Shown here piece by piece: positions 1-64,000 of a stretch of 64,000 nucleotides of DNA. Positions within the stretch are counted from its first letter, which is position 1, and each line of letters begins with the position of its first letter. The stretch lies in contig NZ_POAF01000006.1 of NCBI RefSeq assembly GCF_003309065.1, forward strand, positions 124,001-188,000, read 5' to 3'. Both the position numbers and the translations under genes were made by a program. The notes below the pieces were generated by a model that was not told the origin of the DNA, made no database searches, and saw nothing but the letters and a program-made list of their open reading frames with translations. Source of the stretch: Glutamicibacter soli (GTDB lineage: Bacteria; Actinomycetota; Actinomycetes; Actinomycetales; Micrococcaceae).

Positions 1-960
1 GGAGTCGCGCAGCAGCACGTTGGTCAGCTCGACATTCATGCCGCCGTCGCCGTTGGCCGCCAGTTCCGAGGTGGCGCAGGAGATGCCCGCGGCCCCCAGG
101 TCCTGGATGCCCTCGACCAGCGAGGCCTTGAACAGCTCCAGGCAGCACTCGATGAGCACCTTCTCGGCGAACGGGTCGCCGACCTGCACTGCAGGGCGCT
201 TGGACGGCTTGGTGTCGTCGAAGGACTCGCTGGCCAGCACCGAGGCGCCGCCGATGCCGTCGCCGCCGGTGCGCGCGCCGAAGAGCACGACCTTGTTGCC
301 CACGCCGGAGGCGTTGGCCAGGCGCAGGTCCTCGTGGCGCAGCGCGCCAACCGCCAGCGCGTTGACCAGCGGGTTGCCCTGGTAGATCGGGTCGAACACG
401 GTTTCGCCGCCGATGTTCGGCAGGCCCAGCGAGTTGCCGTAGCCGCCGATGCCGGAGACCACGCCGTGCACCACGCGCTGCGAATCCTCGTGGTCGATCG
501 CGCCGAAGCGCAGCGGATCCATCACGGCGATCGGGCGGGCGCCCATCGAGATGATGTCGCGCACGATGCCGCCGATGCCGGTGGCGGCACCCTGGTACGG
601 CTCCACGTAGGACGGGGAGTTGTGCGACTCGATCTTGAAGGTCACGGCCCAGCCGTCGCCGAGGTCGGTGACACCGGCGTTTTCGCCCATGCCGACCATC
701 AGGTCCTTCTTCATCTCTTCGGTGACCTTCTTGCCGAACTGGCTCAGGTGGGTCTTGGTGGACTTGTAGGAGCAGTGCTCGGACCACATGACCGAGTACA
801 TCGCCAGCTCCGCCGCGGTCGGGCGGCGGCCCAGGATCTTGACGATCTCGGCGAATTCGTTGTCCTTCAGGCCCAGCTCGGCCCACGGCAGCTCGACCTC
901 GGGGGTCACTGCCGCGTTATCGACGGTGTCGATGTTGAATGCTTGAGTCTGCTCGCTCAC
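1..960 (-). CDS. purL: Phosphoribosylformylglycinamidine synthase, large subunit PurL (partial)
   Basis: This is the N-terminal 320 codons of PurL; the C-terminal part lies beyond the left edge. PurL converts FGAR, ATP and glutamine-derived ammonia to FGAM, the fourth step of purine synthesis, in complex with PurQ and PurS. The visible part carries the family signatures [11 protein letters not shown] near residue 60 and [21 protein letters not shown] near residue 110, typical of the small PurL that needs PurS and PurQ. The start is a GTG at 960-958. That GTG overlaps the purQ stop codon (GTGA), so translation is probably coupled. It is the last of three tightly packed genes purS-purQ-purL on the minus strand. 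Confidence 0.97.
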
Positions 961-1709
961 TTCTTGCCTCCAACGAGGTGGGTCAAAACACTGGTGAAGA
1001 ACGTCAGGCCGTCGGTGCCGCGGTGATCCGGGCCGAAGCCTGCCTCGATGGCGTGCTCCGGGTGCGGCATGAGGCCCACGACGTTGCCCGCCTCGTTGGT
1101 GATGCCGGCGATCGAGCGGCGCGAGCCGTTCGGGTTCCAGCCCACGTAGGAGAATGCGACGCGGCCTTCGCCCTGAAGCATGTCCAGGGTCTTCTCGTCG
1201 GCGACGTACTGGCCGTCCTGGTTCTTCAGAACGATGGTGATCTCCTGGCCGGCTTCGTAGCCGTTGGTCCAGGCGGTCTGGTTGTTCTCCACGCGCAGCA
1301 CCTGGTCGCGGCAGATGAACTTCAGGTGGTCGTTCTTGATCATCGAGCCGGGCAGCAGGTGCGCCTCGGTGAGGATCTGGAAGCCGTTGCAGATGCCCAG
1401 CACGGGCAGCTTGGCGTCCGAGTTCGCGGCGTCCACGATCTTGCCCATCATCGGGGCGAAGCGGGAGATGGCGCCTGCGCGCAGGTAGTCGCCGTAGGAG
1501 AAGCCGCCGGGGATCACCACGGCGTCGACGTCCTGCAGGTCGGTGTCGGCGTGCCACAGGGACACTGCCTGGGCGCCGGCGGCGCGCACTGCACGTGCTG
1601 CGTCGCGGTCGTCGAGGGTGCCCGGGAAGGTCACCACGCCGATGCGGGCGCCCGACAGTTCAGCGGTTGGCGTCGAGTAGTCGCCAATCAGGGGAAGTTC
1701 GGTGCTCAT
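957..1709 (-). CDS. purQ: Phosphoribosylformylglycinamidine synthase, glutaminase subunit PurQ
   Basis: A 250-residue class I glutamine amidotransferase that hydrolyses glutamine and passes ammonia to PurL. The nucleophile motif GICNGFQIL is visible in the middle of the protein, with [16 protein letters not shown] upstream (oxyanion region) and PHPEHA near the C-terminus (catalytic His and Glu). Length fits PurQ (about 225-260 residues). The ATG at 1709-1707 shares one base with the purS stop (TAATG), and the gene's own TGA overlaps the purL GTG. These overlaps indicate one translationally coupled operon. Confidence 0.98.
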
Positions 1710-1960
1710 TAGTCCGCAACGACCTCGACGTTGACAACATCTTCGATGACCGGGTTGGACAGCAGGGTCTCGGCGGCCTCGCGGGCCTGGGCCAGGATTG
1801 CGTCGGTCACCTCGCCGTCTACGGTGAGTTCAAAGCGCTTGCCCTGACGGACGGCCTCGAAGGAGTTGAATCCCAGGCGGGGCAGTGCTCCCGCAATGGC
1901 CTTACCCTGGGGGTCAAGGATTTCTGGCTTGAGCATGACATCTACAACGATGCGGGGCAT
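1709..1960 (-). CDS. purS: Phosphoribosylformylglycinamidine synthase subunit PurS
   Basis: An 83-residue PurS, the small bridging subunit that couples PurQ to small-type PurL. It begins [21 protein letters not shown] and contains the conserved LPRLGF and VRQGKRFEL segments. It is the first gene of the purSQL operon. An AGGAG ribosome binding site sits 8-9 nt before the ATG. About 220 bp of non-coding sequence separates it from the divergent YchJ-like gene, so the operon promoter should lie in 1961-2179. Confidence 0.97.
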
Positions 1961-2179
1961 CCGGCGTATCTCCTGTGCGCGAAGGGGTTAAATGCCACAC
2001 GGAGACGTGCCGTCTCACACCAAGGGGATTTGGCGCTCCGCGAGCTTGCCTACCCAGTCTAGCGGGAATGTGACGGGTAAAACCGGCCAGTGCAGGCCTA
2101 GAACTGTTTCTCCTAGTTATTCGCCATGTGATTTTAGGCTCATGAACTGATTTCCGGGTGCCGCGCGTAAGCTGGACGG

Positions 2180-2593
2180 ATGGAAATCACAGCCGACAGC
2201 CCCTGCCCCTGCCGAGCGCTCGACGCGGACCAGGCCAGCTATGCGCAATGCTGCCAGCCGTTCCACGAGCACCGGGCCTCGGGGCAGGTGCTGCCGGCGA
2301 CCGCCGAGCAGCTGATGCGCTCGCGCTACAGCGCCTTCGTGCTGGGCCTGGCCGATTACCTGCTGCAGTCCTGGCATGAAACCACCCGGCCGGCAGAGCT
2401 GCTGCTGGACGAGGACCTGCACTGGGAAGGGCTCGACATCGTGAAGACCCGCTCCGGTGGGGCCCAGGCGTCCCGCGGGGTCGTGGAGTTCACCGCGCAC
2501 TATTCCCAGGACGGGCAGCGCGGAAGCCAGCATGAGGTGAGCACGTTCGTGCGCGAGAACGGGGCCTGGTTCTACCTCGACGCGCTCTACTAG
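2180..2593 (+). CDS. YchJ-like UPF0225 family protein
   Basis: A 137-residue protein of the YchJ/UPF0225 family. The N-terminus holds a cysteine cluster (CPCRALDADQASYAQCCQPF, residues 9-28) resembling the SEC-C zinc-binding motif. It is followed by the family segment LMRSRYSAFVLGLADYLLQSWH and by a C-terminal NTF2-like fold ending GAWFYLDALY. The biochemical role of the family is not established. The 3' end overlaps by 4 nt the end of the convergent ankyrin gene. Identification as a family member is firm; function is unknown. Confidence 0.9.
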   Translation: MEITADSPCPCRALDADQASYAQCCQPFHEHRASGQVLPATAEQLMRSRYSAFVLGLADYLLQSWHETTRPAELLLDEDLHWEGLDIVKTRSGGAQASRGVVEFTAHYSQDGQRGSQHEVSTFVRENGAWFYLDALY

Positions 2594-3561
2594 CTGCTGG
2601 CCGCGACGAGCATGTTCAGCATCTGCGTCTGCTGGCGTTCCTTGGCCAGCGTGAAGGCATCCGATCCGGTCTGGTCCTTCAGCGTCGGATTCGCTCCGTG
2701 GGTCACCAGCAAGCGGGCGATGGTGATGGAATTCGTGGTTCCCTGGCCCAGCACGATGGTTTCGTGCAGCGCCGTCCAGCCCAGGTCGTTGACGTGGTCG
2801 ACGGGAATGTCGGTCTTCAGCAGCGCCCGCACGGAACCGACCTGACCGTTCTCGGCGGCCACCGACAACGCGGTGCCGCCCACGCGGTTGGTCGAGCGGG
2901 TGTCGGCGCCCTTGTCCAGGAATGCGCTCAGCGTGCTGACCATGCCCGAGGCGCTGGCCCGCAGGAATGGCGACTCCTGGTAATCGTCCTTGGCGTTCGG
3001 GTCCGAGCCCGCATCCAGCAGGTGTTTGCAAATGGCTGCATTTCCCACGATCACCGCGCGCATCAGCGGCGTGCGCCCGGAGGAATCCTTGGCGTGCAGA
3101 TCCGCTCCGGCCTTGACTGCCTTGCGCACCGCATCCGGCTTGCCGTCCTCGATCGCGCGGTACAGCGCCGAGGTCTGCTTTGAGAGGCTGGCGGCCGCAG
3201 TCGGCAGCGCGCTGAGCGTCGCCCCCGCCACCGCGCCGGAGGACAGCGGCGCAACGCTCGCCGTGGGCGCAGCAGGGGCAACCGGGGCAGTGGTTTTCGG
3301 GGCTGCCGTGGGTTCCACCGATTCGGCGCCGGCGGCGGACTTCTTCGCTTCGGCTTGCACCTGCGTCGTGGCCGGAGCCGGGGACGCGGAGGACGCCGGG
3401 GAAGCAGGTTTTTCAGCGGAGGGCGACGGGCTGGACTGGACGCTTTCGGCCTGCGGCGCCGCTGGCCCGCACGCGGTGCAGGCGCCGATGACGGCGGCCA
3501 GCGGAAGAGCCAGCAACGCAACACCGCGACGGGTCGTGGTGAATCCGGTACGAGGTGCCAT
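2590..3561 (-). CDS. Exported ankyrin-repeat protein, probable lipoprotein
   Basis: A 323-residue protein with an N-terminal signal sequence (MAPRTGFTTTRRGVALLALP, then LAAVIGACTACG). The twin cysteines make a lipobox-type cleavage plausible. A Ser/Pro/Ala-rich linker of about 100 residues follows, then four to five ankyrin repeats, seen as AGADLHAKDSSGRTPLMRAV, AGSDPNAKDD-YQESPFLRA, NRVGGTALSVAAENG and NDLGWTALHETIV. Ankyrin repeats bind proteins; the partner is unknown. The start at 3561 is preferred over upstream codons because AAAGGA lies just before the ATG and the signal peptide begins there. No operon partner; convergent with the YchJ-like gene. Confidence 0.85.
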   Translation of the reverse strand: MAPRTGFTTTRRGVALLALPLAAVIGACTACGPAAPQAESVQSSPSPSAEKPASPASSASPAPATTQVQAEAKKSAAGAESVEPTAAPKTTAPVAPAAPTASVAPLSSGAVAGATLSALPTAAASLSKQTSALYRAIEDGKPDAVRKAVKAGADLHAKDSSGRTPLMRAVIVGNAAICKHLLDAGSDPNAKDDYQESPFLRASASGMVSTLSAFLDKGADTRSTNRVGGTALSVAAENGQVGSVRALLKTDIPVDHVNDLGWTALHETIVLGQGTTNSITIARLLVTHGANPTLKDQTGSDAFTLAKERQQTQMLNMLVAASS

Positions 3562-3738
3562 CGTTCCTTTCGCGGTCCGCAAACCTCGTTCGCAGCCGCA
3601 ACGCGGCGTTGAACACTGCTCGGTAACTTACGTGATCTGCAATTGAGCTTAGCGCTCGAAGCTGAAAATTTGCGGGCAATCCGCGTCGAGAACTCTTGGC
3701 GTTCCGCCCCCGGGTTCTTCGCTAAAATCGTAGGCACC

Positions 3739-4869
3739 ATGGAATGCCTTTATTTCTCCGCCGACCGCTGCCGCTCCTGCACCCTGATGACGGTGCCCTA
3801 CGACCGACAGCTGCAGTCGAAGGTGGACCGCTGCCAGGAGCTGCTCTCGGATTTCGGGCAGCTGACCTTCCTGCCTGCCCAGGCGAGCCCCGAGCAGGGT
3901 TTCAGGAACAAGGCCAAGATGGTCATCTCCGGCACCACGGACAACCCCACCATCGGCATCCTCGACGCCGATGGCCACGGTGTTGACCTGAGAAACTGCG
4001 GTGTCATCGATCCCGCCCTGCGGGCCATGTTCCCGGTCATCGAACGCTTCATCCACGAGCTGAAGCTGATCCCCTATGACGTTCCCAAGCGCAAGGGCGA
4101 ATTGAAGCACGTGATCCTGACCCTCTCGGACACCGGGGCGATCATGGTCCGCTGGGTGCTGCGCACCAAAAAGCACTTCGTGGCCCTGCGCAACTCGCTG
4201 CCGCAGTTCGTGGAGAAGATGCCCCCGGGCTCGGTGGTGTCGGTGAATTTCCTGCCCGAGCACAAGGCGGTGCTCGAAGGGCAGGAGGAGATCATCCTCA
4301 CGCGCCGCACCACACTGCAATTCGAGCTCAACGGCATCCCCATGCACCTGCGCCCGCAGGGCTTCTTCCAGACCAACACCCACATCGCGGCGGCGCTCTA
4401 CCGCCAGGCCCGCCAGTGGATCAACGACGTGGATCCGGAAAGCATCTGGGACCTGTACAGCGGCGTGGGCGGCTTCGCCCTGCACTGCGCCGGCGAAGGC
4501 CGCACCGTGCACGGCATCGAGACCAGCGCCGAGGCAGTCGAAGCCGCCGCCACCAGTGCCCGCAGCCTGGGCCTGGAGGGCGTGGAATTCATCGCCGGCG
4601 ACGCCACCGAGTACGCGCTGGGCGCGGGATGGGCCCCTGACGCGGTCATCGTGAATCCTCCGCGCCGCGGCATCTCCGCCGAGCTGGCCGCCTGGCTGAA
4701 CGATTCGGACGTCGAGCACCTGGTCTATTCCAGCTGCAACGCCGAATCGCTGGCCCGCGACCTCAAGCGCCTGGACAAGTTCACCCCGCAGCTGGCCCGC
4801 GTCATGGACATGTTCCCGCAGACCGAGCACTACGAGGTCATCGTCAAGCTGCAGCGCAGCGCGGCCTGA
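3739..4869 (+). CDS. rlmC: 23S rRNA (uracil-C5)-methyltransferase RlmC/RumB type
   Basis: A 376-residue SAM-dependent methyltransferase expected to methylate U747 of 23S rRNA. The N-terminal cysteines of MECLYFSADRCRSC plus a later one (NCGVIDP) fit the 4Fe-4S site of the RumA/RumB family. The SAM-binding segment is IWDLYSGVGGFALHCA. The catalytic cysteine is in VYSSCNAESLARDLKRL and the base-binding motif is VNPPRRGIS. The frame is open further upstream, but the conserved N-terminus MECLYFSADRC fixes the start at 3739. Length matches the E. coli protein (375 residues). A TAAAAT box 10 nt before the ATG allows a very short leader. Confidence 0.93.
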   Translation: MECLYFSADRCRSCTLMTVPYDRQLQSKVDRCQELLSDFGQLTFLPAQASPEQGFRNKAKMVISGTTDNPTIGILDADGHGVDLRNCGVIDPALRAMFPVIERFIHELKLIPYDVPKRKGELKHVILTLSDTGAIMVRWVLRTKKHFVALRNSLPQFVEKMPPGSVVSVNFLPEHKAVLEGQEEIILTRRTTLQFELNGIPMHLRPQGFFQTNTHIAAALYRQARQWINDVDPESIWDLYSGVGGFALHCAGEGRTVHGIETSAEAVEAAATSARSLGLEGVEFIAGDATEYALGAGWAPDAVIVNPPRRGISAELAAWLNDSDVEHLVYSSCNAESLARDLKRLDKFTPQLARVMDMFPQTEHYEVIVKLQRSAA

Positions 4870-4876
4870 AGTCCCG

Positions 4877-6454
4877 CTAGCGGTCCAGCGTCGCGGTGCG
4901 CCGGTCCAATCGGCCCATGATCTCGTCGACCAGATGCGGATCGACATTCGGCTCGCGCCGCGCCTTGAGCAGCTCGGCACGTGCAGCCTGCAGCGCGATG
5001 CCCTGGATGGCGTCGGCCTTGGCGATCACCGCGCGGATCTGCGTGTACTTCTCGTCGGTGATCGCATCGTGCGGGTCCGGGTCGGTGGCCAGGATGGTGT
5101 GCAGCGAATTCATGCGCCGGCGCACCGCCTGCTGGTAGTTCTCCGGCAAATCCTGCAGCTCCACGTTCTTCTTCAGCGTCGCAATGGCCACTGCCTCGGC
5201 CCGGCGGGCCAGCGCGCGGCGCGCCCGCTTGGTGTCCTGCTCATTGCCGCGCAGCTTCAGCACACGCATCAGCGCCGGCAGCGTCAGCCCAGGGATCACC
5301 AGGGTCATCAGCAGCAGCGAGCACGCGGCGACCACCACGAAGTTGCGTCCCTCGATCGGCGCGCCGTCGGCGGTGACCTTGGGCAGCGCCAGCGCCAGGG
5401 CCAGCGTGGCCAGCCCGCGCATGCCGCACCAGGTGAGCACCAGCGTGTCCTTGGCGGCGGAGATCTTGGGGTTCTTGCGGTTGGGCAGGTAGTAGGTGGC
5501 GAACATCCACACGGCGCGCACGCCGATCACGACCACGCAGATCGCGATAATTCCCGGGATGAAGCCCAGCAGGTTGCTGCCCTCCTCCTGAATCACCGAG
5601 TTCATCTCGATGCCCATCAGGCCGAAGGCCAGGCCGGTGGCCAGCATCTCCAGCACCTCCCAGAAGGCGTGGCGGGTCAGCCGCTCCTGCGAATCCTGCG
5701 GGCGGTCGCGGCGCACCATTTCCAGCGCGGTCACCACCACTGCGATGACACCTGAGACGTGCACCTCCTCGGCCAGCATGTAGACCGCGTAGGGAGCCAC
5801 CAGGGTCGCGGCGCAACGGGCCGCGAGGTTCGGCACGAAGCGGTTCAGCGCGCCAATCAGCCAGCCCATGGCCAGACCCAGGACCACCGCGCCGGCCGCG
5901 CCGAGCAGGAACTGCGGGATGATTTCCAGCCCGACCTCGGACTGGTTCTCGGTGGCCTGCACCGCGAGCTGGAAGATCACGATGGCCATCGCGTCGTTGA
6001 ACAGGCCCTCGGTTTCCAGCAGCGAGGTCAGCCGCCGCGGCATCTTCACCTTGGTGGCAATCGCGTCCACCGCCACCGGGTCGGGCGGGGCGACCACGGC
6101 GCCAAGCGCCAGCGCCAGCGGAATCGAGGCGATGGGGGCGAAGGCCCAGGCCGCAGCGGCGACCAGCCCGGCGGTGACCACGATGAGGATCACGGCCAGG
6201 CGGATCAGCGCCTTCCAGCGGAACCGGAACACCGACCAGCTGCTGCGCTGCGCCGTGGCGAAGAGCAACGGCGGCAGGAAGATCGGCAGGATCAGCTCCG
6301 GATCGATGTGCATCTCCGGCATGAAGGGCAAAAAGCCCGCCAGCGTCGCGAAGATCAGCATCAGGATGGGATAGGGGAGCTTGATCCGCTCGCCAATACC
6401 CACGATCAGGATCGTGGCGAACAACAGTGCAATGACCAGCAGGAAAAACTCCAT
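4877..6454 (-). CDS. Na+/H+ antiporter, CPA1 family
   Basis: A 525-residue membrane protein with about 12 hydrophobic segments in the first 410 residues and a charged cytoplasmic C-terminal tail of about 110 residues. The segments LPPLLFATAQRSSW, GAVVAPPDPVAVDAIA and ETEGLFNDAMAIVIFQLAV are the classic CPA1/NhaP signatures, with the ion-binding Asp in the FNDA motif. It exchanges cytoplasmic Na+ or K+ for H+ across the inner membrane. It ends 8 bp from the convergent rlmC. A single-gene unit; the ion preference cannot be read from the sequence. Confidence 0.93.
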   Translation of the reverse strand: MEFFLLVIALLFATILIVGIGERIKLPYPILMLIFATLAGFLPFMPEMHIDPELILPIFLPPLLFATAQRSSWSVFRFRWKALIRLAVILIVVTAGLVAAAAWAFAPIASIPLALALGAVVAPPDPVAVDAIATKVKMPRRLTSLLETEGLFNDAMAIVIFQLAVQATENQSEVGLEIIPQFLLGAAGAVVLGLAMGWLIGALNRFVPNLAARCAATLVAPYAVYMLAEEVHVSGVIAVVVTALEMVRRDRPQDSQERLTRHAFWEVLEMLATGLAFGLMGIEMNSVIQEEGSNLLGFIPGIIAICVVVIGVRAVWMFATYYLPNRKNPKISAAKDTLVLTWCGMRGLATLALALALPKVTADGAPIEGRNFVVVAACSLLLMTLVIPGLTLPALMRVLKLRGNEQDTKRARRALARRAEAVAIATLKKNVELQDLPENYQQAVRRRMNSLHTILATDPDPHDAITDEKYTQIRAVIAKADAIQGIALQAARAELLKARREPNVDPHLVDEIMGRLDRRTATLDR

Positions 6455-6496
6455 AGTCTTCCTATTCTAGTTCTCAGCCCCGCAGGATCAGGGATT

Positions 6497-6958
6497 TTAG
6501 TTGCTGTTTAACGCGCCGTCGCCCAGCAGCGGGGCCGCGGCAGCCCAGTCGTCGATGGCGCAGCCGTTGTGCCGGTCGAAGGAGACGCTCACGCTGCGCC
6601 CGGCCAGCGTCCCGGTGATCTGGGCGGTGTCGGGGCCTCCGTAGATCTCGGTGCAGATCCGGTTCTGGTTGGCCGCGGGGGAGAGCACGGCGGGGTTGGA
6701 AGCGAGCAGCGCGCAGGCCGCCTCGGCGGTGGGCAGGGTGCTACCCGCGCCGACCTGCTCGCCCTGGCACCGCAGCCGGTATTCGCCGGATACCGTCGCG
6801 CCGTCATTGCGGACCACGATCTCCAGGTCCGTCGGGGAAGCCTGGGGTTCCGCCGCGGAACAGCTGGCCAGCGCAATTCCGGCGGCGAGCACCGCGGCCG
6901 CAATCAACAACCCGGAGGCCAGCGGAGGCTGGCGTTTCAGCGTCTGCGCATCATCCAT
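6497..6958 (-). CDS. Lipoprotein with subtilisin-inhibitor-like (SSI) domain
   Basis: A 153-residue exported protein. A signal peptide with lipobox (LAAGIALASCSAA) is followed by a domain of about 110 residues resembling Streptomyces subtilisin inhibitor. Four cysteines are placed as in SSI (C in RLRCQGE, C in AACALL, C in ICTEIYGGPDTAQITGT, C in HNGCAIDDW), and the C-terminal block FDRHNGCAIDDWAAAAPLL is characteristic. SSI proteins inhibit extracellular serine proteases; here the inhibitor would be anchored to the membrane. The ATG at 6958 is chosen so that the signal sequence sits near the N-terminus. The inhibitory P1 residue cannot be assigned without an alignment. Confidence 0.75.
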   Translation of the reverse strand: MDDAQTLKRQPPLASGLLIAAAVLAAGIALASCSAAEPQASPTDLEIVVRNDGATVSGEYRLRCQGEQVGAGSTLPTAEAACALLASNPAVLSPAANQNRICTEIYGGPDTAQITGTLAGRSVSVSFDRHNGCAIDDWAAAAPLLGDGALNSN

Positions 6959-7024
6959 GGGCTCATTCTGCACGCCAGCTGCGCACATTGCCAGAGGTCG
7001 TGGCCGCAGGGCCGCTCGGTCCGT

Positions 7025-7918
7025 TTATTCGGGCAGCACCAGGGCATTGGCCACCTCCAGCAGCCGGGCGCGCAGCACCTCGGCCCGCTGCGCGAAGTCC
7101 TTCTGCAGGCGCACGTACTCGGCCTTGCCCTCCGGGGTTTCGATGCGGATCGGCTCATGGCCCCAGTCGACCAAGTCGTAGGGGGAGGCCTGCATGTCCA
7201 TGGTGCGGATGTCCCACGCCAGCTCGAAGCAGTCCATCACCAGGTCGCTGGGCACCGCGGGCGTGAGCTTGTACGCCCACTTGTACAGGTCCATGTTCGC
7301 GTGCAGGCAGCCGGGCTGCTCCAGGTCGCGCTGGGTATCACGGGTCGGCTGCAGCTCGTTGAGCGGCGCGGCCTGCGGGGTGTAGAAGCGGAACGCGTCG
7401 AAATGCGTGCAGCGGATCCGGTGCGATTCGACTACCTCGTCCGTGCCGGCGGCGCCCAGCCGCAAGGGCAGGTACTCGTGGCGGATGCCGTTGACATCGG
7501 ACTTGTAGGCCATGGCCCACTCGTGCAGGCCGAAGCAGGCGAAATTGCCCGGACGCTGCGCGGTACCGGCGAGGATGATGCGGGCGAACCGGATGGCCTC
7601 GGTGCGGGCCTGGCCGAAGGCCTCGGCATCCAAAGCCCAGCCGGGTCCGGCGGCGGTGTCCACCGGCCGATAGAACTTCCAGCTCTCGCGCTGCGCGGCC
7701 TCGGGCCCGGAAAGCACCACATCCATCCCGGGATGCCAGCGGTAGAGTTGGCCGGGCTTCTGCGTGTAGTAGGTGAACAGGAAGTCCTCGATGGGGTGCT
7801 TGCGCCCCTTCATCCTGCGGGCCACGAAGGGCTCGCCGAAGGCGCGGGCGCGCTGCTCGTGCGCGGCCGCCCGGGACAGCCAGTCGGCGGGAGCAAGGAC
7901 CTCAAGGGTTTGGGGCAT
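7025..7918 (-). CDS. Conserved actinobacterial protein, often labelled 3-methyladenine DNA glycosylase
   Basis: A 297-residue soluble protein. The segment GRKHPIEDFLFTYY-QKPGQLYRWHPG is typical of a conserved actinobacterial family that databases often call 3-methyladenine DNA glycosylase. I see no helix-hairpin-helix or other glycosylase motif that supports this, so I treat the function as unknown. Several conserved His, Trp and Arg residues (FACFGLHEWAMAYK, RCTHFDAFRFYT) suggest an enzyme or metal site. It is monocistronic. Confidence 0.75.
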   Translation of the reverse strand: MPQTLEVLAPADWLSRAAAHEQRARAFGEPFVARRMKGRKHPIEDFLFTYYTQKPGQLYRWHPGMDVVLSGPEAAQRESWKFYRPVDTAAGPGWALDAEAFGQARTEAIRFARIILAGTAQRPGNFACFGLHEWAMAYKSDVNGIRHEYLPLRLGAAGTDEVVESHRIRCTHFDAFRFYTPQAAPLNELQPTRDTQRDLEQPGCLHANMDLYKWAYKLTPAVPSDLVMDCFELAWDIRTMDMQASPYDLVDWGHEPIRIETPEGKAEYVRLQKDFAQRAEVLRARLLEVANALVLPE

Positions 7919-8063
7919 GGCTCAATTATCCGGTCTCGCGCGCGGCAACTCCACCTTTGGTACGCCAGTTCACACCTCCCCCAAACGCCGGGGAGGCTGG
8001 CGGACGGCGCCGCGGCTGCGCATACTGCAAGGCAGGAACACCAAAAACCCAGGAGGCCGCACG

Positions 8064-8618
8064 ATGAAGGAACCATTATGGGAGCCGCCGCTGGCCGGCA
8101 CGGAAGCACAGCACCTGTTCGGCATGCTTGACCGGCTGCGCGCGACCTTCCGCTACAAGGCCGACGGGCTGGGCATCGAGCAGCTGCGCTTCAGGCTTGC
8201 GTCCAGCGCGCTGAGCCTGGGCGGGCTGCTGCAGCACCTGGCCGCAGTGGAGGACGAGAAGTTCACCTGGCTGATCGCCCGGCGCAAGCCCGAAACGCTG
8301 CTGGCGCTGACCGCGGACGGGACCGACCAGTTCCGGGTCGTTGGCGAGGATCCCGCTGCGGTCTACCGGATCTACGACCGCGCCGTGGCCGCCAGCCGGG
8401 AGATCCAGCTCGAACTGCTGGAACCCGGGGCGCTGGAGAAGCCCAGCGCGCTGGATTTTGGCGGCGAACACCCCAGCATCCGTCGGCTGGTGTGCGACGT
8501 GATCGAGGAATACGGCAGGCATGCCGGCCATGCGGACCTGCTGCGCGAGGCGCTGGACGGCCGCGTCGGCGAGGACCCGCCTTGGGACTACCTGCCGCCG
8601 TGGTATCCGCGCAGCTGA
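8064..8618 (+). CDS. DinB/DUF664 family protein
   Basis: A 184-residue protein of the DinB-like four-helix fold. Residues about 13-90 hold the typical LRATFRYKADGLGIEQLRFRL and LGGLLQHLAAVEDEKFTWL segments. The pattern H in LLQHL, then YGRHAGHADLLREALDGRVGEDPP near the C-terminus, gives the usual three-His metal site. Members include thiol-dependent S-transferases (mycothiol or bacillithiol users), but this protein's substrate is unknown. A perfect AGGAGG (8051-8056) precedes the ATG at 8064, which decides the start within a longer frame. Confidence 0.85.
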   Translation: MKEPLWEPPLAGTEAQHLFGMLDRLRATFRYKADGLGIEQLRFRLASSALSLGGLLQHLAAVEDEKFTWLIARRKPETLLALTADGTDQFRVVGEDPAAVYRIYDRAVAASREIQLELLEPGALEKPSALDFGGEHPSIRRLVCDVIEEYGRHAGHADLLREALDGRVGEDPPWDYLPPWYPRS

Positions 8619-8630
8619 AGGCAAAAAGCT

Positions 8631-8671
8631 GCGGCCCGCACCGCCACCGATCGGGTGGAGGTGCGGGCCGC
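8631..8671. terminator. GC-rich hairpin between convergent genes
   Basis: A perfect 12-bp stem, GCGGCCCGCACC (8631-8642) with GGTGCGGGCCGC (8660-8671), and a 17-nt loop. On the minus strand it is followed by AGCTTTTTGCC, giving a good intrinsic terminator for the citrate transporter gene. It may also stop transcripts of the DinB-like gene. Confidence 0.8.
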
Positions 8672-8708
8672 GGTGGCGGCGGATGCCGGGGGCAGATCCG
8701 CCAGGCGC

Positions 8709-10142
8709 CTAGCCCATGGCGATCGCGCCGAACAGCACGCCGGAGGCGAGCATGACCAGGCTGACCACCAGTGCACGCCACAACACCTTCTTGTGGTGGT
8801 CGCCCAGGTCCACGCGGGCCAGGGAGACCAGCAGGAGGATTGCCGGGACGAGCGGGGACTGCATGTGCACCGGCTGGCCGGTGATGGAGGCGCGGGCCAT
8901 GTCCACCGCTGGAACTCCGAAGTGCGCTCCGGCCTCGGTGAGCACCGGCAGGATGCCGAAGTAGAAGGCGTCGTTGCTCATGAAGAAGGTTGCCGGGATG
9001 GAGATCAGGCCGGTGATCACCGCCATGTACTGGCCCAGCGAATCAGGGATGATCGTCACCAGCCACTGGCTCATCGCGTCGACCATGCCGGTGCCGGACA
9101 GCACGCCGGTGAGCACCGCGGCCCCGAGCACCATGGAGACTACCGCGATAATCTCGCTGGAGTGCGAGGCGATCATCTTGACCTGGTCGGAGACCTTCGG
9201 GAAGTTGACCACCAGTGCGATGGCGGTGCCGATCATGAACAGGTAGGACAGCGGCAGCACGTCCACGACCAGCAGCACCATGATGGCAACGGTCAGCGCG
9301 AGGTTGAAGAAGAACAGCTTCGGGCGCAGGGTTTCGCGGTTCGGATCCAGCACGGTGCCGTCCATGGTCGCGGTTTCGGTGCCGTCGCCCTTGGTGGCTA
9401 CGGCTTCCAGCACGGCGATCGGGGAACCGGACACGCCGCCCCGGGTCTTGCCGCCCTTGCCGGAACCGCCCTGGCCGCCGGCGAGGTTGCCGCCGCCGAA
9501 CGAGGTGCCCCACAGCTCGGGATGCTCGCGCTGCATGCGGCGGCGCTCGGCGATACCCATCTGCCAGGCGAAGATGCCGATGACCACCAGGGCGATGCCC
9601 AGCGACGGGAGCATCGGGACGAACACGTCGGAGGCCTCGACCCCCAGCGCCGCGGCGGCGCGGGCGGTCGGACCGCCCCACGGGACGATGTTCAGCGTGC
9701 CGTTGGTCAGGCCAGCCACGCAGGTCAGCACAACAGGGCTCAGGCCCAGGCGCTGGTAGATCGGCAACAGGGCCGCGGTCACCACGATGAAGGTGGTGGA
9801 GCCGTCGCCGTCCAGCGAGATCACCGCGGTCAGCAGGGCGGTGCCCACGACGACCTTGGCCGGGTCGTTGCCGACCAGCTTCTGGATGCCGGCGACCAGC
9901 CGGTCGAAGAGCCCGACGTCGATCATCAGGCCGAAGTACATGATGGCGAACATCAGCAGCGCCGCGGTGCCGGACATCGACTTGATGGCGTCCATGATCA
10001 TGTCGCCCAGGCCGAAGCCGGCGCCGGCGAACAGGCCGAACGCGGTCGGGACGATGATCAGCGCCAGCAGCGGGGTCATGCGTTTGGTCATGATCAGGAC
10101 CATGAAGGTGATGACCATGAGGAATCCGAGTGCAACGAGCAT
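8709..10142 (-). CDS. CitMHS-family citrate/divalent-metal:H+ symporter
   Basis: A 477-residue membrane protein with about 11-12 hydrophobic segments. It begins MLVALGFLMVITFMVLIMTK and has the CitMHS signatures LDGDGSTTFIVVTAALLPIY and NIVPWGGPTARAAAALGV. A hydrophilic Gly/Lys-rich loop lies in mid-protein. CitMHS carriers import citrate complexed with Mg2+ or Ca2+, with protons. The frame extends upstream to 10211, but AAGGAGG lies just before the ATG at 10142, which decides the start. The gene is divergent from the CitA/CitB-like two-component genes, which very likely induce it. Confidence 0.92.
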   Translation of the reverse strand: MLVALGFLMVITFMVLIMTKRMTPLLALIIVPTAFGLFAGAGFGLGDMIMDAIKSMSGTAALLMFAIMYFGLMIDVGLFDRLVAGIQKLVGNDPAKVVVGTALLTAVISLDGDGSTTFIVVTAALLPIYQRLGLSPVVLTCVAGLTNGTLNIVPWGGPTARAAAALGVEASDVFVPMLPSLGIALVVIGIFAWQMGIAERRRMQREHPELWGTSFGGGNLAGGQGGSGKGGKTRGGVSGSPIAVLEAVATKGDGTETATMDGTVLDPNRETLRPKLFFFNLALTVAIMVLLVVDVLPLSYLFMIGTAIALVVNFPKVSDQVKMIASHSSEIIAVVSMVLGAAVLTGVLSGTGMVDAMSQWLVTIIPDSLGQYMAVITGLISIPATFFMSNDAFYFGILPVLTEAGAHFGVPAVDMARASITGQPVHMQSPLVPAILLLVSLARVDLGDHHKKVLWRALVVSLVMLASGVLFGAIAMG

Positions 10143-10329
10143 TGCCCCGACCTCCTTGGATCGTGGTGCCACATCGGCGTGGCATCCGGTGGAATGAGGA
10201 ATCCCTTCCACGCTACGTGTCGGCGCTCACGTTGCGGGGCTTGTGCTGATTACCGCCCCCTTTTGGTCATTGGAATCTTTTTGCTCATAAAACTCACTCG
10301 GGCGCACTCCGGTGGATATGCTTGGTGCC

Positions 10330-12024
10330 ATGCATTCCTCCCGACCCGGAACCCGGCACTTCGCCTCGCGCATCATGCGCCTGCAGTTCATCGTGGTCGG
10401 CTTCCTGATCGTGCTGGTCACGGCGGGAACGCTCTACGCCAGCTACAACCAGGTGTTCAACCGGGCCGAGGACCGCTCGCTGACCATCGCGCGTTCGGTG
10501 GCAGTCATGCCCTCGGTGGTCCAAGAGGTCGAGCGCTACGCGGCCCAGGACCGGCTCGATGTCCAGGCGCTGAGGACCGGCCCGCTGCAGGAGACGGCCC
10601 AGGCGATCGTGAACCGCGGAGATGCATACTTCGTCGTGATCACCGAGGACCGCGGCCTGCGCCTGAGCCATCCGAACCCCGCAGAACTGGGGCTGAAGGT
10701 CTCCACCGAGCCGGTGGCCCTGGCTGGTATCGAGGACGTTTCGCGCGAGCACGGCACCCTGGGCGAGTCGGTGCGCGCCAAGGTCCCGATATATTCCTCT
10801 TCCGGCATGGTCATAGGCGAGGTATCGGTTGGCGTGACCACCGATTCGCTGACCGGGGCGCTGGCGCAGTCCTTCAGCTGGATCGCGCTGTTCGCCCTGC
10901 TGGCCGCCGCGCTGGCGGTGCTCGCCGGACGCTACACGGTGCGCAAGCTCAAGCGGCAGACCCTGGGCCTGGAACCCTCGGAGATCGCGCAGCTGGTCCG
11001 CGACCAGCAGGCGGTGCTCTACGGCGTGACCGAAGGCGTCATGGGCATCGGCGTGGACAACCGGATCACGGTGCGCAACAAGGCGGCCCGACAGCTGCTG
11101 GGCCTGCCGCACCGCACGGAGCTGCAGGACGTCGTGGGGCGCCACTACGCGTCGGCCGGGCTTGATGCGGCCCTGGTGCGCGCCATCCGCGAGCACGACA
11201 AGGCGCCGCTGCGGTTGAACGCGAACGGGAATTCGCTGATCGCCCGCGTCACGGACGTGAACCGCGACGGCGTGGATCTCGGGCAGGTGGTGCTGTTCCA
11301 CGACGTGACCACCGTCGAGGCGCTGGGCACCAAGCTTGACGCGGTGCAGGACATGGCCGATGCGCTGCGCGCCCAGCGCCACGAATTCGCCAACCGCATG
11401 CATGCGGTGCTGGGGCTGATCAACCTGGGCAAGATCGAGCAGGCCGAGCAGTACCTGCAGGAAGTCATGGAAACCGGGCCGAAGATCGCCCAGGTCCCCG
11501 GGCTCGAGGCAGTGCAGGACGCCTACCTGTCGGCATTCATCTCCGCCAAGGCGGTGCGCGCCCACGAGCAGGGCATCGAGCTGCGCGTCTCGCCGCAGTC
11601 GATGCTCTTCGGGCAGATCGCCTCCGCCCATGACGCGCAGGACGCCACCGCGGTGCTCGGCAACCTGCTGGACAACGCCTTCACCGCCGCGCTGCGCGGC
11701 GCCGGGGAACCCTGGGTGGAGGTGGACCTGCTCTCCGAGGGAACCACCTTGCACCTGGCCGTGGCGGACTCCGGGCCGGGCATCACCACCGGCCTGGACA
11801 TCTTCTCGCCCGAGGTCTCTACCGGCTCCGCCCTGGGCGGCGAGCACGGCGCCGGGGTGGGGCTGCCGCTGATCCGCCGGCTGGCCCAGTCGCGCAGCGG
11901 GGACGTCTGGGTGGCAGACCCCGGGGGCGCAGACGGCGGGGCGGTGCTGGCTGCCCGGCTGCCCGCGGCGCTCGCCGAACCCCGAACCCCCACCGAAACC
12001 CCAACGGAAGGACAGCGCCCATGA
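10330..12024 (+). CDS. CitA/DcuS-family sensor histidine kinase
   Basis: A sensor kinase of about 564 residues. One transmembrane helix near residues 15-38 and a second near residues 180-205 flank a periplasmic PASC domain with the ligand-type segment ITEDRGLRLSHPNPAELG. A cytoplasmic PAS domain follows, then the H-box RHEFANRMHAVLGLINLG (phospho-accepting His) and the ATPase N-box LGNLLDNAFTAAL with DSGPGI. Such kinases sense citrate or C4-dicarboxylates. The start is uncertain: GTG 10312, ATG 10318 and ATG 10330 are all in frame. A TATGCT box 7 nt before 10330 allows a leaderless mRNA. The stop overlaps the regulator gene (ATGA). Confidence 0.92.
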   Translation: MHSSRPGTRHFASRIMRLQFIVVGFLIVLVTAGTLYASYNQVFNRAEDRSLTIARSVAVMPSVVQEVERYAAQDRLDVQALRTGPLQETAQAIVNRGDAYFVVITEDRGLRLSHPNPAELGLKVSTEPVALAGIEDVSREHGTLGESVRAKVPIYSSSGMVIGEVSVGVTTDSLTGALAQSFSWIALFALLAAALAVLAGRYTVRKLKRQTLGLEPSEIAQLVRDQQAVLYGVTEGVMGIGVDNRITVRNKAARQLLGLPHRTELQDVVGRHYASAGLDAALVRAIREHDKAPLRLNANGNSLIARVTDVNRDGVDLGQVVLFHDVTTVEALGTKLDAVQDMADALRAQRHEFANRMHAVLGLINLGKIEQAEQYLQEVMETGPKIAQVPGLEAVQDAYLSAFISAKAVRAHEQGIELRVSPQSMLFGQIASAHDAQDATAVLGNLLDNAFTAALRGAGEPWVEVDLLSEGTTLHLAVADSGPGITTGLDIFSPEVSTGSALGGEHGAGVGLPLIRRLAQSRSGDVWVADPGGADGGAVLAARLPAALAEPRTPTETPTEGQRP

Positions 12025-12695
12025 GCGGCAAAACCACGGGAAACTACCGAGTGCTGATCGTCGACGACGACTTCCGCGTCGGCGCGCTGCACGCGGAGAT
12101 GGTCAACGCGCTGCCCGGCTTCCAGGCGCTGGAACCGGTGCAGGATCCGCGGGTGGTGCCCAAGGTCGTCGCCGCGCAGAAGCCGGACCTGGTCCTGCTG
12201 GACCTGTACCTGCCGCATGTCAGCGGGCTGGAACTGCTGCCAGCCCTGGGCGTGGACGCGATCATGATCTCTGCGGCGACCGAGCCGGAGAACATCTCCC
12301 AGGCGATCTCGCGCGGGGCGCTGTCCTTCATCATCAAGCCCTTCGGCGCCAAGACGCTGTCCTCCAAGCTCAAGGGCTGGGCCCGCTACCGCCGGCAGCT
12401 GGAGGGCGCCGGGCAGCTGGACCAGCAGGGCATCGACCGGCTCTACAAGACGCTGCAGGGGGTGGACGACGCGGCCGCCGCAGGCGCGAGCGCCGCGCCC
12501 ACCGAGCAGGCGGTGCTGGCCTGCGTGAAGCAGTCGGCGCAGCCGATGAGCGTCGCCGAAGTGGCCGAGGCGGTGGGCGTCGCGCGGGCCACCGCGCAGC
12601 GCTACCTCGCAGCGCTGGTGGCCAACGAGGCGCTGGAGCTGCAGCTGGGCTACGGGACGCGCGGCCGCCCCGAGCACCGCTATATCTCGCGTTAG
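12021..12695 (+). CDS. CitB/DpiA-family response regulator
   Basis: A 224-residue response regulator. The receiver has the acidic pair in VLIVDDDFRVG, the phospho-acceptor Asp in PDLVLLDLYLP and the Lys of FIIKPFGAK. The C-terminal part (about residues 165-220) is a helix-turn-helix domain, PMSVAEVAEAVGVARATAQR, as in CitB/DcuR/MalR. It overlaps the kinase gene by 4 nt, so the two are translationally coupled. By position it should activate the divergent CitMHS carrier. The 3' end overlaps the convergent kinase-like gene by 4 nt. Confidence 0.94.
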   Translation: MSGKTTGNYRVLIVDDDFRVGALHAEMVNALPGFQALEPVQDPRVVPKVVAAQKPDLVLLDLYLPHVSGLELLPALGVDAIMISAATEPENISQAISRGALSFIIKPFGAKTLSSKLKGWARYRRQLEGAGQLDQQGIDRLYKTLQGVDDAAAAGASAAPTEQAVLACVKQSAQPMSVAEVAEAVGVARATAQRYLAALVANEALELQLGYGTRGRPEHRYISR

Positions 12696-13471
12696 GTGGC
12701 GTCCCAGAGACGGCGGTAGAAGTCGATCTTCCGTTCATCGGGCTCGATGCCGTAGCCGGCGTACACCTCGGCCTGGACCCCTGCCCCGAAGTTCCATTCG
12801 GTGCTCCATGCGGCCACCGCCAGATCGGCCCAGCGGTCGCCCACGCCCAGCTCGCCGAAGTCCACGTGCCCGGTGACCTCGTACCCGGGGCCGACCAAGG
12901 TGTTCGGCGCGCAGGCGTCCCCGTGGCAGACCACCAGGTCCTCCTCGGGCGCCTCGGTGAGGAAACGCTCGCGCAGCTCGTCTGTGAGCCAGCCCGCGCG
13001 GGTGGCTACGTCCCAGCGGAACGGGCAGCGCTCGACCGGCAGCGCCTCGTGCAGCCGGCGCAGCCCGCGGCCCAGTGCGCGGGCCGCCAGCTTCGGTTCG
13101 GCCTTGCCGACATCGGACACCAGGTTCTGGCCGGGCAGCGCGGCGGTGACCATGAGCTGGCCGTCGTCGAACTCCTCCAGCGACAGCACCCGCGGCACGG
13201 CCAGGTAGTCCGCGGCCCAGCGCAGGCGCTCGGCCTCGAGGCGCAGGTCGAGCTCATCGGCCGCGCTGCGGCCCGCCCCGTTGGCAGAGGCCGTGTACGG
13301 GGACCACTTCGCGAAACGCTGCGCCGGTCCTTCGCCGAGGCGGTAGGTCACCCCGCCCAGCGCGTTGAGCCAGACCCCGTGGACCGCCTCGCCCCTGGCA
13401 GCCTGGAGCACGCGGGGCGGCACGGGAAGATTCTCCGGCGGGGCGGCGGCGAGGAAAAGGGGTTTGCTCAT
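12692..13471 (-). CDS. APH(3')-like aminoglycoside phosphotransferase family protein
   Basis: A 259-residue kinase-fold protein. The catalytic loop VVCHGDACAPNTLVG carries the APH(3') HGDxCxPN signature (catalytic Asp, metal-binding Asn). The metal motif follows in GHVDFGELGVGDRWADLA. The closest pattern match is to APH(3') kanamycin/neomycin phosphotransferases, and the length is right. The upstream lobe (RFAKWSPYTASANGAG) holds the expected ATP-binding Lys. The start at 13471 (MSKPLFLAAAPP) is preferred over 13507. It is a lone chromosomal gene with no mobile element near, so it is either an intrinsic resistance gene or a housekeeping small-molecule kinase. Confidence 0.85.
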   Translation of the reverse strand: MSKPLFLAAAPPENLPVPPRVLQAARGEAVHGVWLNALGGVTYRLGEGPAQRFAKWSPYTASANGAGRSAADELDLRLEAERLRWAADYLAVPRVLSLEEFDDGQLMVTAALPGQNLVSDVGKAEPKLAARALGRGLRRLHEALPVERCPFRWDVATRAGWLTDELRERFLTEAPEEDLVVCHGDACAPNTLVGPGYEVTGHVDFGELGVGDRWADLAVAAWSTEWNFGAGVQAEVYAGYGIEPDERKIDFYRRLWDAT

Positions 13472-13530
13472 GCACCCAGCATGACAGCGCCGCGTCCGGC
13501 CCCGCAAAGCCCGCCGGCGCGTTAACGCCG

Positions 13531-13564
13531 CAGGCGGCCGGGCACCGAAGTGCCTGGCCGCCTG
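13531..13564 (-). terminator. Intrinsic-type hairpin downstream of lysC
   Basis: A 15-bp stem with one G-T wobble, CAGGCGGCCGGGCAC (13531-13545) and GTGCCTGGCCGCCTG (13550-13564), closed by a CGAA tetraloop. It lies 22 bp past the lysC stop. No clear T-tract follows on the minus strand. Confidence 0.65.
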
Positions 13565-13585
13565 AGGATCCAGCGGATGGTGAGC

Positions 13586-14872
13586 CTAGCGGCCGGTGCC
13601 ACCGTATACGGTAGCTTCCACCTCGGTGTCCAGGTTGAACGCGGTGTGGATGGCGCGCACCGCGTCGTTGAGCTTGTCGGCGTCGGTCACCACGGAAATG
13701 CGGATCTCGGAGGTGGAGATCATGTCCACGTTCACTCCGGCCTGGTGCAGTGCCTCGAAGAAGGTGAAGGAGACGCCCGGGTTCGAGCGCATGCCGGCGC
13801 CGATCAGCGACAGCTTGCCGACCTCGTCGTTGTGCTCGATGTCCTCGAAGCCGATCTCGCTCTTGGCGGTGTTCAGCGCGTCCAGCACATGCTTGGTCTC
13901 GGTCATCGGCAGGGTGAAGGAGATGTCGGTCTTGCCCGAGCCGCGCGTCGAGATGTTCTGCACGATCATGTCGATGTTGGCCTGGGCCGCGGCGATCACG
14001 CCGAAGATCTGCGCCGCCTTGCCCGGGATGTCGGGGACACCGATGACGGTGACCTTCGCCTCGGAATGGTCGTGGGCAACACCGGAGATGATTGGCTGTT
14101 CCAAGGGTTCTCCCTCTTGAATCTTGATCTTGTCGTTGGGGTCCGGGAGCACCCAGGTGCCCTCGTTGGTGCTGAAGGAGGAGCGCACATGCAGCGGCAC
14201 TCCGAAGCGGCGGGCGTATTCCACGCAGCGCAGGTGCAGGATCTTGGAGCCGCTGGCCGCCATCTCCAGCATTTCTTCGCTGGTGATCTGCTCGATCTTG
14301 GTTGCGGAAGGAACCACTCGGGGGTCGGCGGTGTAGACGCCGTCCACATCGGTGTAGATCTCGCAGACGTCGGCGCCGAGCGCTGCGGCCAGCGCCACCG
14401 CGGTGGTGTCGGAGCCGCCGCGGCCCATCGTGGTGATGTTCTTCGATTCCTTGCTCATGCCCTGGAAACCGGCGACGATGGCGATGAATCCGCGGTCGAT
14501 GGCGCGGCGCACGCGCTGCGGCGAGACCTCCATGATGCGGGCCTTGCCGTGGGTCGAGTCGGTGATCAGGCCGGCCTGGGAACCGGTGAAGGAGGCCGCG
14601 CGTTCGCCGAACTGGTCGATCGCCATGGCCAGCAAGGACATGGAGATGCGTTCGCCGGCGGATAGGAGCATATCCATTTCGCGGGCGGGCGCCTCGTCGG
14701 TCAGCTGGCCGGCAAGGTCCAGCAGGTCGTCGGTGGTGTCGCCCATGGCGGAGACCACCACGACCACTTCGTGGCCCTGGTTCTTGGTGTCAATAATTCG
14801 GCGCGCGACGCGTTTGATGCCTTCGGCATCCGATACGGACGAACCGCCGAACTTTTGCACAATTAGGCCCAT
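13586..14872 (-). CDS. lysC: Aspartate kinase
   Basis: A 428-residue aspartokinase, the first enzyme of the Lys/Thr/Met/diaminopimelate pathway. The N-terminus MGLIVQKFGGSSVSDAEGI is the ATP-binding signature; TTMGRGGSDTTAVALAAALGA and EIYTDVDGVYTADPR follow. Two ACT domains form the C-terminal third (HSEAKVTVIGVPDIPGKA and IGAGMRSNPGVSFTFFEAL), the sites of Lys/Thr feedback in actinobacterial LysC. As in Corynebacterium and Bacillus, an in-frame beta subunit consisting of the ACT half is possible. The ATG at 14872 has GGAG 9 nt upstream. No asd follows, unlike the usual lysC-asd pair. Confidence 0.96.
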   Translation of the reverse strand: MGLIVQKFGGSSVSDAEGIKRVARRIIDTKNQGHEVVVVVSAMGDTTDDLLDLAGQLTDEAPAREMDMLLSAGERISMSLLAMAIDQFGERAASFTGSQAGLITDSTHGKARIMEVSPQRVRRAIDRGFIAIVAGFQGMSKESKNITTMGRGGSDTTAVALAAALGADVCEIYTDVDGVYTADPRVVPSATKIEQITSEEMLEMAASGSKILHLRCVEYARRFGVPLHVRSSFSTNEGTWVLPDPNDKIKIQEGEPLEQPIISGVAHDHSEAKVTVIGVPDIPGKAAQIFGVIAAAQANIDMIVQNISTRGSGKTDISFTLPMTETKHVLDALNTAKSEIGFEDIEHNDEVGKLSLIGAGMRSNPGVSFTFFEALHQAGVNVDMISTSEIRISVVTDADKLNDAVRAIHTAFNLDTEVEATVYGGTGR

Positions 14873-15080
14873 GGGCACTCACTCCACCTGTTGAAAGCTG
14901 TGGCTCGCGCGCTTGTCCGAAGCACCGCCGACACCGCGGGTGGCGGGCGCAGGAAAATGCCGCGCGAGACATCTACCAGATAAATATTGTGACAGCTTCG
15001 CTCGATCATGACCTACTTGTGACGTTAACGGTTGGTCATATTGCCTAGAGAGCGCCGGGGAATGTGCCTTAAATCGCTCC

Positions 15081-15632
15081 CTATCCCTTGGTGCGAGCCA
15101 AAATTTGTCGCCAAAAGGACTTCCACTCCGACACCATCTCGGGGTCCCCAGCCTTAGTAACGTTTACGGCAATGCTGACTTTTTCGCCCTTGAGCCCAAT
15201 GTCTACTTGGGTCTTGGTGCCGTCGCTGAAACTCGCCCGCCAGTAGCGCCAACGTTCGCTGGAGCTGAGCGCAGGGTCCTCGGCCAGCGTCTGCCCGTTG
15301 AATTCGGCCAAGCCGGAAACCGCCTGCAGCCAGCGTTCCAGTGCGCCGTCCAGCGTCGTCGGGAGCGTCGCGGTCGTCGATCCCTGGAAGCTTCCATCCT
15401 GGGCCTGGCCGGGAACTCGGCGGCCGATTTCCTGTTCGAAGGCCACCGCGACACTCTGGGCCCACCATTCAGGGTTCTTCAGGTCCTTCGGCATCAGCGT
15501 GGCGGCCAGCTGGGCAATCTGCTGATGGACCAGCTCGGTCGCCGAAGCCTCATGCAGGGCCTTCGACCATTGGCTCCACGGCCGTCCGGTGGCGCGGGCG
15601 ATTGCGTCGGTGTTGCTGCTTCGTGTTGCCAT
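15081..15632 (-). CDS. DUF4287-like protein with SRPBCC/AHSA1-like part
   Basis: A 183-residue soluble protein. Residues 8-75 (ATGRPWSQWSKALHEAS ... NPEWWAQSVAVAFEQEIG) match the DUF4287 pattern found in front of AHSA1/SRPBCC domains. The C-terminal half (GALERWLQAVSGLAEFNGQ ... WRYWRASFSDGTKTQVDIGLKG) looks like a short SRPBCC ligand-binding domain, ending with a Trp-rich helix. No function is known. It stands alone, upstream of lysC on the same strand with about 200 bp between them. Confidence 0.75.
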   Translation of the reverse strand: MATRSSNTDAIARATGRPWSQWSKALHEASATELVHQQIAQLAATLMPKDLKNPEWWAQSVAVAFEQEIGRRVPGQAQDGSFQGSTTATLPTTLDGALERWLQAVSGLAEFNGQTLAEDPALSSSERWRYWRASFSDGTKTQVDIGLKGEKVSIAVNVTKAGDPEMVSEWKSFWRQILARTKG

Positions 15633-15789
15633 GCTTGAAATCTAGCGTGAATGCGCCGCACCCTCCAGTTGGGGACGTGTTATTGCCTGCAATAGGCGCA
15701 CACGATGGAACGCGCCAGCGCCAGGCGTTCGTTCTCCGGGACCTTTCGGCGCAGCTTCGATTTTCTTGTCCGGATCCATAAACGAAAGG

Positions 15790-15825
15790 AGCCGCGGACT
15801 TCGATATGTGTCGAAGTCCGCGGCT
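15790..15825 (-). terminator. Intrinsic terminator of the exporter-MarR operon
   Basis: A perfect 15-bp stem, AGCCGCGGACTTCGA (15790-15804) with TCGAAGTCCGCGGCT (15811-15825), and a 6-nt loop. On the minus strand a CCTTTCGTTT tract follows. It lies 20 bp past the marR-like stop. Confidence 0.85.
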
Positions 15826-15845
15826 ATTCCGGCGGCGTCCGGAAT

Positions 15846-16322
15846 CTAGGCGCAGTCGAAGTCCAGGTTCAAGCGGCCGATCAGCGTGGTCAGCGCGCCG
15901 AGGTCGTCATCGCTCCATTGCTCCATGCGGGCCCTGAGGTCCAGCCGCCAGTTGTGCAGCCATTCGCGCCGCCGGGTCACCGCCAGCTCGGTGGGCAGCA
16001 GCTGCGAGACCCGGCGGTCGTCCGGATCCACTTCGCGGGTGACCAGTCCGAGTTCCTCGAGCTTGGTGACCATGCGAGAGAGAGCCGCCTTGTCGATCAG
16101 CAGGCGGTCGCAGATCTCGGACTGCGAGATGCCCTTGGAGCGAACGACCAGCCCGAGCACCGGCAGCGCCGCCGTCGTCAGCCGGTGCTCCATGCGTGCG
16201 GCGACTTCCCGCTTGGTGCGGGCGATGACCGCGATGAAGTCCAGCAACTGCTGCTCGGCGGCCTCGTAGAGTTCGGCGCGCTCAGCGCTGGTGCTGGCGA
16301 CGCGGCCGTTCACGGTATCCAT
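15846..16322 (-). CDS. MarR-family transcriptional regulator
   Basis: A 158-residue winged-helix regulator. The recognition region ISQSEICDRLLIDKAALSRMVTKLEELGLVTREVDPDDRR is a textbook MarR helix-turn-helix plus wing. It lies 8 bp behind the exporter gene, so the two form one operon. The two GTTGA-N6-TCAAC palindromes in the shared promoter (18078-18121) are the likely operators, meaning it represses its own operon until a toxic ligand binds. Length is normal for MarR. Confidence 0.93.
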   Translation of the reverse strand: MDTVNGRVASTSAERAELYEAAEQQLLDFIAVIARTKREVAARMEHRLTTAALPVLGLVVRSKGISQSEICDRLLIDKAALSRMVTKLEELGLVTREVDPDDRRVSQLLPTELAVTRRREWLHNWRLDLRARMEQWSDDDLGALTTLIGRLNLDFDCA

Positions 16323-16330
16323 GGGCCTTC

Positions 16331-18049
16331 CTACGCCCCGGCGGGGGAGCCGGGCTTCTTCTCGTTGTCGCCGTCAGCGGTGGCAGGGGCTTCGGTGAGC
16401 AGGGTGCCTTCGGCGCGCTGCGCCTCCAAGCCCTTAGCACCGTCAACGGCAGGGGCCGAGGCAGGAGCCTGGCCTTCGCCTTCCTGATGGCGTTCAACCG
16501 CGGTCTGCGTGCGCAGCTTCTGGTTCGGCAGCAGGCACACGGCCACGACGGTGATCAGGGAGATCGGGGCGGCCACTGCGAACAGCGCCGCGACACCGTC
16601 GCCGTACACGGATTCGAAGATCACTCGCACCGGCTCGGGCAGCGTGGAGATGCTCGGCAGGCTGCCGGAAGCCAGCTGCGCGGAGACCTCAGCGGCCTTG
16701 TCGCCCAGCGTGGCCATCGCCTTGGCCAGATCGGACTGGCGGTCGGCGATCATGTTCGGAATGTTGATTGCCAGCAGGGCGCCGAGCCCTGCGGTGCCGG
16801 CGGTGCCGCCCAGGGTGCGGAAGAAGTTCACGGCCGAGGAAGCCACGCCGAGTTCATTGACCGGAACGGCATTCTGCACCACCAGGACCATGTTCTGCAT
16901 GACCAGGCCGACGCCGGCGCCCAGGATGAACATGTACACGCCCACCAGGACGAAGTTGGTGTCGTAGTGGATGGTGCCCAGCAGGAACAGGCCGACGACC
17001 TGAAGGATCGAGCCGGTGACCACGAAGGCCTTCCACTTGCCGAAGCGGGTGATCAGCGCGCCGGCGATGGTGGAGATGACCAGCAGGCCGGCCATCATCG
17101 GGAAGGTCATCAGACCGGCCTGGGTGGCGGTCGCGCCGCGGGCCATGATCATGTACTGGCTGAGGAACACCGAGGTGCCGAACATCGAGACGCCGATGGC
17201 CAGCGAGGCGATGACTGCAAAGGTGAAGGTGCGGTTCTTGAACAGACCCAGGTTCAGCAGCGGTTCGGCCGCCTTGAATTCCGTGAGCACGAACAGTGCC
17301 AGCAGAACCACGGAGCCGCCGGCCATCAGGTAGCTGGTGGTGGAGTTCCAGCCGAACTGCGAGCCGCCCATGGACATCCAGATCAGCAGCAGGGCTACGC
17401 CCGAGGACAGCAGCATGATGCCCAGGTAGTCGATCTTGACCTTGCGCTTGGCGAAGGCCGGAAGATGCAGGGTGCGCTGGATCAGCAGGATCGCGACCAC
17501 GGCGAACGGCAGCGCCACGAAGAAGTTCCAGCGCCAGTTGATGGTGTCGGTGATGAAGCCGCCGATCAACGGTCCGCCCACGGTGCCCACGGCCATGACG
17601 GCGCCGAACAGGCCCATGTACTTGCCGCGTTCACGCGGGGAGAGGATGTCGGCCATGACGATCTGGCTCAGGGCACCCATGCCGCCGCCGGCCAGGCCCT
17701 GGACGACGCGCATGGCGATCAGGAATTCGGTGTTCTGCGCGAAGCCCGCGGCGGCCGAAGCCAGTACGAACATGGCCAGCGCCAGCTGCAGCAGCAGCTT
17801 GCGGTTGCCGAGGTCGGCGAGCTTTCCCCAGATCGGGGTGGAGATGGTGGTCGCCAGCAGCGTGGCGGTGACGACCCAGGTGAAGGCGGTCTGGCCGCCG
17901 TCCAGATCGGAAACGATCACTGGAAGTGAACTGGAAACGACGGTGCCGGCCAGGATGGAGACAAACATACCCATCAGCAGGCCCGTCAGGGACTGCATGA
18001 TTTCGCGGTGGCTCATCTTGGGCTGGGCGACCGGTGCGGTTGCGGTCAT
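16331..18049 (-). CDS. MFS multidrug exporter, DHA2 (EmrB/QacA) family
   Basis: A 572-residue transporter with 14 predicted membrane spans, as in the 14-TMS drug:H+ antiporters. Motif A appears as GKLADLGNRKLLL and motif C-like sequences as GAVMAVGTVGGPLIGGFI after span 5. The last 80 residues are a hydrophilic Ala/Glu-rich tail. The substrate is unknown; DHA2 members export lipophilic drugs and dyes. The adjacent MarR gene in the same operon supports a substrate-induced efflux role. The ATG at 18049 has GGAG a few nucleotides upstream. Confidence 0.94.
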   Translation of the reverse strand: MTATAPVAQPKMSHREIMQSLTGLLMGMFVSILAGTVVSSSLPVIVSDLDGGQTAFTWVVTATLLATTISTPIWGKLADLGNRKLLLQLALAMFVLASAAAGFAQNTEFLIAMRVVQGLAGGGMGALSQIVMADILSPRERGKYMGLFGAVMAVGTVGGPLIGGFITDTINWRWNFFVALPFAVVAILLIQRTLHLPAFAKRKVKIDYLGIMLLSSGVALLLIWMSMGGSQFGWNSTTSYLMAGGSVVLLALFVLTEFKAAEPLLNLGLFKNRTFTFAVIASLAIGVSMFGTSVFLSQYMIMARGATATQAGLMTFPMMAGLLVISTIAGALITRFGKWKAFVVTGSILQVVGLFLLGTIHYDTNFVLVGVYMFILGAGVGLVMQNMVLVVQNAVPVNELGVASSAVNFFRTLGGTAGTAGLGALLAINIPNMIADRQSDLAKAMATLGDKAAEVSAQLASGSLPSISTLPEPVRVIFESVYGDGVAALFAVAAPISLITVVAVCLLPNQKLRTQTAVERHQEGEGQAPASAPAVDGAKGLEAQRAEGTLLTEAPATADGDNEKKPGSPAGA

Positions 18050-18077
18050 AAGCGCTCCAAAGAAGAAGAGAAGAAAG

Positions 18078-18121
18078 GTTGATTCTCGTCAACTATAAAT
18101 GATTAGTTGACAATCATCAAC
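18078..18121 (-). promoter_or_regulatory. Promoter with two MarR operators in front of the exporter operon
   Basis: Two 16-bp palindromes of the same form, GTTGA-N6-TCAAC, lie at 18078-18093 and 18106-18121, exactly 28 bp apart. On the minus strand they bracket a promoter with -35 TTGATG (18120-18115), a 17-bp spacer and -10 TATAGT (18097-18092). One operator covers the -35 box and the other overlaps the -10 and probable start site. This is the expected arrangement for MarR repression. Confidence 0.8.
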
Positions 18122-18160
18122 CATGTGTGGGGTGCTCCACAAAAGTGCCGCGGCGGGAAT

Positions 18161-18204
18161 AAAAACACCCCGCCGACGGCGCGTTGAGCGCGGACGGCGA
18201 GGTG
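18161..18204 (-). terminator. Intrinsic terminator of the recR operon
   Basis: A 17-position stem with two mismatches (18166-18182 against 18188-18204) and the loop TTGAG on the plus strand. On the minus strand it is followed directly by TTTTT (18165-18161). It separates the recR transcript from the downstream exporter promoter. Confidence 0.85.
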
Positions 18205-18225
18205 GATCCTGCGGAGAGCGGGTGG

Positions 18226-19002
18226 TCAGCGGGTCGCGCTGCGATGGTCGTCCATCTCCGGAACGACGAAGCGCGGCTGCGTTTCCGCACCGGCCTCGGA
18301 AGCCGGCTCCGGGTTTTGCTCGGCGGGCTGGTCCGGCGCAGGGGTGTCCTTGCGCGGCTGCGGTTCGGGATCCGGCAGCTGCGGCGCAACCTGCGGGGCG
18401 GCGGCGCGCCCGGCAACCCGGCGGCCCTCGAAGGCGCGCGCCAGCGTGACCTCGTCGGCGTACTCCAGGTCGCCGCCCACCGGGAGGCCGGAGGCCAGGC
18501 GGGTGATCTTGATGCCCAGCGGGGCCAGTGCGCGCACCAGGTACACCGCGGTGGCTTCGCCCTCGAGGTTCGGGTCGGTGGCCAGGATCAGCTCGGTGAT
18601 CGAGTCGTCGGCCAGGCGGGTGACCAGCTCGCGGATGTGCAGCTGCTCGGGTCCCACCCCGGCCAGCGGATTGATGGAGCCGCCCAGCACGTGGTAGCGG
18701 CCGGCGAAGGCCCTGGTGCGCTCGATCGCCAGCACGTCCTTGGACTCCTCGACAATGCAGATCGTCGTGCCGTCGCGGCGCTCATCGCGGCAGATCGCGC
18801 AGGTGTCCTGCTCGGAGATGTTGAAGCAGATTTCGCAGAACTTCACCTTCTCCTTGACCAGCTGGATCGAGGCGGCCAGGCGGGTCATGTCCTCGGCGTC
18901 GGCATCGAGAATGTGGAAAGCGATGCGCTGCGCCGATTTCGGGCCGATCCCAGGCAGCCGACCGAGCTCATCGATCAGTTCCTGTACAGCACCTTCGTAC
19001 AC
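18226..19002 (-). CDS. recR: Recombination mediator protein RecR, with long C-terminal tail
   Basis: A 258-residue RecR. The core has the helix-hairpin-helix [20 protein letters not shown], the four-Cys zinc site ([16 protein letters not shown]) and the Toprim domain ([14 protein letters not shown] ... [16 protein letters not shown] ... [18 protein letters not shown]). RecR acts with RecF/RecO to load RecA on gapped DNA. The core ends near residue 197, the normal RecR length; about 60 extra Pro/Glu/Gln-rich residues follow. The GTG start at 19002 ([14 protein letters not shown]) has AAGAAGG 5 nt upstream and matches where RecR normally begins. It follows dnaX by 131 bp with no ybaB gene between. 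Confidence 0.95.
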
Positions 19003-19133
19003 GTGCGCCTTCTTTCGTCGCTTGCAGGGATAGGTCTTGAGCGGCCCGCGGGCCGGTTGCGGGGAGGCCAACGCACCCCGCCAACGTACACACTAGTGTC
19101 TCACTCCGACAGTTGGTATGGCTGCCGGATCGG

Positions 19134-22100
19134 TCACAGGCTGCGCTTGATTTCCACGATGTTGCCGTTCACGTCGCGCTGCTCGATGACCATGCCGCCG
19201 AGCAGCCGCTCGACCGCAGGAACGCCGATCAGGGCGGAGTCCTCCACCTCGATGTCGTCGTCGCTCGGGACGAACTCGTAGGGATCCTCCATCGCAGGTT
19301 CGGGCGGCAGCGGCGCGCCACCCCAGCCGCTGGCGGACTGCACCGGCGCGGCGGCCGGAGCAGCGTCCTTTGCCTGGTTCATCAGCTGCTGGTAGCGGCT
19401 CATGCGCCCGGAGCCTGCGCTCGGACGCGGGTCCGCCGGGGTGCTCGCGGGCTGCGCGGCCGGATCCGGGGCGCCCCAAGACGGAGCGGTTTCCCGGGCA
19501 GGGGCCTGCGGCGGCTGCGCGGGCCGGAACTGCTGCGGAGCGCCGTGCGGCGCCGGGGCAACGGGTGCCGAAGCTGCCTGCTGGGACGGAGCTTGCTGGG
19601 ACGGAGCTTGCTGCGCGGGGGCCTGGGACTGCGTCTGGATCGGTTCAGGGGCCTGCGGCTCGGGCTCGCGGGCGCTGGCCGCCGGCTCGAAGGAGTCGGT
19701 GGTGCTGCCCGGGCGCAGCGGCGTCGAGGACACCGGGCGGTCGATCGAGAAGCCGGGGCGTTCGGCCTGGCGGGCGTTCATCCCGGCGGTCATGCGCGGG
19801 CGCGGAGCCACCGGCGGGCCGTCGAAGGAACGCGGGGCGCTGCTGCGCTGCGGGGCCGGAGCCACCGGAGTCTGGAAAGCAGGTGCTTCAGGCTGGAACG
19901 GCTGGACCTGCTGGACCGGTGGCGCGGCGGGAGCCGCTGGCTGAGCCGGAGCAGGCGACGGAGCCTGGGGTTTCGTCGCCGCGTAGGGGTCGCCGAAGGC
20001 GCCGTCGTCAGGGAACGGCGGCTCGTCCATGTACGGCTCGTCGTACGGCGGAGGCACGTCGTCGTAGCTGGATACGTAGCCGTTGTCTCGCGCGGGCGCG
20101 GCGGCAGCCGGCGCAGCGGGTGCCGGGGACTTGCGTGTCGCCGGAGCGGCCGCGGTCCGGGCCGATGCAGGCTTCGAGGGGCGCGAAGCTACCCCAGCGG
20201 AATCAGCCTTGATGAACTTGGTTGGTGCTGGGGTTGGCGCCGGGATCGGCCGGCGCTCACCTTTTGGGGAACCACCGCCTGCAGGGTTCGAGCCGCCTTC
20301 GGTGATGACAACCTCGATCGGCCCGCCAGCCACCTGCGAAAGCACTCCGGTGAGCGTCTGCATCATGTCCGGCCGGTTTCTCAGATTGACGATCGGACCG
20401 GAATTGCTGAAGGCAAGCGTCAGCGTGCGGCCGTCGAATCCGGCGACCGATCCGTAGTTCGACACCATGGAGTGCAGCACGCGCGAGTTGGACTGCAGCT
20501 GTTCCAGAATCTGCGGCCAGGCCTGCTGGAACTTGGCGACCGGAGAAGCTCCGGCTGGAGCAGCCGTTGGCTGGTTTCCCTGCTGAGGGTGCTGCTGCTG
20601 GTACTGGTTCTGCTGCTGGGCGGACTGCGCCTGCTGGCGCTGCGCCGCTTCGCGTTGGGCTTGTTCGCGCTGTGCCTGCTCTCGGGCGGCCTGTTCCTGG
20701 GCTGCGCGTTGGGCTGCTTCGTGCTCGGCCTGCTGGCGCTGGGCGGCTTCACGCTGCGCCTGTTCACGGGCGGCCTGTTCCTGGGCTGCACGCTGGGCTG
20801 CTTCATGTTCGGCCTGCTGGCGTTGGGCGGCTTCACGTTGGGCCTGCTCACGCTGAGCTTGTTCATAGGCGGCGCGCTGCTGTGCTTCGGAGTCCGGCTG
20901 GATTGGCGGGACCTGGGCGACATGCTGCTGCTGGTGTTGCTGCGGTGCCTGGCTCTGCTGAGCCGGGTTCTGCAAGTGCTGTGCCTGTTCGTAGGCGGCG
21001 CGCTGCTGTGCTTCGGAGTCCGGCTGGATTGGCGGGACCTGGGCGGCCTGCTGCTGTTGCGGGGCCTGGTTTTGCCGGGCAGCGGCCTGGGCTTGCTGCT
21101 GCGACTGCTGCTGGGCGCGGGTTTCTGCCGCGCGGCGGGCGAATTCAGCCATGGCAGGGTTCTGCTTGACGTCGTCGATGGAGACACCGGTCCCGAAGGA
21201 CAGGTCTTCGCCGCTGGCTGGATCCGGCACCAGGCTGAACGGCGCGACGCCGTCGGGGCGCTCGGCCGGAACGCTCGGGCCAGGCTGGATCTCGGTGGTG
21301 ACCGGGTTGCGGTCTTCCTTCGGTCCCCAAGTGGCGCCCCAATCGGCGTCTGCGCCGGTGTTCAGCGAGGCTGCCGCTCCCGGATCCAGCGGAGCGTTGA
21401 GATCGTCCGCGGCCTGAGCCTGGGCGGCGGTCTGCTGCTGTGCGTCTGGCTGCGGCTGGGCAGGCGCCTGGGAAGCGTGCGGAAGCTGGGATTCCTGGTG
21501 CCGCTGGGCTGGGTGGGTGTGCTGATCCTGCGGGGCCGGTGCGGGCTGCGCCGGAGCTTGCCGCAGGGGAGCCTGCTGAACCGGTGCAGGCTGAGTTTCG
21601 GCCGGAGCTTCTGCAGGCGCTTCGGGAATCGGCTCTCCGTCGCGGCGGGCCTTGGCCGCGGCCAGAGCCTGGCGTACGGCGGCGGCGCCCTGGCGCGCTG
21701 CGCCAGGATTCGGCGCCGAGCCCATGGAGACGGCAACGTCCTCGGATCCCTCGCCATCCAGCGCGGGCAGCGCCCCGCCGGTCATGGCATGGCGCTCCAA
21801 GCGGTCCAGCCGGGCGGCGAAGGAACTGTCCGAGCTCTGCGAACCGGGAAGCAGCAGGCGCGCGGCCAGCAGCTCAAGGTGCAGGCGCGGGGAGGTTGCG
21901 CCGGTCATGTCGGTCAGCGCCTGATTGGTGACATCGGCCCAGCGGGACAGCTCGCCGGCTCCGGCCAGCCCGGCCTGCAGGTGCAGGGCTTCGAGCTGGT
22001 CGGCGGGAACTCCGCGCAGGATCTTCTCCAGGCCCTCCGGCATCGCCTTGGCGATCACCAGGTCACGGAAGCGCTCCAGCAGGTCCTCGACGAAGCGACG

Positions 22101-22940
22101 CGGATCAAGTCCGGTCTGGATGATGCGGTCGATCGCGCTGAACAATCCGGCCCCGTCTGATTCGTGCAGGGAGAGGACGACCTCGTCCAGCAGCGTGGAG
22201 TGGGTGTAGCCCAGCAGCGCGATGGCGGTTTCGTAGTCCAGGATCCCTTCGCGGGCGCCGGCCATGAGCTGGTCAAGCACCGACAGGGTATCGCGGACCG
22301 AGCCTGCTCCGGCGCGAATGACCAGCGGCAGCACGCCATCGGCCACCGCGACGTTTTCGCGGTCGCAGAGGACCTTGAGGTATTCCAGCAGCGCCTCGGG
22401 CGGCACCAAGCGGAACGGGTAGTGGTGGGTGCGCGAACGGATGGTGCCGATGACCTTGTCCGGCTCGGTCGTCGCGAAGATGAACTTGATGTGCGCCGGC
22501 GGCTCTTCGACGATCTTCAGCAGCGCGTTGAAGCCTGCCGAGGTGACCATATGGGCCTCATCGATGATGAAAATCTTGTAGCGGTCGCGGGCAGGGGCGA
22601 ACGTCGCACGCTCGCGCAAGTCGCGGGCATCTTCCACGCCACCGTGGCTGGCGGCGTCGATTTCGATGACGTCCAGGGAACCGGGGCCGCCGTTGGCCAG
22701 CTCGACGCAGCTCGGGCAGGTGCCGCAAGGGATCGGAGTGGGACCCTGCTCGCAGTTCAGGCAGCGCGCGAGGATGCGGGCCGAAGTGGTCTTGCCGCAA
22801 CCGCGCGGTCCGGAGAACAGGTATGCGTGATTGACCCGGTTCTTCTCCAGAGCGGTCATCAGCGGAGCGGTAACGTGCTCCTGTCCGATGACGTCGGCGA
22901 AGGTATCGGGACGATATCTGCGGTAAAGCGCTGTAGTCAC
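19134..22940 (-). CDS. dnaX: DNA polymerase III subunit gamma/tau
   Basis: A 1268-residue clamp-loader ATPase. Walker A is FSGPRGCGKTTSARIL (near residue 45), followed by the zinc site CLNC ... CGTCPSC, Walker B KIFIIDEAHM and the sensor segment IFATTEPDKVIGTIRSR. After about residue 380 come low-complexity regions, including a Gln/Arg/Glu-rich repeat region (about residues 600-800), a conserved tau-like block (FQQAWPQILEQLQSNSRVL) and a long Pro/Ala tail. The end IGVPAVERLLGGMVIEQRD is the usual actinobacterial C-terminus. It is larger than most actinobacterial homologues. It starts 9 bp after gluQ, so gluQ-dnaX are probably co-transcribed. Confidence 0.96.
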   Translation of the reverse strand: MTTALYRRYRPDTFADVIGQEHVTAPLMTALEKNRVNHAYLFSGPRGCGKTTSARILARCLNCEQGPTPIPCGTCPSCVELANGGPGSLDVIEIDAASHGGVEDARDLRERATFAPARDRYKIFIIDEAHMVTSAGFNALLKIVEEPPAHIKFIFATTEPDKVIGTIRSRTHHYPFRLVPPEALLEYLKVLCDRENVAVADGVLPLVIRAGAGSVRDTLSVLDQLMAGAREGILDYETAIALLGYTHSTLLDEVVLSLHESDGAGLFSAIDRIIQTGLDPRRFVEDLLERFRDLVIAKAMPEGLEKILRGVPADQLEALHLQAGLAGAGELSRWADVTNQALTDMTGATSPRLHLELLAARLLLPGSQSSDSSFAARLDRLERHAMTGGALPALDGEGSEDVAVSMGSAPNPGAARQGAAAVRQALAAAKARRDGEPIPEAPAEAPAETQPAPVQQAPLRQAPAQPAPAPQDQHTHPAQRHQESQLPHASQAPAQPQPDAQQQTAAQAQAADDLNAPLDPGAAASLNTGADADWGATWGPKEDRNPVTTEIQPGPSVPAERPDGVAPFSLVPDPASGEDLSFGTGVSIDDVKQNPAMAEFARRAAETRAQQQSQQQAQAAARQNQAPQQQQAAQVPPIQPDSEAQQRAAYEQAQHLQNPAQQSQAPQQHQQQHVAQVPPIQPDSEAQQRAAYEQAQREQAQREAAQRQQAEHEAAQRAAQEQAAREQAQREAAQRQQAEHEAAQRAAQEQAAREQAQREQAQREAAQRQQAQSAQQQNQYQQQHPQQGNQPTAAPAGASPVAKFQQAWPQILEQLQSNSRVLHSMVSNYGSVAGFDGRTLTLAFSNSGPIVNLRNRPDMMQTLTGVLSQVAGGPIEVVITEGGSNPAGGGSPKGERRPIPAPTPAPTKFIKADSAGVASRPSKPASARTAAAPATRKSPAPAAPAAAAPARDNGYVSSYDDVPPPYDEPYMDEPPFPDDGAFGDPYAATKPQAPSPAPAQPAAPAAPPVQQVQPFQPEAPAFQTPVAPAPQRSSAPRSFDGPPVAPRPRMTAGMNARQAERPGFSIDRPVSSTPLRPGSTTDSFEPAASAREPEPQAPEPIQTQSQAPAQQAPSQQAPSQQAASAPVAPAPHGAPQQFRPAQPPQAPARETAPSWGAPDPAAQPASTPADPRPSAGSGRMSRYQQLMNQAKDAAPAAAPVQSASGWGGAPLPPEPAMEDPYEFVPSDDDIEVEDSALIGVPAVERLLGGMVIEQRDVNGNIVEIKRSL
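20684..20851 (-). repeat. Two 84-bp in-frame tandem repeats inside dnaX
   Basis: Two adjacent 84-bp units (20684-20767 and 20768-20851) encode nearly the same 28-residue Gln/Arg/Glu/Ala heptad-like block. One turn reads QAAREQAQREAAQRQQAE. Partial further copies flank them. The composition predicts a continuous charged helix or coiled coil. Confidence 0.8.
20866..21045 (-). repeat. 54-bp direct repeat, 126-bp period, inside dnaX
   Basis: Near-identical 54-bp copies at 20866-20919 and 20992-21045, 126 bp apart, encode the same peptide block containing QVPPIQPDSEAQQRAAYEQA. The spacing is a multiple of three, so copy number can change without breaking the frame. Confidence 0.8.
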
Positions 22941-22949
22941 ACCGGTTCC

Positions 22950-23870
22950 CTATCGGTTGCGCGATGCCGGGGGCATCAGCTGTTGGACAATGTTTTCAGG
23001 CCTCACGATCCACGGTTCGCGCGGAAGCGCGGCCGGGTCGAATGCCTCCAAGGCTGCCTGCAAATCCTGACCCGGCAAGCCCAATGACTCTAGCAAAAAT
23101 GCACGTATTTCGGCTGGATGCACACCTTGTTCGGTGATCTCTTCGAGCGTTACAGCGCCATCGCGCTTGGCCAGCCGCTGGCCCTTCTCGTTCAGCGCCA
23201 GCGGTACGTGCGCGTACGTCGGAACGGTATAGCCGAGCAGCTGCGCGAGATACGCCTGGCGTGGTGCCGACGAGAGCAAGTCATCGCCGCGGACTACTTG
23301 GTCGATTCCGCTGGCCGCATCGTCGACGACGACCGCCAAGTTGTACGCCGGTGCACCGTCGTTACGCACCAGGACGAAATCATCCACCGTCCCCGTGTAG
23401 CTGCCGGCGAGCTCGTCCTGAACAGTAAAAACGTTCGCTTCGGCGCGCAGACGCAGCGCCGCTGGCCTGTGCCGGGCCTTTTCGGCACGCTCTTCCTCGG
23501 TGAGGTTCCGGCAAGTTCCGGGATAGGAGCCCGGAGCGGCATGCGGAGCGCTGCCGGCCTCGGCAATGTCCTTGCGGGAACAGAAGCATTCGTAGACCAG
23601 CCCCTGCGCTTTGAGATCATCCACAATGGCGCGGTATACAGGCAACCGATCGGACTGACGCACCATTGTTCCGTCGAAACTTAGACCCAGCGCTTTGAGC
23701 TCGGCAAGCTGCTCGTCTTCGGATCCGGCACGAACGCGATCCAAGTCTTCGACGCGCAAAAGATAATCGCGGCCAGTGGAGTGGGCGAAAAGCCAAGCCA
23801 GGACAGCGGTGCGCAGGTTGCCGATGTGGAGGCGCCCTGACGGGCTAGGGGCGAAACGGCCAGCGCCCAC
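22950..23870 (-). CDS. gluQ: Glutamyl-Q tRNA(Asp) synthetase
   Basis: A 306-residue truncated glutamyl-tRNA synthetase paralogue that attaches glutamate to queuosine 34 of tRNA-Asp. The class I HIGH motif is seen in RFAPSPSGRLHIGNLRTAVLAWL, the zinc cysteines in ECFCSRKDI and YPGTCR, and the KMSKS-like motif in KGQRLAKRDGAV. The anticodon-binding half of GluRS is missing, as expected. The frame is open through the SRP RNA gene upstream, so the real start is the GTG at 23870 (VGAGRFAPSPSG), which has GGAG 5 nt before it. It is followed 9 bp later by dnaX. Confidence 0.93.
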   Translation of the reverse strand: MGAGRFAPSPSGRLHIGNLRTAVLAWLFAHSTGRDYLLRVEDLDRVRAGSEDEQLAELKALGLSFDGTMVRQSDRLPVYRAIVDDLKAQGLVYECFCSRKDIAEAGSAPHAAPGSYPGTCRNLTEEERAEKARHRPAALRLRAEANVFTVQDELAGSYTGTVDDFVLVRNDGAPAYNLAVVVDDAASGIDQVVRGDDLLSSAPRQAYLAQLLGYTVPTYAHVPLALNEKGQRLAKRDGAVTLEEITEQGVHPAEIRAFLLESLGLPGQDLQAALEAFDPAALPREPWIVRPENIVQQLMPPASRNR

Positions 23871-23902
23871 GTGGACTCCATTCGGCTTGCGTAAAAAGTA
23901 AA

Positions 23903-23990
23903 GACCCCTCATGCACCTGTCAGAGCCCATCTACCCTTGCTACCTTCCGGTCCTGGGGGAGTTCAACAGGATGACACCACACGAGGGGTC
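23903..23990 (-). ncRNA. ffs: Signal recognition particle RNA (4.5S, small type)
   Basis: An 88-nt SRP RNA on the minus strand. It begins GACCCCTC and ends GAGGGGTC, which pair as the terminal stem. The universal SRP domain is clear: TGTTGAACTCCCCCAGG, then ACCGGAAGGTAGCAAGGG, including the GGAA tetraloop and the asymmetric loop bound by Ffh. A TTTACTTTTT tract follows (terminator). A TAGTAT -10 box (24003-23998) lies 7 nt before the 5' end, with TTATCC 17 bp further upstream. It is upstream of gluQ-dnaX-recR. Confidence 0.93.
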
Positions 23991-24003
23991 ACCAAAAATA
24001 CTA

Positions 24004-24693
24004 CCCGAGGAAGGGGTGTGGATAAAAATCGTAGGGCGTGCGCTTGCTCTCACCGGGTGCCCGCAAGTGAAAGTGAACCAAAAATTTGATCAGATTTCTC
24101 ACGCGGCTCGTTTCCGGGTGGCCAGTCAATTGCTTGTCGGCGACTAAGGCCGGAGTTGACGCAAAATTTTGATCAAGAAATTTGTTCAGGCGAAGATCGG
24201 GCGTAGGCGGCTGAGATTTGTAATCCCTTGCGCTTGCGGTTTACAGAGTTAAAAATCTTGTCAAGATCTTTTAGTGCCACTGCGTGGGCTAGTGAGCTTG
24301 CGTCAGATGCACTCGTTGTGACGGCATTGCCCAGAATTCTGATCAAAAAATTTGATCAGGAAGACAACTAAGTCGCCAAGCGCCGGAGGCGGCGGCCTGC
24401 GCTGAAGGTCTCGGCGAACTGAACGAAAAATTTGATCAGAATTCGTCGAGGTCTCCAACTTGTACTCGCGGCTGCAGCCCTACGCATGATGAGCGAGGGC
24501 TGTTGCATATCTTGACCGGAGAATACGGCCATTTGGACCAGAACGACATGGCGATGTGAGCCCTTCTGAACGGGTCCACGACGTACGGGAAGAATACTTT
24601 GAATGTCGTGCGGCTGTCGAAAGAACTTTAGGGCTGGGTTTCTGATCAAAAAAATGGATCAGCATCTCATCAACTGGTGATCTGTTGCGGAGG
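24004..24693. other. 690-bp AT-richer intergenic region with palindromic repeats
   Basis: No convincing gene is present between the SRP RNA promoter and the HNH gene; the short open frames here lack family features. Its composition is lower in GC than the flanks, and it holds the TGATCA-centred repeat family listed separately. Confidence 0.6.
24079..24663. repeat. Dispersed TGATCAAA/TTTGATCA palindrome family
   Basis: At least five copies of an AT-rich element are spread over about 585 bp. The best (24339-24359) is a perfect palindrome with arms CTGATCAAA and TTTGATCAG around AAA. Others are at 24079-24096 (half site AAAATTTGATCAG), 24169-24189 (TTGATCAAGAAATTTGTTCA), 24426-24444 (AAAAATTTGATCAGAATTC) and 24642-24662 (CTGATCAAA, 5 nt, GGATCAG). 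The copies at 24334 and 24431 share GAATTCTGATCAAA in opposite orientation. Function is unknown. Confidence 0.7.
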
Positions 24694-26226
24694 CTATCCA
24701 GCAGCGGCTTCTGGAGGGTCGTACCAGCCAAGTACCCTGCGAACGCGATCAGTCATCTCAACCTCGGGAAGGACCGGCGTCTGGTTTCTCTCGAAGTCGA
24801 AGTTCTGTACTGATTTCACGCTCCCCGGAACCTCAAGACAAACAATCCCATTAGGTGTGCGCCAGTTGACAGATCCATCAGGGCGATAGGTTACTTCCCA
24901 ACCCAACGCGTGTTTGAACAGCTGGTGCCTTTTGCATAGGAGTTCGGTATTAGTGCGTGATGTGTGGCCTCCCTGCGCCCAGCCATCAATATGGTCGGCC
25001 TCTGACTGCTCGGCCAGCCGATTGCAACCGGGAAAACGGCACTGAACGTCGCGGAAACGCAGAAGATCCTTTAGCGCTTTGCTTGGGCGATACTTTTCCC
25101 GGGCAACATCAATCGCGGCACCCGTCCACGGGTCTGTTAGCACCTTGATGAACGATGGTGCATCCCTTGCAATATTCAGTGCTGTACCAATAGGTATCGG
25201 ACCGTAGCCTTCTAGCTCGGCGAGGGACTTTTTGGGGTCGGCCAACATTTCCAAGGCAGGGATAGTTACGGCTACGCGCGCTTTCAAAGGAGTGCCATTC
25301 GTGTCAGGCCAGCCATCAATCATTGCATCGCGGAAAATGTCAGCTCGGCGCTGCCGCTCGGTGCGCTCATCATCCTCATCAACATTCGTCACGGCGAACC
25401 AGTTGACTGTGTTGATCATACTGAAAATATCCTCCGCGGGAAGATAGACCTGAATCGTGGCCATGCCATTTTCATCCGCCCACCACGTAATGGAGCGACC
25501 TTCACGTGCCTCTTTATGTCGTTCGTCAAGGGGCTTCGGATGAAGCCGCTCTCTCATTCGGCGGGCTCTTTGCGAGATCGCTGAGTCTGTAGCTGTCTTG
25601 GCCAGGGGAAGCAATACGTGTTCCATTTGTTTGATGTCTTCAGGATCCAGATCCTGAGATTGCTTGACTATTTCTTTGGCCGCTTTCGTAGTGATATCGC
25701 CATTGGCCAGAGCTGACAAGGTATCTACGCACAAGTTGCGCAGACCTTCCGCGGTGAACAGCTTGCCTTGAATGTGAGTTTCCGAATCTCGCATGGCGAC
25801 TGCCGCTTCGGCGATGAAAGACGACCTGACCGTGATCTCGTCAGCCAAATTGACGCCGTAGTACTTAGCCGACAGCTCTCGGGCCTGATCGTCCTCCTGA
25901 TCGAGCAAGGAATCTTGGACGCCCCTGTTGGCAGATTCGCGGGCACACATTTCCAAGGTGTCCGCCATGAGTGACGCTTCGGCTGCGTCCAGCATGCTTC
26001 GAAGCCGGCCGATGGCTTCAAGACGCCTGAACCCGTCAGCTGGTGTATCCACAGGCGGAAGGTTGTATAGATCCAAGGCGGTGGACGCGAATTTATTGAA
26101 GAACTTGTGCTGGTCAAGTTCCGCGTCCCACACTCCTCCTGAACCGAAATTCTTTCGAAGACCAGGAGGATACATCGGTAGACGATGGGCATCATCGTCG
26201 CTGTGAAATACCTCTCTTTTGCTCAT
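24694..26226 (-). CDS. DUF222 and HNH endonuclease domain protein (13E12-type)
   Basis: A 510-residue protein of the actinobacterial DUF222-HNH family, related to the REP13E12 repeats of Mycobacterium. The DUF222 region spans about residues 40-400 and contains LSALANGDITTKAAKEIVKQ. The HNH motif is at the C-terminal side: CRFPGCNRLAEQSEADHIDGW, then GGHTSRTNTELLCKRHQLFKH. The HNH catalytic residues look intact. Such genes are multi-copy and suspected of mobile behaviour, but their targets are unknown. The ATG at 26226 has GGAGG 11 nt upstream. Base composition is lower in GC than the surrounding housekeeping genes, and it lies just before tRNA-Ser, so acquisition is plausible. Confidence 0.9.
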   Translation of the reverse strand: MSKREVFHSDDDAHRLPMYPPGLRKNFGSGGVWDAELDQHKFFNKFASTALDLYNLPPVDTPADGFRRLEAIGRLRSMLDAAEASLMADTLEMCARESANRGVQDSLLDQEDDQARELSAKYYGVNLADEITVRSSFIAEAAVAMRDSETHIQGKLFTAEGLRNLCVDTLSALANGDITTKAAKEIVKQSQDLDPEDIKQMEHVLLPLAKTATDSAISQRARRMRERLHPKPLDERHKEAREGRSITWWADENGMATIQVYLPAEDIFSMINTVNWFAVTNVDEDDERTERQRRADIFRDAMIDGWPDTNGTPLKARVAVTIPALEMLADPKKSLAELEGYGPIPIGTALNIARDAPSFIKVLTDPWTGAAIDVAREKYRPSKALKDLLRFRDVQCRFPGCNRLAEQSEADHIDGWAQGGHTSRTNTELLCKRHQLFKHALGWEVTYRPDGSVNWRTPNGIVCLEVPGSVKSVQNFDFERNQTPVLPEVEMTDRVRRVLGWYDPPEAAAG

Positions 26227-26414
26227 GTTTTGAGTATCCTCCGCACTACGGACAGTTTGGTGGGGCCTGTTGCAGCGTGGGGAAAGCGCGGAAAATCGGC
26301 TAAATCTAGGGGATCGCGGAGTCGCTCGGAAAGCGATTTGCCAGCGCATGGTCTTCGATTCGTGATTGTGTGGAAATTTAGATATGCTTGATTCTGCTCC
26401 ACGGAGCAGACTGA

Positions 26415-26502
26415 GGAGGATTCGCCTAGCGGCCTATGGCGCACGCCTGGAACGCGTGTTGGGTTAACGCCCTCAGGGGTTCAAATCCCCTATCCTCCGC
26501 CA
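26415..26502 (+). tRNA. tRNA-Ser (anticodon GGA)
   Basis: An 88-nt class II tRNA. Acceptor GGAGGAT pairs with ATCCTCC and is followed by encoded GCCA. The anticodon stem is CACGC/GCGTG with the loop CTGGAAC, so the anticodon GGA is at 26449-26451. A long variable arm and the T-loop GTTCAAATC are present. A strong terminator follows 8 nt downstream. Confidence 0.96.
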
Positions 26503-26844
26503 ATGGAAAACCCCCGAGAAATCGGGGGCTTTTCGTTTAATTTCACTGGAACGGGATCCCCGCCGTCCACGCGATCTTGAAGTGTTCTTGCAAGATGTCG
26601 GATTGCCAGCTGATTCGCCGTTACCTCCAAAGACAACTTGTAGTTTCGAGCCCTAGACAGCAATTGGACGCCTCAAAGTGATACGCGGTTCCCCTAGGAT
26701 CTGGTCTTGGGCGAAGTTCAGCGAGGCGCTTTTTGCTGATTCGCTGGCAACTTCCAGTTTGGTCGCGTTAAAGGGAGATAGGCGTATCATCCGAGGCGAA
26801 GGCGGTCATCCAAGTGCTGCCTGTGGAGCGGGAAGTTGTGGGCC
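26503..26844. other. 342-bp intergenic stretch after tRNA-Ser
   Basis: Apart from the tRNA terminator (26511-26535) I see no gene or clear regulatory site here. No direct repeat of the tRNA 3' end longer than about 10 nt is visible in the vicinity. Confidence 0.5.
26511..26535 (+). terminator. Intrinsic terminator of tRNA-Ser
   Basis: Stem CCCCCGA (26511-26517) and TCGGGGG (26522-26528) with a GAAA tetraloop, followed by CTTTTCG. Confidence 0.9.
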
Positions 26845-27210
26845 ATGTCCGTAGTCATCAGTGAGATTGCCATTGATTGCAAGAATCCAATGCTTGTTGC
26901 CAAGTTTTGGTGCGAAGTATTGGGCTATGAAGTTCGAGAAGAAGCCGCAGGCTTGGTGACCATTGGGCGGCGCGGAGATGGGTCAAATGAAGCAGTGATC
27001 TGTTTCGCGCAGGTGCCAGAGGAGAAGAGCATCAAGAACCGGATGCATCTTGACCTTCGGCCGCAGGGTAGTTCGCAACAGGACGAAGTCGACCGTGTGC
27101 TGGCGCTGGGGGCGCAGTACGCGGACGTCGGGCAACGCGACGACGAAGACTGGGTTGTTCTTTATGACCCGGAAGGTAACGAGTTCTGCGTGCTCTCCGG
27201 TAGCATTTAG
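26845..27210 (+). CDS. VOC (glyoxalase/bleomycin-resistance) family protein
   Basis: A 121-residue single-domain vicinal-oxygen-chelate protein. It opens SVVISEIAIDCKNPMLVAKF, typical of the DUF5655/glyoxalase-like-6 group, has RMHLDLRPQG in the middle and ends WVVLYDPEGNEFCVL, giving the usual beta-alpha-beta-beta-beta halves and a probable metal-binding His and Glu. The substrate is unknown. The ATG at 26845 is taken rather than the TTG 9 nt upstream because it has a better-placed purine-rich stretch (GCGGGAAG). It lies in the lower-GC patch and is followed by the orphan regulator on the same strand. Confidence 0.85.
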   Translation: MSVVISEIAIDCKNPMLVAKFWCEVLGYEVREEAAGLVTIGRRGDGSNEAVICFAQVPEEKSIKNRMHLDLRPQGSSQQDEVDRVLALGAQYADVGQRDDEDWVVLYDPEGNEFCVLSGSI

Positions 27211-27273
27211 TCCACGCAGCGGTCTGTAACGTTAGGCCGCCGCGATCGCCTTAACAGGGGATTGGGGAAAAAC

Positions 27274-28026
27274 GTGGTTGGGGAAATAGCAAAGGCTGTC
27301 GTCATTGAGTACGACGAAGCCGTGCGTGGAAAAATGACAACTCTGCTTCGGCAGATCGGGTTTGCCATACAAGAGGAGTCCAGCGGGCAAAGGGGAGTTG
27401 CGCTGGCCCATAGGGCAAAGCCGGATCTCATTGTCGTGGGCTTTGGCCTGCCCGATATCGATGGCATCGAAACGATTCGCCGCTTAAGCGCCCATCTTGA
27501 CGCGTACATCTTGGCGGTGATGGACGTTAGCGAAGAGATTGAAGTGGTTTTGGCCTTCGATGCAGGAGCAGACGGGTATTCTCCGAAGCCGCTGCGTGAA
27601 CGTGAATTCCGGGCTAGGATCGATTCGTTCTCGCGACGTCAAGCCCGCATCAACCAGATGTTGAGCGACAGGCAGGGCTCCGCCGTCGAGGTGCTGAGTC
27701 ATGGCGCGTTGCGCTTGGACTCTTCAACGTGGGAAGTTCATCTGGATGGCATGCCCATCGTCCTGACGGCTACCGAATTCACCCTCCTTCATGTGCTAAT
27801 GCAAGTTCCGGGCAGGGTGCGCAGCAAGAAAGAGCTTGCTCGGAGGGTCAGCCTTGAAGGCGACGATCTTGAGCATGGCTATGTTTCCGATTCGGACGTT
27901 CGAAGCATTGAGGTTCACATAGCAAACCTCCGGCGCAAGTTAGGTGACTCTGCGCGTTCTTCGCAGTGGATTGAGACCGTGAGGGGCGTTGGATACAGAT
28001 TGGTAAATGATCCCGGTTCATACTAG
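27274..28026 (+). CDS. Orphan OmpR-type regulator with degenerate (Asp-less) receiver
   Basis: A protein of about 250 residues with a receiver-like N-terminal domain and an OmpR/PhoB winged helix (VLTATEFTLLHVLMQVPGRV, then SIEVHIANLRRKLGD and IETVRGVGYRLV). The receiver is degenerate. Where the phospho-acceptor Asp is expected (normally PDLVLLDLMLP) the sequence reads PDLIVVGFGLP, so Asp is replaced by Gly. The acidic pocket is VVIEYDE, and the conserved Thr/Ser is replaced by Met (ILAVMDV). The Lys of GYSPKPL is kept. No histidine kinase is nearby. The start may be GTG 27274 or TTG 27262; GTG with an upstream GGGG is preferred. Activity is probably independent of phosphorylation. Confidence 0.88.
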   Translation: MVGEIAKAVVIEYDEAVRGKMTTLLRQIGFAIQEESSGQRGVALAHRAKPDLIVVGFGLPDIDGIETIRRLSAHLDAYILAVMDVSEEIEVVLAFDAGADGYSPKPLREREFRARIDSFSRRQARINQMLSDRQGSAVEVLSHGALRLDSSTWEVHLDGMPIVLTATEFTLLHVLMQVPGRVRSKKELARRVSLEGDDLEHGYVSDSDVRSIEVHIANLRRKLGDSARSSQWIETVRGVGYRLVNDPGSY

Positions 28027-28333
28027 TGATACCTGAAGCTTTTTAAAGAAAACTATTGGATTTTCGGAGGCTTGATGCAATCTTGAGCTAATTGATAACA
28101 CAGCTTAAGTGTGGTCTTGCACAATGAGTCCCATGGCCGAAAGGTCTAGCGAGAACTACGAAACTGAACGATGGCTGGTTTTTGGGGGAATGGCCAAATC
28201 GCCTTGGGGGAGGCGTCGGGTAAGACAGCAAGCTCGCGAAAAACGTGAAGACTTCGATGCGGTGGCGCAATACCCCGTCGAAGTCTTCACGTTTGTTCTG
28301 TCCGGAACCCGGTCGCTCATTGAGCTGTTGGGG
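28027..28333. other. Intergenic stretch with a long hairpin
   Basis: About 300 bp between the orphan regulator and the end of the oxygenase gene. The only clear structure is the hairpin at 28241-28294. A small open frame on the plus strand runs through that hairpin and has no family features, so I do not call it. Confidence 0.55.
28241..28294 (-). terminator. Long-stem hairpin downstream of the oxygenase gene
   Basis: Perfect 17-bp arms, AAACGTGAAGACTTCGA (28241-28257) and TCGAAGTCTTCACGTTT (28278-28294), with a 20-nt loop. On the minus strand the stem runs into TTTTTCGCG. It sits 40 bp past the stop of the minus-strand oxygenase gene, so terminator is the best call. Confidence 0.75.
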
Positions 28334-29374
28334 TCAGGCGGTAGCCCGTTTCTGGATCAGCTGCGGGTAGTGGATCGCAGCGGTCTGCGGATGGGCGCGC
28401 AGCCAGCCCTTGAGCACGTTGGCCCCGTATGAGGCCAGCATCGGGTTGTGCGGGTCGTCTGAGACGCCGCGCGCGTCGGCGGCCAGCTCGGCCGGAAGCT
28501 CAACCTTGTCGATGACAGCGTCCAGGCGCGGGGAGTAGAAGAACGGCACCGAATAGCGGTCGACATTGGGCGGCGGGGCGATTACGCGGTGGATGGTGGC
28601 CATCAGGTAGCCGTCGGTGGCGACCTCGAGCATTTCTCCCAGGTTCACCACGAGTGCCCCTGGAGTCGGCGGAACCTCGATCCACGAATCCTGGCCGTAG
28701 GGCTGGACCTGCAGCCCGCCGACCTGGTCTTGTAGCAGCAGGGTGACGAAACCGTAATCCGCATGCAGACCGACGCCCTGGTTGCCGGCCTCCGGCACGA
28801 TGCCGCCGCCCACGTAGTGCACCAGCTTGCCCATCCATGCGGGAGCTCCGGAGAACGGTTCGTCGAAGTAGTCCTCGCCCAGGCCCAGACCGACGGAGAT
28901 CGCCGAGAGCAGTTCATGCCCGGTGCGGTTCATCAGCTCGGCCCATTCCATGGCGCGTTCGCGCAGTTGCGGGAAGTCCTCGGGGAACTGGTTGCGGCCC
29001 TGCAGGTTCAGGTACGGCTTGTCGGCCGGCACGACGGCCAGCGGCTCACGGTCCGGCCCGTAGTCGATCTGTTCGCGCGAGTCGGCGCGGCCTCGGGTGA
29101 TCTCGGTGCCCAGGCGGGTGTAGCCGCGGAACTGGGCGCTGTTGCGGTTGTCGAGCCCGATCTTCTCCTCGACGGGCTTCGCGAAGAACTCGGCAACCGT
29201 GTCCAGCAGTTCCTGATCCTGGTTGGCGCGCGAGGCGTACCCGACGATCTGGAAGAAGCCGACGCGGTGGGCAGCGTCGAGCAGTGCGGCAACGAACTCG
29301 GGATTGAACGTGCCATCGGCATTCCGGGAAGTGGAGATATCAAGGACTGGGATCTCGGTTACTACGTTGTTCAT
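28334..29374 (-). CDS. Isopenicillin N synthase-family 2-oxoglutarate/Fe(II) oxygenase
   Basis: A 346-residue non-haem iron dioxygenase. The N-terminal DIOX_N part contains IPVLDISTSR and AHRVGFFQIVGY. The iron site is HxD in GVGLHADYGFVTLLLQD and the distal His in MATIHRVIAPP; the 2-oxoglutarate-binding RxS is in DRYSVPFFYSP. Such enzymes hydroxylate or oxidise small molecules; the substrate cannot be inferred and no pathway genes surround it. The ATG at 29374 (MNNVVTEIPVLD) is preferred to the GTG five codons upstream. Confidence 0.9.
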   Translation of the reverse strand: MNNVVTEIPVLDISTSRNADGTFNPEFVAALLDAAHRVGFFQIVGYASRANQDQELLDTVAEFFAKPVEEKIGLDNRNSAQFRGYTRLGTEITRGRADSREQIDYGPDREPLAVVPADKPYLNLQGRNQFPEDFPQLRERAMEWAELMNRTGHELLSAISVGLGLGEDYFDEPFSGAPAWMGKLVHYVGGGIVPEAGNQGVGLHADYGFVTLLLQDQVGGLQVQPYGQDSWIEVPPTPGALVVNLGEMLEVATDGYLMATIHRVIAPPPNVDRYSVPFFYSPRLDAVIDKVELPAELAADARGVSDDPHNPMLASYGANVLKGWLRAHPQTAAIHYPQLIQKRATA

Positions 29375-29653
29375 AACCCTAGGGTGCACCCGACTGATGG
29401 ATTGTTACTATCTAAAATGACGCACCGTTCCGCCACGTTTCCGCCGTTGTAACAATCCTTGCCAAGCCCTGAACCTTGGCGCATAATTTGCGCTCGCAGG
29501 GGTTCGGGACCGGATTTATCTGTGAAACGGATGTTTGAGGTTCGCGATTCGGCGGTGGTCCATTCGACGTGCATAATGCCCGATTCAGCGCCCGGCCCGG
29601 TGATCTGGTCGCTTCCTCGGGTAATTTGTTACGCGGGTGCCTATGCTTGAAGG

Positions 29654-29956
29654 GTGATTTTCAGAGCAGTGGGCGATTCGCGTCCGTACCCCGAGCACGA
29701 GTTGACCAGCACCCGCGACTGGAGCGCCATTCCGCCCTCGCAGGTCAAGCTCGACCAACTGGTAACCACCAAGTCAACGCTTGATCTGGAAACGCTGCTC
29801 TCCGAGGATTCGACGTTCTTCGGCGACTTGTTCCCGCACGTCGTGCGCTACCGGAACGTGCTGTATCTGGAGGACGGGCTGCACCGGGCGCTGCGCTCGG
29901 CGCTGCACCACCGTTCGGTGATCCACGCCAGGGTCTTGGATCTCGACGCGGATTAG
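29654..29956 (+). CDS. Conserved actinobacterial small protein, VapB-like annotation
   Basis: A 100-residue protein whose sequence (IFRAVGDSRPYPEHELTSTR, then VKLDQLVTTKSTLDLETLL, FGDLFPHVVRYRNVLYLEDG and HRALRSALHHRSVIHARVL) is highly conserved in actinobacteria next to LytR-C proteins. It is often annotated as a VapB-type antitoxin or ParB-like protein, but no toxin partner is present here and the role is unknown. The start is the GTG at 29654. A TATGCT box ends 6 nt before it, so the mRNA may be leaderless. The next gene on the strand starts 34 bp later. Confidence 0.85.
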   Translation: MIFRAVGDSRPYPEHELTSTRDWSAIPPSQVKLDQLVTTKSTLDLETLLSEDSTFFGDLFPHVVRYRNVLYLEDGLHRALRSALHHRSVIHARVLDLDAD

Positions 29957-29990
29957 GTATGCTTTCGCCACAAAGGGGAGCTGCCTGAAA

Positions 29991-30629
29991 GTGGGTGCGA
30001 TGATGCACGAACGCGAGGACCCTGCGACGTTGCGCGGGGCGCACATCGTTGGCGAGCGAGAGCTGAGTTTCGTGTCCAACGCCCAGGCAAAGCGCGACGC
30101 GCGCAAGCGGCAGAACGTCATATTCTCGATCATGGCAATCATGGTGCTCGTGGCGTTCATCGCCGCCACGCTGGCCTTCACCGGGGTGCTGAAGATCGGC
30201 GGCGCGCCGACGGCGGTGCAGGCCGACGACCAGCCCGCGGAGCAGATTGCCAACCCGGCCTGCCCCACGGCCAGCTTCAGCTACCAGGACCCCGCAAGCT
30301 TCAAGGTGCGCGTGCTGAACACGACCACCAATTCGGGACTGGCCGGCAGGACCGCGGAGGCGCTGAAGGAGCGAGGCTTCCAGATTTCGGCCACCACCTC
30401 GGGGCTGGACAGGTATGAGGACAAGGTCGCCGTGGTGCTGGCCGGCCCCAAGGGGTACGCGCAGGCGCTGACCATCCAGCGTCAGGTGCCCGGCTCCGAG
30501 TTCGTCTACGACGAGATGATGTACGGCACCGAGGTGGACCTGGCGCTGGGCACCGGATTCGAGAACCTGGTCAAGGACCGCAAACTGAACACCGCCCCGG
30601 GCACGCTGGAGTGCATCGCGCAGCAGTAG
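29991..30629 (+). CDS. LytR C-terminal domain-containing membrane protein
   Basis: A 212-residue protein with a short cytoplasmic N-terminus, one transmembrane helix (VIFSIMAIMVLVAFIAATLAF, about residues 43-63) and an extracellular LytR_C domain (FKVRVLNTTTNSGLAGRTAE, then LKERGFQISATTSGLD). The catalytic LytR-CpsA-Psr domain is absent, so it is an accessory rather than a cell-wall phosphotransferase. Start codons GTG 29991, ATG 30000 and ATG 30003 are all in frame. AAGGGGAG at 29973-29980 is the likely ribosome binding site. It is paired with the upstream small protein, an arrangement conserved in the group. Confidence 0.9.
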   Translation: MGAMMHEREDPATLRGAHIVGERELSFVSNAQAKRDARKRQNVIFSIMAIMVLVAFIAATLAFTGVLKIGGAPTAVQADDQPAEQIANPACPTASFSYQDPASFKVRVLNTTTNSGLAGRTAEALKERGFQISATTSGLDRYEDKVAVVLAGPKGYAQALTIQRQVPGSEFVYDEMMYGTEVDLALGTGFENLVKDRKLNTAPGTLECIAQQ

Positions 30630-30651
30630 CGGGGAACCGGCCCGGCAGCCG

Positions 30652-31344
30652 CTAGTTGGCGCCGACGGTTTCGGCGTGGACCTGGGTCAGCGCGTTGGCG
30701 AAGACCTCGGCCGGCTGCGCGCCGGAGATGCCGTACTTGCCGTCGAGGATGAAGAACGGCACCCCGGTGACGCCGATCTGGCGCGCTTGGGCGATGTCCG
30801 CGTTGACCTCGTCGGCGTAGCTGCCTGCCTCCAGCGCGGTGTGCAGCGCGGCGGCGTCAAGCCCGACCTCGGCGGCCAGCTGCAGCAGGGTGTCCACGTT
30901 GCCGGTGTCCAGGCCCTTCTCGAAGTGCGCGGAGAGCAGCGCTTCCTTCATTTCGCCGCCCAGCCCCTGCTGCTTGGCATGTTCCAGCACACGCAGCGCG
31001 GTGAACGAGTTGGCGACCACCAGCTTCCGGAAATCGTAGGACAGGCCTTCCTCGGCGGCCTGGGCGGTGACGTGCTCCAGCATGCCCTCGACCTGGGCCG
31101 GATCCATGCCCTTGGCCTTGGCCAAGTAGTCCAGCTCGCTGCCGTCGTAGTGCTCGGGCAGGGTCGGATCCAACTGGTAGGCGTGCCAGTAGACATCGAC
31201 GTCCTGGGCCAGGCCGGAGGATTCCAGACCGGATTCGAAGCGGCGCTTGCCGATGAAGCACCACGGGCAGGCGATGTCGGAGAAGATATCCACGCGCAGG
31301 CGCTTGGCGTCGGCGGGATTCTGGGAAGCAGTGGTTTCACTCAT
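30652..31344 (-). CDS. DsbA-family oxidoreductase, FrnE type
   Basis: A 230-residue cytoplasmic thioredoxin-fold protein of the FrnE/2-hydroxychromene isomerase-like group. The active site CPWC appears in RVDIFSDIACPWCFIGKRRFE, and the C-terminal cis-Pro loop is in GVTGVPFFILDGKYGISGAQ. No signal peptide is seen, in contrast to true DsbA. The likely role is disulfide reduction or isomerisation, or polyketide-type modification. The ATG at 31344 is preferred because the conserved domain begins shortly after it. It converges with the LytR-C gene. Confidence 0.92.
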   Translation of the reverse strand: MSETTASQNPADAKRLRVDIFSDIACPWCFIGKRRFESGLESSGLAQDVDVYWHAYQLDPTLPEHYDGSELDYLAKAKGMDPAQVEGMLEHVTAQAAEEGLSYDFRKLVVANSFTALRVLEHAKQQGLGGEMKEALLSAHFEKGLDTGNVDTLLQLAAEVGLDAAALHTALEAGSYADEVNADIAQARQIGVTGVPFFILDGKYGISGAQPAEVFANALTQVHAETVGAN

Positions 31345-31409
31345 GCCCGTATAACGCGCCGCGGCGCGCAGGCATTCCTTCAACGGGGCGTTGCCCGCGG
31401 CACGGGATA

Positions 31410-32180
31410 ATGGCTTCAGGCGGGAAACCGCAGTCGGAGACGGAAAGGACGGGACGGCGTTCGGTGGCCAGGAATCTGGGATGGCGCGGAATTTTCTTCG
31501 CGGGGACGATCACCGCGATGGCGGGGTTCGTCGACGGCGTGGGCTTCATCCACCTCGGCGGCTACTTCCTGTCCTTCATGTCCGGCAACTCGACGCGTTC
31601 CTCGGCCGCCCTGCTCACCGGCGATGCCAGCGGCTGGTCCATGGCCATGGGCTTCGTGGGCAGCTTCGTGGGCGGTGTGGTGCTGGCGACCGTGCTCACC
31701 GCGCGGGCCGCGCGCTACCGCCGTCCGATCGTGATGTACCTCAGCGGTGCGCTGCTGGTCACCGCGGCGCTGCTCGGTTCGCTGGGCGAGCTGGGATTCG
31801 GCGGGGCCTGCCTGCTGGCGGCCTCGATGGGCGCGGTCAACGTCTCCTACACGCGTTCGGGGGAGGTGTCGCTGGGCCTGACCTACATGACCGGCACGCT
31901 GGTCAAGCTCGGCCAACACCTGGGCGGCGCGATCCTGGGGCTGCTGACCGGCTCGGACCGCGGGGTAGGGCGGCTGCTCTGGGTCCGCTACGCGGTGCTG
32001 TGGGCGATGATCACCCTCGGCTCGCTGGCCGGGGTATTCTCCTACCTGCATCTGGGCCTGTCCAGCCTGTGGATCGCGGCCGGAGGCATGCTGCTGTGGG
32101 CCACGCTGGCGCTGGCGGCGGAACGGCGCACCGGGCCGGAGGTCCAAGCCCCCGCCCCGGCGCGCCGCGAGATCCATTAG
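31410..32180 (+). CDS. DUF1275 (YoaK) family membrane protein
   Basis: A membrane protein of up to 256 residues with about six hydrophobic segments. The family signature is near the N-terminus: TAMAGFVDGVGFIHLGGYFLSFMSGNSTR, given here in overlapping pieces as GFVDGVGFIHLGG and FLSFMSGNSTR. The function of DUF1275 proteins is unknown; a transport role is suspected. The start could be the ATG at 31410 or the GTG at 31464, where GGAAAGGAC is upstream. Its end is 17 bp from the convergent amino acid permease. Confidence 0.88.
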   Translation: MASGGKPQSETERTGRRSVARNLGWRGIFFAGTITAMAGFVDGVGFIHLGGYFLSFMSGNSTRSSAALLTGDASGWSMAMGFVGSFVGGVVLATVLTARAARYRRPIVMYLSGALLVTAALLGSLGELGFGGACLLAASMGAVNVSYTRSGEVSLGLTYMTGTLVKLGQHLGGAILGLLTGSDRGVGRLLWVRYAVLWAMITLGSLAGVFSYLHLGLSSLWIAAGGMLLWATLALAAERRTGPEVQAPAPARREIH

Positions 32181-32196
32181 CTGGGAGCCGGACCGT

Positions 32197-33630
32197 CTAG
32201 CGGCCGGTGGAGACAGCTTCCGAATCGCGCTCGCGGCCGTCCGCCGAAGGATCGCCGGAGGTGCCGCGGACCGCGAAGCGGTAGACCACGGCCAGGATGG
32301 CCAGCCACGCGACGCCGGTGTACAGGGCCACGCGGGTTTCGGCGCTCAGCGCCAGCAGCACCACGATGAAGACCATGAACGCCATGGCGATCCAGGCGGT
32401 GGCCGAACCGCCGGGAACCGCGTACTCGCGCGGGCCCTGCGAGGCCGCCGCGGCCTCCTTCTTCTCCGCCCGGCGCATGGCCAGGTAGGAGGCGAGGATC
32501 ATGATCCAGACCCACACGGTCGCGAAGGTGGCGATCGAGGCGATGATGGTGAACAGCTTTTCGGGCAGCAGCGCGTTGAGCACCACGCCGACCAGCAGCA
32601 CGAAGGTCATGACGAGAACGGTCATCCACGGCACGCCGTTGGAGGAGACCTTCGCGAAGGACTTCGGGGCGTGGCCCTCGGCCGACATCGCGAAGAGCAT
32701 GCGCCCGGCGCCGAAGGTGTCGGCGTTGATCGCGGACACGGCGGCGGTGATCACCACGGCGTTGAGCACGTGGGCCGCGGCCGGGATGCCCAGCGCGTCG
32801 AAGATCTGCACGAACGGGCTGGCGCTGCCGTCGATCTGGCGCCAGTCGAAGAGCATCATGATCACTGCCAGCGAGGCCACGTAGAACAGCAGGATGCGCC
32901 ACGGCACGGTGTTGATCGCCGCAGGCACCGACCGCGAGGGGTCGTCCGCCTCGCCGGCGGTGATGCCGATGGTCTCGATGCCGCCGAAGGCGAACATCAC
33001 CACGGCGAAGGACAGCAGCAGCCCGATGAAGCCGTTGGGGAACAGCGTTCCGGCGGCCATCAGGGTGTCGATGCCGGTCGCGGTCTGCGCGTCGGGGGCG
33101 TTGAAGCCGAAGATGATCAGCGCGATGCCGCCGCCGATCATCGCGATGATGGCGCTGACCTTGACGATCGCCAGCCAGAACTCGGTCTCGCCGAACACCT
33201 TGACCTTCATCAGGTTGATCGCCGCGATCAGCAGCACCACCGCCAGCACCCAGATCCAGGTGGCGACGTCGGGGAACCAGAAGCCCATGTAGACGCCGAA
33301 GGCTGTCACGTCGGCGATCGCCACGATCGCCATCTCGAAGGTGAAGGTCCACCCGGTGATGAACCCGGCGAAGCGGCCCAGGTAGCGGGAGGCGTAGTGC
33401 GCGAACGACCCGGAGACCGGATGCTTCACTGCCATCTCGCCCATGGCGCGCATGACGATGAAGACGGCGGCGCCGCCGATCATGTAGGCGAACAGCACGG
33501 CCGGGCCGGCGGCCTGGATCGCGGCGGACGAGCCGTAGAACAGGCCGGTTCCGATGGCCGAGCCCAGGGCCATGAAGCGGATGTGGCGGGCAGTGAGCCC
33601 GCGGGCGAGGGATGCCTTGATTTCGGTCAC
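32197..33630 (-). CDS. Amino acid permease, APC superfamily (AAT family)
   Basis: A 477-residue transporter with 12 membrane spans. The N-terminal signature is [20 protein letters not shown], then [20 protein letters not shown], as in the AAT family (ProY, GabP, D-serine/D-alanine/glycine carriers). The segment [24 protein letters not shown] is the family's substrate-region signature. It imports one or more amino acids with H+; specificity cannot be assigned. The start is a GTG at 33630. It is divergent from the phosphatase gene across about 190 bp. Confidence 0.92.
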
Positions 33631-33816
33631 GATGAACTACTTGGATCCTCATATGGGGGATGGGGTGCGCGTGTCCCTGCGCCGCGCTGGGCGGGCGGAA
33701 CATACCAAATCGTACGTGGGTCGGCAAGCAGATGGGGTAAAAATGTGTCTGGGCAAACCCGTGGGATTGCCCACACCCGCCGGGCGCGGACCCGTCGCGG
33801 TGGAAGAATGGTACGC

Positions 33817-34380
33817 ATGAAGCTGGGATTCGTCCGCCATGGACAGACGCAATGGAACCTCGAAGGCCGCCTGCAGGGAAGCAGCAACATCCCGCTGAAC
33901 GACACCGGGCGTGCCCAGGCTGCCGCGGCGGTACAGGTGCTCGCCGGCGGGAACTGGGACGTGGTCGTCTCCTCCCCGCTGGACCGCGCGCGGCAGACCG
34001 CGCAGATCATCGCCGACGGGCTGGGCCTTGAGCTGGGCCCGAGCTACGAGCTGCTGGTCGAGCGCGACTACGCGCAGGGCGAGGGCATGATCGAGGCCGA
34101 GGCGCTGCGCCGCTGGCCCGGGAAGCTCGGCGGCGGCATCGAGCCGCTGGAATCGGTGGTGGACCGCGGGCTGCGCGCCATCGGGCAGATCATGGAGGAC
34201 TTCCCCGGGAAAAACGTCGCGGTCATCTGCCACGGCACGATCATCCGGTATACGCTGTCGGATTTCGCCGGCTACACGCTGGATACCATCCGCAACGGCT
34301 CGGTGGCGGTGCTCGAGCAGGACGAGCGCGGCCGGCTGCGCCTGGAACTGGTCAACGACCAGGCGCCCGCCGCGCTGTAG
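33817..34380 (+). CDS. Histidine phosphatase (phosphoglycerate mutase-like) family protein
   Basis: A 187-residue protein with the RHG catalytic motif at the N-terminus (MKLGFVRHGQTQWNLEGRLQ), the second Arg in VSSPLDRARQTAQII, the proton-donor Glu in LLVERDYAQGEG and the distal His in VAVICHGTIIRYTL. Members dephosphorylate phosphoglycerate, sugar phosphates or nucleotides; the substrate is unknown. The long upstream open frame is antisense to the permease gene, and the conserved motif fixes the start at ATG 33817 (ATG 33808 also possible). Confidence 0.9.
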   Translation: MKLGFVRHGQTQWNLEGRLQGSSNIPLNDTGRAQAAAAVQVLAGGNWDVVVSSPLDRARQTAQIIADGLGLELGPSYELLVERDYAQGEGMIEAEALRRWPGKLGGGIEPLESVVDRGLRAIGQIMEDFPGKNVAVICHGTIIRYTLSDFAGYTLDTIRNGSVAVLEQDERGRLRLELVNDQAPAAL

Positions 34381-34395
34381 CGCCCGAGGGCCGGG

Positions 34396-35460
34396 TTAGG
34401 CGCCCGGAACCACGCGCCGCACGCTGGCGGTCAGCTGCGAGTCGTGCTGCCGGTTCTTGATCACGGCCAGCCACGATCCCAGATCCAGGTAGGCCCGGGT
34501 GCGCACCGGCGGCGCGGAGAGGAAGACGTCGTGCAGGGCGTCGGCCAGCCGCACCAGGTGCAGCTCGCGGCCCAGGTCCAGGCTGCGCTCGGCGATCTGC
34601 TGCACGTTCAGCGCGACATCAGACTTGGAGGCCGCGTCCTGCCAGCGCGGCAGCAGGTAGTCCTTGGCCGAGAGCATCACCAGCACCGGCATCTGCAGGT
34701 CCAGGCCCTTCTTGACCTTCGCCTGCGCGTCGAAGACCGCGGAGATGAACCCGGTGGTGATCTTGAAGCCGTTGACCGGGCGCCAGGCCAGATCGTAGTC
34801 CCATTCGCCCTCGAACTGGCTGGAGACCGTGCGGGTGTAGAAACCGGGGTCGATGCTGGGCAGGAAGCGGTGCGGGTTGCGCGCGCTGGAGGCCTGGAAC
34901 AGCCTGGACAGCGCGGTGCGTCCCAGCTCGCTGGCCTGGAATTCCAGCCACGGGCTGTTCAGCGCGAGCGCCTCGATCTTGTGCGGGTTCGCCGCCGCGT
35001 ACAGCGACGCGCTCAGCCCGCCGGTCGAATGCCCCAGCAGCACCACCCGGGTGCCGGGGTGGGCGCTGGTGATGATGCGCAGCGCCGCGTCGAACTCTTC
35101 GAAGTACTGCTCCAGGTTGTTGGTGAATCCCGGCGGGGTCTGCCCGGCTGGGTCGCGCTCGGCATCCAGCGGGAGGTTGCGCCCGTAGTGGCGCAGGTCC
35201 AGGGCGTAGAAGTCGGCCCCGGCATCGGTGAGGAACCGCGCCAGCTCGCTTTGGAAGAAGTAGTCCGACCAGCCGTGCACGTAGAGGATCGACAGCCCGC
35301 GCAGCGGCGGGGCCAGCCGCGGGACGCGGGACGGCCGGCGGTGGCGGACCAGCGTGGCGGTGGAGCCATCGAGCATCGGCAGCGTGCGCCGGGAGAAGCC
35401 CTCGCCCAACAGGTCGGGCTCCCACAGCTGCTCGGCCGGGTTTTTGAACTGGAACGCCAT
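34396..35460 (-). CDS. Alpha/beta hydrolase (serine aminopeptidase S33 / lysophospholipase-like)
   Basis: A 354-residue soluble hydrolase. The oxyanion segment LSILYVHGWSDYFFQSELARF is followed by DFYALDLRHYGRN and the nucleophile elbow VVLLGHSTGGLSASLY (catalytic Ser). The Asp lies in the VLVMLSAKD region and the His in RLADALHDVFLS. This matches the monoglyceride lipase/lysophospholipase branch. It is unlinked to neighbours and converges with the histidine phosphatase gene. Confidence 0.9.
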   Translation of the reverse strand: MAFQFKNPAEQLWEPDLLGEGFSRRTLPMLDGSTATLVRHRRPSRVPRLAPPLRGLSILYVHGWSDYFFQSELARFLTDAGADFYALDLRHYGRNLPLDAERDPAGQTPPGFTNNLEQYFEEFDAALRIITSAHPGTRVVLLGHSTGGLSASLYAAANPHKIEALALNSPWLEFQASELGRTALSRLFQASSARNPHRFLPSIDPGFYTRTVSSQFEGEWDYDLAWRPVNGFKITTGFISAVFDAQAKVKKGLDLQMPVLVMLSAKDYLLPRWQDAASKSDVALNVQQIAERSLDLGRELHLVRLADALHDVFLSAPPVRTRAYLDLGSWLAVIKNRQHDSQLTASVRRVVPGA

Positions 35461-35554
35461 GTGTTCAGCCTACCCAACACCGCAGGGCCGCAGGGCGCGA
35501 AAAACGGCATCCACCCGCGGGACTGGTTACCAACGGATGAATGCCGCAATTCGT

Positions 35555-35592
35555 GGCCGATTCTACGAGGACGACTTGGAAACGAATCGGCC
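35555..35592 (-). terminator. Hairpin downstream of aceB
   Basis: A perfect 9-bp stem GGCCGATTC (35555-35563) and GAATCGGCC (35584-35592) with a 20-nt loop, 30 bp past the aceB stop. No T-tract is obvious on the minus strand, so the terminator call is tentative. Confidence 0.5.
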
Positions 35593-35621
35593 GGGTCTCT
35601 AGGTGCTGCCTGCCTGCGGGG

Positions 35622-37259
35622 CTAGCCTGCCATTTCCAGTACTGGAACTGGCATGTCCAGGTAGCGCAGGTAGGCGTTGCGGGTCATGAAGGTCGGGAAG
35701 TCGTCGCGCAGTGCGCAGGCCTCGAAGATCTCCATGGCGGATTCGAAGCGGTCTCCCTCGAAGCGCTCCATGCGGTCCATGGTCTCCTCGGCGAGCTCCT
35801 GCACCCAGCGGCGGGTGACGATTTCGCCCTCGTCGGTGATGGCCGACTGGTGGATCCACTGCCACAGCTGCGAGCGGGAGATCTCGGCGGTGGCCGAATC
35901 CTCCATCAGGTTGCGCAGCACCACCGCGCCGTTGCCGCGCAGCCACGACTCGATGTAGCGGATGCCGATCTCGATGTTGTCGCGGATGCCCTGCTCGGTG
36001 ATCTTGCCTTCCAGGCCGGCCACGTCCAGCAGCGCAGTGGCGGAAACCTGAACGTCTTCGCGGGTGCGGCTGATCTGGTTCGGGTTCTCGCCCAGCACCT
36101 CGGTGTACACCTCGCGGGCCACTGCCACCAGGTCCGGGTGGGCCACCCACGAGCCGTCGAAGCCGTCGGCTGCCTCGCGGGCCTTGTCCTCGCGCACCTT
36201 GGCCAGATTGAGCTCGTTGATCGAGGCGTCCTTGCGGCTTGGCACGAAGGTGCTCATGCCGCCAATGGCGGTGGCGCCGCGGCGGTGGCACGCACGCACC
36301 AGCTGCTCGGTGTAGGCCCGCATGAACGGTGCGGTCATGGTCACCGAATCGCGGTCCGGGAACACGAAGCGCGGTCCGCGGGAGCGGAAGTTCTTGATGA
36401 TCGAGAAGATGTAGTCCCAGCGGCCGGCGTTCAGGCCCGAGGAGTGCTCACGCAGCTCGTAGAGGATCTCCTCCATCTCGAAGGCCGCGGTGATGCACTC
36501 GATGTGCACGGTGGCGCGGATGGTTCCGCGGTCGATGCCCAGCATGTCCTGCGCCATGTTGAACACGTCGTTCCACAGGCGTGCCTCCAGGTGGTTCTCC
36601 AGCTTCGGCAGGTAGTAGTACGGGCCGCGGCCGGCTGCCATCAGGCGCTTGGCGTTGTGGAAGAAGTGCAGTCCGAAGTCAACCAGCGAGGCCGACATCG
36701 GTGCGCCGTCCACCCGCAGGTGCTTCTCCGGCTGGTGCAGTGCGCGGGGGCGGACCACGATGGTCGGCAGCTGCTGCAGATCCGAGGTGTTCAGCTTGTA
36801 CTCGCGGCCGTCGGGAGCGGTGAAGTCCAGCTCGTTGTCCAGCACGCGGATCAGGTTCACCTGGTTCTTGATCACGTTCTGCCAGGTCGGGGAGCAGGCG
36901 TCCTCCATGTCGGCCAGCCAAACGTTGGCGCCGGAGTTCAGTGCGTTGATTGCAGCCTTGCGCTCGATCGGGCCGGTGATCTCCACGCGGCGGTCTTCCA
37001 GACCCGGTGCGATCGGGGCGACCTGCCATGAAGCGTCCTCGCGGATGTTCCGGGTTTCTTCCAGGAACTTCGGGTCGCGGCCGTTGGCGATGCGGGCCCG
37101 GTTGAGCTGGCGGCTCTGCATCAGCTCGTTGCGGCGGTGTTCGAAACCCTGGTGCAGTGCGGAGAGGAAGTCCAGTGCCTCGCTGGTGAGGATCTGTTCC
37201 TGGTAGCGCACTTCGGTGGCGGTGATGGTGATGTTGTTCAGGGTGATCGGGGTGTTCAT
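35622..37259 (-). CDS. aceB: Malate synthase A
   Basis: A 545-residue malate synthase A, condensing acetyl-CoA and glyoxylate to malate in the glyoxylate shunt. Signatures include GREYKLNTSDLQQLPTIVVRPR, then ITAAFEMEEILYELREHSSGLNAGRWDY and GGMSTFVPSRKD, which fit the form A enzyme (about 530-550 residues). It follows aceA on the same strand with a 79-bp gap that contains a strong hairpin, so expression may be partly uncoupled. With aceA it allows growth on acetyl-CoA-yielding substrates, such as the taurine pathway further right. Confidence 0.96.
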   Translation of the reverse strand: MNTPITLNNITITATEVRYQEQILTSEALDFLSALHQGFEHRRNELMQSRQLNRARIANGRDPKFLEETRNIREDASWQVAPIAPGLEDRRVEITGPIERKAAINALNSGANVWLADMEDACSPTWQNVIKNQVNLIRVLDNELDFTAPDGREYKLNTSDLQQLPTIVVRPRALHQPEKHLRVDGAPMSASLVDFGLHFFHNAKRLMAAGRGPYYYLPKLENHLEARLWNDVFNMAQDMLGIDRGTIRATVHIECITAAFEMEEILYELREHSSGLNAGRWDYIFSIIKNFRSRGPRFVFPDRDSVTMTAPFMRAYTEQLVRACHRRGATAIGGMSTFVPSRKDASINELNLAKVREDKAREAADGFDGSWVAHPDLVAVAREVYTEVLGENPNQISRTREDVQVSATALLDVAGLEGKITEQGIRDNIEIGIRYIESWLRGNGAVVLRNLMEDSATAEISRSQLWQWIHQSAITDEGEIVTRRWVQELAEETMDRMERFEGDRFESAMEIFEACALRDDFPTFMTRNAYLRYLDMPVPVLEMAG

Positions 37260-37290
37260 GACAGCGTCCTTAAAGCTTAAAAATGGTGGT

Positions 37291-37322
37291 GGTGCCGGCT
37301 GACGTCATTGTCAGCCGGCACC
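37291..37322 (-). terminator. Hairpin between aceA and aceB
   Basis: A perfect 13-bp stem GGTGCCGGCTGAC (37291-37303) and GTCAGCCGGCACC (37310-37322) with a 6-nt loop. On the minus strand it is followed by ACCACCATTTTTAAG. It lies 17 bp past the aceA stop and before the aceB start. It may be a terminator or a partial terminator that sets the aceA:aceB ratio. Confidence 0.8.
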
Positions 37323-37338
37323 ATCGACCCGTCAGGGT

Positions 37339-38643
37339 CTAATGGAATTGGCCTTCTTCGGTGGAACCAACCAGCGCCAGGGTGGAGGCGTTCGGGTTCA
37401 GCGTGGTGGAGATGGCATCGAAGTAGCCGGTGCCGACTTCGCGCTGGTGCTTCGTGGCGGTGTAGCCGTCAGCCTCGGCAGCGAATTCGCGCTCCTGCAG
37501 TTCGACGTAGGCGCTCATGCCGTCCTTCGCGTAGCCCTTGGCCAGATCGAACATCGAGTGGTTCAGTGCGTGGAAGCCGGCCAGGGTGATGAACTGGAAG
37601 CTGAAGCCCATGGCGCCGAGTTCGCGCTGGAACTTTGCGATGGTTGCGTCGTCCAGGTGCTTCTTCCAGTTGAAGGAAGGGGAGCAGTTGTACGAAAGCA
37701 TCTGGTCCGGGAAGTCCTTCTTGACTGCCTCGGCGAACTTGCGGGCAAGTTCCAGGTCCGGGGTGCCGGTCTCCATCCAGATCAGGTCCGAGTACGGAGC
37801 GTAGGCCTTGGCACGGGCGATGCATGGCTCGATGCCGTTGCGGACCTTGTAGAAGCCTTCCGGGGTGCGCTCGCCGGTGATGAATTCCTGGTCGCGCTCG
37901 TCGACGTCGGAGGTGATCAGGGTTGCCGCCTCGGCGTCGGTGCGGGCGATGACGACGGACGGGGTGCCGGCGACGTCAGCTGCCAGACGTGCTGCGTTCA
38001 AGGTGCGGATGTGCTGCTGGGTCGGGATCAGGACCTTGCCGCCCAGGTGGCCGCACTTCTTCTCCGAGGCCAGCTGGTCTTCCCAGTGGACGCCCGAAGC
38101 GCCGGCGGTGATCATGGACTTCATCAGCTCGTAGGCGTTCAGCGGGCCGCCGAAGCCGGCCTCGGCGTCTGCGACGATCGGGACCATCCAGTCCTCGACG
38201 GTCTGGATGCCTTCGGAGAACTCGATCTGGTCTGCACGCTGCAACGCGTTGTTGATGCGGCGGACAACCTGCGGAACCGAGTTAGCCGGGTACAGCGACT
38301 GGTCCGGGTAGGTCTGGCCCGAGAGGTTTGCGTCGGCTGCAACCTGCCAGCCGGAAAGGTAGATGGCTCGCAGGCCGGCCTTGACCTGCTGGACTGCCTG
38401 GTTGCCGGTCAGTGCGCCCAGTGCGTTGGTGTAGCCGCCGGTCGGGGTTTCCTCGGTGAGCTGCTTCCAGAGCTTCTGGGAACCGCGCTTGGCCAGGGTG
38501 TGCTCTTCCTGGACCCGACCCTGGAGCTTCACGACGTCTGCAGCGGAGTAATCGCGGGTGACGCCTTCCCAGCGGGGGTTGGTTGCCCAGTCGTTTTCGA
38601 GGGCTGCGACGCGGTTCTCGATCGAATTCTCGTTGGTAGTCAT
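37339..38643 (-). CDS. aceA: Isocitrate lyase
   Basis: A 434-residue isocitrate lyase cleaving isocitrate to succinate and glyoxylate. The catalytic loop [18 protein letters not shown] (the KKCGH motif) and [20 protein letters not shown] are diagnostic, as are [12 protein letters not shown] and [18 protein letters not shown]. Length matches actinobacterial Icl1. The ATG at 38643 has AAGGAG just upstream. A sequence matching the published RamB operator type lies about 155-175 bp upstream (38797-38817), and ramB itself is 5 kb away, so repression by RamB is likely. Confidence 0.97.
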
Positions 38644-39473
38644 GTTGCTGGCTCCTTCGCACAAGCTCGGTGTTCGTTCGGACCGGTGAACCTGGCGGTT
38701 TCGATCCGGTGAACTTCTTCGTGACAACAACTATTCCCTGCCTGCAACCCCTCCAACAGGGGAATTTCAGATTAAGATTCGCCGTTCTTCGTTTTTCTGG
38801 AAGTTTTGCACTTCTTGATGCTGATTGTGATCCAAGAGACAGAAAGTCGCGATTTTGGGTCGAAATCGGTGTCAAGAAATCACGGAATTCCTTGTCTGAA
38901 TGTCGGTGAGTGGGGTGCCTCCTTCGTTGCGGGAACTGCGACATGAAGTTGACATAGCAGGTGAGGGGCGTGCTTCGAGGCTGTATCCGGGAAACTTTTC
39001 GAGGGCTCGATGCGGATTCGGGGGCTGGCGAATTGCGCGCTTCCCATATGCCGCATGCTGTGCGCCACCTCACTGTCGCGCGAAAAGTGGAGGGGATATA
39101 TCCGCGTGTGGCCGGTCGAAGAAATGACGTTCTTTCAAAATGCTGTATTTCGCGATCGCCGGGGATTCGGGCGCAATTTCCGCGACACGGGGTTCTGGAA
39201 GCGCCGCAGGCACGCTTGGTCCTAGAAAAATGTGGTCCAACTGGCCCTTTGGGGTCGAGCAAGCGTTTGGCATAGTGACTTGAGCCACAGAAAAGATGAA
39301 ACAAGAATATACTTCTAGCCATGGCGTTTCGTTTGCGAAAAGGCGGACCGCACGCTGCGGACAGCGCGGCAGCTACACGAGCGCACAGCCAGCCACGACG
39401 ATTTCTGGGGCATTTCAACCTGCCTTCGGATGAACAAGGGCAGCACGGTCGAAAAGATGCAAGGGAGACAAAC
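38644..39473. other. 830-bp intergenic region between aceA and the MFS gene
   Basis: No convincing gene is seen; open frames here have no family features. It contains the RamB-like motif (38797-38817) and the aceA promoter region, whose exact -10/-35 I cannot settle. Near the other end a TATACT box at 39308-39313 is a possible promoter for the plus-strand MFS gene. Confidence 0.55.
38797..38817. promoter_or_regulatory. RamB-like operator upstream of aceA
   Basis: The sequence CTGGAAGTTTTGCA followed by CTTCTTG is almost the same as the element directly upstream of ramB (43697-43718). Both resemble the RamB box reported in Corynebacterium glutamicum (core ACTTTGCAAA). Confidence 0.6.
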
Positions 39474-40931
39474 GTGTCGAGTACCAAGGGTTCGGGCCTG
39501 AGTATTGCACCCGGGATCCCGCTCAAGCTGAGCGCGGTCGTGGGATTCTTGATCTTCGTGGAATTCACCAGCGGATTCGTGCAGGGCTACTACCTGCCGC
39601 TGTACGGAGCGCTGAGCCAGCGGCTTGGCATCTCCGATGCGGACATCACCTGGTTCGTCACCCTCTGGACCCTGTCCTCCGCGGTCTGCATACCGGTGCT
39701 GGCCAAGCTGGGAGACATCTTCGGGCATCGCAGGATGCTGCGGGTGGCGGTCTTGGCGGTGCTGGTGGGCGTCTGCTTCGTGGCGTTTTCCGGGAACTAC
39801 GCGCTGGTGCTCATCGGGCGCATCCTCACCGGACCCCTTTCGGTCTGGCTCCCGCTGGAAATCGCGATGGTGCACGACCGGATTTCCGGGGACCGCGCGC
39901 GGCGTTCGGTCGGGTTGCTCATTTCCTTCCTGACCATCGGGGTGATTGCCGGCATGCTTGCCTCCGGTGTCATCGCCGGGCTGGGCTGGAACTTCACCAC
40001 GGTGCTGCTGGTGCCGGCCATCGTGACCGGGCTGTGCATGATTGTTGTGCTGTTCCTGGTGCCCGAATCCACCGTGCGTTCGAAGTCCACCGTCGACTAC
40101 CTGGGTTTCCTCGGCCTGGGCGCCTCCATGGTGACCATGCTGCTGGGCCTGAGCGGCATCCAGAAATTCGGCATTTCCTCTCCGCAGGTGCTGCTCACGC
40201 TCTTCGCCTGCGTGGTCATCACGGTGGCTTGGGTGTTCTGGGAGTCTAAAACCAGTTGCCCGGCGATCGACCTGAAGCTGGTCTGCTCGCGGCTGATGTG
40301 GCCGCCCTACCTCTCCGCGTTCCTCTACGGCACCGTCATGCTCGGCACCCAGACCATCGGCACGACGTTCCTGGCGGCCAAGCCGGAGGAAGTCGGTTTC
40401 GGCTTCGCCCTGGCCCCCGGGCTCATTTCGCTGCTCAGCGCCGGGCTGACGCTGCTCAGCTGCATCGCCGCGGCGATCTTCGCCTACGTGGCCAGGGTGA
40501 CCGGCATGCGCGGGGTGCTGCTGCTCGGGGTGTGCCTGGGCGCGGCCGGACTGCTGCTGCTGGTCTTCTTCCATGACGTGTTCGCCATGGTCATCGCCTA
40601 CCAGTGTCTGGCCGGACTGGGCTTCGGCATGCTGATGGGGGCCATGCCGGCGCTGGTCGCCGAGATCTCCCCGGTTGACCAGACCGGCATAGCCACCGGC
40701 ATCTACAACTCGGTCAAGACCCTGGGCGGGGCAGTGGGCGGTGCGGTGTTCGGCGTCATCCTGGCCTCCACCGTGGGACCGGCCCAGGGCGCCTCGATAG
40801 ACTCCTACCGCCTGGTGTGGATCATCTGCATCGCCGCGCTGGCGCTGTGCGTCATTTCGCTGCTGTTCATGCGCAACGACAAGGCCCCGCAAGCCGCGAA
40901 GCAGGCGCTGGAAACCGACCTGGCGCGGTAG
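39474..40931 (+). CDS. MFS transporter
   Basis: A transporter of about 485 residues with roughly 12-14 membrane spans. The start signature is IPLKLSAVVGFLIFVEFTSG, followed by motif A-like AKLGDIFGHRRMLRVAV and the motif C-like SFLTIGVIAGMLASGVI. No substrate can be assigned. The GTG at 39474 has AGGGAG 7 nt upstream and starts directly before the conserved part. A longer version from ATG 39321 would add 51 atypical residues. It is followed 48 bp later by the amidohydrolase gene on the same strand, so the pair may import and hydrolyse a common substrate. Confidence 0.88.
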   Translation: MSSTKGSGLSIAPGIPLKLSAVVGFLIFVEFTSGFVQGYYLPLYGALSQRLGISDADITWFVTLWTLSSAVCIPVLAKLGDIFGHRRMLRVAVLAVLVGVCFVAFSGNYALVLIGRILTGPLSVWLPLEIAMVHDRISGDRARRSVGLLISFLTIGVIAGMLASGVIAGLGWNFTTVLLVPAIVTGLCMIVVLFLVPESTVRSKSTVDYLGFLGLGASMVTMLLGLSGIQKFGISSPQVLLTLFACVVITVAWVFWESKTSCPAIDLKLVCSRLMWPPYLSAFLYGTVMLGTQTIGTTFLAAKPEEVGFGFALAPGLISLLSAGLTLLSCIAAAIFAYVARVTGMRGVLLLGVCLGAAGLLLLVFFHDVFAMVIAYQCLAGLGFGMLMGAMPALVAEISPVDQTGIATGIYNSVKTLGGAVGGAVFGVILASTVGPAQGASIDSYRLVWIICIAALALCVISLLFMRNDKAPQAAKQALETDLAR

Positions 40932-40979
40932 GCTTCGCCGCCGCGCTTCACTACCGTACCCAAGAAGACCGGAGAACCC

Positions 40980-42653
40980 ATGACATCGCAGACCATCATC
41001 TATCCCGCCCGCGCGGTCCACACCATGGATCCGTCCCGTCCCGCCGCCCAAGCGGTGGCGGTGCGCGAGGGGCGCATCCGCGCCGTGGGCAGCCTCGACG
41101 AGCTGCTGGGCTACCCGGACTGCGTGGTGGACGAGCGCTACCGCCACAAGGTGATCGTCCCGGGCTTCGTTGAGGCGCACGCCCATGCAGGATCCGGCGG
41201 GATGTGGGACGGACAGGTCTACGTGGGCTACTTCGACCGGACTGACCCCCAAGGGACAGTGTGGCCCGGCTGCAGGGATGCGCAGGCGATCCTTCGCCGG
41301 CTGCGCGAGGCGCTGGAACAGCTGGAGCCGGGCGCCCCGCTGAAGGCCTGGGGGCTGGATAACATCTACTTCCCGGACACCCGGATCCTGGCCCGGGAGC
41401 TTGATTCGGTCGCCGAGGACCGGCTGGTGCAGATCACCCACGCCAATGGCCACGTCGCGGTAGTGAACAGCGCGACGCTGCGCGCCGCAGGCATCGACGG
41501 CTCCACGCAGGTTCAGGGCGTGGAGAAATACCCCGACGGCACCCCCACCGGCGAACTGCGCGAGTTCGCCGCGCTGGGACTGGTGCATGAGCTGTTCGGC
41601 GGCGGGCTGCTGGAGCTCTCGGAGAAAAGCCTGCGCAACTTCGCGCAGGACGCGGTCAACCACGGGGTCACCACCATCACCGACCTGGGCAGCATGCGCC
41701 CGCTGAGCGAGGAAGGCCGGCGCGACTACTCGGACACCGTGGACGAGCACTTCCCGGTCCGGCTGAACGTCTTCCAGTTCGGAATGGGGCTGGGCACCGG
41801 GCCGCTGGCCGAGCAGACCGCGCGGCAGCTGGCTGGGATCAGAACGCTGGGGCACGAGAAGCTGCGCTTCGGGCATGTGAAGCTGATGCTCGACGGGTCC
41901 ATCCAGGGGTTCACCGCGCGCCTGCAGGAACCGGGCTACCTGGGCACGCGCGAGAACGGCATCTGGAACACGACCCCCGAGGAATTCGAGGCGGCCTTCA
42001 GCGCCTTCCACCAGGCGGGGCTGCTCATCCACGTGCACTGCAACGGCGACCAGGCCAGCGAGCTGTTCCTCGACACGCTGGAAAAGGTGCTGACCAAGCA
42101 CCCGCGGCCGGACCACCGGCACACCATGACCCACTCGCAGCTGACCACCCAGGCGCAGTACCGCCGCGCCGCCGCGCTGGGCGCCTGCGCGAACATCTTC
42201 TCCAACCACCTGTGGTTCTGGGGAGACCAGCATGCGGACAAGATCCTCGGGATCGACAGGGCCTCGCGGATGAATGCCGCGCGCTCCGCGCTGCGTGCCG
42301 GGGTGCCGATCTCGCTGCACTGCGATACCCCGGTCACCGAGCTGAATCCGCTGCAGACCATGAAGCATGCGGTCACCCGGTTGACTCCGTCGGGCAGGGT
42401 GCTGGGCGACCACGAGCGGATCAGCGTCGAGCAGGCGCTGCACGCGGTGACGCTGGGCGCAGCCTACATGCTCAAGATGGACCACGAGGTCGGCTCCATC
42501 GAGGCCGGGAAGCGGGCCGACCTGGCCATCCTGGACGAAGACCCGTTCGAGGTCGAGCCCGAAGCGCTGGGCGGCATCCAGGTGCACGGTACGCTGCTGG
42601 GCGGGGTGCCCCAGCAGGCCCGCCACGGCGCGGCGCTGCAGGGACGGCGATGA
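40980..42653 (+). CDS. Amidohydrolase, YtcJ / N-substituted formamide deformylase-like
   Basis: A 557-residue metal-dependent hydrolase of the amidohydrolase 3 family. The metal-binding HxH lies in VIVPGFVEAHAHAGS; further ligands are in LIHVHCNGDQASE and the Asp in VPISLHCDTPVTEL. VKLMLDGSIQGFTA is typical of YtcJ-like enzymes. The C-terminus has the composite domain IEAGKRADLAILDEDPF. The substrate is unknown; relatives cleave N-substituted formamides and other amides. It overlaps the CobW-like GTPase gene by 4 nt (ATGA). The tight coupling suggests the GTPase delivers its metal. Confidence 0.9.
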   Translation: MTSQTIIYPARAVHTMDPSRPAAQAVAVREGRIRAVGSLDELLGYPDCVVDERYRHKVIVPGFVEAHAHAGSGGMWDGQVYVGYFDRTDPQGTVWPGCRDAQAILRRLREALEQLEPGAPLKAWGLDNIYFPDTRILARELDSVAEDRLVQITHANGHVAVVNSATLRAAGIDGSTQVQGVEKYPDGTPTGELREFAALGLVHELFGGGLLELSEKSLRNFAQDAVNHGVTTITDLGSMRPLSEEGRRDYSDTVDEHFPVRLNVFQFGMGLGTGPLAEQTARQLAGIRTLGHEKLRFGHVKLMLDGSIQGFTARLQEPGYLGTRENGIWNTTPEEFEAAFSAFHQAGLLIHVHCNGDQASELFLDTLEKVLTKHPRPDHRHTMTHSQLTTQAQYRRAAALGACANIFSNHLWFWGDQHADKILGIDRASRMNAARSALRAGVPISLHCDTPVTELNPLQTMKHAVTRLTPSGRVLGDHERISVEQALHAVTLGAAYMLKMDHEVGSIEAGKRADLAILDEDPFEVEPEALGGIQVHGTLLGGVPQQARHGAALQGRR

Positions 42654-43615
42654 GCAGCGCCGTCCCGCTGACGCTGCTCGGCGGCTACCTCGGGGCGGGC
42701 AAGACCACGCTGGTCAACGACCTGCTGGAACAGTCGGCGCAGCGCATCGCGGTGCTGGTCAACGACTTCGGCGCGGTGAACATCGACGCGAAACTCATCC
42801 GCACCGCCCGCTCCGATTCCGTCGAGCTGGCCAACGGGTGCCTGTGCTGTTCGCTGCGCGACAGCGTGGCCGAAACCCTGCAGCCGCTGGCCGGCCGCGG
42901 GGACTTCGACCGGGTCGTGGTGGAAGTTTCAGGGGTGGGCAACCCGGCAAAGCTCGCGCCCTGGCAGGGTTTTCCCGGGTTCGCGCCCGGGGGACTGGTG
43001 GTCTGCGCCGACGCCGGGGCGATCGGCAGGCAGCTGCGCGACGGGTTCATCGGCGACACCGTGCTGGACCAGCTGCGGGCGGCCGAACTGGTGCTGCTGT
43101 CCAAAACGGATCTGCTTCCCGAAGACCGGGCAAAACAGGCCGCGCAACTGGTGAGCCAGGCCGCCCCGCAGGCCGCGGTGCTCGCCTCGCCGCATGGCGC
43201 GGACCGCATCGCCGGTCTTGAACGCTGGCTCGGGGCGCTGCCGGACCAAGCCGGGGCGCGGGAACTGGAACCGGAGCCGACGCCGGAGCACGGCGGGAAC
43301 CACCCCTTTGCCAGCCTGGCCCTGCGCGGGACGCGGCCGGTCGACCGGGAGCGGCTGGAGCGCGCGCTGGCCGGGTGCCCGCAGGTCCTGCAGCGCGCCA
43401 AGGGCTTCCTCCGGCTCCAGGACAGCCCGCAGCGCCGCACGCTGGTGCAGTACAGCGGCTCCGGCCTGGAGCTCGAAGACTGCGGGGCCTGGTCCGGTGC
43501 ACAGGAACCGCAGCTGGTGCTGATCGCCGCCGGCGAGCGCGCCGAGGACGTGCTGGCCCAGATCGCCGCCGCGCTTCCGGAGCTGCAGGCCTCGCCGGCG
43601 GATGGAACCTCCTAA
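42650..43615 (+). CDS. CobW/COG0523 G3E-family GTPase (metal chaperone)
   Basis: A 321-residue GTPase. Walker A is LLGGYLGAGKTTLVNDLL, the family CxCC motif is ELANGCLCCSLRDS, Walker B-like VVVEVSGVGNP follows, and the guanine-specificity motif is LLSKTDLL (SKTD for NKxD). The C-terminal CobW_C domain begins near FASLALRGTRPVDRERLERAL. COG0523 proteins insert Zn, Co or Fe into target enzymes, for example nitrile hydratase activators. No His-rich loop is seen. It is translationally coupled to the amidohydrolase, which is the obvious client. Confidence 0.9.
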   Translation: MSSAVPLTLLGGYLGAGKTTLVNDLLEQSAQRIAVLVNDFGAVNIDAKLIRTARSDSVELANGCLCCSLRDSVAETLQPLAGRGDFDRVVVEVSGVGNPAKLAPWQGFPGFAPGGLVVCADAGAIGRQLRDGFIGDTVLDQLRAAELVLLSKTDLLPEDRAKQAAQLVSQAAPQAAVLASPHGADRIAGLERWLGALPDQAGARELEPEPTPEHGGNHPFASLALRGTRPVDRERLERALAGCPQVLQRAKGFLRLQDSPQRRTLVQYSGSGLELEDCGAWSGAQEPQLVLIAAGERAEDVLAQIAAALPELQASPADGTS

Positions 43616-43696
43616 GGGAGAGTGTGAAAATTTCCACCATAATTCGCGCCGATGCCGGTGAATTGCGGGTAACCATGGGAAATATGCCGGATTCTA

Positions 43697-43718
43697 CTGG
43701 AAACTTTGCAACTTCTTC
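43697..43718. promoter_or_regulatory. RamB-like operator upstream of ramB
   Basis: CTGGAAACTTTGCA followed by ACTTCTTC lies 16-37 bp before the ramB GTG. The core AAACTTTGCAA matches the RamB box known from Corynebacterium glutamicum. Its position implies autoregulation. Confidence 0.65.
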
Positions 43719-43733
43719 CCTTACTCTGGTCGT

Positions 43734-45224
43734 GTGACTGCTACCACATGGAATCGAGATGCCCGTCCCGAGGGACCGGCCGCCGGCGCCGGAGTCGAGG
43801 AAGAGCTCGACGTGATCGCCCTGGGGCGGCGCATCCGCTACCTGCGCAAGGAAAAGGGCATGACCCTTGACAACATCTGTGCGCTGGTTGAAACCGCGCC
43901 AAGCCACCTGTCGCTGGTGGAGAACGGCAAGCGCGAGCCGAAGCTCTCGCTGCTCAAGTCGCTGGCCGCGGCGCTCGGCGTCAGCGTGGACGACCTGCTG
44001 GGGACCGAGCCTCCCTCGCGGCGCGCCGCGCTGGAAATCGAGCTCGAACGCGCGCAGCGCGGTCCGCTCTACGACTCGCTGGGCCTGCCGAAGGTGAGGA
44101 TCTCCAGCCGGCTGCCCATGGACGTGCTCGAATCCCTGGTCGGGCTGCAGCGCGAGCTGGAGCACCGGCTCGACGAGCAGGCGGCCACCCCGGAGGAAGC
44201 CCGCCGGGCCAATACCAAGCTGCGCGAGGAAATGCGCCAGCGCAACAACTACTACCAGGAGATCGAGCAGGAAGCCGGACGCATCCTGAAGGCCGCCGGG
44301 CACACCGGCGGGCCGCTGTCCCACCACCGCTCGGCGGATATCGCCGAATACCTGGGCTTCAGCCTGCGCTACGTCGGCAACCTTCCGCACTCCACCCGCT
44401 CGGTCACCGACCTGAAGAACCACCGGATCTACCTCACCCAGTCCACCCGCGCGGACCACGACCCGCGTTCGGTGCTGCTGCAGGCGCTGGGCCACTATGT
44501 GCTGGGGCACCAGACCCCGGTGAACTACGCCGATTTCCTGTCCCAGCGCGTGGCCACGAACTATTTCGCCGCGGCGCTGATGATGCCGGAGAAGGAAACC
44601 ACCGACTTCCTGCATCAGGCGAAAAAGGAACGCGCGCTGGCCGTGGAGGACATCCGCGACGCCTTCGCGGTGTCCTACGAGTCGGCCGCGCACCGCTTCA
44701 CGAACCTGGCCACCGAGCACCTGGGCATCACCTGCCACTTCCAGAAGGTGCACGAGTCGGGCATCCTGCATAAGGCCTATGAGAACGACGGGGTGAACTT
44801 CCCGGCCGACCACACCGGAGCCATCGAGGGCCAGACCATCTGCCGCTACTGGACCAGCCGGGTGGTCTTCGACGTGGCGGACAAGTTCCGCGCCTTCGAG
44901 CAGTTCACCGACACCGTCAACGGCACCTACTGGTGCACCGCCCGCACCGAGCGGCACTCGTCGGGGCTGTATTCGCTGTCCATCGGCGTGCCCTTCGAGC
45001 ACGTGAAGTGGTTCCGCGGGCGCGACACCAAGGAACGCTGCCAGTCCAAGTGCCCGGACGAGAACTGCTGCCGCCGCCCTCCGGCGGATCTGTCGTCCAC
45101 CTGGTTCGGCAATGCGTGGCCGGCCACGCGCGCGAATACGCACCTGCTGGCGGCCATGCCCACCGGGGCCTTCCCCGGCGTGGACGAGACCGAGGTCTAC
45201 AAGTTCCTGGAGGAACAGGCTTAA
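43734..45224 (+). CDS. ramB: RamB-type regulator of acetate/glyoxylate metabolism
   Basis: A 496-residue protein: an N-terminal XRE helix-turn-helix (LGRRIRYLRKEKGMTLDNIC, then APSHLSLVENGKREPKLSLL), an IrrE/ImmA-like middle domain with a degenerate protease motif (LLQALGHYVLGHQTP) and a C-terminal DUF2083 domain with the Cys cluster CQSKCPDENCCRRPP. This is the RamB architecture; in Corynebacterium it represses aceA, aceB and pta-ack and autoregulates. A RamB-like box lies just upstream of its GTG, and another upstream of aceA. The gene also sits near the taurine island, which feeds acetyl phosphate into the same metabolism. Confidence 0.9.
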   Translation: MTATTWNRDARPEGPAAGAGVEEELDVIALGRRIRYLRKEKGMTLDNICALVETAPSHLSLVENGKREPKLSLLKSLAAALGVSVDDLLGTEPPSRRAALEIELERAQRGPLYDSLGLPKVRISSRLPMDVLESLVGLQRELEHRLDEQAATPEEARRANTKLREEMRQRNNYYQEIEQEAGRILKAAGHTGGPLSHHRSADIAEYLGFSLRYVGNLPHSTRSVTDLKNHRIYLTQSTRADHDPRSVLLQALGHYVLGHQTPVNYADFLSQRVATNYFAAALMMPEKETTDFLHQAKKERALAVEDIRDAFAVSYESAAHRFTNLATEHLGITCHFQKVHESGILHKAYENDGVNFPADHTGAIEGQTICRYWTSRVVFDVADKFRAFEQFTDTVNGTYWCTARTERHSSGLYSLSIGVPFEHVKWFRGRDTKERCQSKCPDENCCRRPPADLSSTWFGNAWPATRANTHLLAAMPTGAFPGVDETEVYKFLEEQA

Positions 45225-45252
45225 CCCATTGACGCCGGAAGGGCGGTAAAAC

Positions 45253-46152
45253 GTGAAGTACGTGATTGGATGCACCGCGGATGAACGCGGCCGTGAGGCG
45301 ATCTCGCTTGCACTGACGCTGGCGCGCTCATTGGCCGACCCGTCGACCGTCAGCTTGGAGCTGGTGCACATCATCAGGGGCGAGGCGCCGGAGAACACTG
45401 CCACGCAGAGCGAGAAGACCTTCCAGCAGTTTCAATACGATACCGCCATGGGCTGGATGCAGCGCTGCCTGGACCTGGTCCCGTCGGCGCTCGACGCGCA
45501 AATCCACATTCGGTTCGCGGATTCCATGGCCGGCGGCATGCTTGAAGCCGTCGCGGCCTTCAACGCGGACCTGGTGGTGATCGGCGCGGCGAGCCACGGC
45601 CCGCTGCGGCGCTTCACGGTAGGCAGCGTCGCCAACGCGCTGCTGCATTCCTCCCCGGTACCCGTGGCGCTGGCCCCCTCGGGGTACCGCCCGCCCCGGC
45701 TGCTGACGCGCATCACCTGCGCCCTGGGCACCAGGTCGGGGTCCGAAGCGGTACTGCAGTCGGCTGTCGAAGCCGCCGCGGCGCGCCACGTCCCGCTGCG
45801 TCTGGTGTCCCTGGTTGCGCTGGATCTCAGCCAGGCCCAGGGCATCAGCAACCTCGGCCAGCGCACCCAGGCGCATTCCAGCCGCGTGCTCGACGAAGCG
45901 GTCAGCGCCGTCGCCCACCGGACCGTGGTGACAGCCGAGGTGGCCCAGGGGCGTTCCATCGAGGCCGCGATCAACACCCTGGACTGGGACGAGGAAGAGC
46001 TGGTGCTGATCGGCTCAAGCCGTTTGGCCGAGCGCAGCAAGATCTTCATGGGGGCCACCGCGAACAAGATGCTGCGCGCCCTGCCGGTGCCCATGGTGGT
46101 GGTGCCGAGGTACCACATTGCCGCCGGCTCCGAACCCGCAGCCAGGCTGTAG
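45253..46152 (+). CDS. Tandem-domain universal stress protein
   Basis: A 299-residue protein with two Usp domains. The first ends with the ATP-binding G-rich motif DLVVIGAASHGPLRRFTVGSVANALLHSS; the second has ELVLIGSSRLAERSKIFMGATANKMLRALP. The second lacks the perfect G-2x-G-9x-G spacing, so ATP binding may be limited to one half. The role is stress adaptation of unknown detail. It starts 28 bp after ramB and ends 3 bp before the MocR-type regulator, so it may be transcribed with either. Confidence 0.88.
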   Translation: MKYVIGCTADERGREAISLALTLARSLADPSTVSLELVHIIRGEAPENTATQSEKTFQQFQYDTAMGWMQRCLDLVPSALDAQIHIRFADSMAGGMLEAVAAFNADLVVIGAASHGPLRRFTVGSVANALLHSSPVPVALAPSGYRPPRLLTRITCALGTRSGSEAVLQSAVEAAAARHVPLRLVSLVALDLSQAQGISNLGQRTQAHSSRVLDEAVSAVAHRTVVTAEVAQGRSIEAAINTLDWDEEELVLIGSSRLAERSKIFMGATANKMLRALPVPMVVVPRYHIAAGSEPAARL

Positions 46153-46155
46153 GCG

Positions 46156-47670
46156 GTGACCGTGCAGGAGGAGGGCGCCCGGACAGTCGAAACGCAGGCC
46201 TTGGCCCCGATTTCCATCGGGGAGGATTCAGCCGAGCCGCTGTACCGGCAGCTCCGCCTGGCCCTGGAGCACCAGATCCATACGGGAAGCATCGTGCCCG
46301 GCTTGGCCCTGCCCAGCTCCCGCGAGCTCTCCCGTGAACTCGGGCTCTCGCGCAACACCGTGAATGCCGCGCTGCAGGAGCTTCTCGCCTCCGGGCTGAT
46401 CGAGTCCAGGGCGCGCCGCGGATACTTCGTGAACACCCAAATGCTCTCCTCGAGGAACGTGCAGCGCGGACCGGGGAACTCGGGCGCTTCGCCCATCGAC
46501 GTGCAGCGGCACATCAAGTCCCGCGTCGGGGCCGGGCGCCCCGAGATCACCAAGATCGGCAATTGGAGGGACTACCCCTACCCATTCGTCGCCGGCCAGG
46601 TGGATGAACGGGACTTTCCCCGCTTGGCGTGGGCTCGGGCGCTTCGCGAATCACTGGACCCGCCGCATCTGCACTATTCGCTGCGCGACTCGGTGGACGA
46701 AGACGACCCGTATCTGGTGGACATGCTCTGCCAGCGGGTGCTCCCGGCGCGCGGAATCATCGCACACCCGGAAAACATCCTGATTACCGCCGGGTCGCAG
46801 CAGGGGCTGGACCTGCTGGCGCAGACGACCATGGACTCGCGCACCACCGTGGCGGTGGAGAACCCCGGCTACGTGGACGCCCGCCACACCTTCGCCCGCA
46901 CCGGCGCGCAGCTGCTGCCGCTGGAGGTGGATTCCCACGGGATGGTGCCGCCCGACTCGTTCGAGCGGATCGACACGGTGTACCTGACCCCGAGCCACCA
47001 CAGCCCGACCAACGCGACCCTGAGCGTGACCCGCCGCCGCGCAATCCTCGACGCCACCGCGCGCAGCGGCACGCTGGTCATCGAAGACGACTACGACAGC
47101 GAATTCCGCTATCGGGGCAAGCCGACGCCTGCCCTGAAGGCGCTGAAGAATTCAGGCCATGTGGTGTACCTGGGATCCTTCACCAAGTTCCTGGCCCCCG
47201 GCCTGCGCATGGGCTACTTGGTCGGCGACGCGGCGCTGATCGCTGAATTGCGCACCCAGCGCCGGTACCGGGTCAGGCATATCGCAGGGCATCCGCAACG
47301 GGCGATGGCGCTCATGATCGATTCGGGCCAATACCAGCGCACCATTTCCCGCCGCAGGACCCAGCTGCAGCGCAAGTGGGTCAGCCTGACCGACGCCCTG
47401 CACGAGCATCTGCCCTGGGAGCTGAATACGCCCCCGGGCGGGGTGAGCATCTGGATCCAGGGGCCGCCGGACCTCGACTGCCGTGAGCTGGGCGCGCGGT
47501 GCCTGGAACGCGGAGTGGTGATCGAGCGCGGGGACATCTTCTTCGACAGCCCGGAGCTGCACCGGAACCACTTCCGCCTCGGGTTCGCGGCGATCGACGT
47601 GGAATCCATCGAGCCGGGGGTGCGGATCCTGGCCGACACGATCAAGACCCTGCTCGGCCGGCAGGCGTGA
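46156..47670 (+). CDS. MocR/TauR-like regulator (GntR HTH with aminotransferase domain)
   Basis: A 504-residue MocR-family regulator. The N-terminal GntR winged helix (LRLALEHQIHTGSIVPGLAL, then SSRELSRELGLSRNTVNAAL) is joined to a fold-type I aminotransferase domain. The PLP-lysine region is VYLGSFTKFLAPGLRMGYL. MocR proteins use PLP adducts as signals. TauR of Rhodobacter, a member, activates tpa and xsc in response to taurine. Here the gene precedes alr and tpa, so it is a good TauR candidate; a D-alanine-related regulator is the alternative. The start is a GTG, 3 bp after the usp gene. Confidence 0.88.
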   Translation: MTVQEEGARTVETQALAPISIGEDSAEPLYRQLRLALEHQIHTGSIVPGLALPSSRELSRELGLSRNTVNAALQELLASGLIESRARRGYFVNTQMLSSRNVQRGPGNSGASPIDVQRHIKSRVGAGRPEITKIGNWRDYPYPFVAGQVDERDFPRLAWARALRESLDPPHLHYSLRDSVDEDDPYLVDMLCQRVLPARGIIAHPENILITAGSQQGLDLLAQTTMDSRTTVAVENPGYVDARHTFARTGAQLLPLEVDSHGMVPPDSFERIDTVYLTPSHHSPTNATLSVTRRRAILDATARSGTLVIEDDYDSEFRYRGKPTPALKALKNSGHVVYLGSFTKFLAPGLRMGYLVGDAALIAELRTQRRYRVRHIAGHPQRAMALMIDSGQYQRTISRRRTQLQRKWVSLTDALHEHLPWELNTPPGGVSIWIQGPPDLDCRELGARCLERGVVIERGDIFFDSPELHRNHFRLGFAAIDVESIEPGVRILADTIKTLLGRQA

Positions 47671-47778
47671 GCCCGCGGCGCTGGTCTTAGGAAAATCGGG
47701 GCGAACTGGGTCTGGGTGCCGTGCGGTTAATGGGTGACAGTTGGGACAATCAATCGCTACCAGGAGAAAGGCCCGACA

Positions 47779-48981
47779 ATGCCCAGTCCCACGATTTTCC
47801 TCGACTCGGCGGCCCGGATCGACACCGCGAACCCGCAGCGCAGCGCGCTGATCGACCTCGGAGCCATCAGCGGCAATGTTGAAACGCTGCGCGGGATCGC
47901 GGGCACCGCGAAGCTGATGGCGGTGCTCAAGGCCGACGGCTACGGCCACGGGCTGGTCCCGGCAGCCCGCGCGGCCCTGCGCGGGGGCGCGGACTACCTG
48001 GGCACCGCCGTCCTGGAGGAGGCCTTCGCCTTGCGCGCCGCAGGAGTCGATGCCCCGATCTTCACTTGGCTCAATGCGCCCGGGAGCAACTACCTCCGGG
48101 CCATCGAGGAAGATATCGATCTGGCAGCCTACGACTGCGCCCAGCTCGAGGAGATCTGCCACGCGGCCCGGCAGGCCGGGCGGCCCGCGCGCGTCCATCT
48201 GAAGATCGACACCGGCATGTGGCGGGGCGGGGCAAGCGCCGAGGACTGGCCCCGGCTGTGCGGCGCGGCGCGGCGCGCCCTGGACGCCGGGCTGATCGAG
48301 GCCACCGGCATCTGGTCGCACCTGGCCGCGGCCGACGAACCGGAGAACCCGTCGACCTCGATGCAGCTGGCGGCATTCCGCGCCGCGCTCGCCGTGGCCC
48401 GGGACCTCGGAATCACCCCGAGACTGCGCCACATCGCCAACTCGGCGGCCACGCTCAGCAACCCGGAAGCCCACTTCGACCTGGTGCGGCCCGGGATTTC
48501 CGTCTACGGCATCAACCCGCTGCCGCCCGAATACCGCACCTCCCGGATGGACCTGCGCCCGGCCATGACCCTGCGCGCGGCCGTCGCGCATGTGAAAGCC
48601 GCCCCCGCCGGCGCCGCGGTGAGCTACGGGGGAACTGAACGCGCGGCGGCCGCCACCCAGCTGGCCATCATCCCCCTCGGGTACGCCGACGGGGTGATGC
48701 GCAGCGCCAGCAGCAAGGGACCGGTGCAGATCGGCGCCGGGAGGTACCGGGTGATCGGGCGCGTGTGCATGGACCAGTTCATGGTCCAGGTCGGTTCGGA
48801 CGCCGTGGTGCCGGGCCAGCAGGCCCTGCTTTTCGGGCCGGGAACCGACGGGGAGCCGCACCTGGACCAGTGGGCCCAGGCCGCGGACACGATCCCGTAC
48901 GAAATCCTGACCCGCATCGGAACTCGGGTGCCCAGGATCTATCTCGAGTCGATTCCCGCCCCGGACGTTTCTGGTACCTAA
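47779..48981 (+). CDS. alr: Alanine racemase
   Basis: A 400-residue PLP-dependent alanine racemase. The PLP lysine motif is KLMAVLKADGYGHGLVPAAR near residue 50; the catalytic Tyr region is VRPGISVYGINPLPPEY, followed by IPLGYADGVMR and GRVCMDQFMVQV. The ATG at 47779 has AGGAG upstream and begins close to the conserved part. It lies between the MocR regulator and the taurine aminotransferase. Tpa makes L-alanine, so this racemase may feed alanine to a D-alanine oxidising route, or it may be a second or housekeeping cell-wall Alr. Confidence 0.95.
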   Translation: MPSPTIFLDSAARIDTANPQRSALIDLGAISGNVETLRGIAGTAKLMAVLKADGYGHGLVPAARAALRGGADYLGTAVLEEAFALRAAGVDAPIFTWLNAPGSNYLRAIEEDIDLAAYDCAQLEEICHAARQAGRPARVHLKIDTGMWRGGASAEDWPRLCGAARRALDAGLIEATGIWSHLAAADEPENPSTSMQLAAFRAALAVARDLGITPRLRHIANSAATLSNPEAHFDLVRPGISVYGINPLPPEYRTSRMDLRPAMTLRAAVAHVKAAPAGAAVSYGGTERAAAATQLAIIPLGYADGVMRSASSKGPVQIGAGRYRVIGRVCMDQFMVQVGSDAVVPGQQALLFGPGTDGEPHLDQWAQAADTIPYEILTRIGTRVPRIYLESIPAPDVSGT

Positions 48982-49036
48982 AAAGTTGGTTCATTCTGGC
49001 TCTGGGAATGGACCCAGCAAGCGGGCAGAGTGATAC

Positions 49037-49050
49037 ACACCACATGGTGT
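49037..49050. promoter_or_regulatory. Palindrome upstream of the taurine aminotransferase gene
   Basis: ACACCA-CA-TGGTGT is a palindrome with perfect 6-bp arms, 28 bp before the tpa start and just before its ribosome binding site. It is a candidate operator for the MocR/TauR-like protein or the IclR-type regulator. Confidence 0.4.
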
Positions 49051-49078
49051 CTCCATGGGTCACTAAAGGAGGAAAACG

Positions 49079-50473
49079 ATGACGACTTCAGATATCCGCA
49101 CGCGGGCACAGCGCCACCTTTACCCGCACTTCACGACGGGGCAGGTCTGGAACAGCGACCAGCTGCCGATCATCGTGCGCGGCGAGGGCAGCTACCTGTT
49201 CGACGAAGACGGCACCAAGTTCCTCGACGGACTGGCAGGCCTCTTCTGTGCGAATATCGGGCACGGGCGCCAGGACATCCCCAAGGCCGCCTACGAGCAG
49301 ATGTCCAAGCTGGCCTACTGGACCAACTGGGGCTCGGCCCATCCGGCAGCCGTCGAGGCAGCCACCGCCATCGCCAACCTGGCTCCGGGCGACCTGGAGA
49401 CGGTGTTTTTCGTCAACTCGGGCTCCGAGGCGGTGGAGTCGGCCATCAAGTTCGCCCGCCAGTACCACCGAGGCCAAGGCCAGCCTCAGCGCACCAAGAT
49501 CATCGCCCGGAACATGGCCTACCACGGCACCACCCTCGGCGCCCTGGCGGTCACCGGCATTCCGGCCTACAAGGAGCCCTTCGGCACCCTGATGCCAGGA
49601 GTTTTCCACGTGCCGAACACCCTGGGTGAGAGCATCCCGGAGGGCGGCAGCGCAGCCGACCTGCCCTCGGTGCAGGCCATCCGCGAACTGATCGAGCGCG
49701 AAGGCGCGGAGACCATCGCCGCCCTGTTCGCCGAGCCGGTGCAGAACTCCCGCGGCGCACTGGTGCCGCCGGCCGGCTACTGGCAGGAACTGCGCGCCAT
49801 CTGCGACAAGCACGGCATCCTGCTGGTCGCCGACGAAGTCATCACCGGTTTCGGACGCCTGGGCGAGTGGTTCGGCAGCATCAAGTTCGACGTGGTCCCG
49901 GACCTGATCACCTTCGCCAAGGGCTCCACCTCCGGCTACGCCCCGCTGGGCGGCGTGATCATCCGCAAGCCGCTGGCCGATGCCATGCTGGCCAGCGAGC
50001 AGGCAGGCATCTTCACCCACGGCGCCACCTGGGGCGGGCACCCGGTATCCACCGCGGTGGCGGTCGCCAACCTGCAGGCGCTGGCGGAAGAGAACATCAC
50101 CGGCAACGTGCGCAGCCTCGAACCCTACTTCCAGAACGGCCTGGACAAGCTCGTGGCGGCCCATTCAAGCATCAAGGAATACCGGGGCGCAGGCTTCTTC
50201 TACGCCATCGAATTGATGGGCGACCGGAACAGCGGCCGGGAACTGAGCGCCGACGAGTCCAAGGCGCTGCTCACGCAGGTCATGCCGCAGGCCATGCGCG
50301 AGGTCAACCTGATCACCCGCCCGGACAACCGCGGAGCCACCATGCTCGTGCTCTCGCCGCCGCTGGTGGCCGACCAGGACGTGCTGGACGACCTGCTGGG
50401 CAAGGTGGACCACGTGATGAGCGCGGCCGATTCCTACCTCCGCCTCGGCGCACCGTCCCTGGCGCGGGCCTAA
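49079..50473 (+). CDS. tpa: Taurine:pyruvate aminotransferase (class III)
   Basis: A 464-residue class III PLP aminotransferase. VFFVNSGSEAVESAIKFARQYH binds the PLP phosphate, ILLVADEVITGFGRLGEWF holds the PLP-nitrogen Asp, and the Schiff-base Lys is in DLITFAKGSTSGYAPLGG. On sequence alone it is an omega-amino acid:pyruvate aminotransferase; the pta and xsc genes nearby make taurine the best substrate (taurine + pyruvate to sulfoacetaldehyde + L-alanine). AAAGGAGG lies 7 nt before the ATG, one of the strongest ribosome binding sites in the window. pta starts 17 bp downstream. Confidence 0.88.
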   Translation: MTTSDIRTRAQRHLYPHFTTGQVWNSDQLPIIVRGEGSYLFDEDGTKFLDGLAGLFCANIGHGRQDIPKAAYEQMSKLAYWTNWGSAHPAAVEAATAIANLAPGDLETVFFVNSGSEAVESAIKFARQYHRGQGQPQRTKIIARNMAYHGTTLGALAVTGIPAYKEPFGTLMPGVFHVPNTLGESIPEGGSAADLPSVQAIRELIEREGAETIAALFAEPVQNSRGALVPPAGYWQELRAICDKHGILLVADEVITGFGRLGEWFGSIKFDVVPDLITFAKGSTSGYAPLGGVIIRKPLADAMLASEQAGIFTHGATWGGHPVSTAVAVANLQALAEENITGNVRSLEPYFQNGLDKLVAAHSSIKEYRGAGFFYAIELMGDRNSGRELSADESKALLTQVMPQAMREVNLITRPDNRGATMLVLSPPLVADQDVLDDLLGKVDHVMSAADSYLRLGAPSLARA

Positions 50474-50490
50474 GGGCGGAAGGGCACACC

Positions 50491-51531
50491 ATGCTGTTGG
50501 CCAGCGCGGTGCCGCAGCACGCGGACATCGACCCCATGCTGCATGAACGCTTTGCCCGGGTTCGCGCAGGCGGCGGCGCACAGCGCATCATCTTGCCGGA
50601 GGGCGACGATGCGCGGGTGCGCCAGGCCGCGGACATCCTGCGGTCGCTGGGCGCCGAACCCCGGCTACTGGGGGGAAGCTCGTCCGGCGCCGCCAGACAG
50701 GACCTTGTGCAGCTGCGCAGCTCTGCGGTGCTGGAGCATCTGGAGCGCGCGCTTGGCGCCCGCGGGCCGGAGGCCCTGCCCGAAGCGCTGGAGGATCCGC
50801 TGGCGGTCTCGATGGCGGCGGTGGCGGCAGGCGAGGCGCAGGCAGTGGTCGCCGGCGCCACCTGCCCCACCTCGCAGGTCATGCGGATGGCCTTCCGGGT
50901 CGTTGGCCCGTCAACCCCCGGCGGCACCGTCTCCTCCAGCTTCCTGATGCGTTTGTCATCGGGGGAGTACCAGTGCTTCGGCGACTGCGCGGTGATCCCC
51001 GATCCGACGGTGGAGCAGCTGGCGCAGATCGCCATCGCCACGGCAGATAGCTTCCGCGCCCTGACCGGCGGGGAACCGCGGGTCGCGATGCTGTCCTTCT
51101 CCACCGCAGGCAGCGCGGAACACGCCAGCGTGTCGGTAGTCCGCGAGGCCACAGCCAGGGTGCGCGCTCTGCGTCCCGGGCTGTGCATCGACGGGGAGCT
51201 GCAATTCGACGCCGCGGCCGACCAGCTGGTGGCTGCGGCCAAGGCTCCGGACTCGGCCGTCGCAGGACGGGCCAACGTCTATATCTTCCCCAACCTGGCG
51301 GCCGGAAACATCGGGTACAAAATCACCCAACGGCTCGCGGGCGCGCAGGCCTACGGCCCCATCCTCCAGGGGTTGGCCGCGCCGGTGAATGACTTGTCCC
51401 GCGGGGCGAGTGTTAGCGACATAGTCAATGTCTCCCTTATTTCCTTGGTGCAGGCGGCAGCCTACAACCCCCCTGGCGGCGAAACTCGTCGCGAGAGCGG
51501 CCCGCACCACCAACGAGCGAGGTTCTCATGA
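50491..51531 (+). CDS. pta: Phosphate acetyltransferase
   Basis: A 346-residue short-form phosphotransacetylase (PTA_PTB domain only). Signatures are IILPEGDDARVRQAADIL at the N-terminus, AQAVVAGATCPTSQVMRMAF in the middle and NVYIFPNLAAGNIGYKITQR near the end. It converts acetyl phosphate and CoA to acetyl-CoA. In Xsc-based taurine catabolism a Pta is the standard last step, which fits its place between tpa and the permease. No ackA is adjacent, consistent with a catabolic rather than overflow role. Its stop overlaps the permease ATG by 4 nt (ATGA). Confidence 0.93.
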   Translation: MLLASAVPQHADIDPMLHERFARVRAGGGAQRIILPEGDDARVRQAADILRSLGAEPRLLGGSSSGAARQDLVQLRSSAVLEHLERALGARGPEALPEALEDPLAVSMAAVAAGEAQAVVAGATCPTSQVMRMAFRVVGPSTPGGTVSSSFLMRLSSGEYQCFGDCAVIPDPTVEQLAQIAIATADSFRALTGGEPRVAMLSFSTAGSAEHASVSVVREATARVRALRPGLCIDGELQFDAAADQLVAAAKAPDSAVAGRANVYIFPNLAAGNIGYKITQRLAGAQAYGPILQGLAAPVNDLSRGASVSDIVNVSLISLVQAAAYNPPGGETRRESGPHHQRARFS

Positions 51532-53093
51532 AGGTGACAACACCACAAGGCAGCAACCAGGCGGCAACACCCCAGTCTTCGGGAGGTGCCGGCATGCCCG
51601 GCACGGCCCCGGGCAGTGAACAGCCCGAACGTCTTGCCAAGACGCTGAAGGCGCGCTGGGTCTGGGCCATTGCCCTGGGCTCCGCGGTCGGCTGGGGCGC
51701 ATTCATCCTGCCGACCGACTGGCTCGCGGTCGGCGGGCCGGTCGGGGCGATCAGCGGATTCATGATCGGCGGCGCGCTGATGGTCCTGATCGCGGTCAGC
51801 TACGGTTTCCTGATCAAGTCATTCCCCGTGTCCGGCGGCGAGCTGGCCTTCGCACTGGTCGGCTTCGGCCGGACGCACGCCTACTTCTGCGGTTGGTACC
51901 TGACGCTGGGCTATACGTGCATCGTGGCGCTGAACGCCTCGGCCATGGCCTTGCTCTTCCGCAAGCTGATGCCCGATCTCGTCCAGCAGGGATACCTGTA
52001 TACGGTGGCCGGCTGGGACGTCTACATCGTTGAAGTGGTCATTTCAATGACCGTGCTCGTCGTGTTCGCATTGCTCAACATCCGCGGCACCGCGCTCTCG
52101 GGGCGCATCCAGTTCATCGCCTGCGTGATCATGCTGATTGCCGTGGCCTGCATCCTGGTGGGTGTGCTGATCAGCCCGCAGACGGTGCTGTCCAACGCCA
52201 CCCCCGCCTTCCCTGCGGGTGTGAACCCGGTGGCAGCCATTGCGGCGATCGTGGCCATCGCGCCGTGGGCCTTCATCGGCTTCGACAACGTGCCCCAGGC
52301 GGCCGAGGAATTCGACTTCCCGCCGGCCAAGGCCATGCGCTTGATCGTCCTGGCGCTGCTGGCAGCGGCCGTGCTGTACTGCGCAATGATCGCCTCGGTG
52401 GCATTCAGCGCACCATGGGAAGCCCTCGCCAACGGCGACTCGGCCTGGGGCAGCGCTGATGCGCTGACCGGCGTCATGGGCGGAATCGGCATGCTGCTGC
52501 TGAGCATCGGCATCACGATGGGCGTGAGCACCGGCTTGAACGGATTCTATGTATCCGCCAGCCGCATCCTGCTTGGGATGGGCCGTGCGCAAATGGTTCC
52601 CGCGATCTTCGCCCGGCTGCATCCCAAATACAAGACCCCGCACTACGGCGTGCTCTTCGTCGCAGCGGTCTGCCTGATCAGCCCCTGGTTCGGCCGTGCG
52701 GCACTGACCTGGGTCGTGGACATGTCGGCGGTCGGCGTGACCGTCGCCTACCTCTACACCTGCCTGTGCGCGTTCAAGCTCTTCCGAACCACGAATTCCA
52801 AGCGCGGCCAGAGCGAGCTCGGGGACGTGAACTCGACGTCCAAGAAGGTGCTGAGCCTGCTGGGAGCCATCACGGCGCTGACGTTCATGGCGTTGCTGCT
52901 GATCCCGGGATCCCCTGGCGCGTTGGGCAAGGAATCGATGATCGCACTGGTGGTCTGGACCCTGCTGGGAGTGATCTTCTTCCTGGTGCGTCGCAAGCAC
53001 AACAAGACGCTGAGCGATGAACAGGTCGACATGCTGGTGCTGGGCGCTCCGCGGCCAAAGGGCACCGAATTGCGCCAGCGTTCCAGGAGCTAG
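51528..53093 (+). CDS. APC-superfamily permease, candidate taurine uptake system
   Basis: A 521-residue permease with about 12 membrane spans after a 40-residue hydrophilic N-terminus. The first span region KARWVWAIALGSAVGWGAFILPTDW and FPVSGGELAFALVGFGR follow the APC pattern, and WAFIGFDNVPQAAEEFDFPP resembles the substrate region of polyamine/amino acid carriers. It is translationally coupled to pta and is the only transporter in the island, so taurine or another organosulfonate is the likely substrate. This is inference; known taurine importers are mostly ABC or TRAP systems. Confidence 0.85.
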   Translation: MKVTTPQGSNQAATPQSSGGAGMPGTAPGSEQPERLAKTLKARWVWAIALGSAVGWGAFILPTDWLAVGGPVGAISGFMIGGALMVLIAVSYGFLIKSFPVSGGELAFALVGFGRTHAYFCGWYLTLGYTCIVALNASAMALLFRKLMPDLVQQGYLYTVAGWDVYIVEVVISMTVLVVFALLNIRGTALSGRIQFIACVIMLIAVACILVGVLISPQTVLSNATPAFPAGVNPVAAIAAIVAIAPWAFIGFDNVPQAAEEFDFPPAKAMRLIVLALLAAAVLYCAMIASVAFSAPWEALANGDSAWGSADALTGVMGGIGMLLLSIGITMGVSTGLNGFYVSASRILLGMGRAQMVPAIFARLHPKYKTPHYGVLFVAAVCLISPWFGRAALTWVVDMSAVGVTVAYLYTCLCAFKLFRTTNSKRGQSELGDVNSTSKKVLSLLGAITALTFMALLLIPGSPGALGKESMIALVVWTLLGVIFFLVRRKHNKTLSDEQVDMLVLGAPRPKGTELRQRSRS

Positions 53094-53113
53094 GAAGCAG
53101 CACTGCCCACAAG

Positions 53114-53160
53114 AATACCGTTGTTGCCGGCTCGTGGAAGGGGCCGCCAACAACGGTATT
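53114..53160. terminator. Bidirectional hairpin between permease and CobT-like gene
   Basis: A perfect 13-bp stem, AATACCGTTGTTG (53114-53126) and CAACAACGGTATT (53148-53160), with extra pairing at its base loop. A TTTT run follows on the plus strand (53159-53163), so it terminates the alr-tpa-pta-permease side, and it probably also stops the opposite operon. Confidence 0.88.
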
Positions 53161-53162
53161 TT

Positions 53163-54866
53163 TCAGCGGATGCGGAGCATACGCTGCAGCAGCTGCAGGA
53201 ATTCGCGAATGCCCTGGGCGGTGGCCAACTGCCCGGTGTCCAAGGTGGTGCTGCAGTCGCCGAAGTAGTTGCTCATGTCCAATCCGACTCCGAGCGCGCC
53301 CACGTCGAGCCCGGTGCCTCGCGCGGCCCAGACGGCGTTGACCAGGTCGTGCTGGAGATATGACTCACCGTTGGCATTGCCGGTGGCGGCGTCCGACGGG
53401 CTGCCGTCCGACAGGACAATGAGCAATCGGCGCTCGGCAGGGGACTGGCCGAGCCGCTCAGCGGCCCAGCGAACAGCTTCCCCGTCGATCCCTTCCTTGT
53501 AGCGGGGCTGATGCAGCAGCGCCCCCAGGGAGAGCCGGCTGTTCCGCCAGCTTTGCTCCTCGGTCTTGAACACCAGGTGGGCCAGTTCGTTGAGGCGGCC
53601 GGGGTTCGGCTCAGCGCCTTGCTTGCGCCATGCAGCCAGCGCGCGGCCGCCGTTCCAGTTCCCGGTGGTGTATCCGAGGACTTCGCTGGGCACGTCGCAG
53701 CGCTCAAGGGCGCGCAGCAACAGGTGCAGGAACGCGGCGACCTGCGGCGCGTGATGGCGCATGGAACCCGAACAGTCCACCAGGAAACTCACTGCGGCGT
53801 ACGGCGCCGAGCAGTGCTGGTCTTCGAGGAAGATGCGCCGTTCCTGCGGCATGGCGACAAGCTGGGCCAGCCGTGAGCCATCGAGCAATCCCTGCTCCGC
53901 GCCACCGCAGCGCCCATCGACATCCGGCTGGCAGAGCAGGGCCCGAAGCTGTCGGGACAGCAGCGGCTGGTTGACCCCGGACCGCGCGGCGATGTCGTCG
54001 ACGGTCTGGCGGTATTTTTCGAGTTGCGCACGGCGTATGGATTGGGCGGCAGGTATCTGCCGGTCGAAAGCCGTGGTGAAAATCCGGTAGTTTCCGGGGT
54101 CCGCCGCGCTGGCGCCGCCGTCGGACAAGGCCGCCTTGCCATAGTGCTGGGCTTCGTTGGCGACATCAAGATGCAGGGTAAATCCGCGCACGTCCTTTGC
54201 CGAGCGTGCAGGGGGTTGAGACCGGCCTCGTGCCGCCCGCCGTGCGGAAATATCCGCGTCAACCAGCGAGGCGATTTCCTGCGCTATTAATGCATAGGCC
54301 TGCTGGTCATGGCGGATCGCGCGCAAATTGGAAATGGCTGCGCCGAGCCCGGGAGGGAAGGCGGCCCTGGTCGTCTCGATGCGGTCGCCGATGTCGGTGG
54401 GCAGTTCGACCCCGTTGACCTTGGCGTGGGCGAGAACGCATACGGCCCAGAGCAACTGGCCCAGATCGGTTTCCGCCAGCGTCGACCCGTGAAACTGCCA
54501 GGCCCAGTGCCAGAAAGTGTGCCTGAGATTTGCCTTGACTCCCGGCAGGGAACACAGGGATTCGCAGCGCAGCTGTTCGAGCAGTTCAAAGATGAAGCGT
54601 CCGCCGTCGGATTCCGGCAGGCGGCTTTGATGGCATTCCAAGGACGAGTGCCTGGTGCGCAGCGCAAGCCCGTCACTGGCCCCGCGCGCCAGACGGATAT
54701 CGCTGCCGTCGAGTCTCGGGTACAGGTGCCCTGCGTTATACGGAAGCGGCAAGCCATGCTTCCACGCAGTTCCGCCGCGAAGCTCCAGCTGCGGCTCGGA
54801 GCTGACCGCGCGCAGGCTCGCGGCCTGCAGCCGCCGAAGCAGCTCCGTGCCCTGTGCGGCGCCCAT
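53163..54866 (-). CDS. CobT-like VWA-domain protein of the taurine island
   Basis: A 567-residue protein with the layout of cobaltochelatase CobT: a long N-terminal region, a middle FDRQIPAAQSIRRAQLEKY block and a C-terminal von Willebrand A domain. The MIDAS motif is VSFLVDCSGSMRHH (DxSxS); CobT-type sequences LGYTTGNWNGGRALAAW and NELAHLVFKTEEQSWR follow, then KEGIDGEAVRWAAERL and LLIVLSDGSPSD. CobT works with the AAA+ CobS and the chelatase CobN in aerobic B12 synthesis. Neither cobN nor other cob genes are nearby. The ATG follows the cobS-like stop directly (TAGATG). Function here is probably not cobalt insertion. Confidence 0.85.
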   Translation of the reverse strand: MGAAQGTELLRRLQAASLRAVSSEPQLELRGGTAWKHGLPLPYNAGHLYPRLDGSDIRLARGASDGLALRTRHSSLECHQSRLPESDGGRFIFELLEQLRCESLCSLPGVKANLRHTFWHWAWQFHGSTLAETDLGQLLWAVCVLAHAKVNGVELPTDIGDRIETTRAAFPPGLGAAISNLRAIRHDQQAYALIAQEIASLVDADISARRAARGRSQPPARSAKDVRGFTLHLDVANEAQHYGKAALSDGGASAADPGNYRIFTTAFDRQIPAAQSIRRAQLEKYRQTVDDIAARSGVNQPLLSRQLRALLCQPDVDGRCGGAEQGLLDGSRLAQLVAMPQERRIFLEDQHCSAPYAAVSFLVDCSGSMRHHAPQVAAFLHLLLRALERCDVPSEVLGYTTGNWNGGRALAAWRKQGAEPNPGRLNELAHLVFKTEEQSWRNSRLSLGALLHQPRYKEGIDGEAVRWAAERLGQSPAERRLLIVLSDGSPSDAATGNANGESYLQHDLVNAVWAARGTGLDVGALGVGLDMSNYFGDCSTTLDTGQLATAQGIREFLQLLQRMLRIR

Positions 54867-55883
54867 CTAGGCCACCAAATCAGAAGAATCCAGGGATTCG
54901 GCAAGATCCACGTCGAAGCAGCGCTGGTAGTACTCGGCCAGCAGCGGGCGCTCGGCATCATCGCATTTGTTCAAGAACGACAGCCTGAAGGCGAGTGCCG
55001 GGTCCTGGAAGATTTCGATGTTCTGCGCCCAGGTGATCACCGTACGCGGCGACATCAGCGTGGAGAGGTCTCCTGCCGCGAATCCTTGGCGGGTTAAGGC
55101 CGCCAGCTCGATCATGCGTTCAATGAGCGTCCTGCCGGCGTTTCGGGCTGCCAGATGCGGGACACGCGATGCGACGATGTCCAGTTCCTGCTCGGCCGGC
55201 AGGTAATTCAAACTGGCCACGACATTCCAGCGGTCGAGCTGGGCATGGTTCAGGCGCTGCACGCCGTGGTAGAGACCCGTAAGATTGCCCAGTCCCACGG
55301 TATTGGCAGTGGCAAAAAGCCGGAAGTCGGGATGCGGCCGGATGACCCTGTTCTGATCGGGGAGAACCAAAGCACCATCTTGTTCCAGCAGGCGTTGGAT
55401 CACGAACATGACATCAGGTCGTCCCGCGTCGTATTCGTCCAGGATCAGCGCCATCGGCTGGCTCATGGCCCAGGGCAGGACGCCTTCTTGGAAGACTGTC
55501 ATCGGCTGGCCGTCGCGCAGGACGACTGCATCTTTTCCCACCAGGTCCAGTCGGCTCAGCTGCCCGTCGAGGTTCACCCGCATCACCGGCCACCGCAGCC
55601 GGGCCGCGACCTGCTCAATGTGGGTCGACTTGCCGGTTCCATGCATGCCTTGGACCAGAACGCGGGATTTGTGCGTGAAGCCGGCCAGGATGGCGAGGGT
55701 AGTTGACTTGTCGAATTGATATGAAGCGTCCAGCGTCGGGACCTGCGCCGTGGCGCGGGTAAAACGGCTCACCGTCAGGTTGCTGTCGATCCCGAAAAGC
55801 CCTCGGACGTTGACGTTTTCCCTGTCCGGTGCGTTTTCCTCGGCGACCGCTTGAGGGATTTCGGTAGTTTCCGGGACGTTCAT
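54867..55883 (-). CDS. CobS-like AAA+ ATPase of the taurine island
   Basis: A MoxR-type AAA+ ATPase of about 338 residues, very similar in pattern to CobS. The N-terminus has LFGIDSNLTVSRFTRA; Walker A is VLVQGMHGTGKSTHIEQVAA, Walker B is ALILDEYDAGRPDVMFVIQR, sensor 1 is LFATANTVGLG, and the C-terminal CobS block FRLSFLNKCDDAERPLLAEYYQRCFD is present. It forms a unit with the CobT-like VWA protein, as MoxR/VWA pairs do in enzyme maturation. Two ATG codons are possible: 55895 overlaps the iclR end, while 55883 (chosen) has GGTGAG upstream. Co-transcribed with iclR. Confidence 0.88.
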   Translation of the reverse strand: MNVPETTEIPQAVAEENAPDRENVNVRGLFGIDSNLTVSRFTRATAQVPTLDASYQFDKSTTLAILAGFTHKSRVLVQGMHGTGKSTHIEQVAARLRWPVMRVNLDGQLSRLDLVGKDAVVLRDGQPMTVFQEGVLPWAMSQPMALILDEYDAGRPDVMFVIQRLLEQDGALVLPDQNRVIRPHPDFRLFATANTVGLGNLTGLYHGVQRLNHAQLDRWNVVASLNYLPAEQELDIVASRVPHLAARNAGRTLIERMIELAALTRQGFAAGDLSTLMSPRTVITWAQNIEIFQDPALAFRLSFLNKCDDAERPLLAEYYQRCFDVDLAESLDSSDLVA

Positions 55884-55888
55884 GGGGC

Positions 55889-56716
55889 TCACCATCCTGA
55901 TGCTTGGAGTTCGGAGTTGTCGGTCAGGTCTTCGATACGGGCAATGTCCGCGGCGGCGCGCTGCATCAGGGGAAGGAGGCCTTCGAGATCAGCTGCGCTC
56001 TTGCGCATGATCGGGGCTTGCACCGCAACACACATATTCGATCGTCCCGATGCATTGGGGACGAGCACTGCGAGGCACACCAGTCCGTCGAGGTATTCCT
56101 GCTGATCCAGCGCGTAGCCTTGCTGGCGGATCCGTGCGAGTTCGAATTCCAGTGCGGGGTAGTCGGTGAGCGTGTGGGCGGTGAAGCGGGTGAGCCGATC
56201 GTTGTTCAGCAGCCTTTCGCGCTGCGCGGTTCCGAACTGCGAAACAATCAACTTGCCGCTGGCAGAGCAATGCGCCGGAACCCTGGAACCCGGGCCCAGG
56301 TGGACGCGAATCGGTTCGGTCGTCTCCACGCGGTCCAGATAGATGACCTCGTTCCCGGACAGCGCCGTGACATTGCAGCTTTCGCCGATCTGGGCCACGA
56401 GGTCTTTCAGGATGGCGTTGCGCGCCCCGTTGCGGGTGTCGTTGAGAAGAGTATCCTCGGCAAGCCGGCGCATGCGCGAGCCTGTTGCGTAATGCCGGCC
56501 GTCGCTGTGCCGGGTCAAAAGGTTGGAACTTTCCAGCTGTTGCAGCATGCGGTGCAACGTGGGTTTGGGAATGCCGGTTTGGTCGACGAGTGACTGCAGG
56601 GTGAACAGCTGGTCGCGGGTGGTGATGAGTTCCAAAAGCGCGATCATTCGCAGAGCTGGCGTTTCACCTTGTACTGCTCCGCTGGGGCCCAAGGAGGGTT
56701 CGGTGAGGTTTTCCAT
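55889..56716 (-). CDS. IclR-family transcriptional regulator
   Basis: A 275-residue IclR regulator. The N-terminal winged helix is ALRMIALLELITTRDQLFTL, then DQTGIPKPTLHRMLQQLE; the C-terminal effector domain has VPAHCSASGKLIVSQFG and QGYALDQQEYLDGLVCLAV. It is divergent from xsc and leads the operon iclR-cobS-cobT. Inverted repeats in the 56717-56904 region are candidate operators. It likely controls both xsc and its own operon in response to a taurine metabolite. The ATG has AGGAG 8 nt upstream. Confidence 0.93.
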   Translation of the reverse strand: MENLTEPSLGPSGAVQGETPALRMIALLELITTRDQLFTLQSLVDQTGIPKPTLHRMLQQLESSNLLTRHSDGRHYATGSRMRRLAEDTLLNDTRNGARNAILKDLVAQIGESCNVTALSGNEVIYLDRVETTEPIRVHLGPGSRVPAHCSASGKLIVSQFGTAQRERLLNNDRLTRFTAHTLTDYPALEFELARIRQQGYALDQQEYLDGLVCLAVLVPNASGRSNMCVAVQAPIMRKSAADLEGLLPLMQRAAADIARIEDLTDNSELQASGW

Positions 56717-56738
56717 TAGTTAGCTCCTAGCCTTGCGA

Positions 56739-56765
56739 GTTTCATTAAATATTAGCATTTGAAAC
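56739..56765. promoter_or_regulatory. Inverted repeat upstream of iclR
   Basis: GTTTCA (56739-56744) and TGAAAC (56760-56765) are separated by 15 bp of A/T-rich sequence. It lies 23-49 bp before the iclR start, in its promoter region, and is a candidate operator for autoregulation. Confidence 0.45.
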
Positions 56766-56782
56766 AAAAAGCTGAACAGGGG

Positions 56783-56839
56783 TTGACGAATGTGACCCGC
56801 GACGCATAGTTTTGATCTCAATCCCACTTTTTGTGGAAT
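56783..56839 (+). promoter_or_regulatory. xsc promoter with downstream inverted repeat
   Basis: A -35 TTGACG (56783-56788), a 16-bp spacer and -10 CATAGT (56805-56810) form a reasonable sigma-70 promoter. About 10 bp after the -10 box is an inverted repeat ATCCCAC-TTTTT-GTGGAAT (56821-56839, one G-T mismatch) that a repressor such as the IclR protein could bind to block transcription. Confidence 0.5.
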
Positions 56840-56904
56840 ATGCAGGCAAAAAATGAGACACAATCAAATGGCTCCTTAGGGGTCCGATGTCCGAAGGGGG
56901 CAAC

Positions 56905-58746
56905 ATGTCCGAGCAGATCATCGAATCAGCAAACGCCGAGGTTCAGAACTCGGTGGCCAAACGCGAAGCGGTCAAGGGCGCGCAGAAAATGACCTCGTCC
57001 GAGGCTTTTGTTGAAACGCTGGTTGCCAATGACGTCACCGATATCTTCGGAATCATGGGATCAGCCTTCATGGATGCCATGGACATCTTCGCTCCGGCAG
57101 GCATCCGCCTGGTTCCCGTGGTGCATGAACAGGGTGCAGCGCACATGGCCGACGGTTATGCCCGCGCTTCCGGCCGCCACGGTGTGGTGATCGGGCAGAA
57201 CGGCCCGGGCATCTCCAACTGCGTGACCGGAATTGCCGCAGCATTCTGGGCCCACAGCCCGGTTGTCATCGTCACTCCGGAAGCCGGCACCAACACCATC
57301 GGCCTAGGCGGATTCCAGGAGGCAAACCAGCTGCCGATGTTCCAGGAGTTCACCAAGTACCAGGGGCATGTCACCCATCCGCATCGCATGGCTGAATACA
57401 CCGCACGCTGCTTCGACCGCGCCATGAGCGAGATCGGCCCGACGCAGCTGAACATTCCTCGCGATTACTTCTACAGCGAGAGTGTCACCGAGATTCCGGC
57501 GCCGCGTCGTGTGGACCGCGGCGCCGGTGGAACCAAGTCCCTGGATGAAGCGGTGCAGCTGCTGGCCGAGGCCAAGTTCCCCGTGATCATTTCCGGCGGC
57601 GGCATCGTCATGGCAGACGGCGTCGAAGAGTGCAAGGCCCTAGCCGAACGCCTGGGCGCCCCCGTGGTCAACAGCTACCAGCACAACGACTCCTTCCCTG
57701 CGAGCCACCCGCTGTGGGCTGGCCCGCTGGGCTACCAGGGCTCCAAGGCAGGCATGAGCCTGATTGCCCAGGCGGACGTGGTTCTGGCCTTGGGCACCCG
57801 GCTTGGCCCATTCGGTACCCTGCCGCAGTACGGACAGGAATACTGGCCGAAGAACGCCAAGATCATCCAGGTGGACGCCGACCACAAGATGCTTGGACTG
57901 GTCAAGAAGATCTCCGTGGGTATCTGCGGCGACGCCAAGGCAGTGGCCACCGAGCTGGTTGCACGACTGAAGAACCAGGCGTTGGCCTCGGACGCCACCA
58001 AGGCCGAGCGCGCGGCGACGATCCAGGACGCCAAGCAGTCGTGGGAAGCGGAACTTGATAACTGGACCCATGAAAAGGACGACTACTCCCTGGACGTCAT
58101 CGAGGAGGCGGAGCAGGAAGAAGGCAACTGGCTGCACCCTCGTCAGGTATTGCGCGAGCTGGAAAAGGCCATGCCTCGCGACGTGATGGTGTCCACCGAT
58201 ATCGGCAACATCAACTCGGTAGCCCACAGCTACCTGCGGTTCGAACGTCCGCGCAGTTTCTTCGCACCGATGTCCTTCGGCAATTGCGGTTACGCGTTGC
58301 CGACCATCATCGGCGCCAAGGCCGCGGCTCCGGAGCGCCCTGCAATCGCCTACGCAGGTGACGGAGCTTGGGCCATGAGCATGGGCGAGGTGCTCACCGC
58401 GGTACGCCATGACATCCCGGTGACTGCCATCGTGTTCCGCAACCGCCAGTGGGGCGCCGAGAAGAAGAACCAGGTCGAGTTCTACGGACGCCGTTTCGTG
58501 GCAGGCGAACTGGACAACGGCGAGAGCTTTGCAGAAATGGCACGCAGCATGGGTGCCGAGGGTGTTGTTGTCGACAAGCTGGAAGACGTAGGTCCTGCGC
58601 TGCAGGCAGCCATCGACGCGCAGATGGTCGACGGCAAGACCACGGTTATCGAAATCATGTGCACCCGCGAGCTGGGCGATCCGTTCCGCCGCGATGCGCT
58701 CTCCACCCCGGTCCGCCACCTTGAGAAGTACCAGGACTACGTATAA
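56905..58746 (+). CDS. xsc: Sulfoacetaldehyde acetyltransferase
   Basis: A 613-residue thiamine-diphosphate enzyme cleaving sulfoacetaldehyde with phosphate to acetyl phosphate and sulfite. Features: N-terminal Pyr domain with the catalytic Glu in PVVHEQGAAHMADGYARASG and IGQNGPGISNCVTGIAAAFW; the Xsc hallmark IGLGGFQEANQLPMFQEFTKYQ; and the ThDP motif AYAGDGAWAMSMGEVLTAVR, then VFRNRQWGAEKKNQ. There is an extra N-terminal segment of about 30 residues compared with typical Xsc. Starts at 56887 (AGGGG) and 56905 (AAGGGGG) are both plausible. It forms a single-gene unit with its own promoter and terminator, divergent from iclR-cobS-cobT. Confidence 0.95.
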   Translation: MSEQIIESANAEVQNSVAKREAVKGAQKMTSSEAFVETLVANDVTDIFGIMGSAFMDAMDIFAPAGIRLVPVVHEQGAAHMADGYARASGRHGVVIGQNGPGISNCVTGIAAAFWAHSPVVIVTPEAGTNTIGLGGFQEANQLPMFQEFTKYQGHVTHPHRMAEYTARCFDRAMSEIGPTQLNIPRDYFYSESVTEIPAPRRVDRGAGGTKSLDEAVQLLAEAKFPVIISGGGIVMADGVEECKALAERLGAPVVNSYQHNDSFPASHPLWAGPLGYQGSKAGMSLIAQADVVLALGTRLGPFGTLPQYGQEYWPKNAKIIQVDADHKMLGLVKKISVGICGDAKAVATELVARLKNQALASDATKAERAATIQDAKQSWEAELDNWTHEKDDYSLDVIEEAEQEEGNWLHPRQVLRELEKAMPRDVMVSTDIGNINSVAHSYLRFERPRSFFAPMSFGNCGYALPTIIGAKAAAPERPAIAYAGDGAWAMSMGEVLTAVRHDIPVTAIVFRNRQWGAEKKNQVEFYGRRFVAGELDNGESFAEMARSMGAEGVVVDKLEDVGPALQAAIDAQMVDGKTTVIEIMCTRELGDPFRRDALSTPVRHLEKYQDYV

Positions 58747-58772
58747 GTCATAGGTGCCAGCAACTCAACACT

Positions 58773-58810
58773 CCGATGCCCCTGAACCGTTTATGGTCCA
58801 GGGGCATCGG
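58773..58810 (+). terminator. Hairpin terminator of xsc
   Basis: A 12-bp stem CCGATGCCCCTG (58773-58784) and CAGGGGCATCGG (58799-58810), extended inward by AACC pairing with GGT. It lies 26 bp past the xsc stop. The following sequence is not a strong T-run. Confidence 0.75.
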
Positions 58811-58922
58811 TGTATCTCGAATCCAGCGTTGATTCAGCCGCTGGCAAGGCAGGAAGCCATCCCGAGGCATGCTTCGGAGGCTGCCGGAAAATTGCGAGTC
58901 CCTCGGCGCCGGTGATGTTGGC

Positions 58923-58946
58923 ACCTAGCAACCTAGCAACCTAGCG
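58923..58946. repeat. Three 8-bp tandem repeats at the end of the kinase-like gene
   Basis: Three copies of ACCTAGCA (the last ACCTAGCG) run from 58923 to 58946 and include the stop codon of the kinase-like gene. Contraction or expansion would shift the C-terminal residues only. Confidence 0.7.
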
Positions 58947-59553
58947 TGTTGCGTATCTGTCGTACCGTTCGGGCAACGGTGCCGGATGCATCGATGACGG
59001 TCCAGCCCTGCTGTGCCGCCATCGTCAGATATTCTCGTCGACTCGAAACCAGATAATCCAGTGTCTCGAAATCCTCCGCGCGCGCAACGATACGTTCCTG
59101 CGCGAGTGCGGGGTCAACGTCCAAGACGATGATCTGGGATTCCCGGACCATATATTTCGCAAGTTTGGGAAGCAGCAGGCCCGCTGGCTGGCCGCGGAGC
59201 CTGCGGAGCACCAACTGGCAGTGCAAGTGGCGATCCATGACGGTTAAGCCGTCGAAACGCGTTGCGGTAAAGGAATTGACTGCGACATTGAGCGTGCGAA
59301 TGCACGATTCAAACAGGTCGAGCATTCGTACGGGGATCGTGCGGCCCTTGTCCGTGAATTGACGGGTGAACCAGCGACGCCCAGCCGGGTTTGCGACATT
59401 TCTTGCGGCTATTCCATCGCGTACGAGTTCATCGACCAAGGCATTGATGGTGGTGGTCTTGCCGCTTCCATCGCTGCCCACGATGATGAGTGTTCGGGAG
59501 CCCCCAGTCGGCAGCGGGGAATCGGTTCGGGGTTCTATAACGGTTAGCGCCAT
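58933..59553 (-). CDS. Thymidylate-kinase-like P-loop NTPase
   Basis: A 206-residue P-loop kinase-fold protein. Walker A is LIIVGSDGSGKTTTINALVDEL; the TMK-type DR motif is VMDRHLHCQLVLRRLRG; the lid/adenine region is IIVLDVDPALAQERIVARAE. It resembles thymidylate kinase in outline but lacks clear dTMP-binding residues and is more divergent than housekeeping TMKs, so the substrate is uncertain. The ATG has GGAG 5 nt upstream. It is convergent with xsc and shows no obvious operon partner. Confidence 0.75.
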   Translation of the reverse strand: MALTVIEPRTDSPLPTGGSRTLIIVGSDGSGKTTTINALVDELVRDGIAARNVANPAGRRWFTRQFTDKGRTIPVRMLDLFESCIRTLNVAVNSFTATRFDGLTVMDRHLHCQLVLRRLRGQPAGLLLPKLAKYMVRESQIIVLDVDPALAQERIVARAEDFETLDYLVSSRREYLTMAAQQGWTVIDASGTVARTVRQIRNTLGC

Positions 59554-59646
59554 GGATGCTCCTGATGGACGTGGCGGGTGTAGTAGTAGAACGAACGAGC
59601 AAAAGAGTGGATTCCAGAATCAAGCTGTGAATTCGGTGAACAGATT

Positions 59647-60315
59647 TCAGGGTAGCGAAAGGCATGCGGAAATGAAGCGAGCCGTGGCCTGGGCAAGACC
59701 TGACCCGTCCTGCTCCGGGGTGCGCCCCGAGCGTGCCACCTTGAACGAGTGGTCTCCGCCTTCGAACCAAACCAGTTCGGTGCGGTTATTCAGCCTGGAT
59801 GCCACATCCGCCATGATCTGCGGGTTGGCGAAGGGATCTCGGGTGCCTTCGAGGAAAAGCATCGGAACCTGCAACGGGTACAGGTGCTCGTCGCGCAGCT
59901 TCTCCTCTTTCTTCGGCGCATGCAGCGGGTAGCCGAGGAAGACCAAGCCTGCGGTGTCCATCCCCACGGACACGGCCACGGATGCCATGCGGCCGCCGAA
60001 GGATTTGCCGGCGGCGAAGATGGGAAGATCGCCGGCAAGGTTCTCCGCGGCCCAGTCGCGCACGTGATTCCATACTGAGACAGCCGTCGGCGCCTTGTCC
60101 GGAAACTTCTTGCCTGCATCCATGTAGGGGAAGTTGAAGCGCAGGACGCTGATACCCAGTGCGGCGACCGCCTGCGCGTAGCCGGCCATGAACGGGTGGT
60201 CCTTGCCGGCTCCGGAGCCGTGCGCTACGACCAGCAGTGCGGTTGGATCATCCGCGGTGTCCAGCAGGGCGCTGACCGCACCGGATTCAACCGGGATTGA
60301 AAGTTCTAGGCTCAT
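59647..60315 (-). CDS. Alpha/beta hydrolase (dienelactone hydrolase / KANL3-Tex30-like)
   Basis: A 222-residue hydrolase-fold protein. The segment ALLVVAHGSGAGKDHPFMAGY holds the oxyanion region, followed by VLRFNFPYMDAGKKFPD, the nucleophile elbow PIFAAGKSFGGRMASVAVS (catalytic Ser), an Asp in MLFLEGTRDPFANP and a His in WFEGGDHSFKVA. This matches the small KANL3/Tex30 hydrolase family of unknown substrate. It follows the lipoprotein gene by 18 bp on the same strand and may be co-transcribed. Confidence 0.88.
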   Translation of the reverse strand: MSLELSIPVESGAVSALLDTADDPTALLVVAHGSGAGKDHPFMAGYAQAVAALGISVLRFNFPYMDAGKKFPDKAPTAVSVWNHVRDWAAENLAGDLPIFAAGKSFGGRMASVAVSVGMDTAGLVFLGYPLHAPKKEEKLRDEHLYPLQVPMLFLEGTRDPFANPQIMADVASRLNNRTELVWFEGGDHSFKVARSGRTPEQDGSGLAQATARFISACLSLP

Positions 60316-60333
60316 GGGACCAGCGTAGATGGC

Positions 60334-61242
60334 TTAGCCATTGATGGACTCATCGTATTCTTCGACGCTGGTGTCTTCGCCGCCGCGTGCTGTGACGGTC
60401 AGTTTCTCCAAAGGCTGCAGACCGTCGTTCTTTTCGGTGATGCGGATCATCATGTTGCTGGATACAAACCCTGATGCCGGCAAATCGTAGGTGCCGTCCA
60501 TCCATGGTCCATCCTCGAGGGTTACCATAAGTTCACCGGGTGCGGGAGATTCAACTTTGTCGATGTAGGCATGCGGATCGCTCGGAATGCACTGACGGTA
60601 GATCTTGAGGCTGGTGATTTCCGCTTTGCAGAACGATTCGTAGGTGTCGTTCATGCTGTTCAGCCATTGGACGTATTTCTCCTGCGCCCAGGCTTCGCGG
60701 TCCTCCGGATCGGCCCCGGTCAATGCGCGGGTGTAGGTGCCTGAGTACTTGTTGTTTTCGGTGGAGAACGTAATGGTTTCAAGTTCGGGCGAGTCCTTGC
60801 CGATGCTCTCGAACATGATCAGACCCATGAATCGAAGCTCATCGGTCGGCCCTTGGTAGGACTCCTGCATTCCGTCCTTGTTGAAGACCATGTCATTCGC
60901 GAGCTTGATGTCGATGACTCCGGCTTTGGGCGAGGTCCAGCCGGTCATCAAGTTGTAGGGGTACAGGAATCCCTTGGTGGACTTGATCCCGGAATTGTCC
61001 ACCCACATCTGGATTTTCTCGTCGGCCCAGTCCTGCCCGGAATTCCGGAGTGGTTCCACCGATTGTTCTGCGGTCTGGGCAGATGACGGTGCTACGGCCT
61101 CGGCGGCAGGGCTCGACGCGGTCGAACCCACTGCCGGGGGAGCCACCTCGGGCTGCTGTGGCGGGGTGGAGCTGCAACCAGACAGCAGGAATGCTGCGGC
61201 GACTGCCAGGCCCAGAATGCGGTTTCGGATGACGACCTCCAA
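60334..61242 (-). CDS. Putative lipoprotein, unknown function
   Basis: A secreted protein of about 302 residues with a signal peptide and lipobox (LGLAVAAAFLLSGCSS), an Ala/Pro/Ser linker (about residues 25-65) and a globular domain of about 220 residues with a conserved-looking Trp-rich part (QDWADEKIQMWVDNSG). I do not recognise the domain. The start is unusual: no in-frame ATG or GTG precedes the signal peptide. The reported TTG sits inside a GGAGG-like sequence that would itself be a good ribosome binding site for a codon slightly downstream (ATC). Confidence 0.75.
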   Translation of the reverse strand: MEVVIRNRILGLAVAAAFLLSGCSSTPPQQPEVAPPAVGSTASSPAAEAVAPSSAQTAEQSVEPLRNSGQDWADEKIQMWVDNSGIKSTKGFLYPYNLMTGWTSPKAGVIDIKLANDMVFNKDGMQESYQGPTDELRFMGLIMFESIGKDSPELETITFSTENNKYSGTYTRALTGADPEDREAWAQEKYVQWLNSMNDTYESFCKAEITSLKIYRQCIPSDPHAYIDKVESPAPGELMVTLEDGPWMDGTYDLPASGFVSSNMMIRITEKNDGLQPLEKLTVTARGGEDTSVEEYDESING

Positions 61243-61336
61243 GGATATGGCAGGATCTCCAGTCTATGTGCACGGCCGAGAAGAGCCTTCTTTGCACGCA
61301 AAAGTGAACAATTCGCCGAACGCGGCCGGAAATACG

Positions 61337-61924
61337 CTAGCTGGCCGGGGTCGCTGCCACCAGTTCGGCCTTGCGGAGCAGCGGGTGCTTGACAAGTTCC
61401 CCGCCCAGCGCGTCCAGGATCGCCTGCGCGGAGTCGCCGTTGAAGACGAACACCGGCCCGTCGAAGCGGAAATAGACATCCTCATGCCATCCGATGGTGC
61501 CGTCGCCCAGCGCACGGTGCAGCGCCAGCACGGTTGCCTCCAGATCCGCATCTGATTCCTCGGCCAGACGGGTGCGCAGCAGCACGTATTCGCTGGTGCC
61601 CAGCGCGGTGCGCTCGCCGTCGACCTCGATCCATGAACCGCGCGCCAGCCCGTTGGCCACCAGCCAACCGCTCAAGGCCGCGACCAGCTTCTTCAGGTCC
61701 GGGCAGGAGACCTCGAACTGCACATCGCTGGAGAGCGGTTCCTCGTGCTCCGAGATCGCGGTTCCCGAAGCGACCACGCGCGCGGCGCACTGCTGCTTGG
61801 CCGCCGCCACTTCCAGCAGGGCCTGCTCCTGCTGCTGGCGCAGGCGGACGGTCATCGGCTGCGCGAAATGCACATCGATGCGGTGGGTTGCCGGCTGCGC
61901 GGACTTCTTGGAGAAAAGGCCCAT
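61337..61924 (-). CDS. Hypothetical cytoplasmic protein
   Basis: A 195-residue soluble protein, beginning MGLFSKKSAQPATHRIDVHF and ending KHPLLRKAELVAATPAS. It contains a probable alpha-helical N-terminal part (RQQQEQALLEVAAAKQQC) and an alpha/beta C-terminal part with WHEDVYFRFDGPVFVFNGD. I recognise no family. It begins 4 bp after the VOC gene stop, so the two form a short operon with likely coupled translation. Confidence 0.7.
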   Translation of the reverse strand: MGLFSKKSAQPATHRIDVHFAQPMTVRLRQQQEQALLEVAAAKQQCAARVVASGTAISEHEEPLSSDVQFEVSCPDLKKLVAALSGWLVANGLARGSWIEVDGERTALGTSEYVLLRTRLAEESDADLEATVLALHRALGDGTIGWHEDVYFRFDGPVFVFNGDSAQAILDALGGELVKHPLLRKAELVAATPAS

Positions 61925-61928
61925 GAGA

Positions 61929-62285
61929 CTAGTCCCCGTGGGGATCCGATAAGCAGAAGACGATGCCGAAGGGGTCACGCAGTACGCTCCACCCGAAGTC
62001 GGGGTCATCCGTGTGCTCCTCGACCAGGGTGGCCCCGGCCGCCAGCAGCTCGCCGACTTCCTTGGCACGGTCGGCCTTGGCCTCAAGGTCCAGATGCACC
62101 CGGTTCTTGCCTTCAGTCACCTCGTCGACCTGCTGGAAGCCGATTCTGGCCGGGAACCCGGGAATCGAGAGCATGGTGAAGCCGGGGTACTGGCCCGCGT
62201 ATTCGCCGTGCAGCACCAGCCGCCACCAGGCAGCCGCCGACTGCTCGTCCAGGGTATCGAGAGTGATCATGCCGATATTCGCCAT
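61929..62285 (-). CDS. VOC (glyoxalase-like) family protein
   Basis: A 118-residue vicinal-oxygen-chelate protein. It opens ANIGMITLDTLDEQSAAAWW, has KNRVHLDLEAKADRAKEVGE in mid-protein and ends GWSVLRDPFGIVFCLSDPHGD, the usual glyoxalase/bleomycin resistance-like pattern. The substrate is unknown. The ATG at 62285 follows AGGTTGG and is preferred over the long upstream extension, which runs into the terminator of clpB. First gene of a two-gene unit. Confidence 0.87.
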   Translation of the reverse strand: MANIGMITLDTLDEQSAAAWWRLVLHGEYAGQYPGFTMLSIPGFPARIGFQQVDEVTEGKNRVHLDLEAKADRAKEVGELLAAGATLVEEHTDDPDFGWSVLRDPFGIVFCLSDPHGD

Positions 62286-62348
62286 GGGTACCAACCTACC
62301 GGGGCGCGGGGATCTTGGGTAGGGCAACGCAAGCAATTGACCGGGACG

Positions 62349-62399
62349 GCGAAGGGCGGCCTGCGGGACCATTGCCGGTTCCCGTAGGCCGCCCTTCGC
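62349..62399 (-). terminator. Terminator downstream of clpB
   Basis: A 20-bp stem with one G-T wobble (62349-62368 against 62380-62399) and an 11-nt loop, just past the clpB stop. It is one of the longest hairpins in the window. Confidence 0.8.
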
Positions 62400-62416
62400 T
62401 GGCCTGGCTGCGCTGG

Positions 62417-64000
<1,584 letters not shown>

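Follow-up and report, generated by a model that had tools for sequence, protein, structure and literature searches.

A gene pair encoding a CobS-like AAA+ ATPase and a CobT-like VWA protein, located in a taurine dissimilation island of Glutamicibacter soli, belongs to a CobST-like family that is real, widespread and tied to one type of sulfoacetaldehyde acetyltransferase (Xsc), and this link is strong. The pair family is very probably dedicated to the Xsc pathway, and Xsc is probably the direct client that the two proteins touch; with slightly less assurance, we lean towards the pair being a remodelling machine that has Xsc as its client. The suggestion that it would reactivate Xsc rather than load it for the first time is tentative and may well be wrong.

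Gene organization and identity of the pair

The window, which is the whole stretch of 64,000 nucleotides that was analysed, contains a taurine dissimilation island with genes for a MocR regulator, alanine racemase, aminotransferase, phosphate acetyltransferase and permease, with the cobT-like, cobS-like and iclR genes on the opposite strand and xsc divergent from them. The features are as follows.

46156..47670, plus strand: MocR-type (GntR-aminotransferase) regulator, TauR-like by context
47734-48981: alanine racemase
49079..50473, plus strand: class III aminotransferase, putative taurine:pyruvate aminotransferase by context
50488..51531, plus strand: phosphate acetyltransferase, the step after Xsc (PTA_PTB 289.1 bits)
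51528..53093, plus strand: amino acid/polyamine-type permease, putatively for taurine uptake by context
53163..54866, minus strand: CobT-like VWA protein, 567 aa, ORF intact, with CobT_C and CobT Pfam domains
54867..55895, minus strand: CobS-like AAA+ ATPase, 342 aa, ORF intact
55889..56716, minus strand: IclR-type regulator, overlapping the CobS-like start
56717..56886, no strand: iclR/xsc divergent intergenic region, presumed site of both promoters
56887..58746, plus strand: xsc, sulfoacetaldehyde acetyltransferase, 619 aa, 1039.5 bits (cut-off 676.4), the proposed client
58702..58743, plus strand: codons of the 14-residue Xsc C-terminal tail STPVRHLEKYQDYV, a candidate pair-contact site

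At the junction of the CobS-like and CobT-like frames, TAG is followed directly by ATG (TAGATG). This adjacency, the iclR gene in front of the pair and the divergence from xsc had been described in an earlier note on this DNA, and all were borne out on the ORF map; the CobS-like end given there, 55883, is a second ATG, and the full ORF reaches 55895. The gene names tauXY and iseJ occur in the accessible part of PMC4334477, and their use for genes at these loci is putative.

In the Pfam search, the CobT-like protein scored 121.7 bits for CobT_C and 69.9 bits for CobT, both above cut-off, and the CobS-like protein scored 46.5 bits for AAA_5, above cut-off, and 21.9 bits for CobS_N, just short of the cut-off of 22.2 bits. 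Both proteins were under the NCBIfam equivalog cut-offs, with 462.5 bits for CobS (cut-off 558.55) and 223.9 bits for CobT (cut-off 759.05). The CobS/CobT-like identity claimed earlier is confirmed by the Pfam domains, and judged on their sequences the two proteins are relatives of CobS and CobT, not equivalog-level members. The best sequence matches among solved structures were CobS (430.8 bits) and CobT (216.4 bits), and the nearest fold to the modelled CobT-like protein was NorD in NorQD (E 1.2e-9), followed by the MIDAS domains of Rea1 and MDN1. Both proteins keep family-invariant residues, motor and MIDAS residues among them, and the MIDAS residues D364, S366, S368, T400/T401 and D487 of the CobT-like protein are invariant in 21 linked sequences. 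The order of an AAA+ gene and then a VWA gene whose MIDAS is complete is that of the MoxR-type enzyme-activating pairs, among them NorQD, CbbQO and RavA-ViaA.

Co-occurrence of the pair with xsc

Of 78 genomes, that of the host and those of 77 relatives, five contain a close CobS (E at most 1.3e-134), and a true Xsc above cut-off was found in the same five, side by side with CobS (P 4.7e-8, kinship ignored). The order of IclR gene, cobS and cobT with a divergent xsc is kept in all four pair-bearing relatives; in the relative L019 the rest of the island is rearranged and this order is kept. The relatives also gave weak CobS hits of 26-31% identity at 10 further sites, which we regard as general AAA+ proteins.

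A scan of named genomes covered one genome per species (84,980 species), and the best 80 of 589 confirmed relatives were used, a selection that favours near relatives. Thirty of these best-80 loci, together with the window and the 4 relatives, form the 35 linked loci. Xsc of >70% identity lies within the fetched stretch of 29/35 linked loci, with a median gap of 1107 bp to the pair and a largest gap of 7063 bp (28 measured). At L023 the contig edge lies inside xsc and only the last 32 Xsc residues are present, and at L036 and L030 Xsc lies past the pair, at distances of about 9 and 19 kb. At L024, L028 and L041 the pair is present and Xsc was not found in 40, 60 and 60 kb of further DNA, respectively. 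The remaining 50 of the best-80 loci, mostly Alphaproteobacteria by title, showed no Xsc in the stretch.

Xsc at E 1e-190 was detected in 27/398 Pseudomonadota, all above cut-off. Seven of these 27 have a window-type Xsc (about 78% identity), and all seven have a linked CobS, which adjoins Xsc in five and lies 22 and 29 kb off in two. In the remaining 20, Xsc identity is 46-49% and a CobS clears the true-CobS cut-off; a linked CobS occurs in 0/20, and the true CobS was not found in the stretch fetched around xsc. In the sample of the host's phylum, 6/396 genomes have Xsc, and among these six only the host has CobS. One of them, G1019 (given as 98% complete), has a window-type Xsc (76%) and no CobS at E 1e-20; its Xsc nests with the 32 pair-linked Xsc rows (fork support 99), next to the host group (support 90), so that the pair was probably lost there or xsc moved alone. 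A general rule that every Xsc needs some CobS, behind which stood the presence of CobS in 27/27 Xsc genomes of the Pseudomonadota sample and in 34/34 of a sample taken as Alphaproteobacteria, was rejected in view of the five Xsc genomes of the host's phylum without CobS; the pattern behind it may be kinship.

Among plasmid records with a CobT match, 7/378 had one that spans 80% of the query or more, and each of these seven carries a window-type Xsc in the 19-kb stretch around it. The reverse search for Xsc of >60% identity gave 10 records, namely the same seven and three Rhodococcus pDK3 records, and no CobS/CobT match was found within 15 and 12 kb of xsc in two of the three pDK3 records.

Since the arrangement recurs in other genomes, chance is excluded as its cause. 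The search for cobS-cobT beside xsc that the earlier note had suggested thus gave a strong link in relatives, named genomes, Pseudomonadota and plasmids, and among the host and its relatives the two occur in the same five of 78. The genetic tie to one client enzyme that marks MoxR-type pairs is present here, with exceptions in G1019, in L024, L028 and L041, and on pDK3, which run contrary to Xsc as the client.

Phylogeny and spread of the pair

In a quick tree of 90 CobS sequences, one branch (SH-aLRT 100) separates 40 linked CobS from 50 others. The linked rows were the 35 loci and 6 more, 41 in all, one of which was dropped by the length filter; the labels of L023, L024, L028, L030, L036, L041, L146 and L147 had been assigned manually ahead of tree building. 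The comparison with true CobS that had been proposed earlier therefore places the window CobS outside the ordinary CobS of the sample. The linked side covers two phyla, with the host, its relatives and Prauserella in the Actinomycetota, and it also holds Burkholderiaceae, Comamonadaceae, Alcaligenaceae, Oxalobacteraceae, Rhodocyclaceae, Zoogloeaceae, Pseudomonadaceae, Oceanospirillaceae, Halomonadaceae and Aeromonadaceae. This breadth of taxa points to a spread of the pair together with xsc. Over 25 rows, CobS and CobT distances correlate with r 0.92, and Xsc distances correlate with those of CobS and CobT with r 0.54 and 0.60. The word re-purposed, used for the pair in the earlier note, presupposes that a B12 role came first; the CobS and Xsc trees are both unrooted.

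Relation to the B12 cobaltochelatase

The pair has the same domain architecture as CobS and CobT, and these are its nearest solved structures, so it could be an ordinary cobaltochelatase CobST working in B12 synthesis. We consider this very improbable and discarded it on the missing CobN, the sub-cut-off scores and the separate tree side of the window CobS. The host assembly, whose 25 contigs sum to 3.84 Mb and are listed as 100% complete, gave no CobN family match, nor did the 4 relatives with the pair, and CobN is missing in 12/29 named genomes with the pair. CobN is present in the other 17/29, and as each of the 33 genomes (29 named and 4 relatives) has one CobS at E 1e-60, the linked one, these 17 CobN-bearing genomes have no other CobS, which speaks for a chelatase role; against it, 0/33 linked CobS are above the equivalog cut-off. 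A CobN elsewhere in the host genome, combined with a grouping of the pair inside true CobS/CobT, had been named beforehand as the outcome that would count against a separate role, and it did not appear when the host was searched for cobN.

Among the four CobN loci fetched, that of Paraburkholderia (L162) has cobN followed by ChlI-like AAA and VWA genes, which could serve cobN there and likewise argue against the chelatase reading. No such genes were found in the scanned ORFs of L163 or by motif in L164, and in L165 an ORF near cobN has a VWA-type motif.

The CobS-CobT part of CobNST resembles the pair in consisting of AAA+ and VWA proteins in the same gene order, but no CobN was found in the host, and the pair lies beside xsc and has its own CobS tree side. 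The linker before the VWA domain has a median of 60 residues with 25% D/E in the pair, in contrast to 100 residues and 37% in CobT. The ChlI/ChlD-type Mg-chelatase motors, the ChlI-like/VWA genes of L162 included, are likewise AAA+ and VWA partners, but those of L162 lie with cobN and the pair lies with xsc. A Caballeronia record labels the gene 'cobalt chelatase'.

Xsc as the probable client and its C-terminal tail

In the neighbour clusters of the 35 linked loci, Xsc was present in 29, IclR in 19, DAO oxidoreductase in 13, MocR in 12, Pta in 12 with a second Pta cluster in 4, GMC oxidoreductase in 8, TRAP subunits in 5-6 and the window's type of aminotransferase in 5. Since xsc stays while transporters, the aminotransferase and both oxidoreductases (DAO and GMC) differ between loci, Xsc is the likeliest client. 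The earlier note had listed Xsc, Tpa, the permease and an unseen enzyme of sulfonate metabolism as possible clients of a remodelling pair; the idea of such a pair is supported, with Xsc in first place. The client could instead be an unseen metalloenzyme or another protein of the sulfonate pathway, be it phosphate acetyltransferase, a transporter, an enzyme that oxidises taurine or isethionate, or one that handles sulfite. This would fit the loci L024, L028, L036 and L048, where the pair is beside or near TRAP transporter genes, and the three linked loci without Xsc in the DNA read (L024, L028 and L041), but the counts given above for Xsc against those for DAO, Pta, GMC, TRAP and the aminotransferase make such a client quite unlikely.

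A ThiG gene near xsc was found in 4/46 loci with window-type Xsc, in 0/39 loci with other Xsc and in 0/84 loci without Xsc, and ThiS lies beside xsc in L025 and on pDK3, which hints slightly that the supply of ThDP is of importance at these loci.

The pair-linked Xsc have exactly 14 residues after PFRRDA[L/M] and end in KYxD[YF]x in 34/34 measured cases, and 32/34 of these tails fit KY[KR]D[YF][VT], the others being KYQDYV in the window and KYKDYC in L048. By comparison, 0/34 unlinked Xsc end in KYxD[YF], and 3/34 have 14 residues. This count leaves out five rows without the anchor, namely L042 (linked, frame ended oddly) and L129, L130, L131 and L132 (unlinked), and both groups hold near-copies, such as L038/L039, L102/L103 and L110/L111. 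On the seven plasmids, 8/8 further linked Xsc copies end in KYKD[YF]V; Paraburkholderia phymatum STM815 (L166) carries the pair with two xsc copies. A model of the window Xsc built from 23 sequences has a mean pLDDT of 75, with values below 50 at residues 607-619, and the tail is probably flexible.

A candidate client motif is seen in 34/34 linked and 0/34 unlinked Xsc, yet the linked Xsc form one clade, and the Rhodococcus pDK3 Xsc has the tail KYKDYV with no pair within 12-15 kb. The tail is suggestive of a pair-contact motif and may also be read as plain inheritance in one Xsc clade. Given pDK3, the rule that a KYxD[YF] tail means presence of the pair is at least unproven.

Proposed mechanism and alternatives

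The sulfite that Xsc produces arises right beside its ThDP, and thiamine is open to attack and cleavage by sulfite. In the proposed mechanism, the CobS-like ring would hydrolyse ATP, and the CobT-like protein would sit on the ring and grip an acidic residue of Xsc through its MIDAS site, with the flexible tail KYxD[YF]x as a possible second contact. Pulling driven by ATP may then be transmitted to Xsc and open its active site, and the opened enzyme could release a dead-end or damaged ThDP adduct. Reactivation is favoured in this proposal since the sulfite made beside ThDP attacks thiamine and a dead-end cofactor would have to be expelled. Against Xsc as the client of the pair, many Xsc of other types have no dedicated pair, which indicates that catalysis as such needs none, and Xsc of this general kind has reportedly been purified in active form, with no mention of a partner.

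The pair might instead mature Xsc once, by opening the apo-enzyme for Mg-ThDP or another metal in the way that NorQD inserts iron. The linkage data as a whole agree equally well with such a one-time maturation, and NorD is the closest match to the modelled VWA domain; we nevertheless consider it unlikely, because other ThDP enzymes are not known to need help in loading Mg-ThDP and because some genomes that lack any CobS have Xsc of other types. In its favour, MoxR/VWA pairs are described in target remodelling and metal insertion in the accessible part of PMC13036017. According to the same part of that source, NorQ-NorD inserts iron into the membrane nitric oxide reductase; it is likewise an AAA+/VWA pair tied to one enzyme, and the modelled CobT-like protein has its best fold match in the VWA domain of NorD, but Xsc is a ThDP enzyme.

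For Xsc as the client of a remodelling pair, CbbQ-CbbO is a precedent, likewise an AAA+/VWA pair tied to one enzyme. As far as the available part of PMC4660213 describes it, the rubiscos served by CbbQO bear a C-terminal HK/R motif at a fixed position that was not found in other rubiscos, deletion of one or two residues or addition of one abolished activation, and an acidic residue on the rubisco surface is bound via the MIDAS site. The fixed tail of Xsc recalls this C-terminal motif. CbbQ-CbbO differs in that it belongs to another AAA+ subfamily (CbbQ 43.9 bits, CobS 430.8 bits) and has rubisco as its client, while the activation role of the present pair is a putative one.

A wider view, which we hold to be rather doubtful, sees in CobS-CobT a general chassis for enzyme remodelling by origin and not a cobalt-insertion device; one of its branches would have turned into an activase reserved for a ThDP enzyme, and the housekeeping CobST of Alphaproteobacteria may likewise serve their own Xsc type. 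On this view, the activase would pull a C-terminal handle to drive out ThDP that is a dead end or has been damaged by sulfite. Among 289 genomes of the class of G303 (taken as Alphaproteobacteria), 34 have Xsc at E 1e-150, 32 of them above cut-off; CobS is present in 34/34 of these Xsc genomes and in 222/289 overall (P 6.7e-5, kinship ignored), and 7 of the 34 show no CobN, although some assemblies may be incomplete.

Implications for sulfonate breakdown

A paper on the role of such a pair was not found in the open-access literature searched; the older taurine biochemistry, believed to be mostly under subscription, lies largely outside it. The pair is likely a further kind among the AAA+/VWA enzyme-activating pairs, with Xsc as its likely client and its mode of action a proposal. 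We know of no earlier AAA+/VWA activase of a thiamine-dependent enzyme, and if the proposal is true this would be the first known to us; the fixed tail of Xsc makes the activase idea directly testable. Genes labelled as cobalt chelatase, such as that of Caballeronia, would then be misnamed, and moving a window-type Xsc into other hosts may fail for want of the pair. Xsc is the desulfonation step that gives many aerobic bacteria carbon from taurine and isethionate, and accounts of sulfonate breakdown would be missing one component, an ATP-driven partner of Xsc.

Genes in the vicinity of xsc and the CobST-like pair

Upstream of the taurine genes in the window, a gene encoding an MFS transporter is accompanied by genes encoding an Amidohydro_3 protein and a COG0523/CobW-type GTPase, which overlap each other. 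Relatives of this amidohydrolase and GTPase were also observed close to the CobST-like pair in loci from other genomes or plasmids (L018, L031, L035, L046 and L170), and the two are perhaps an acyl-taurine-type hydrolase and its own metal chaperone. The alanine racemase gene of the window has a counterpart in locus L016. Thiazole synthase ThiG was encoded close to xsc in four lineages, that is, in 4/46 loci with the window's Xsc type vs 0/39 with other Xsc and 0/84 without Xsc. On plasmid pBPHY01 of Paraburkholderia phymatum, the CobST-like pair is flanked by two xsc copies.

Genes near xsc or the taurine genes
Window 39321-43615: MFS transporter, Amidohydro_3 protein, COG0523/CobW-type GTPase; upstream of taurine genes
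Window 47734-48981: alanine racemase; between MocR-type regulator and aminotransferase
L021:5586-6407: ThiG; near xsc
L025:7336-8079: ThiG; near xsc
L064:6989-7771: ThiG; near xsc
L173:3130-3906: ThiG; near xsc

CobS without CobN and plasmid-borne CobT matches

CobS over the NCBIfam equivalog cut-off was widespread without CobN, both in the sampled class (taken as Alphaproteobacteria) and in control genomes. CobN was not found in 7 of the 34 Xsc genomes sampled from that class, some of whose assemblies may be incomplete, while CobS over the cut-off was present; in the control genome of Caulobacter vibrioides, the CobS search was positive and the CobN search gave no match. CobS in such genomes would belong to a putative orphan housekeeping CobST.

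Plasmid records matching the CobT-like protein included 185 from Escherichia and 144 from Acinetobacter. Among those listed, the Acinetobacter matches were weak (28-29% identity over 46%), on plasmids of ~110 kb. These Escherichia and Acinetobacter matches represent a putative further CobST-like family.
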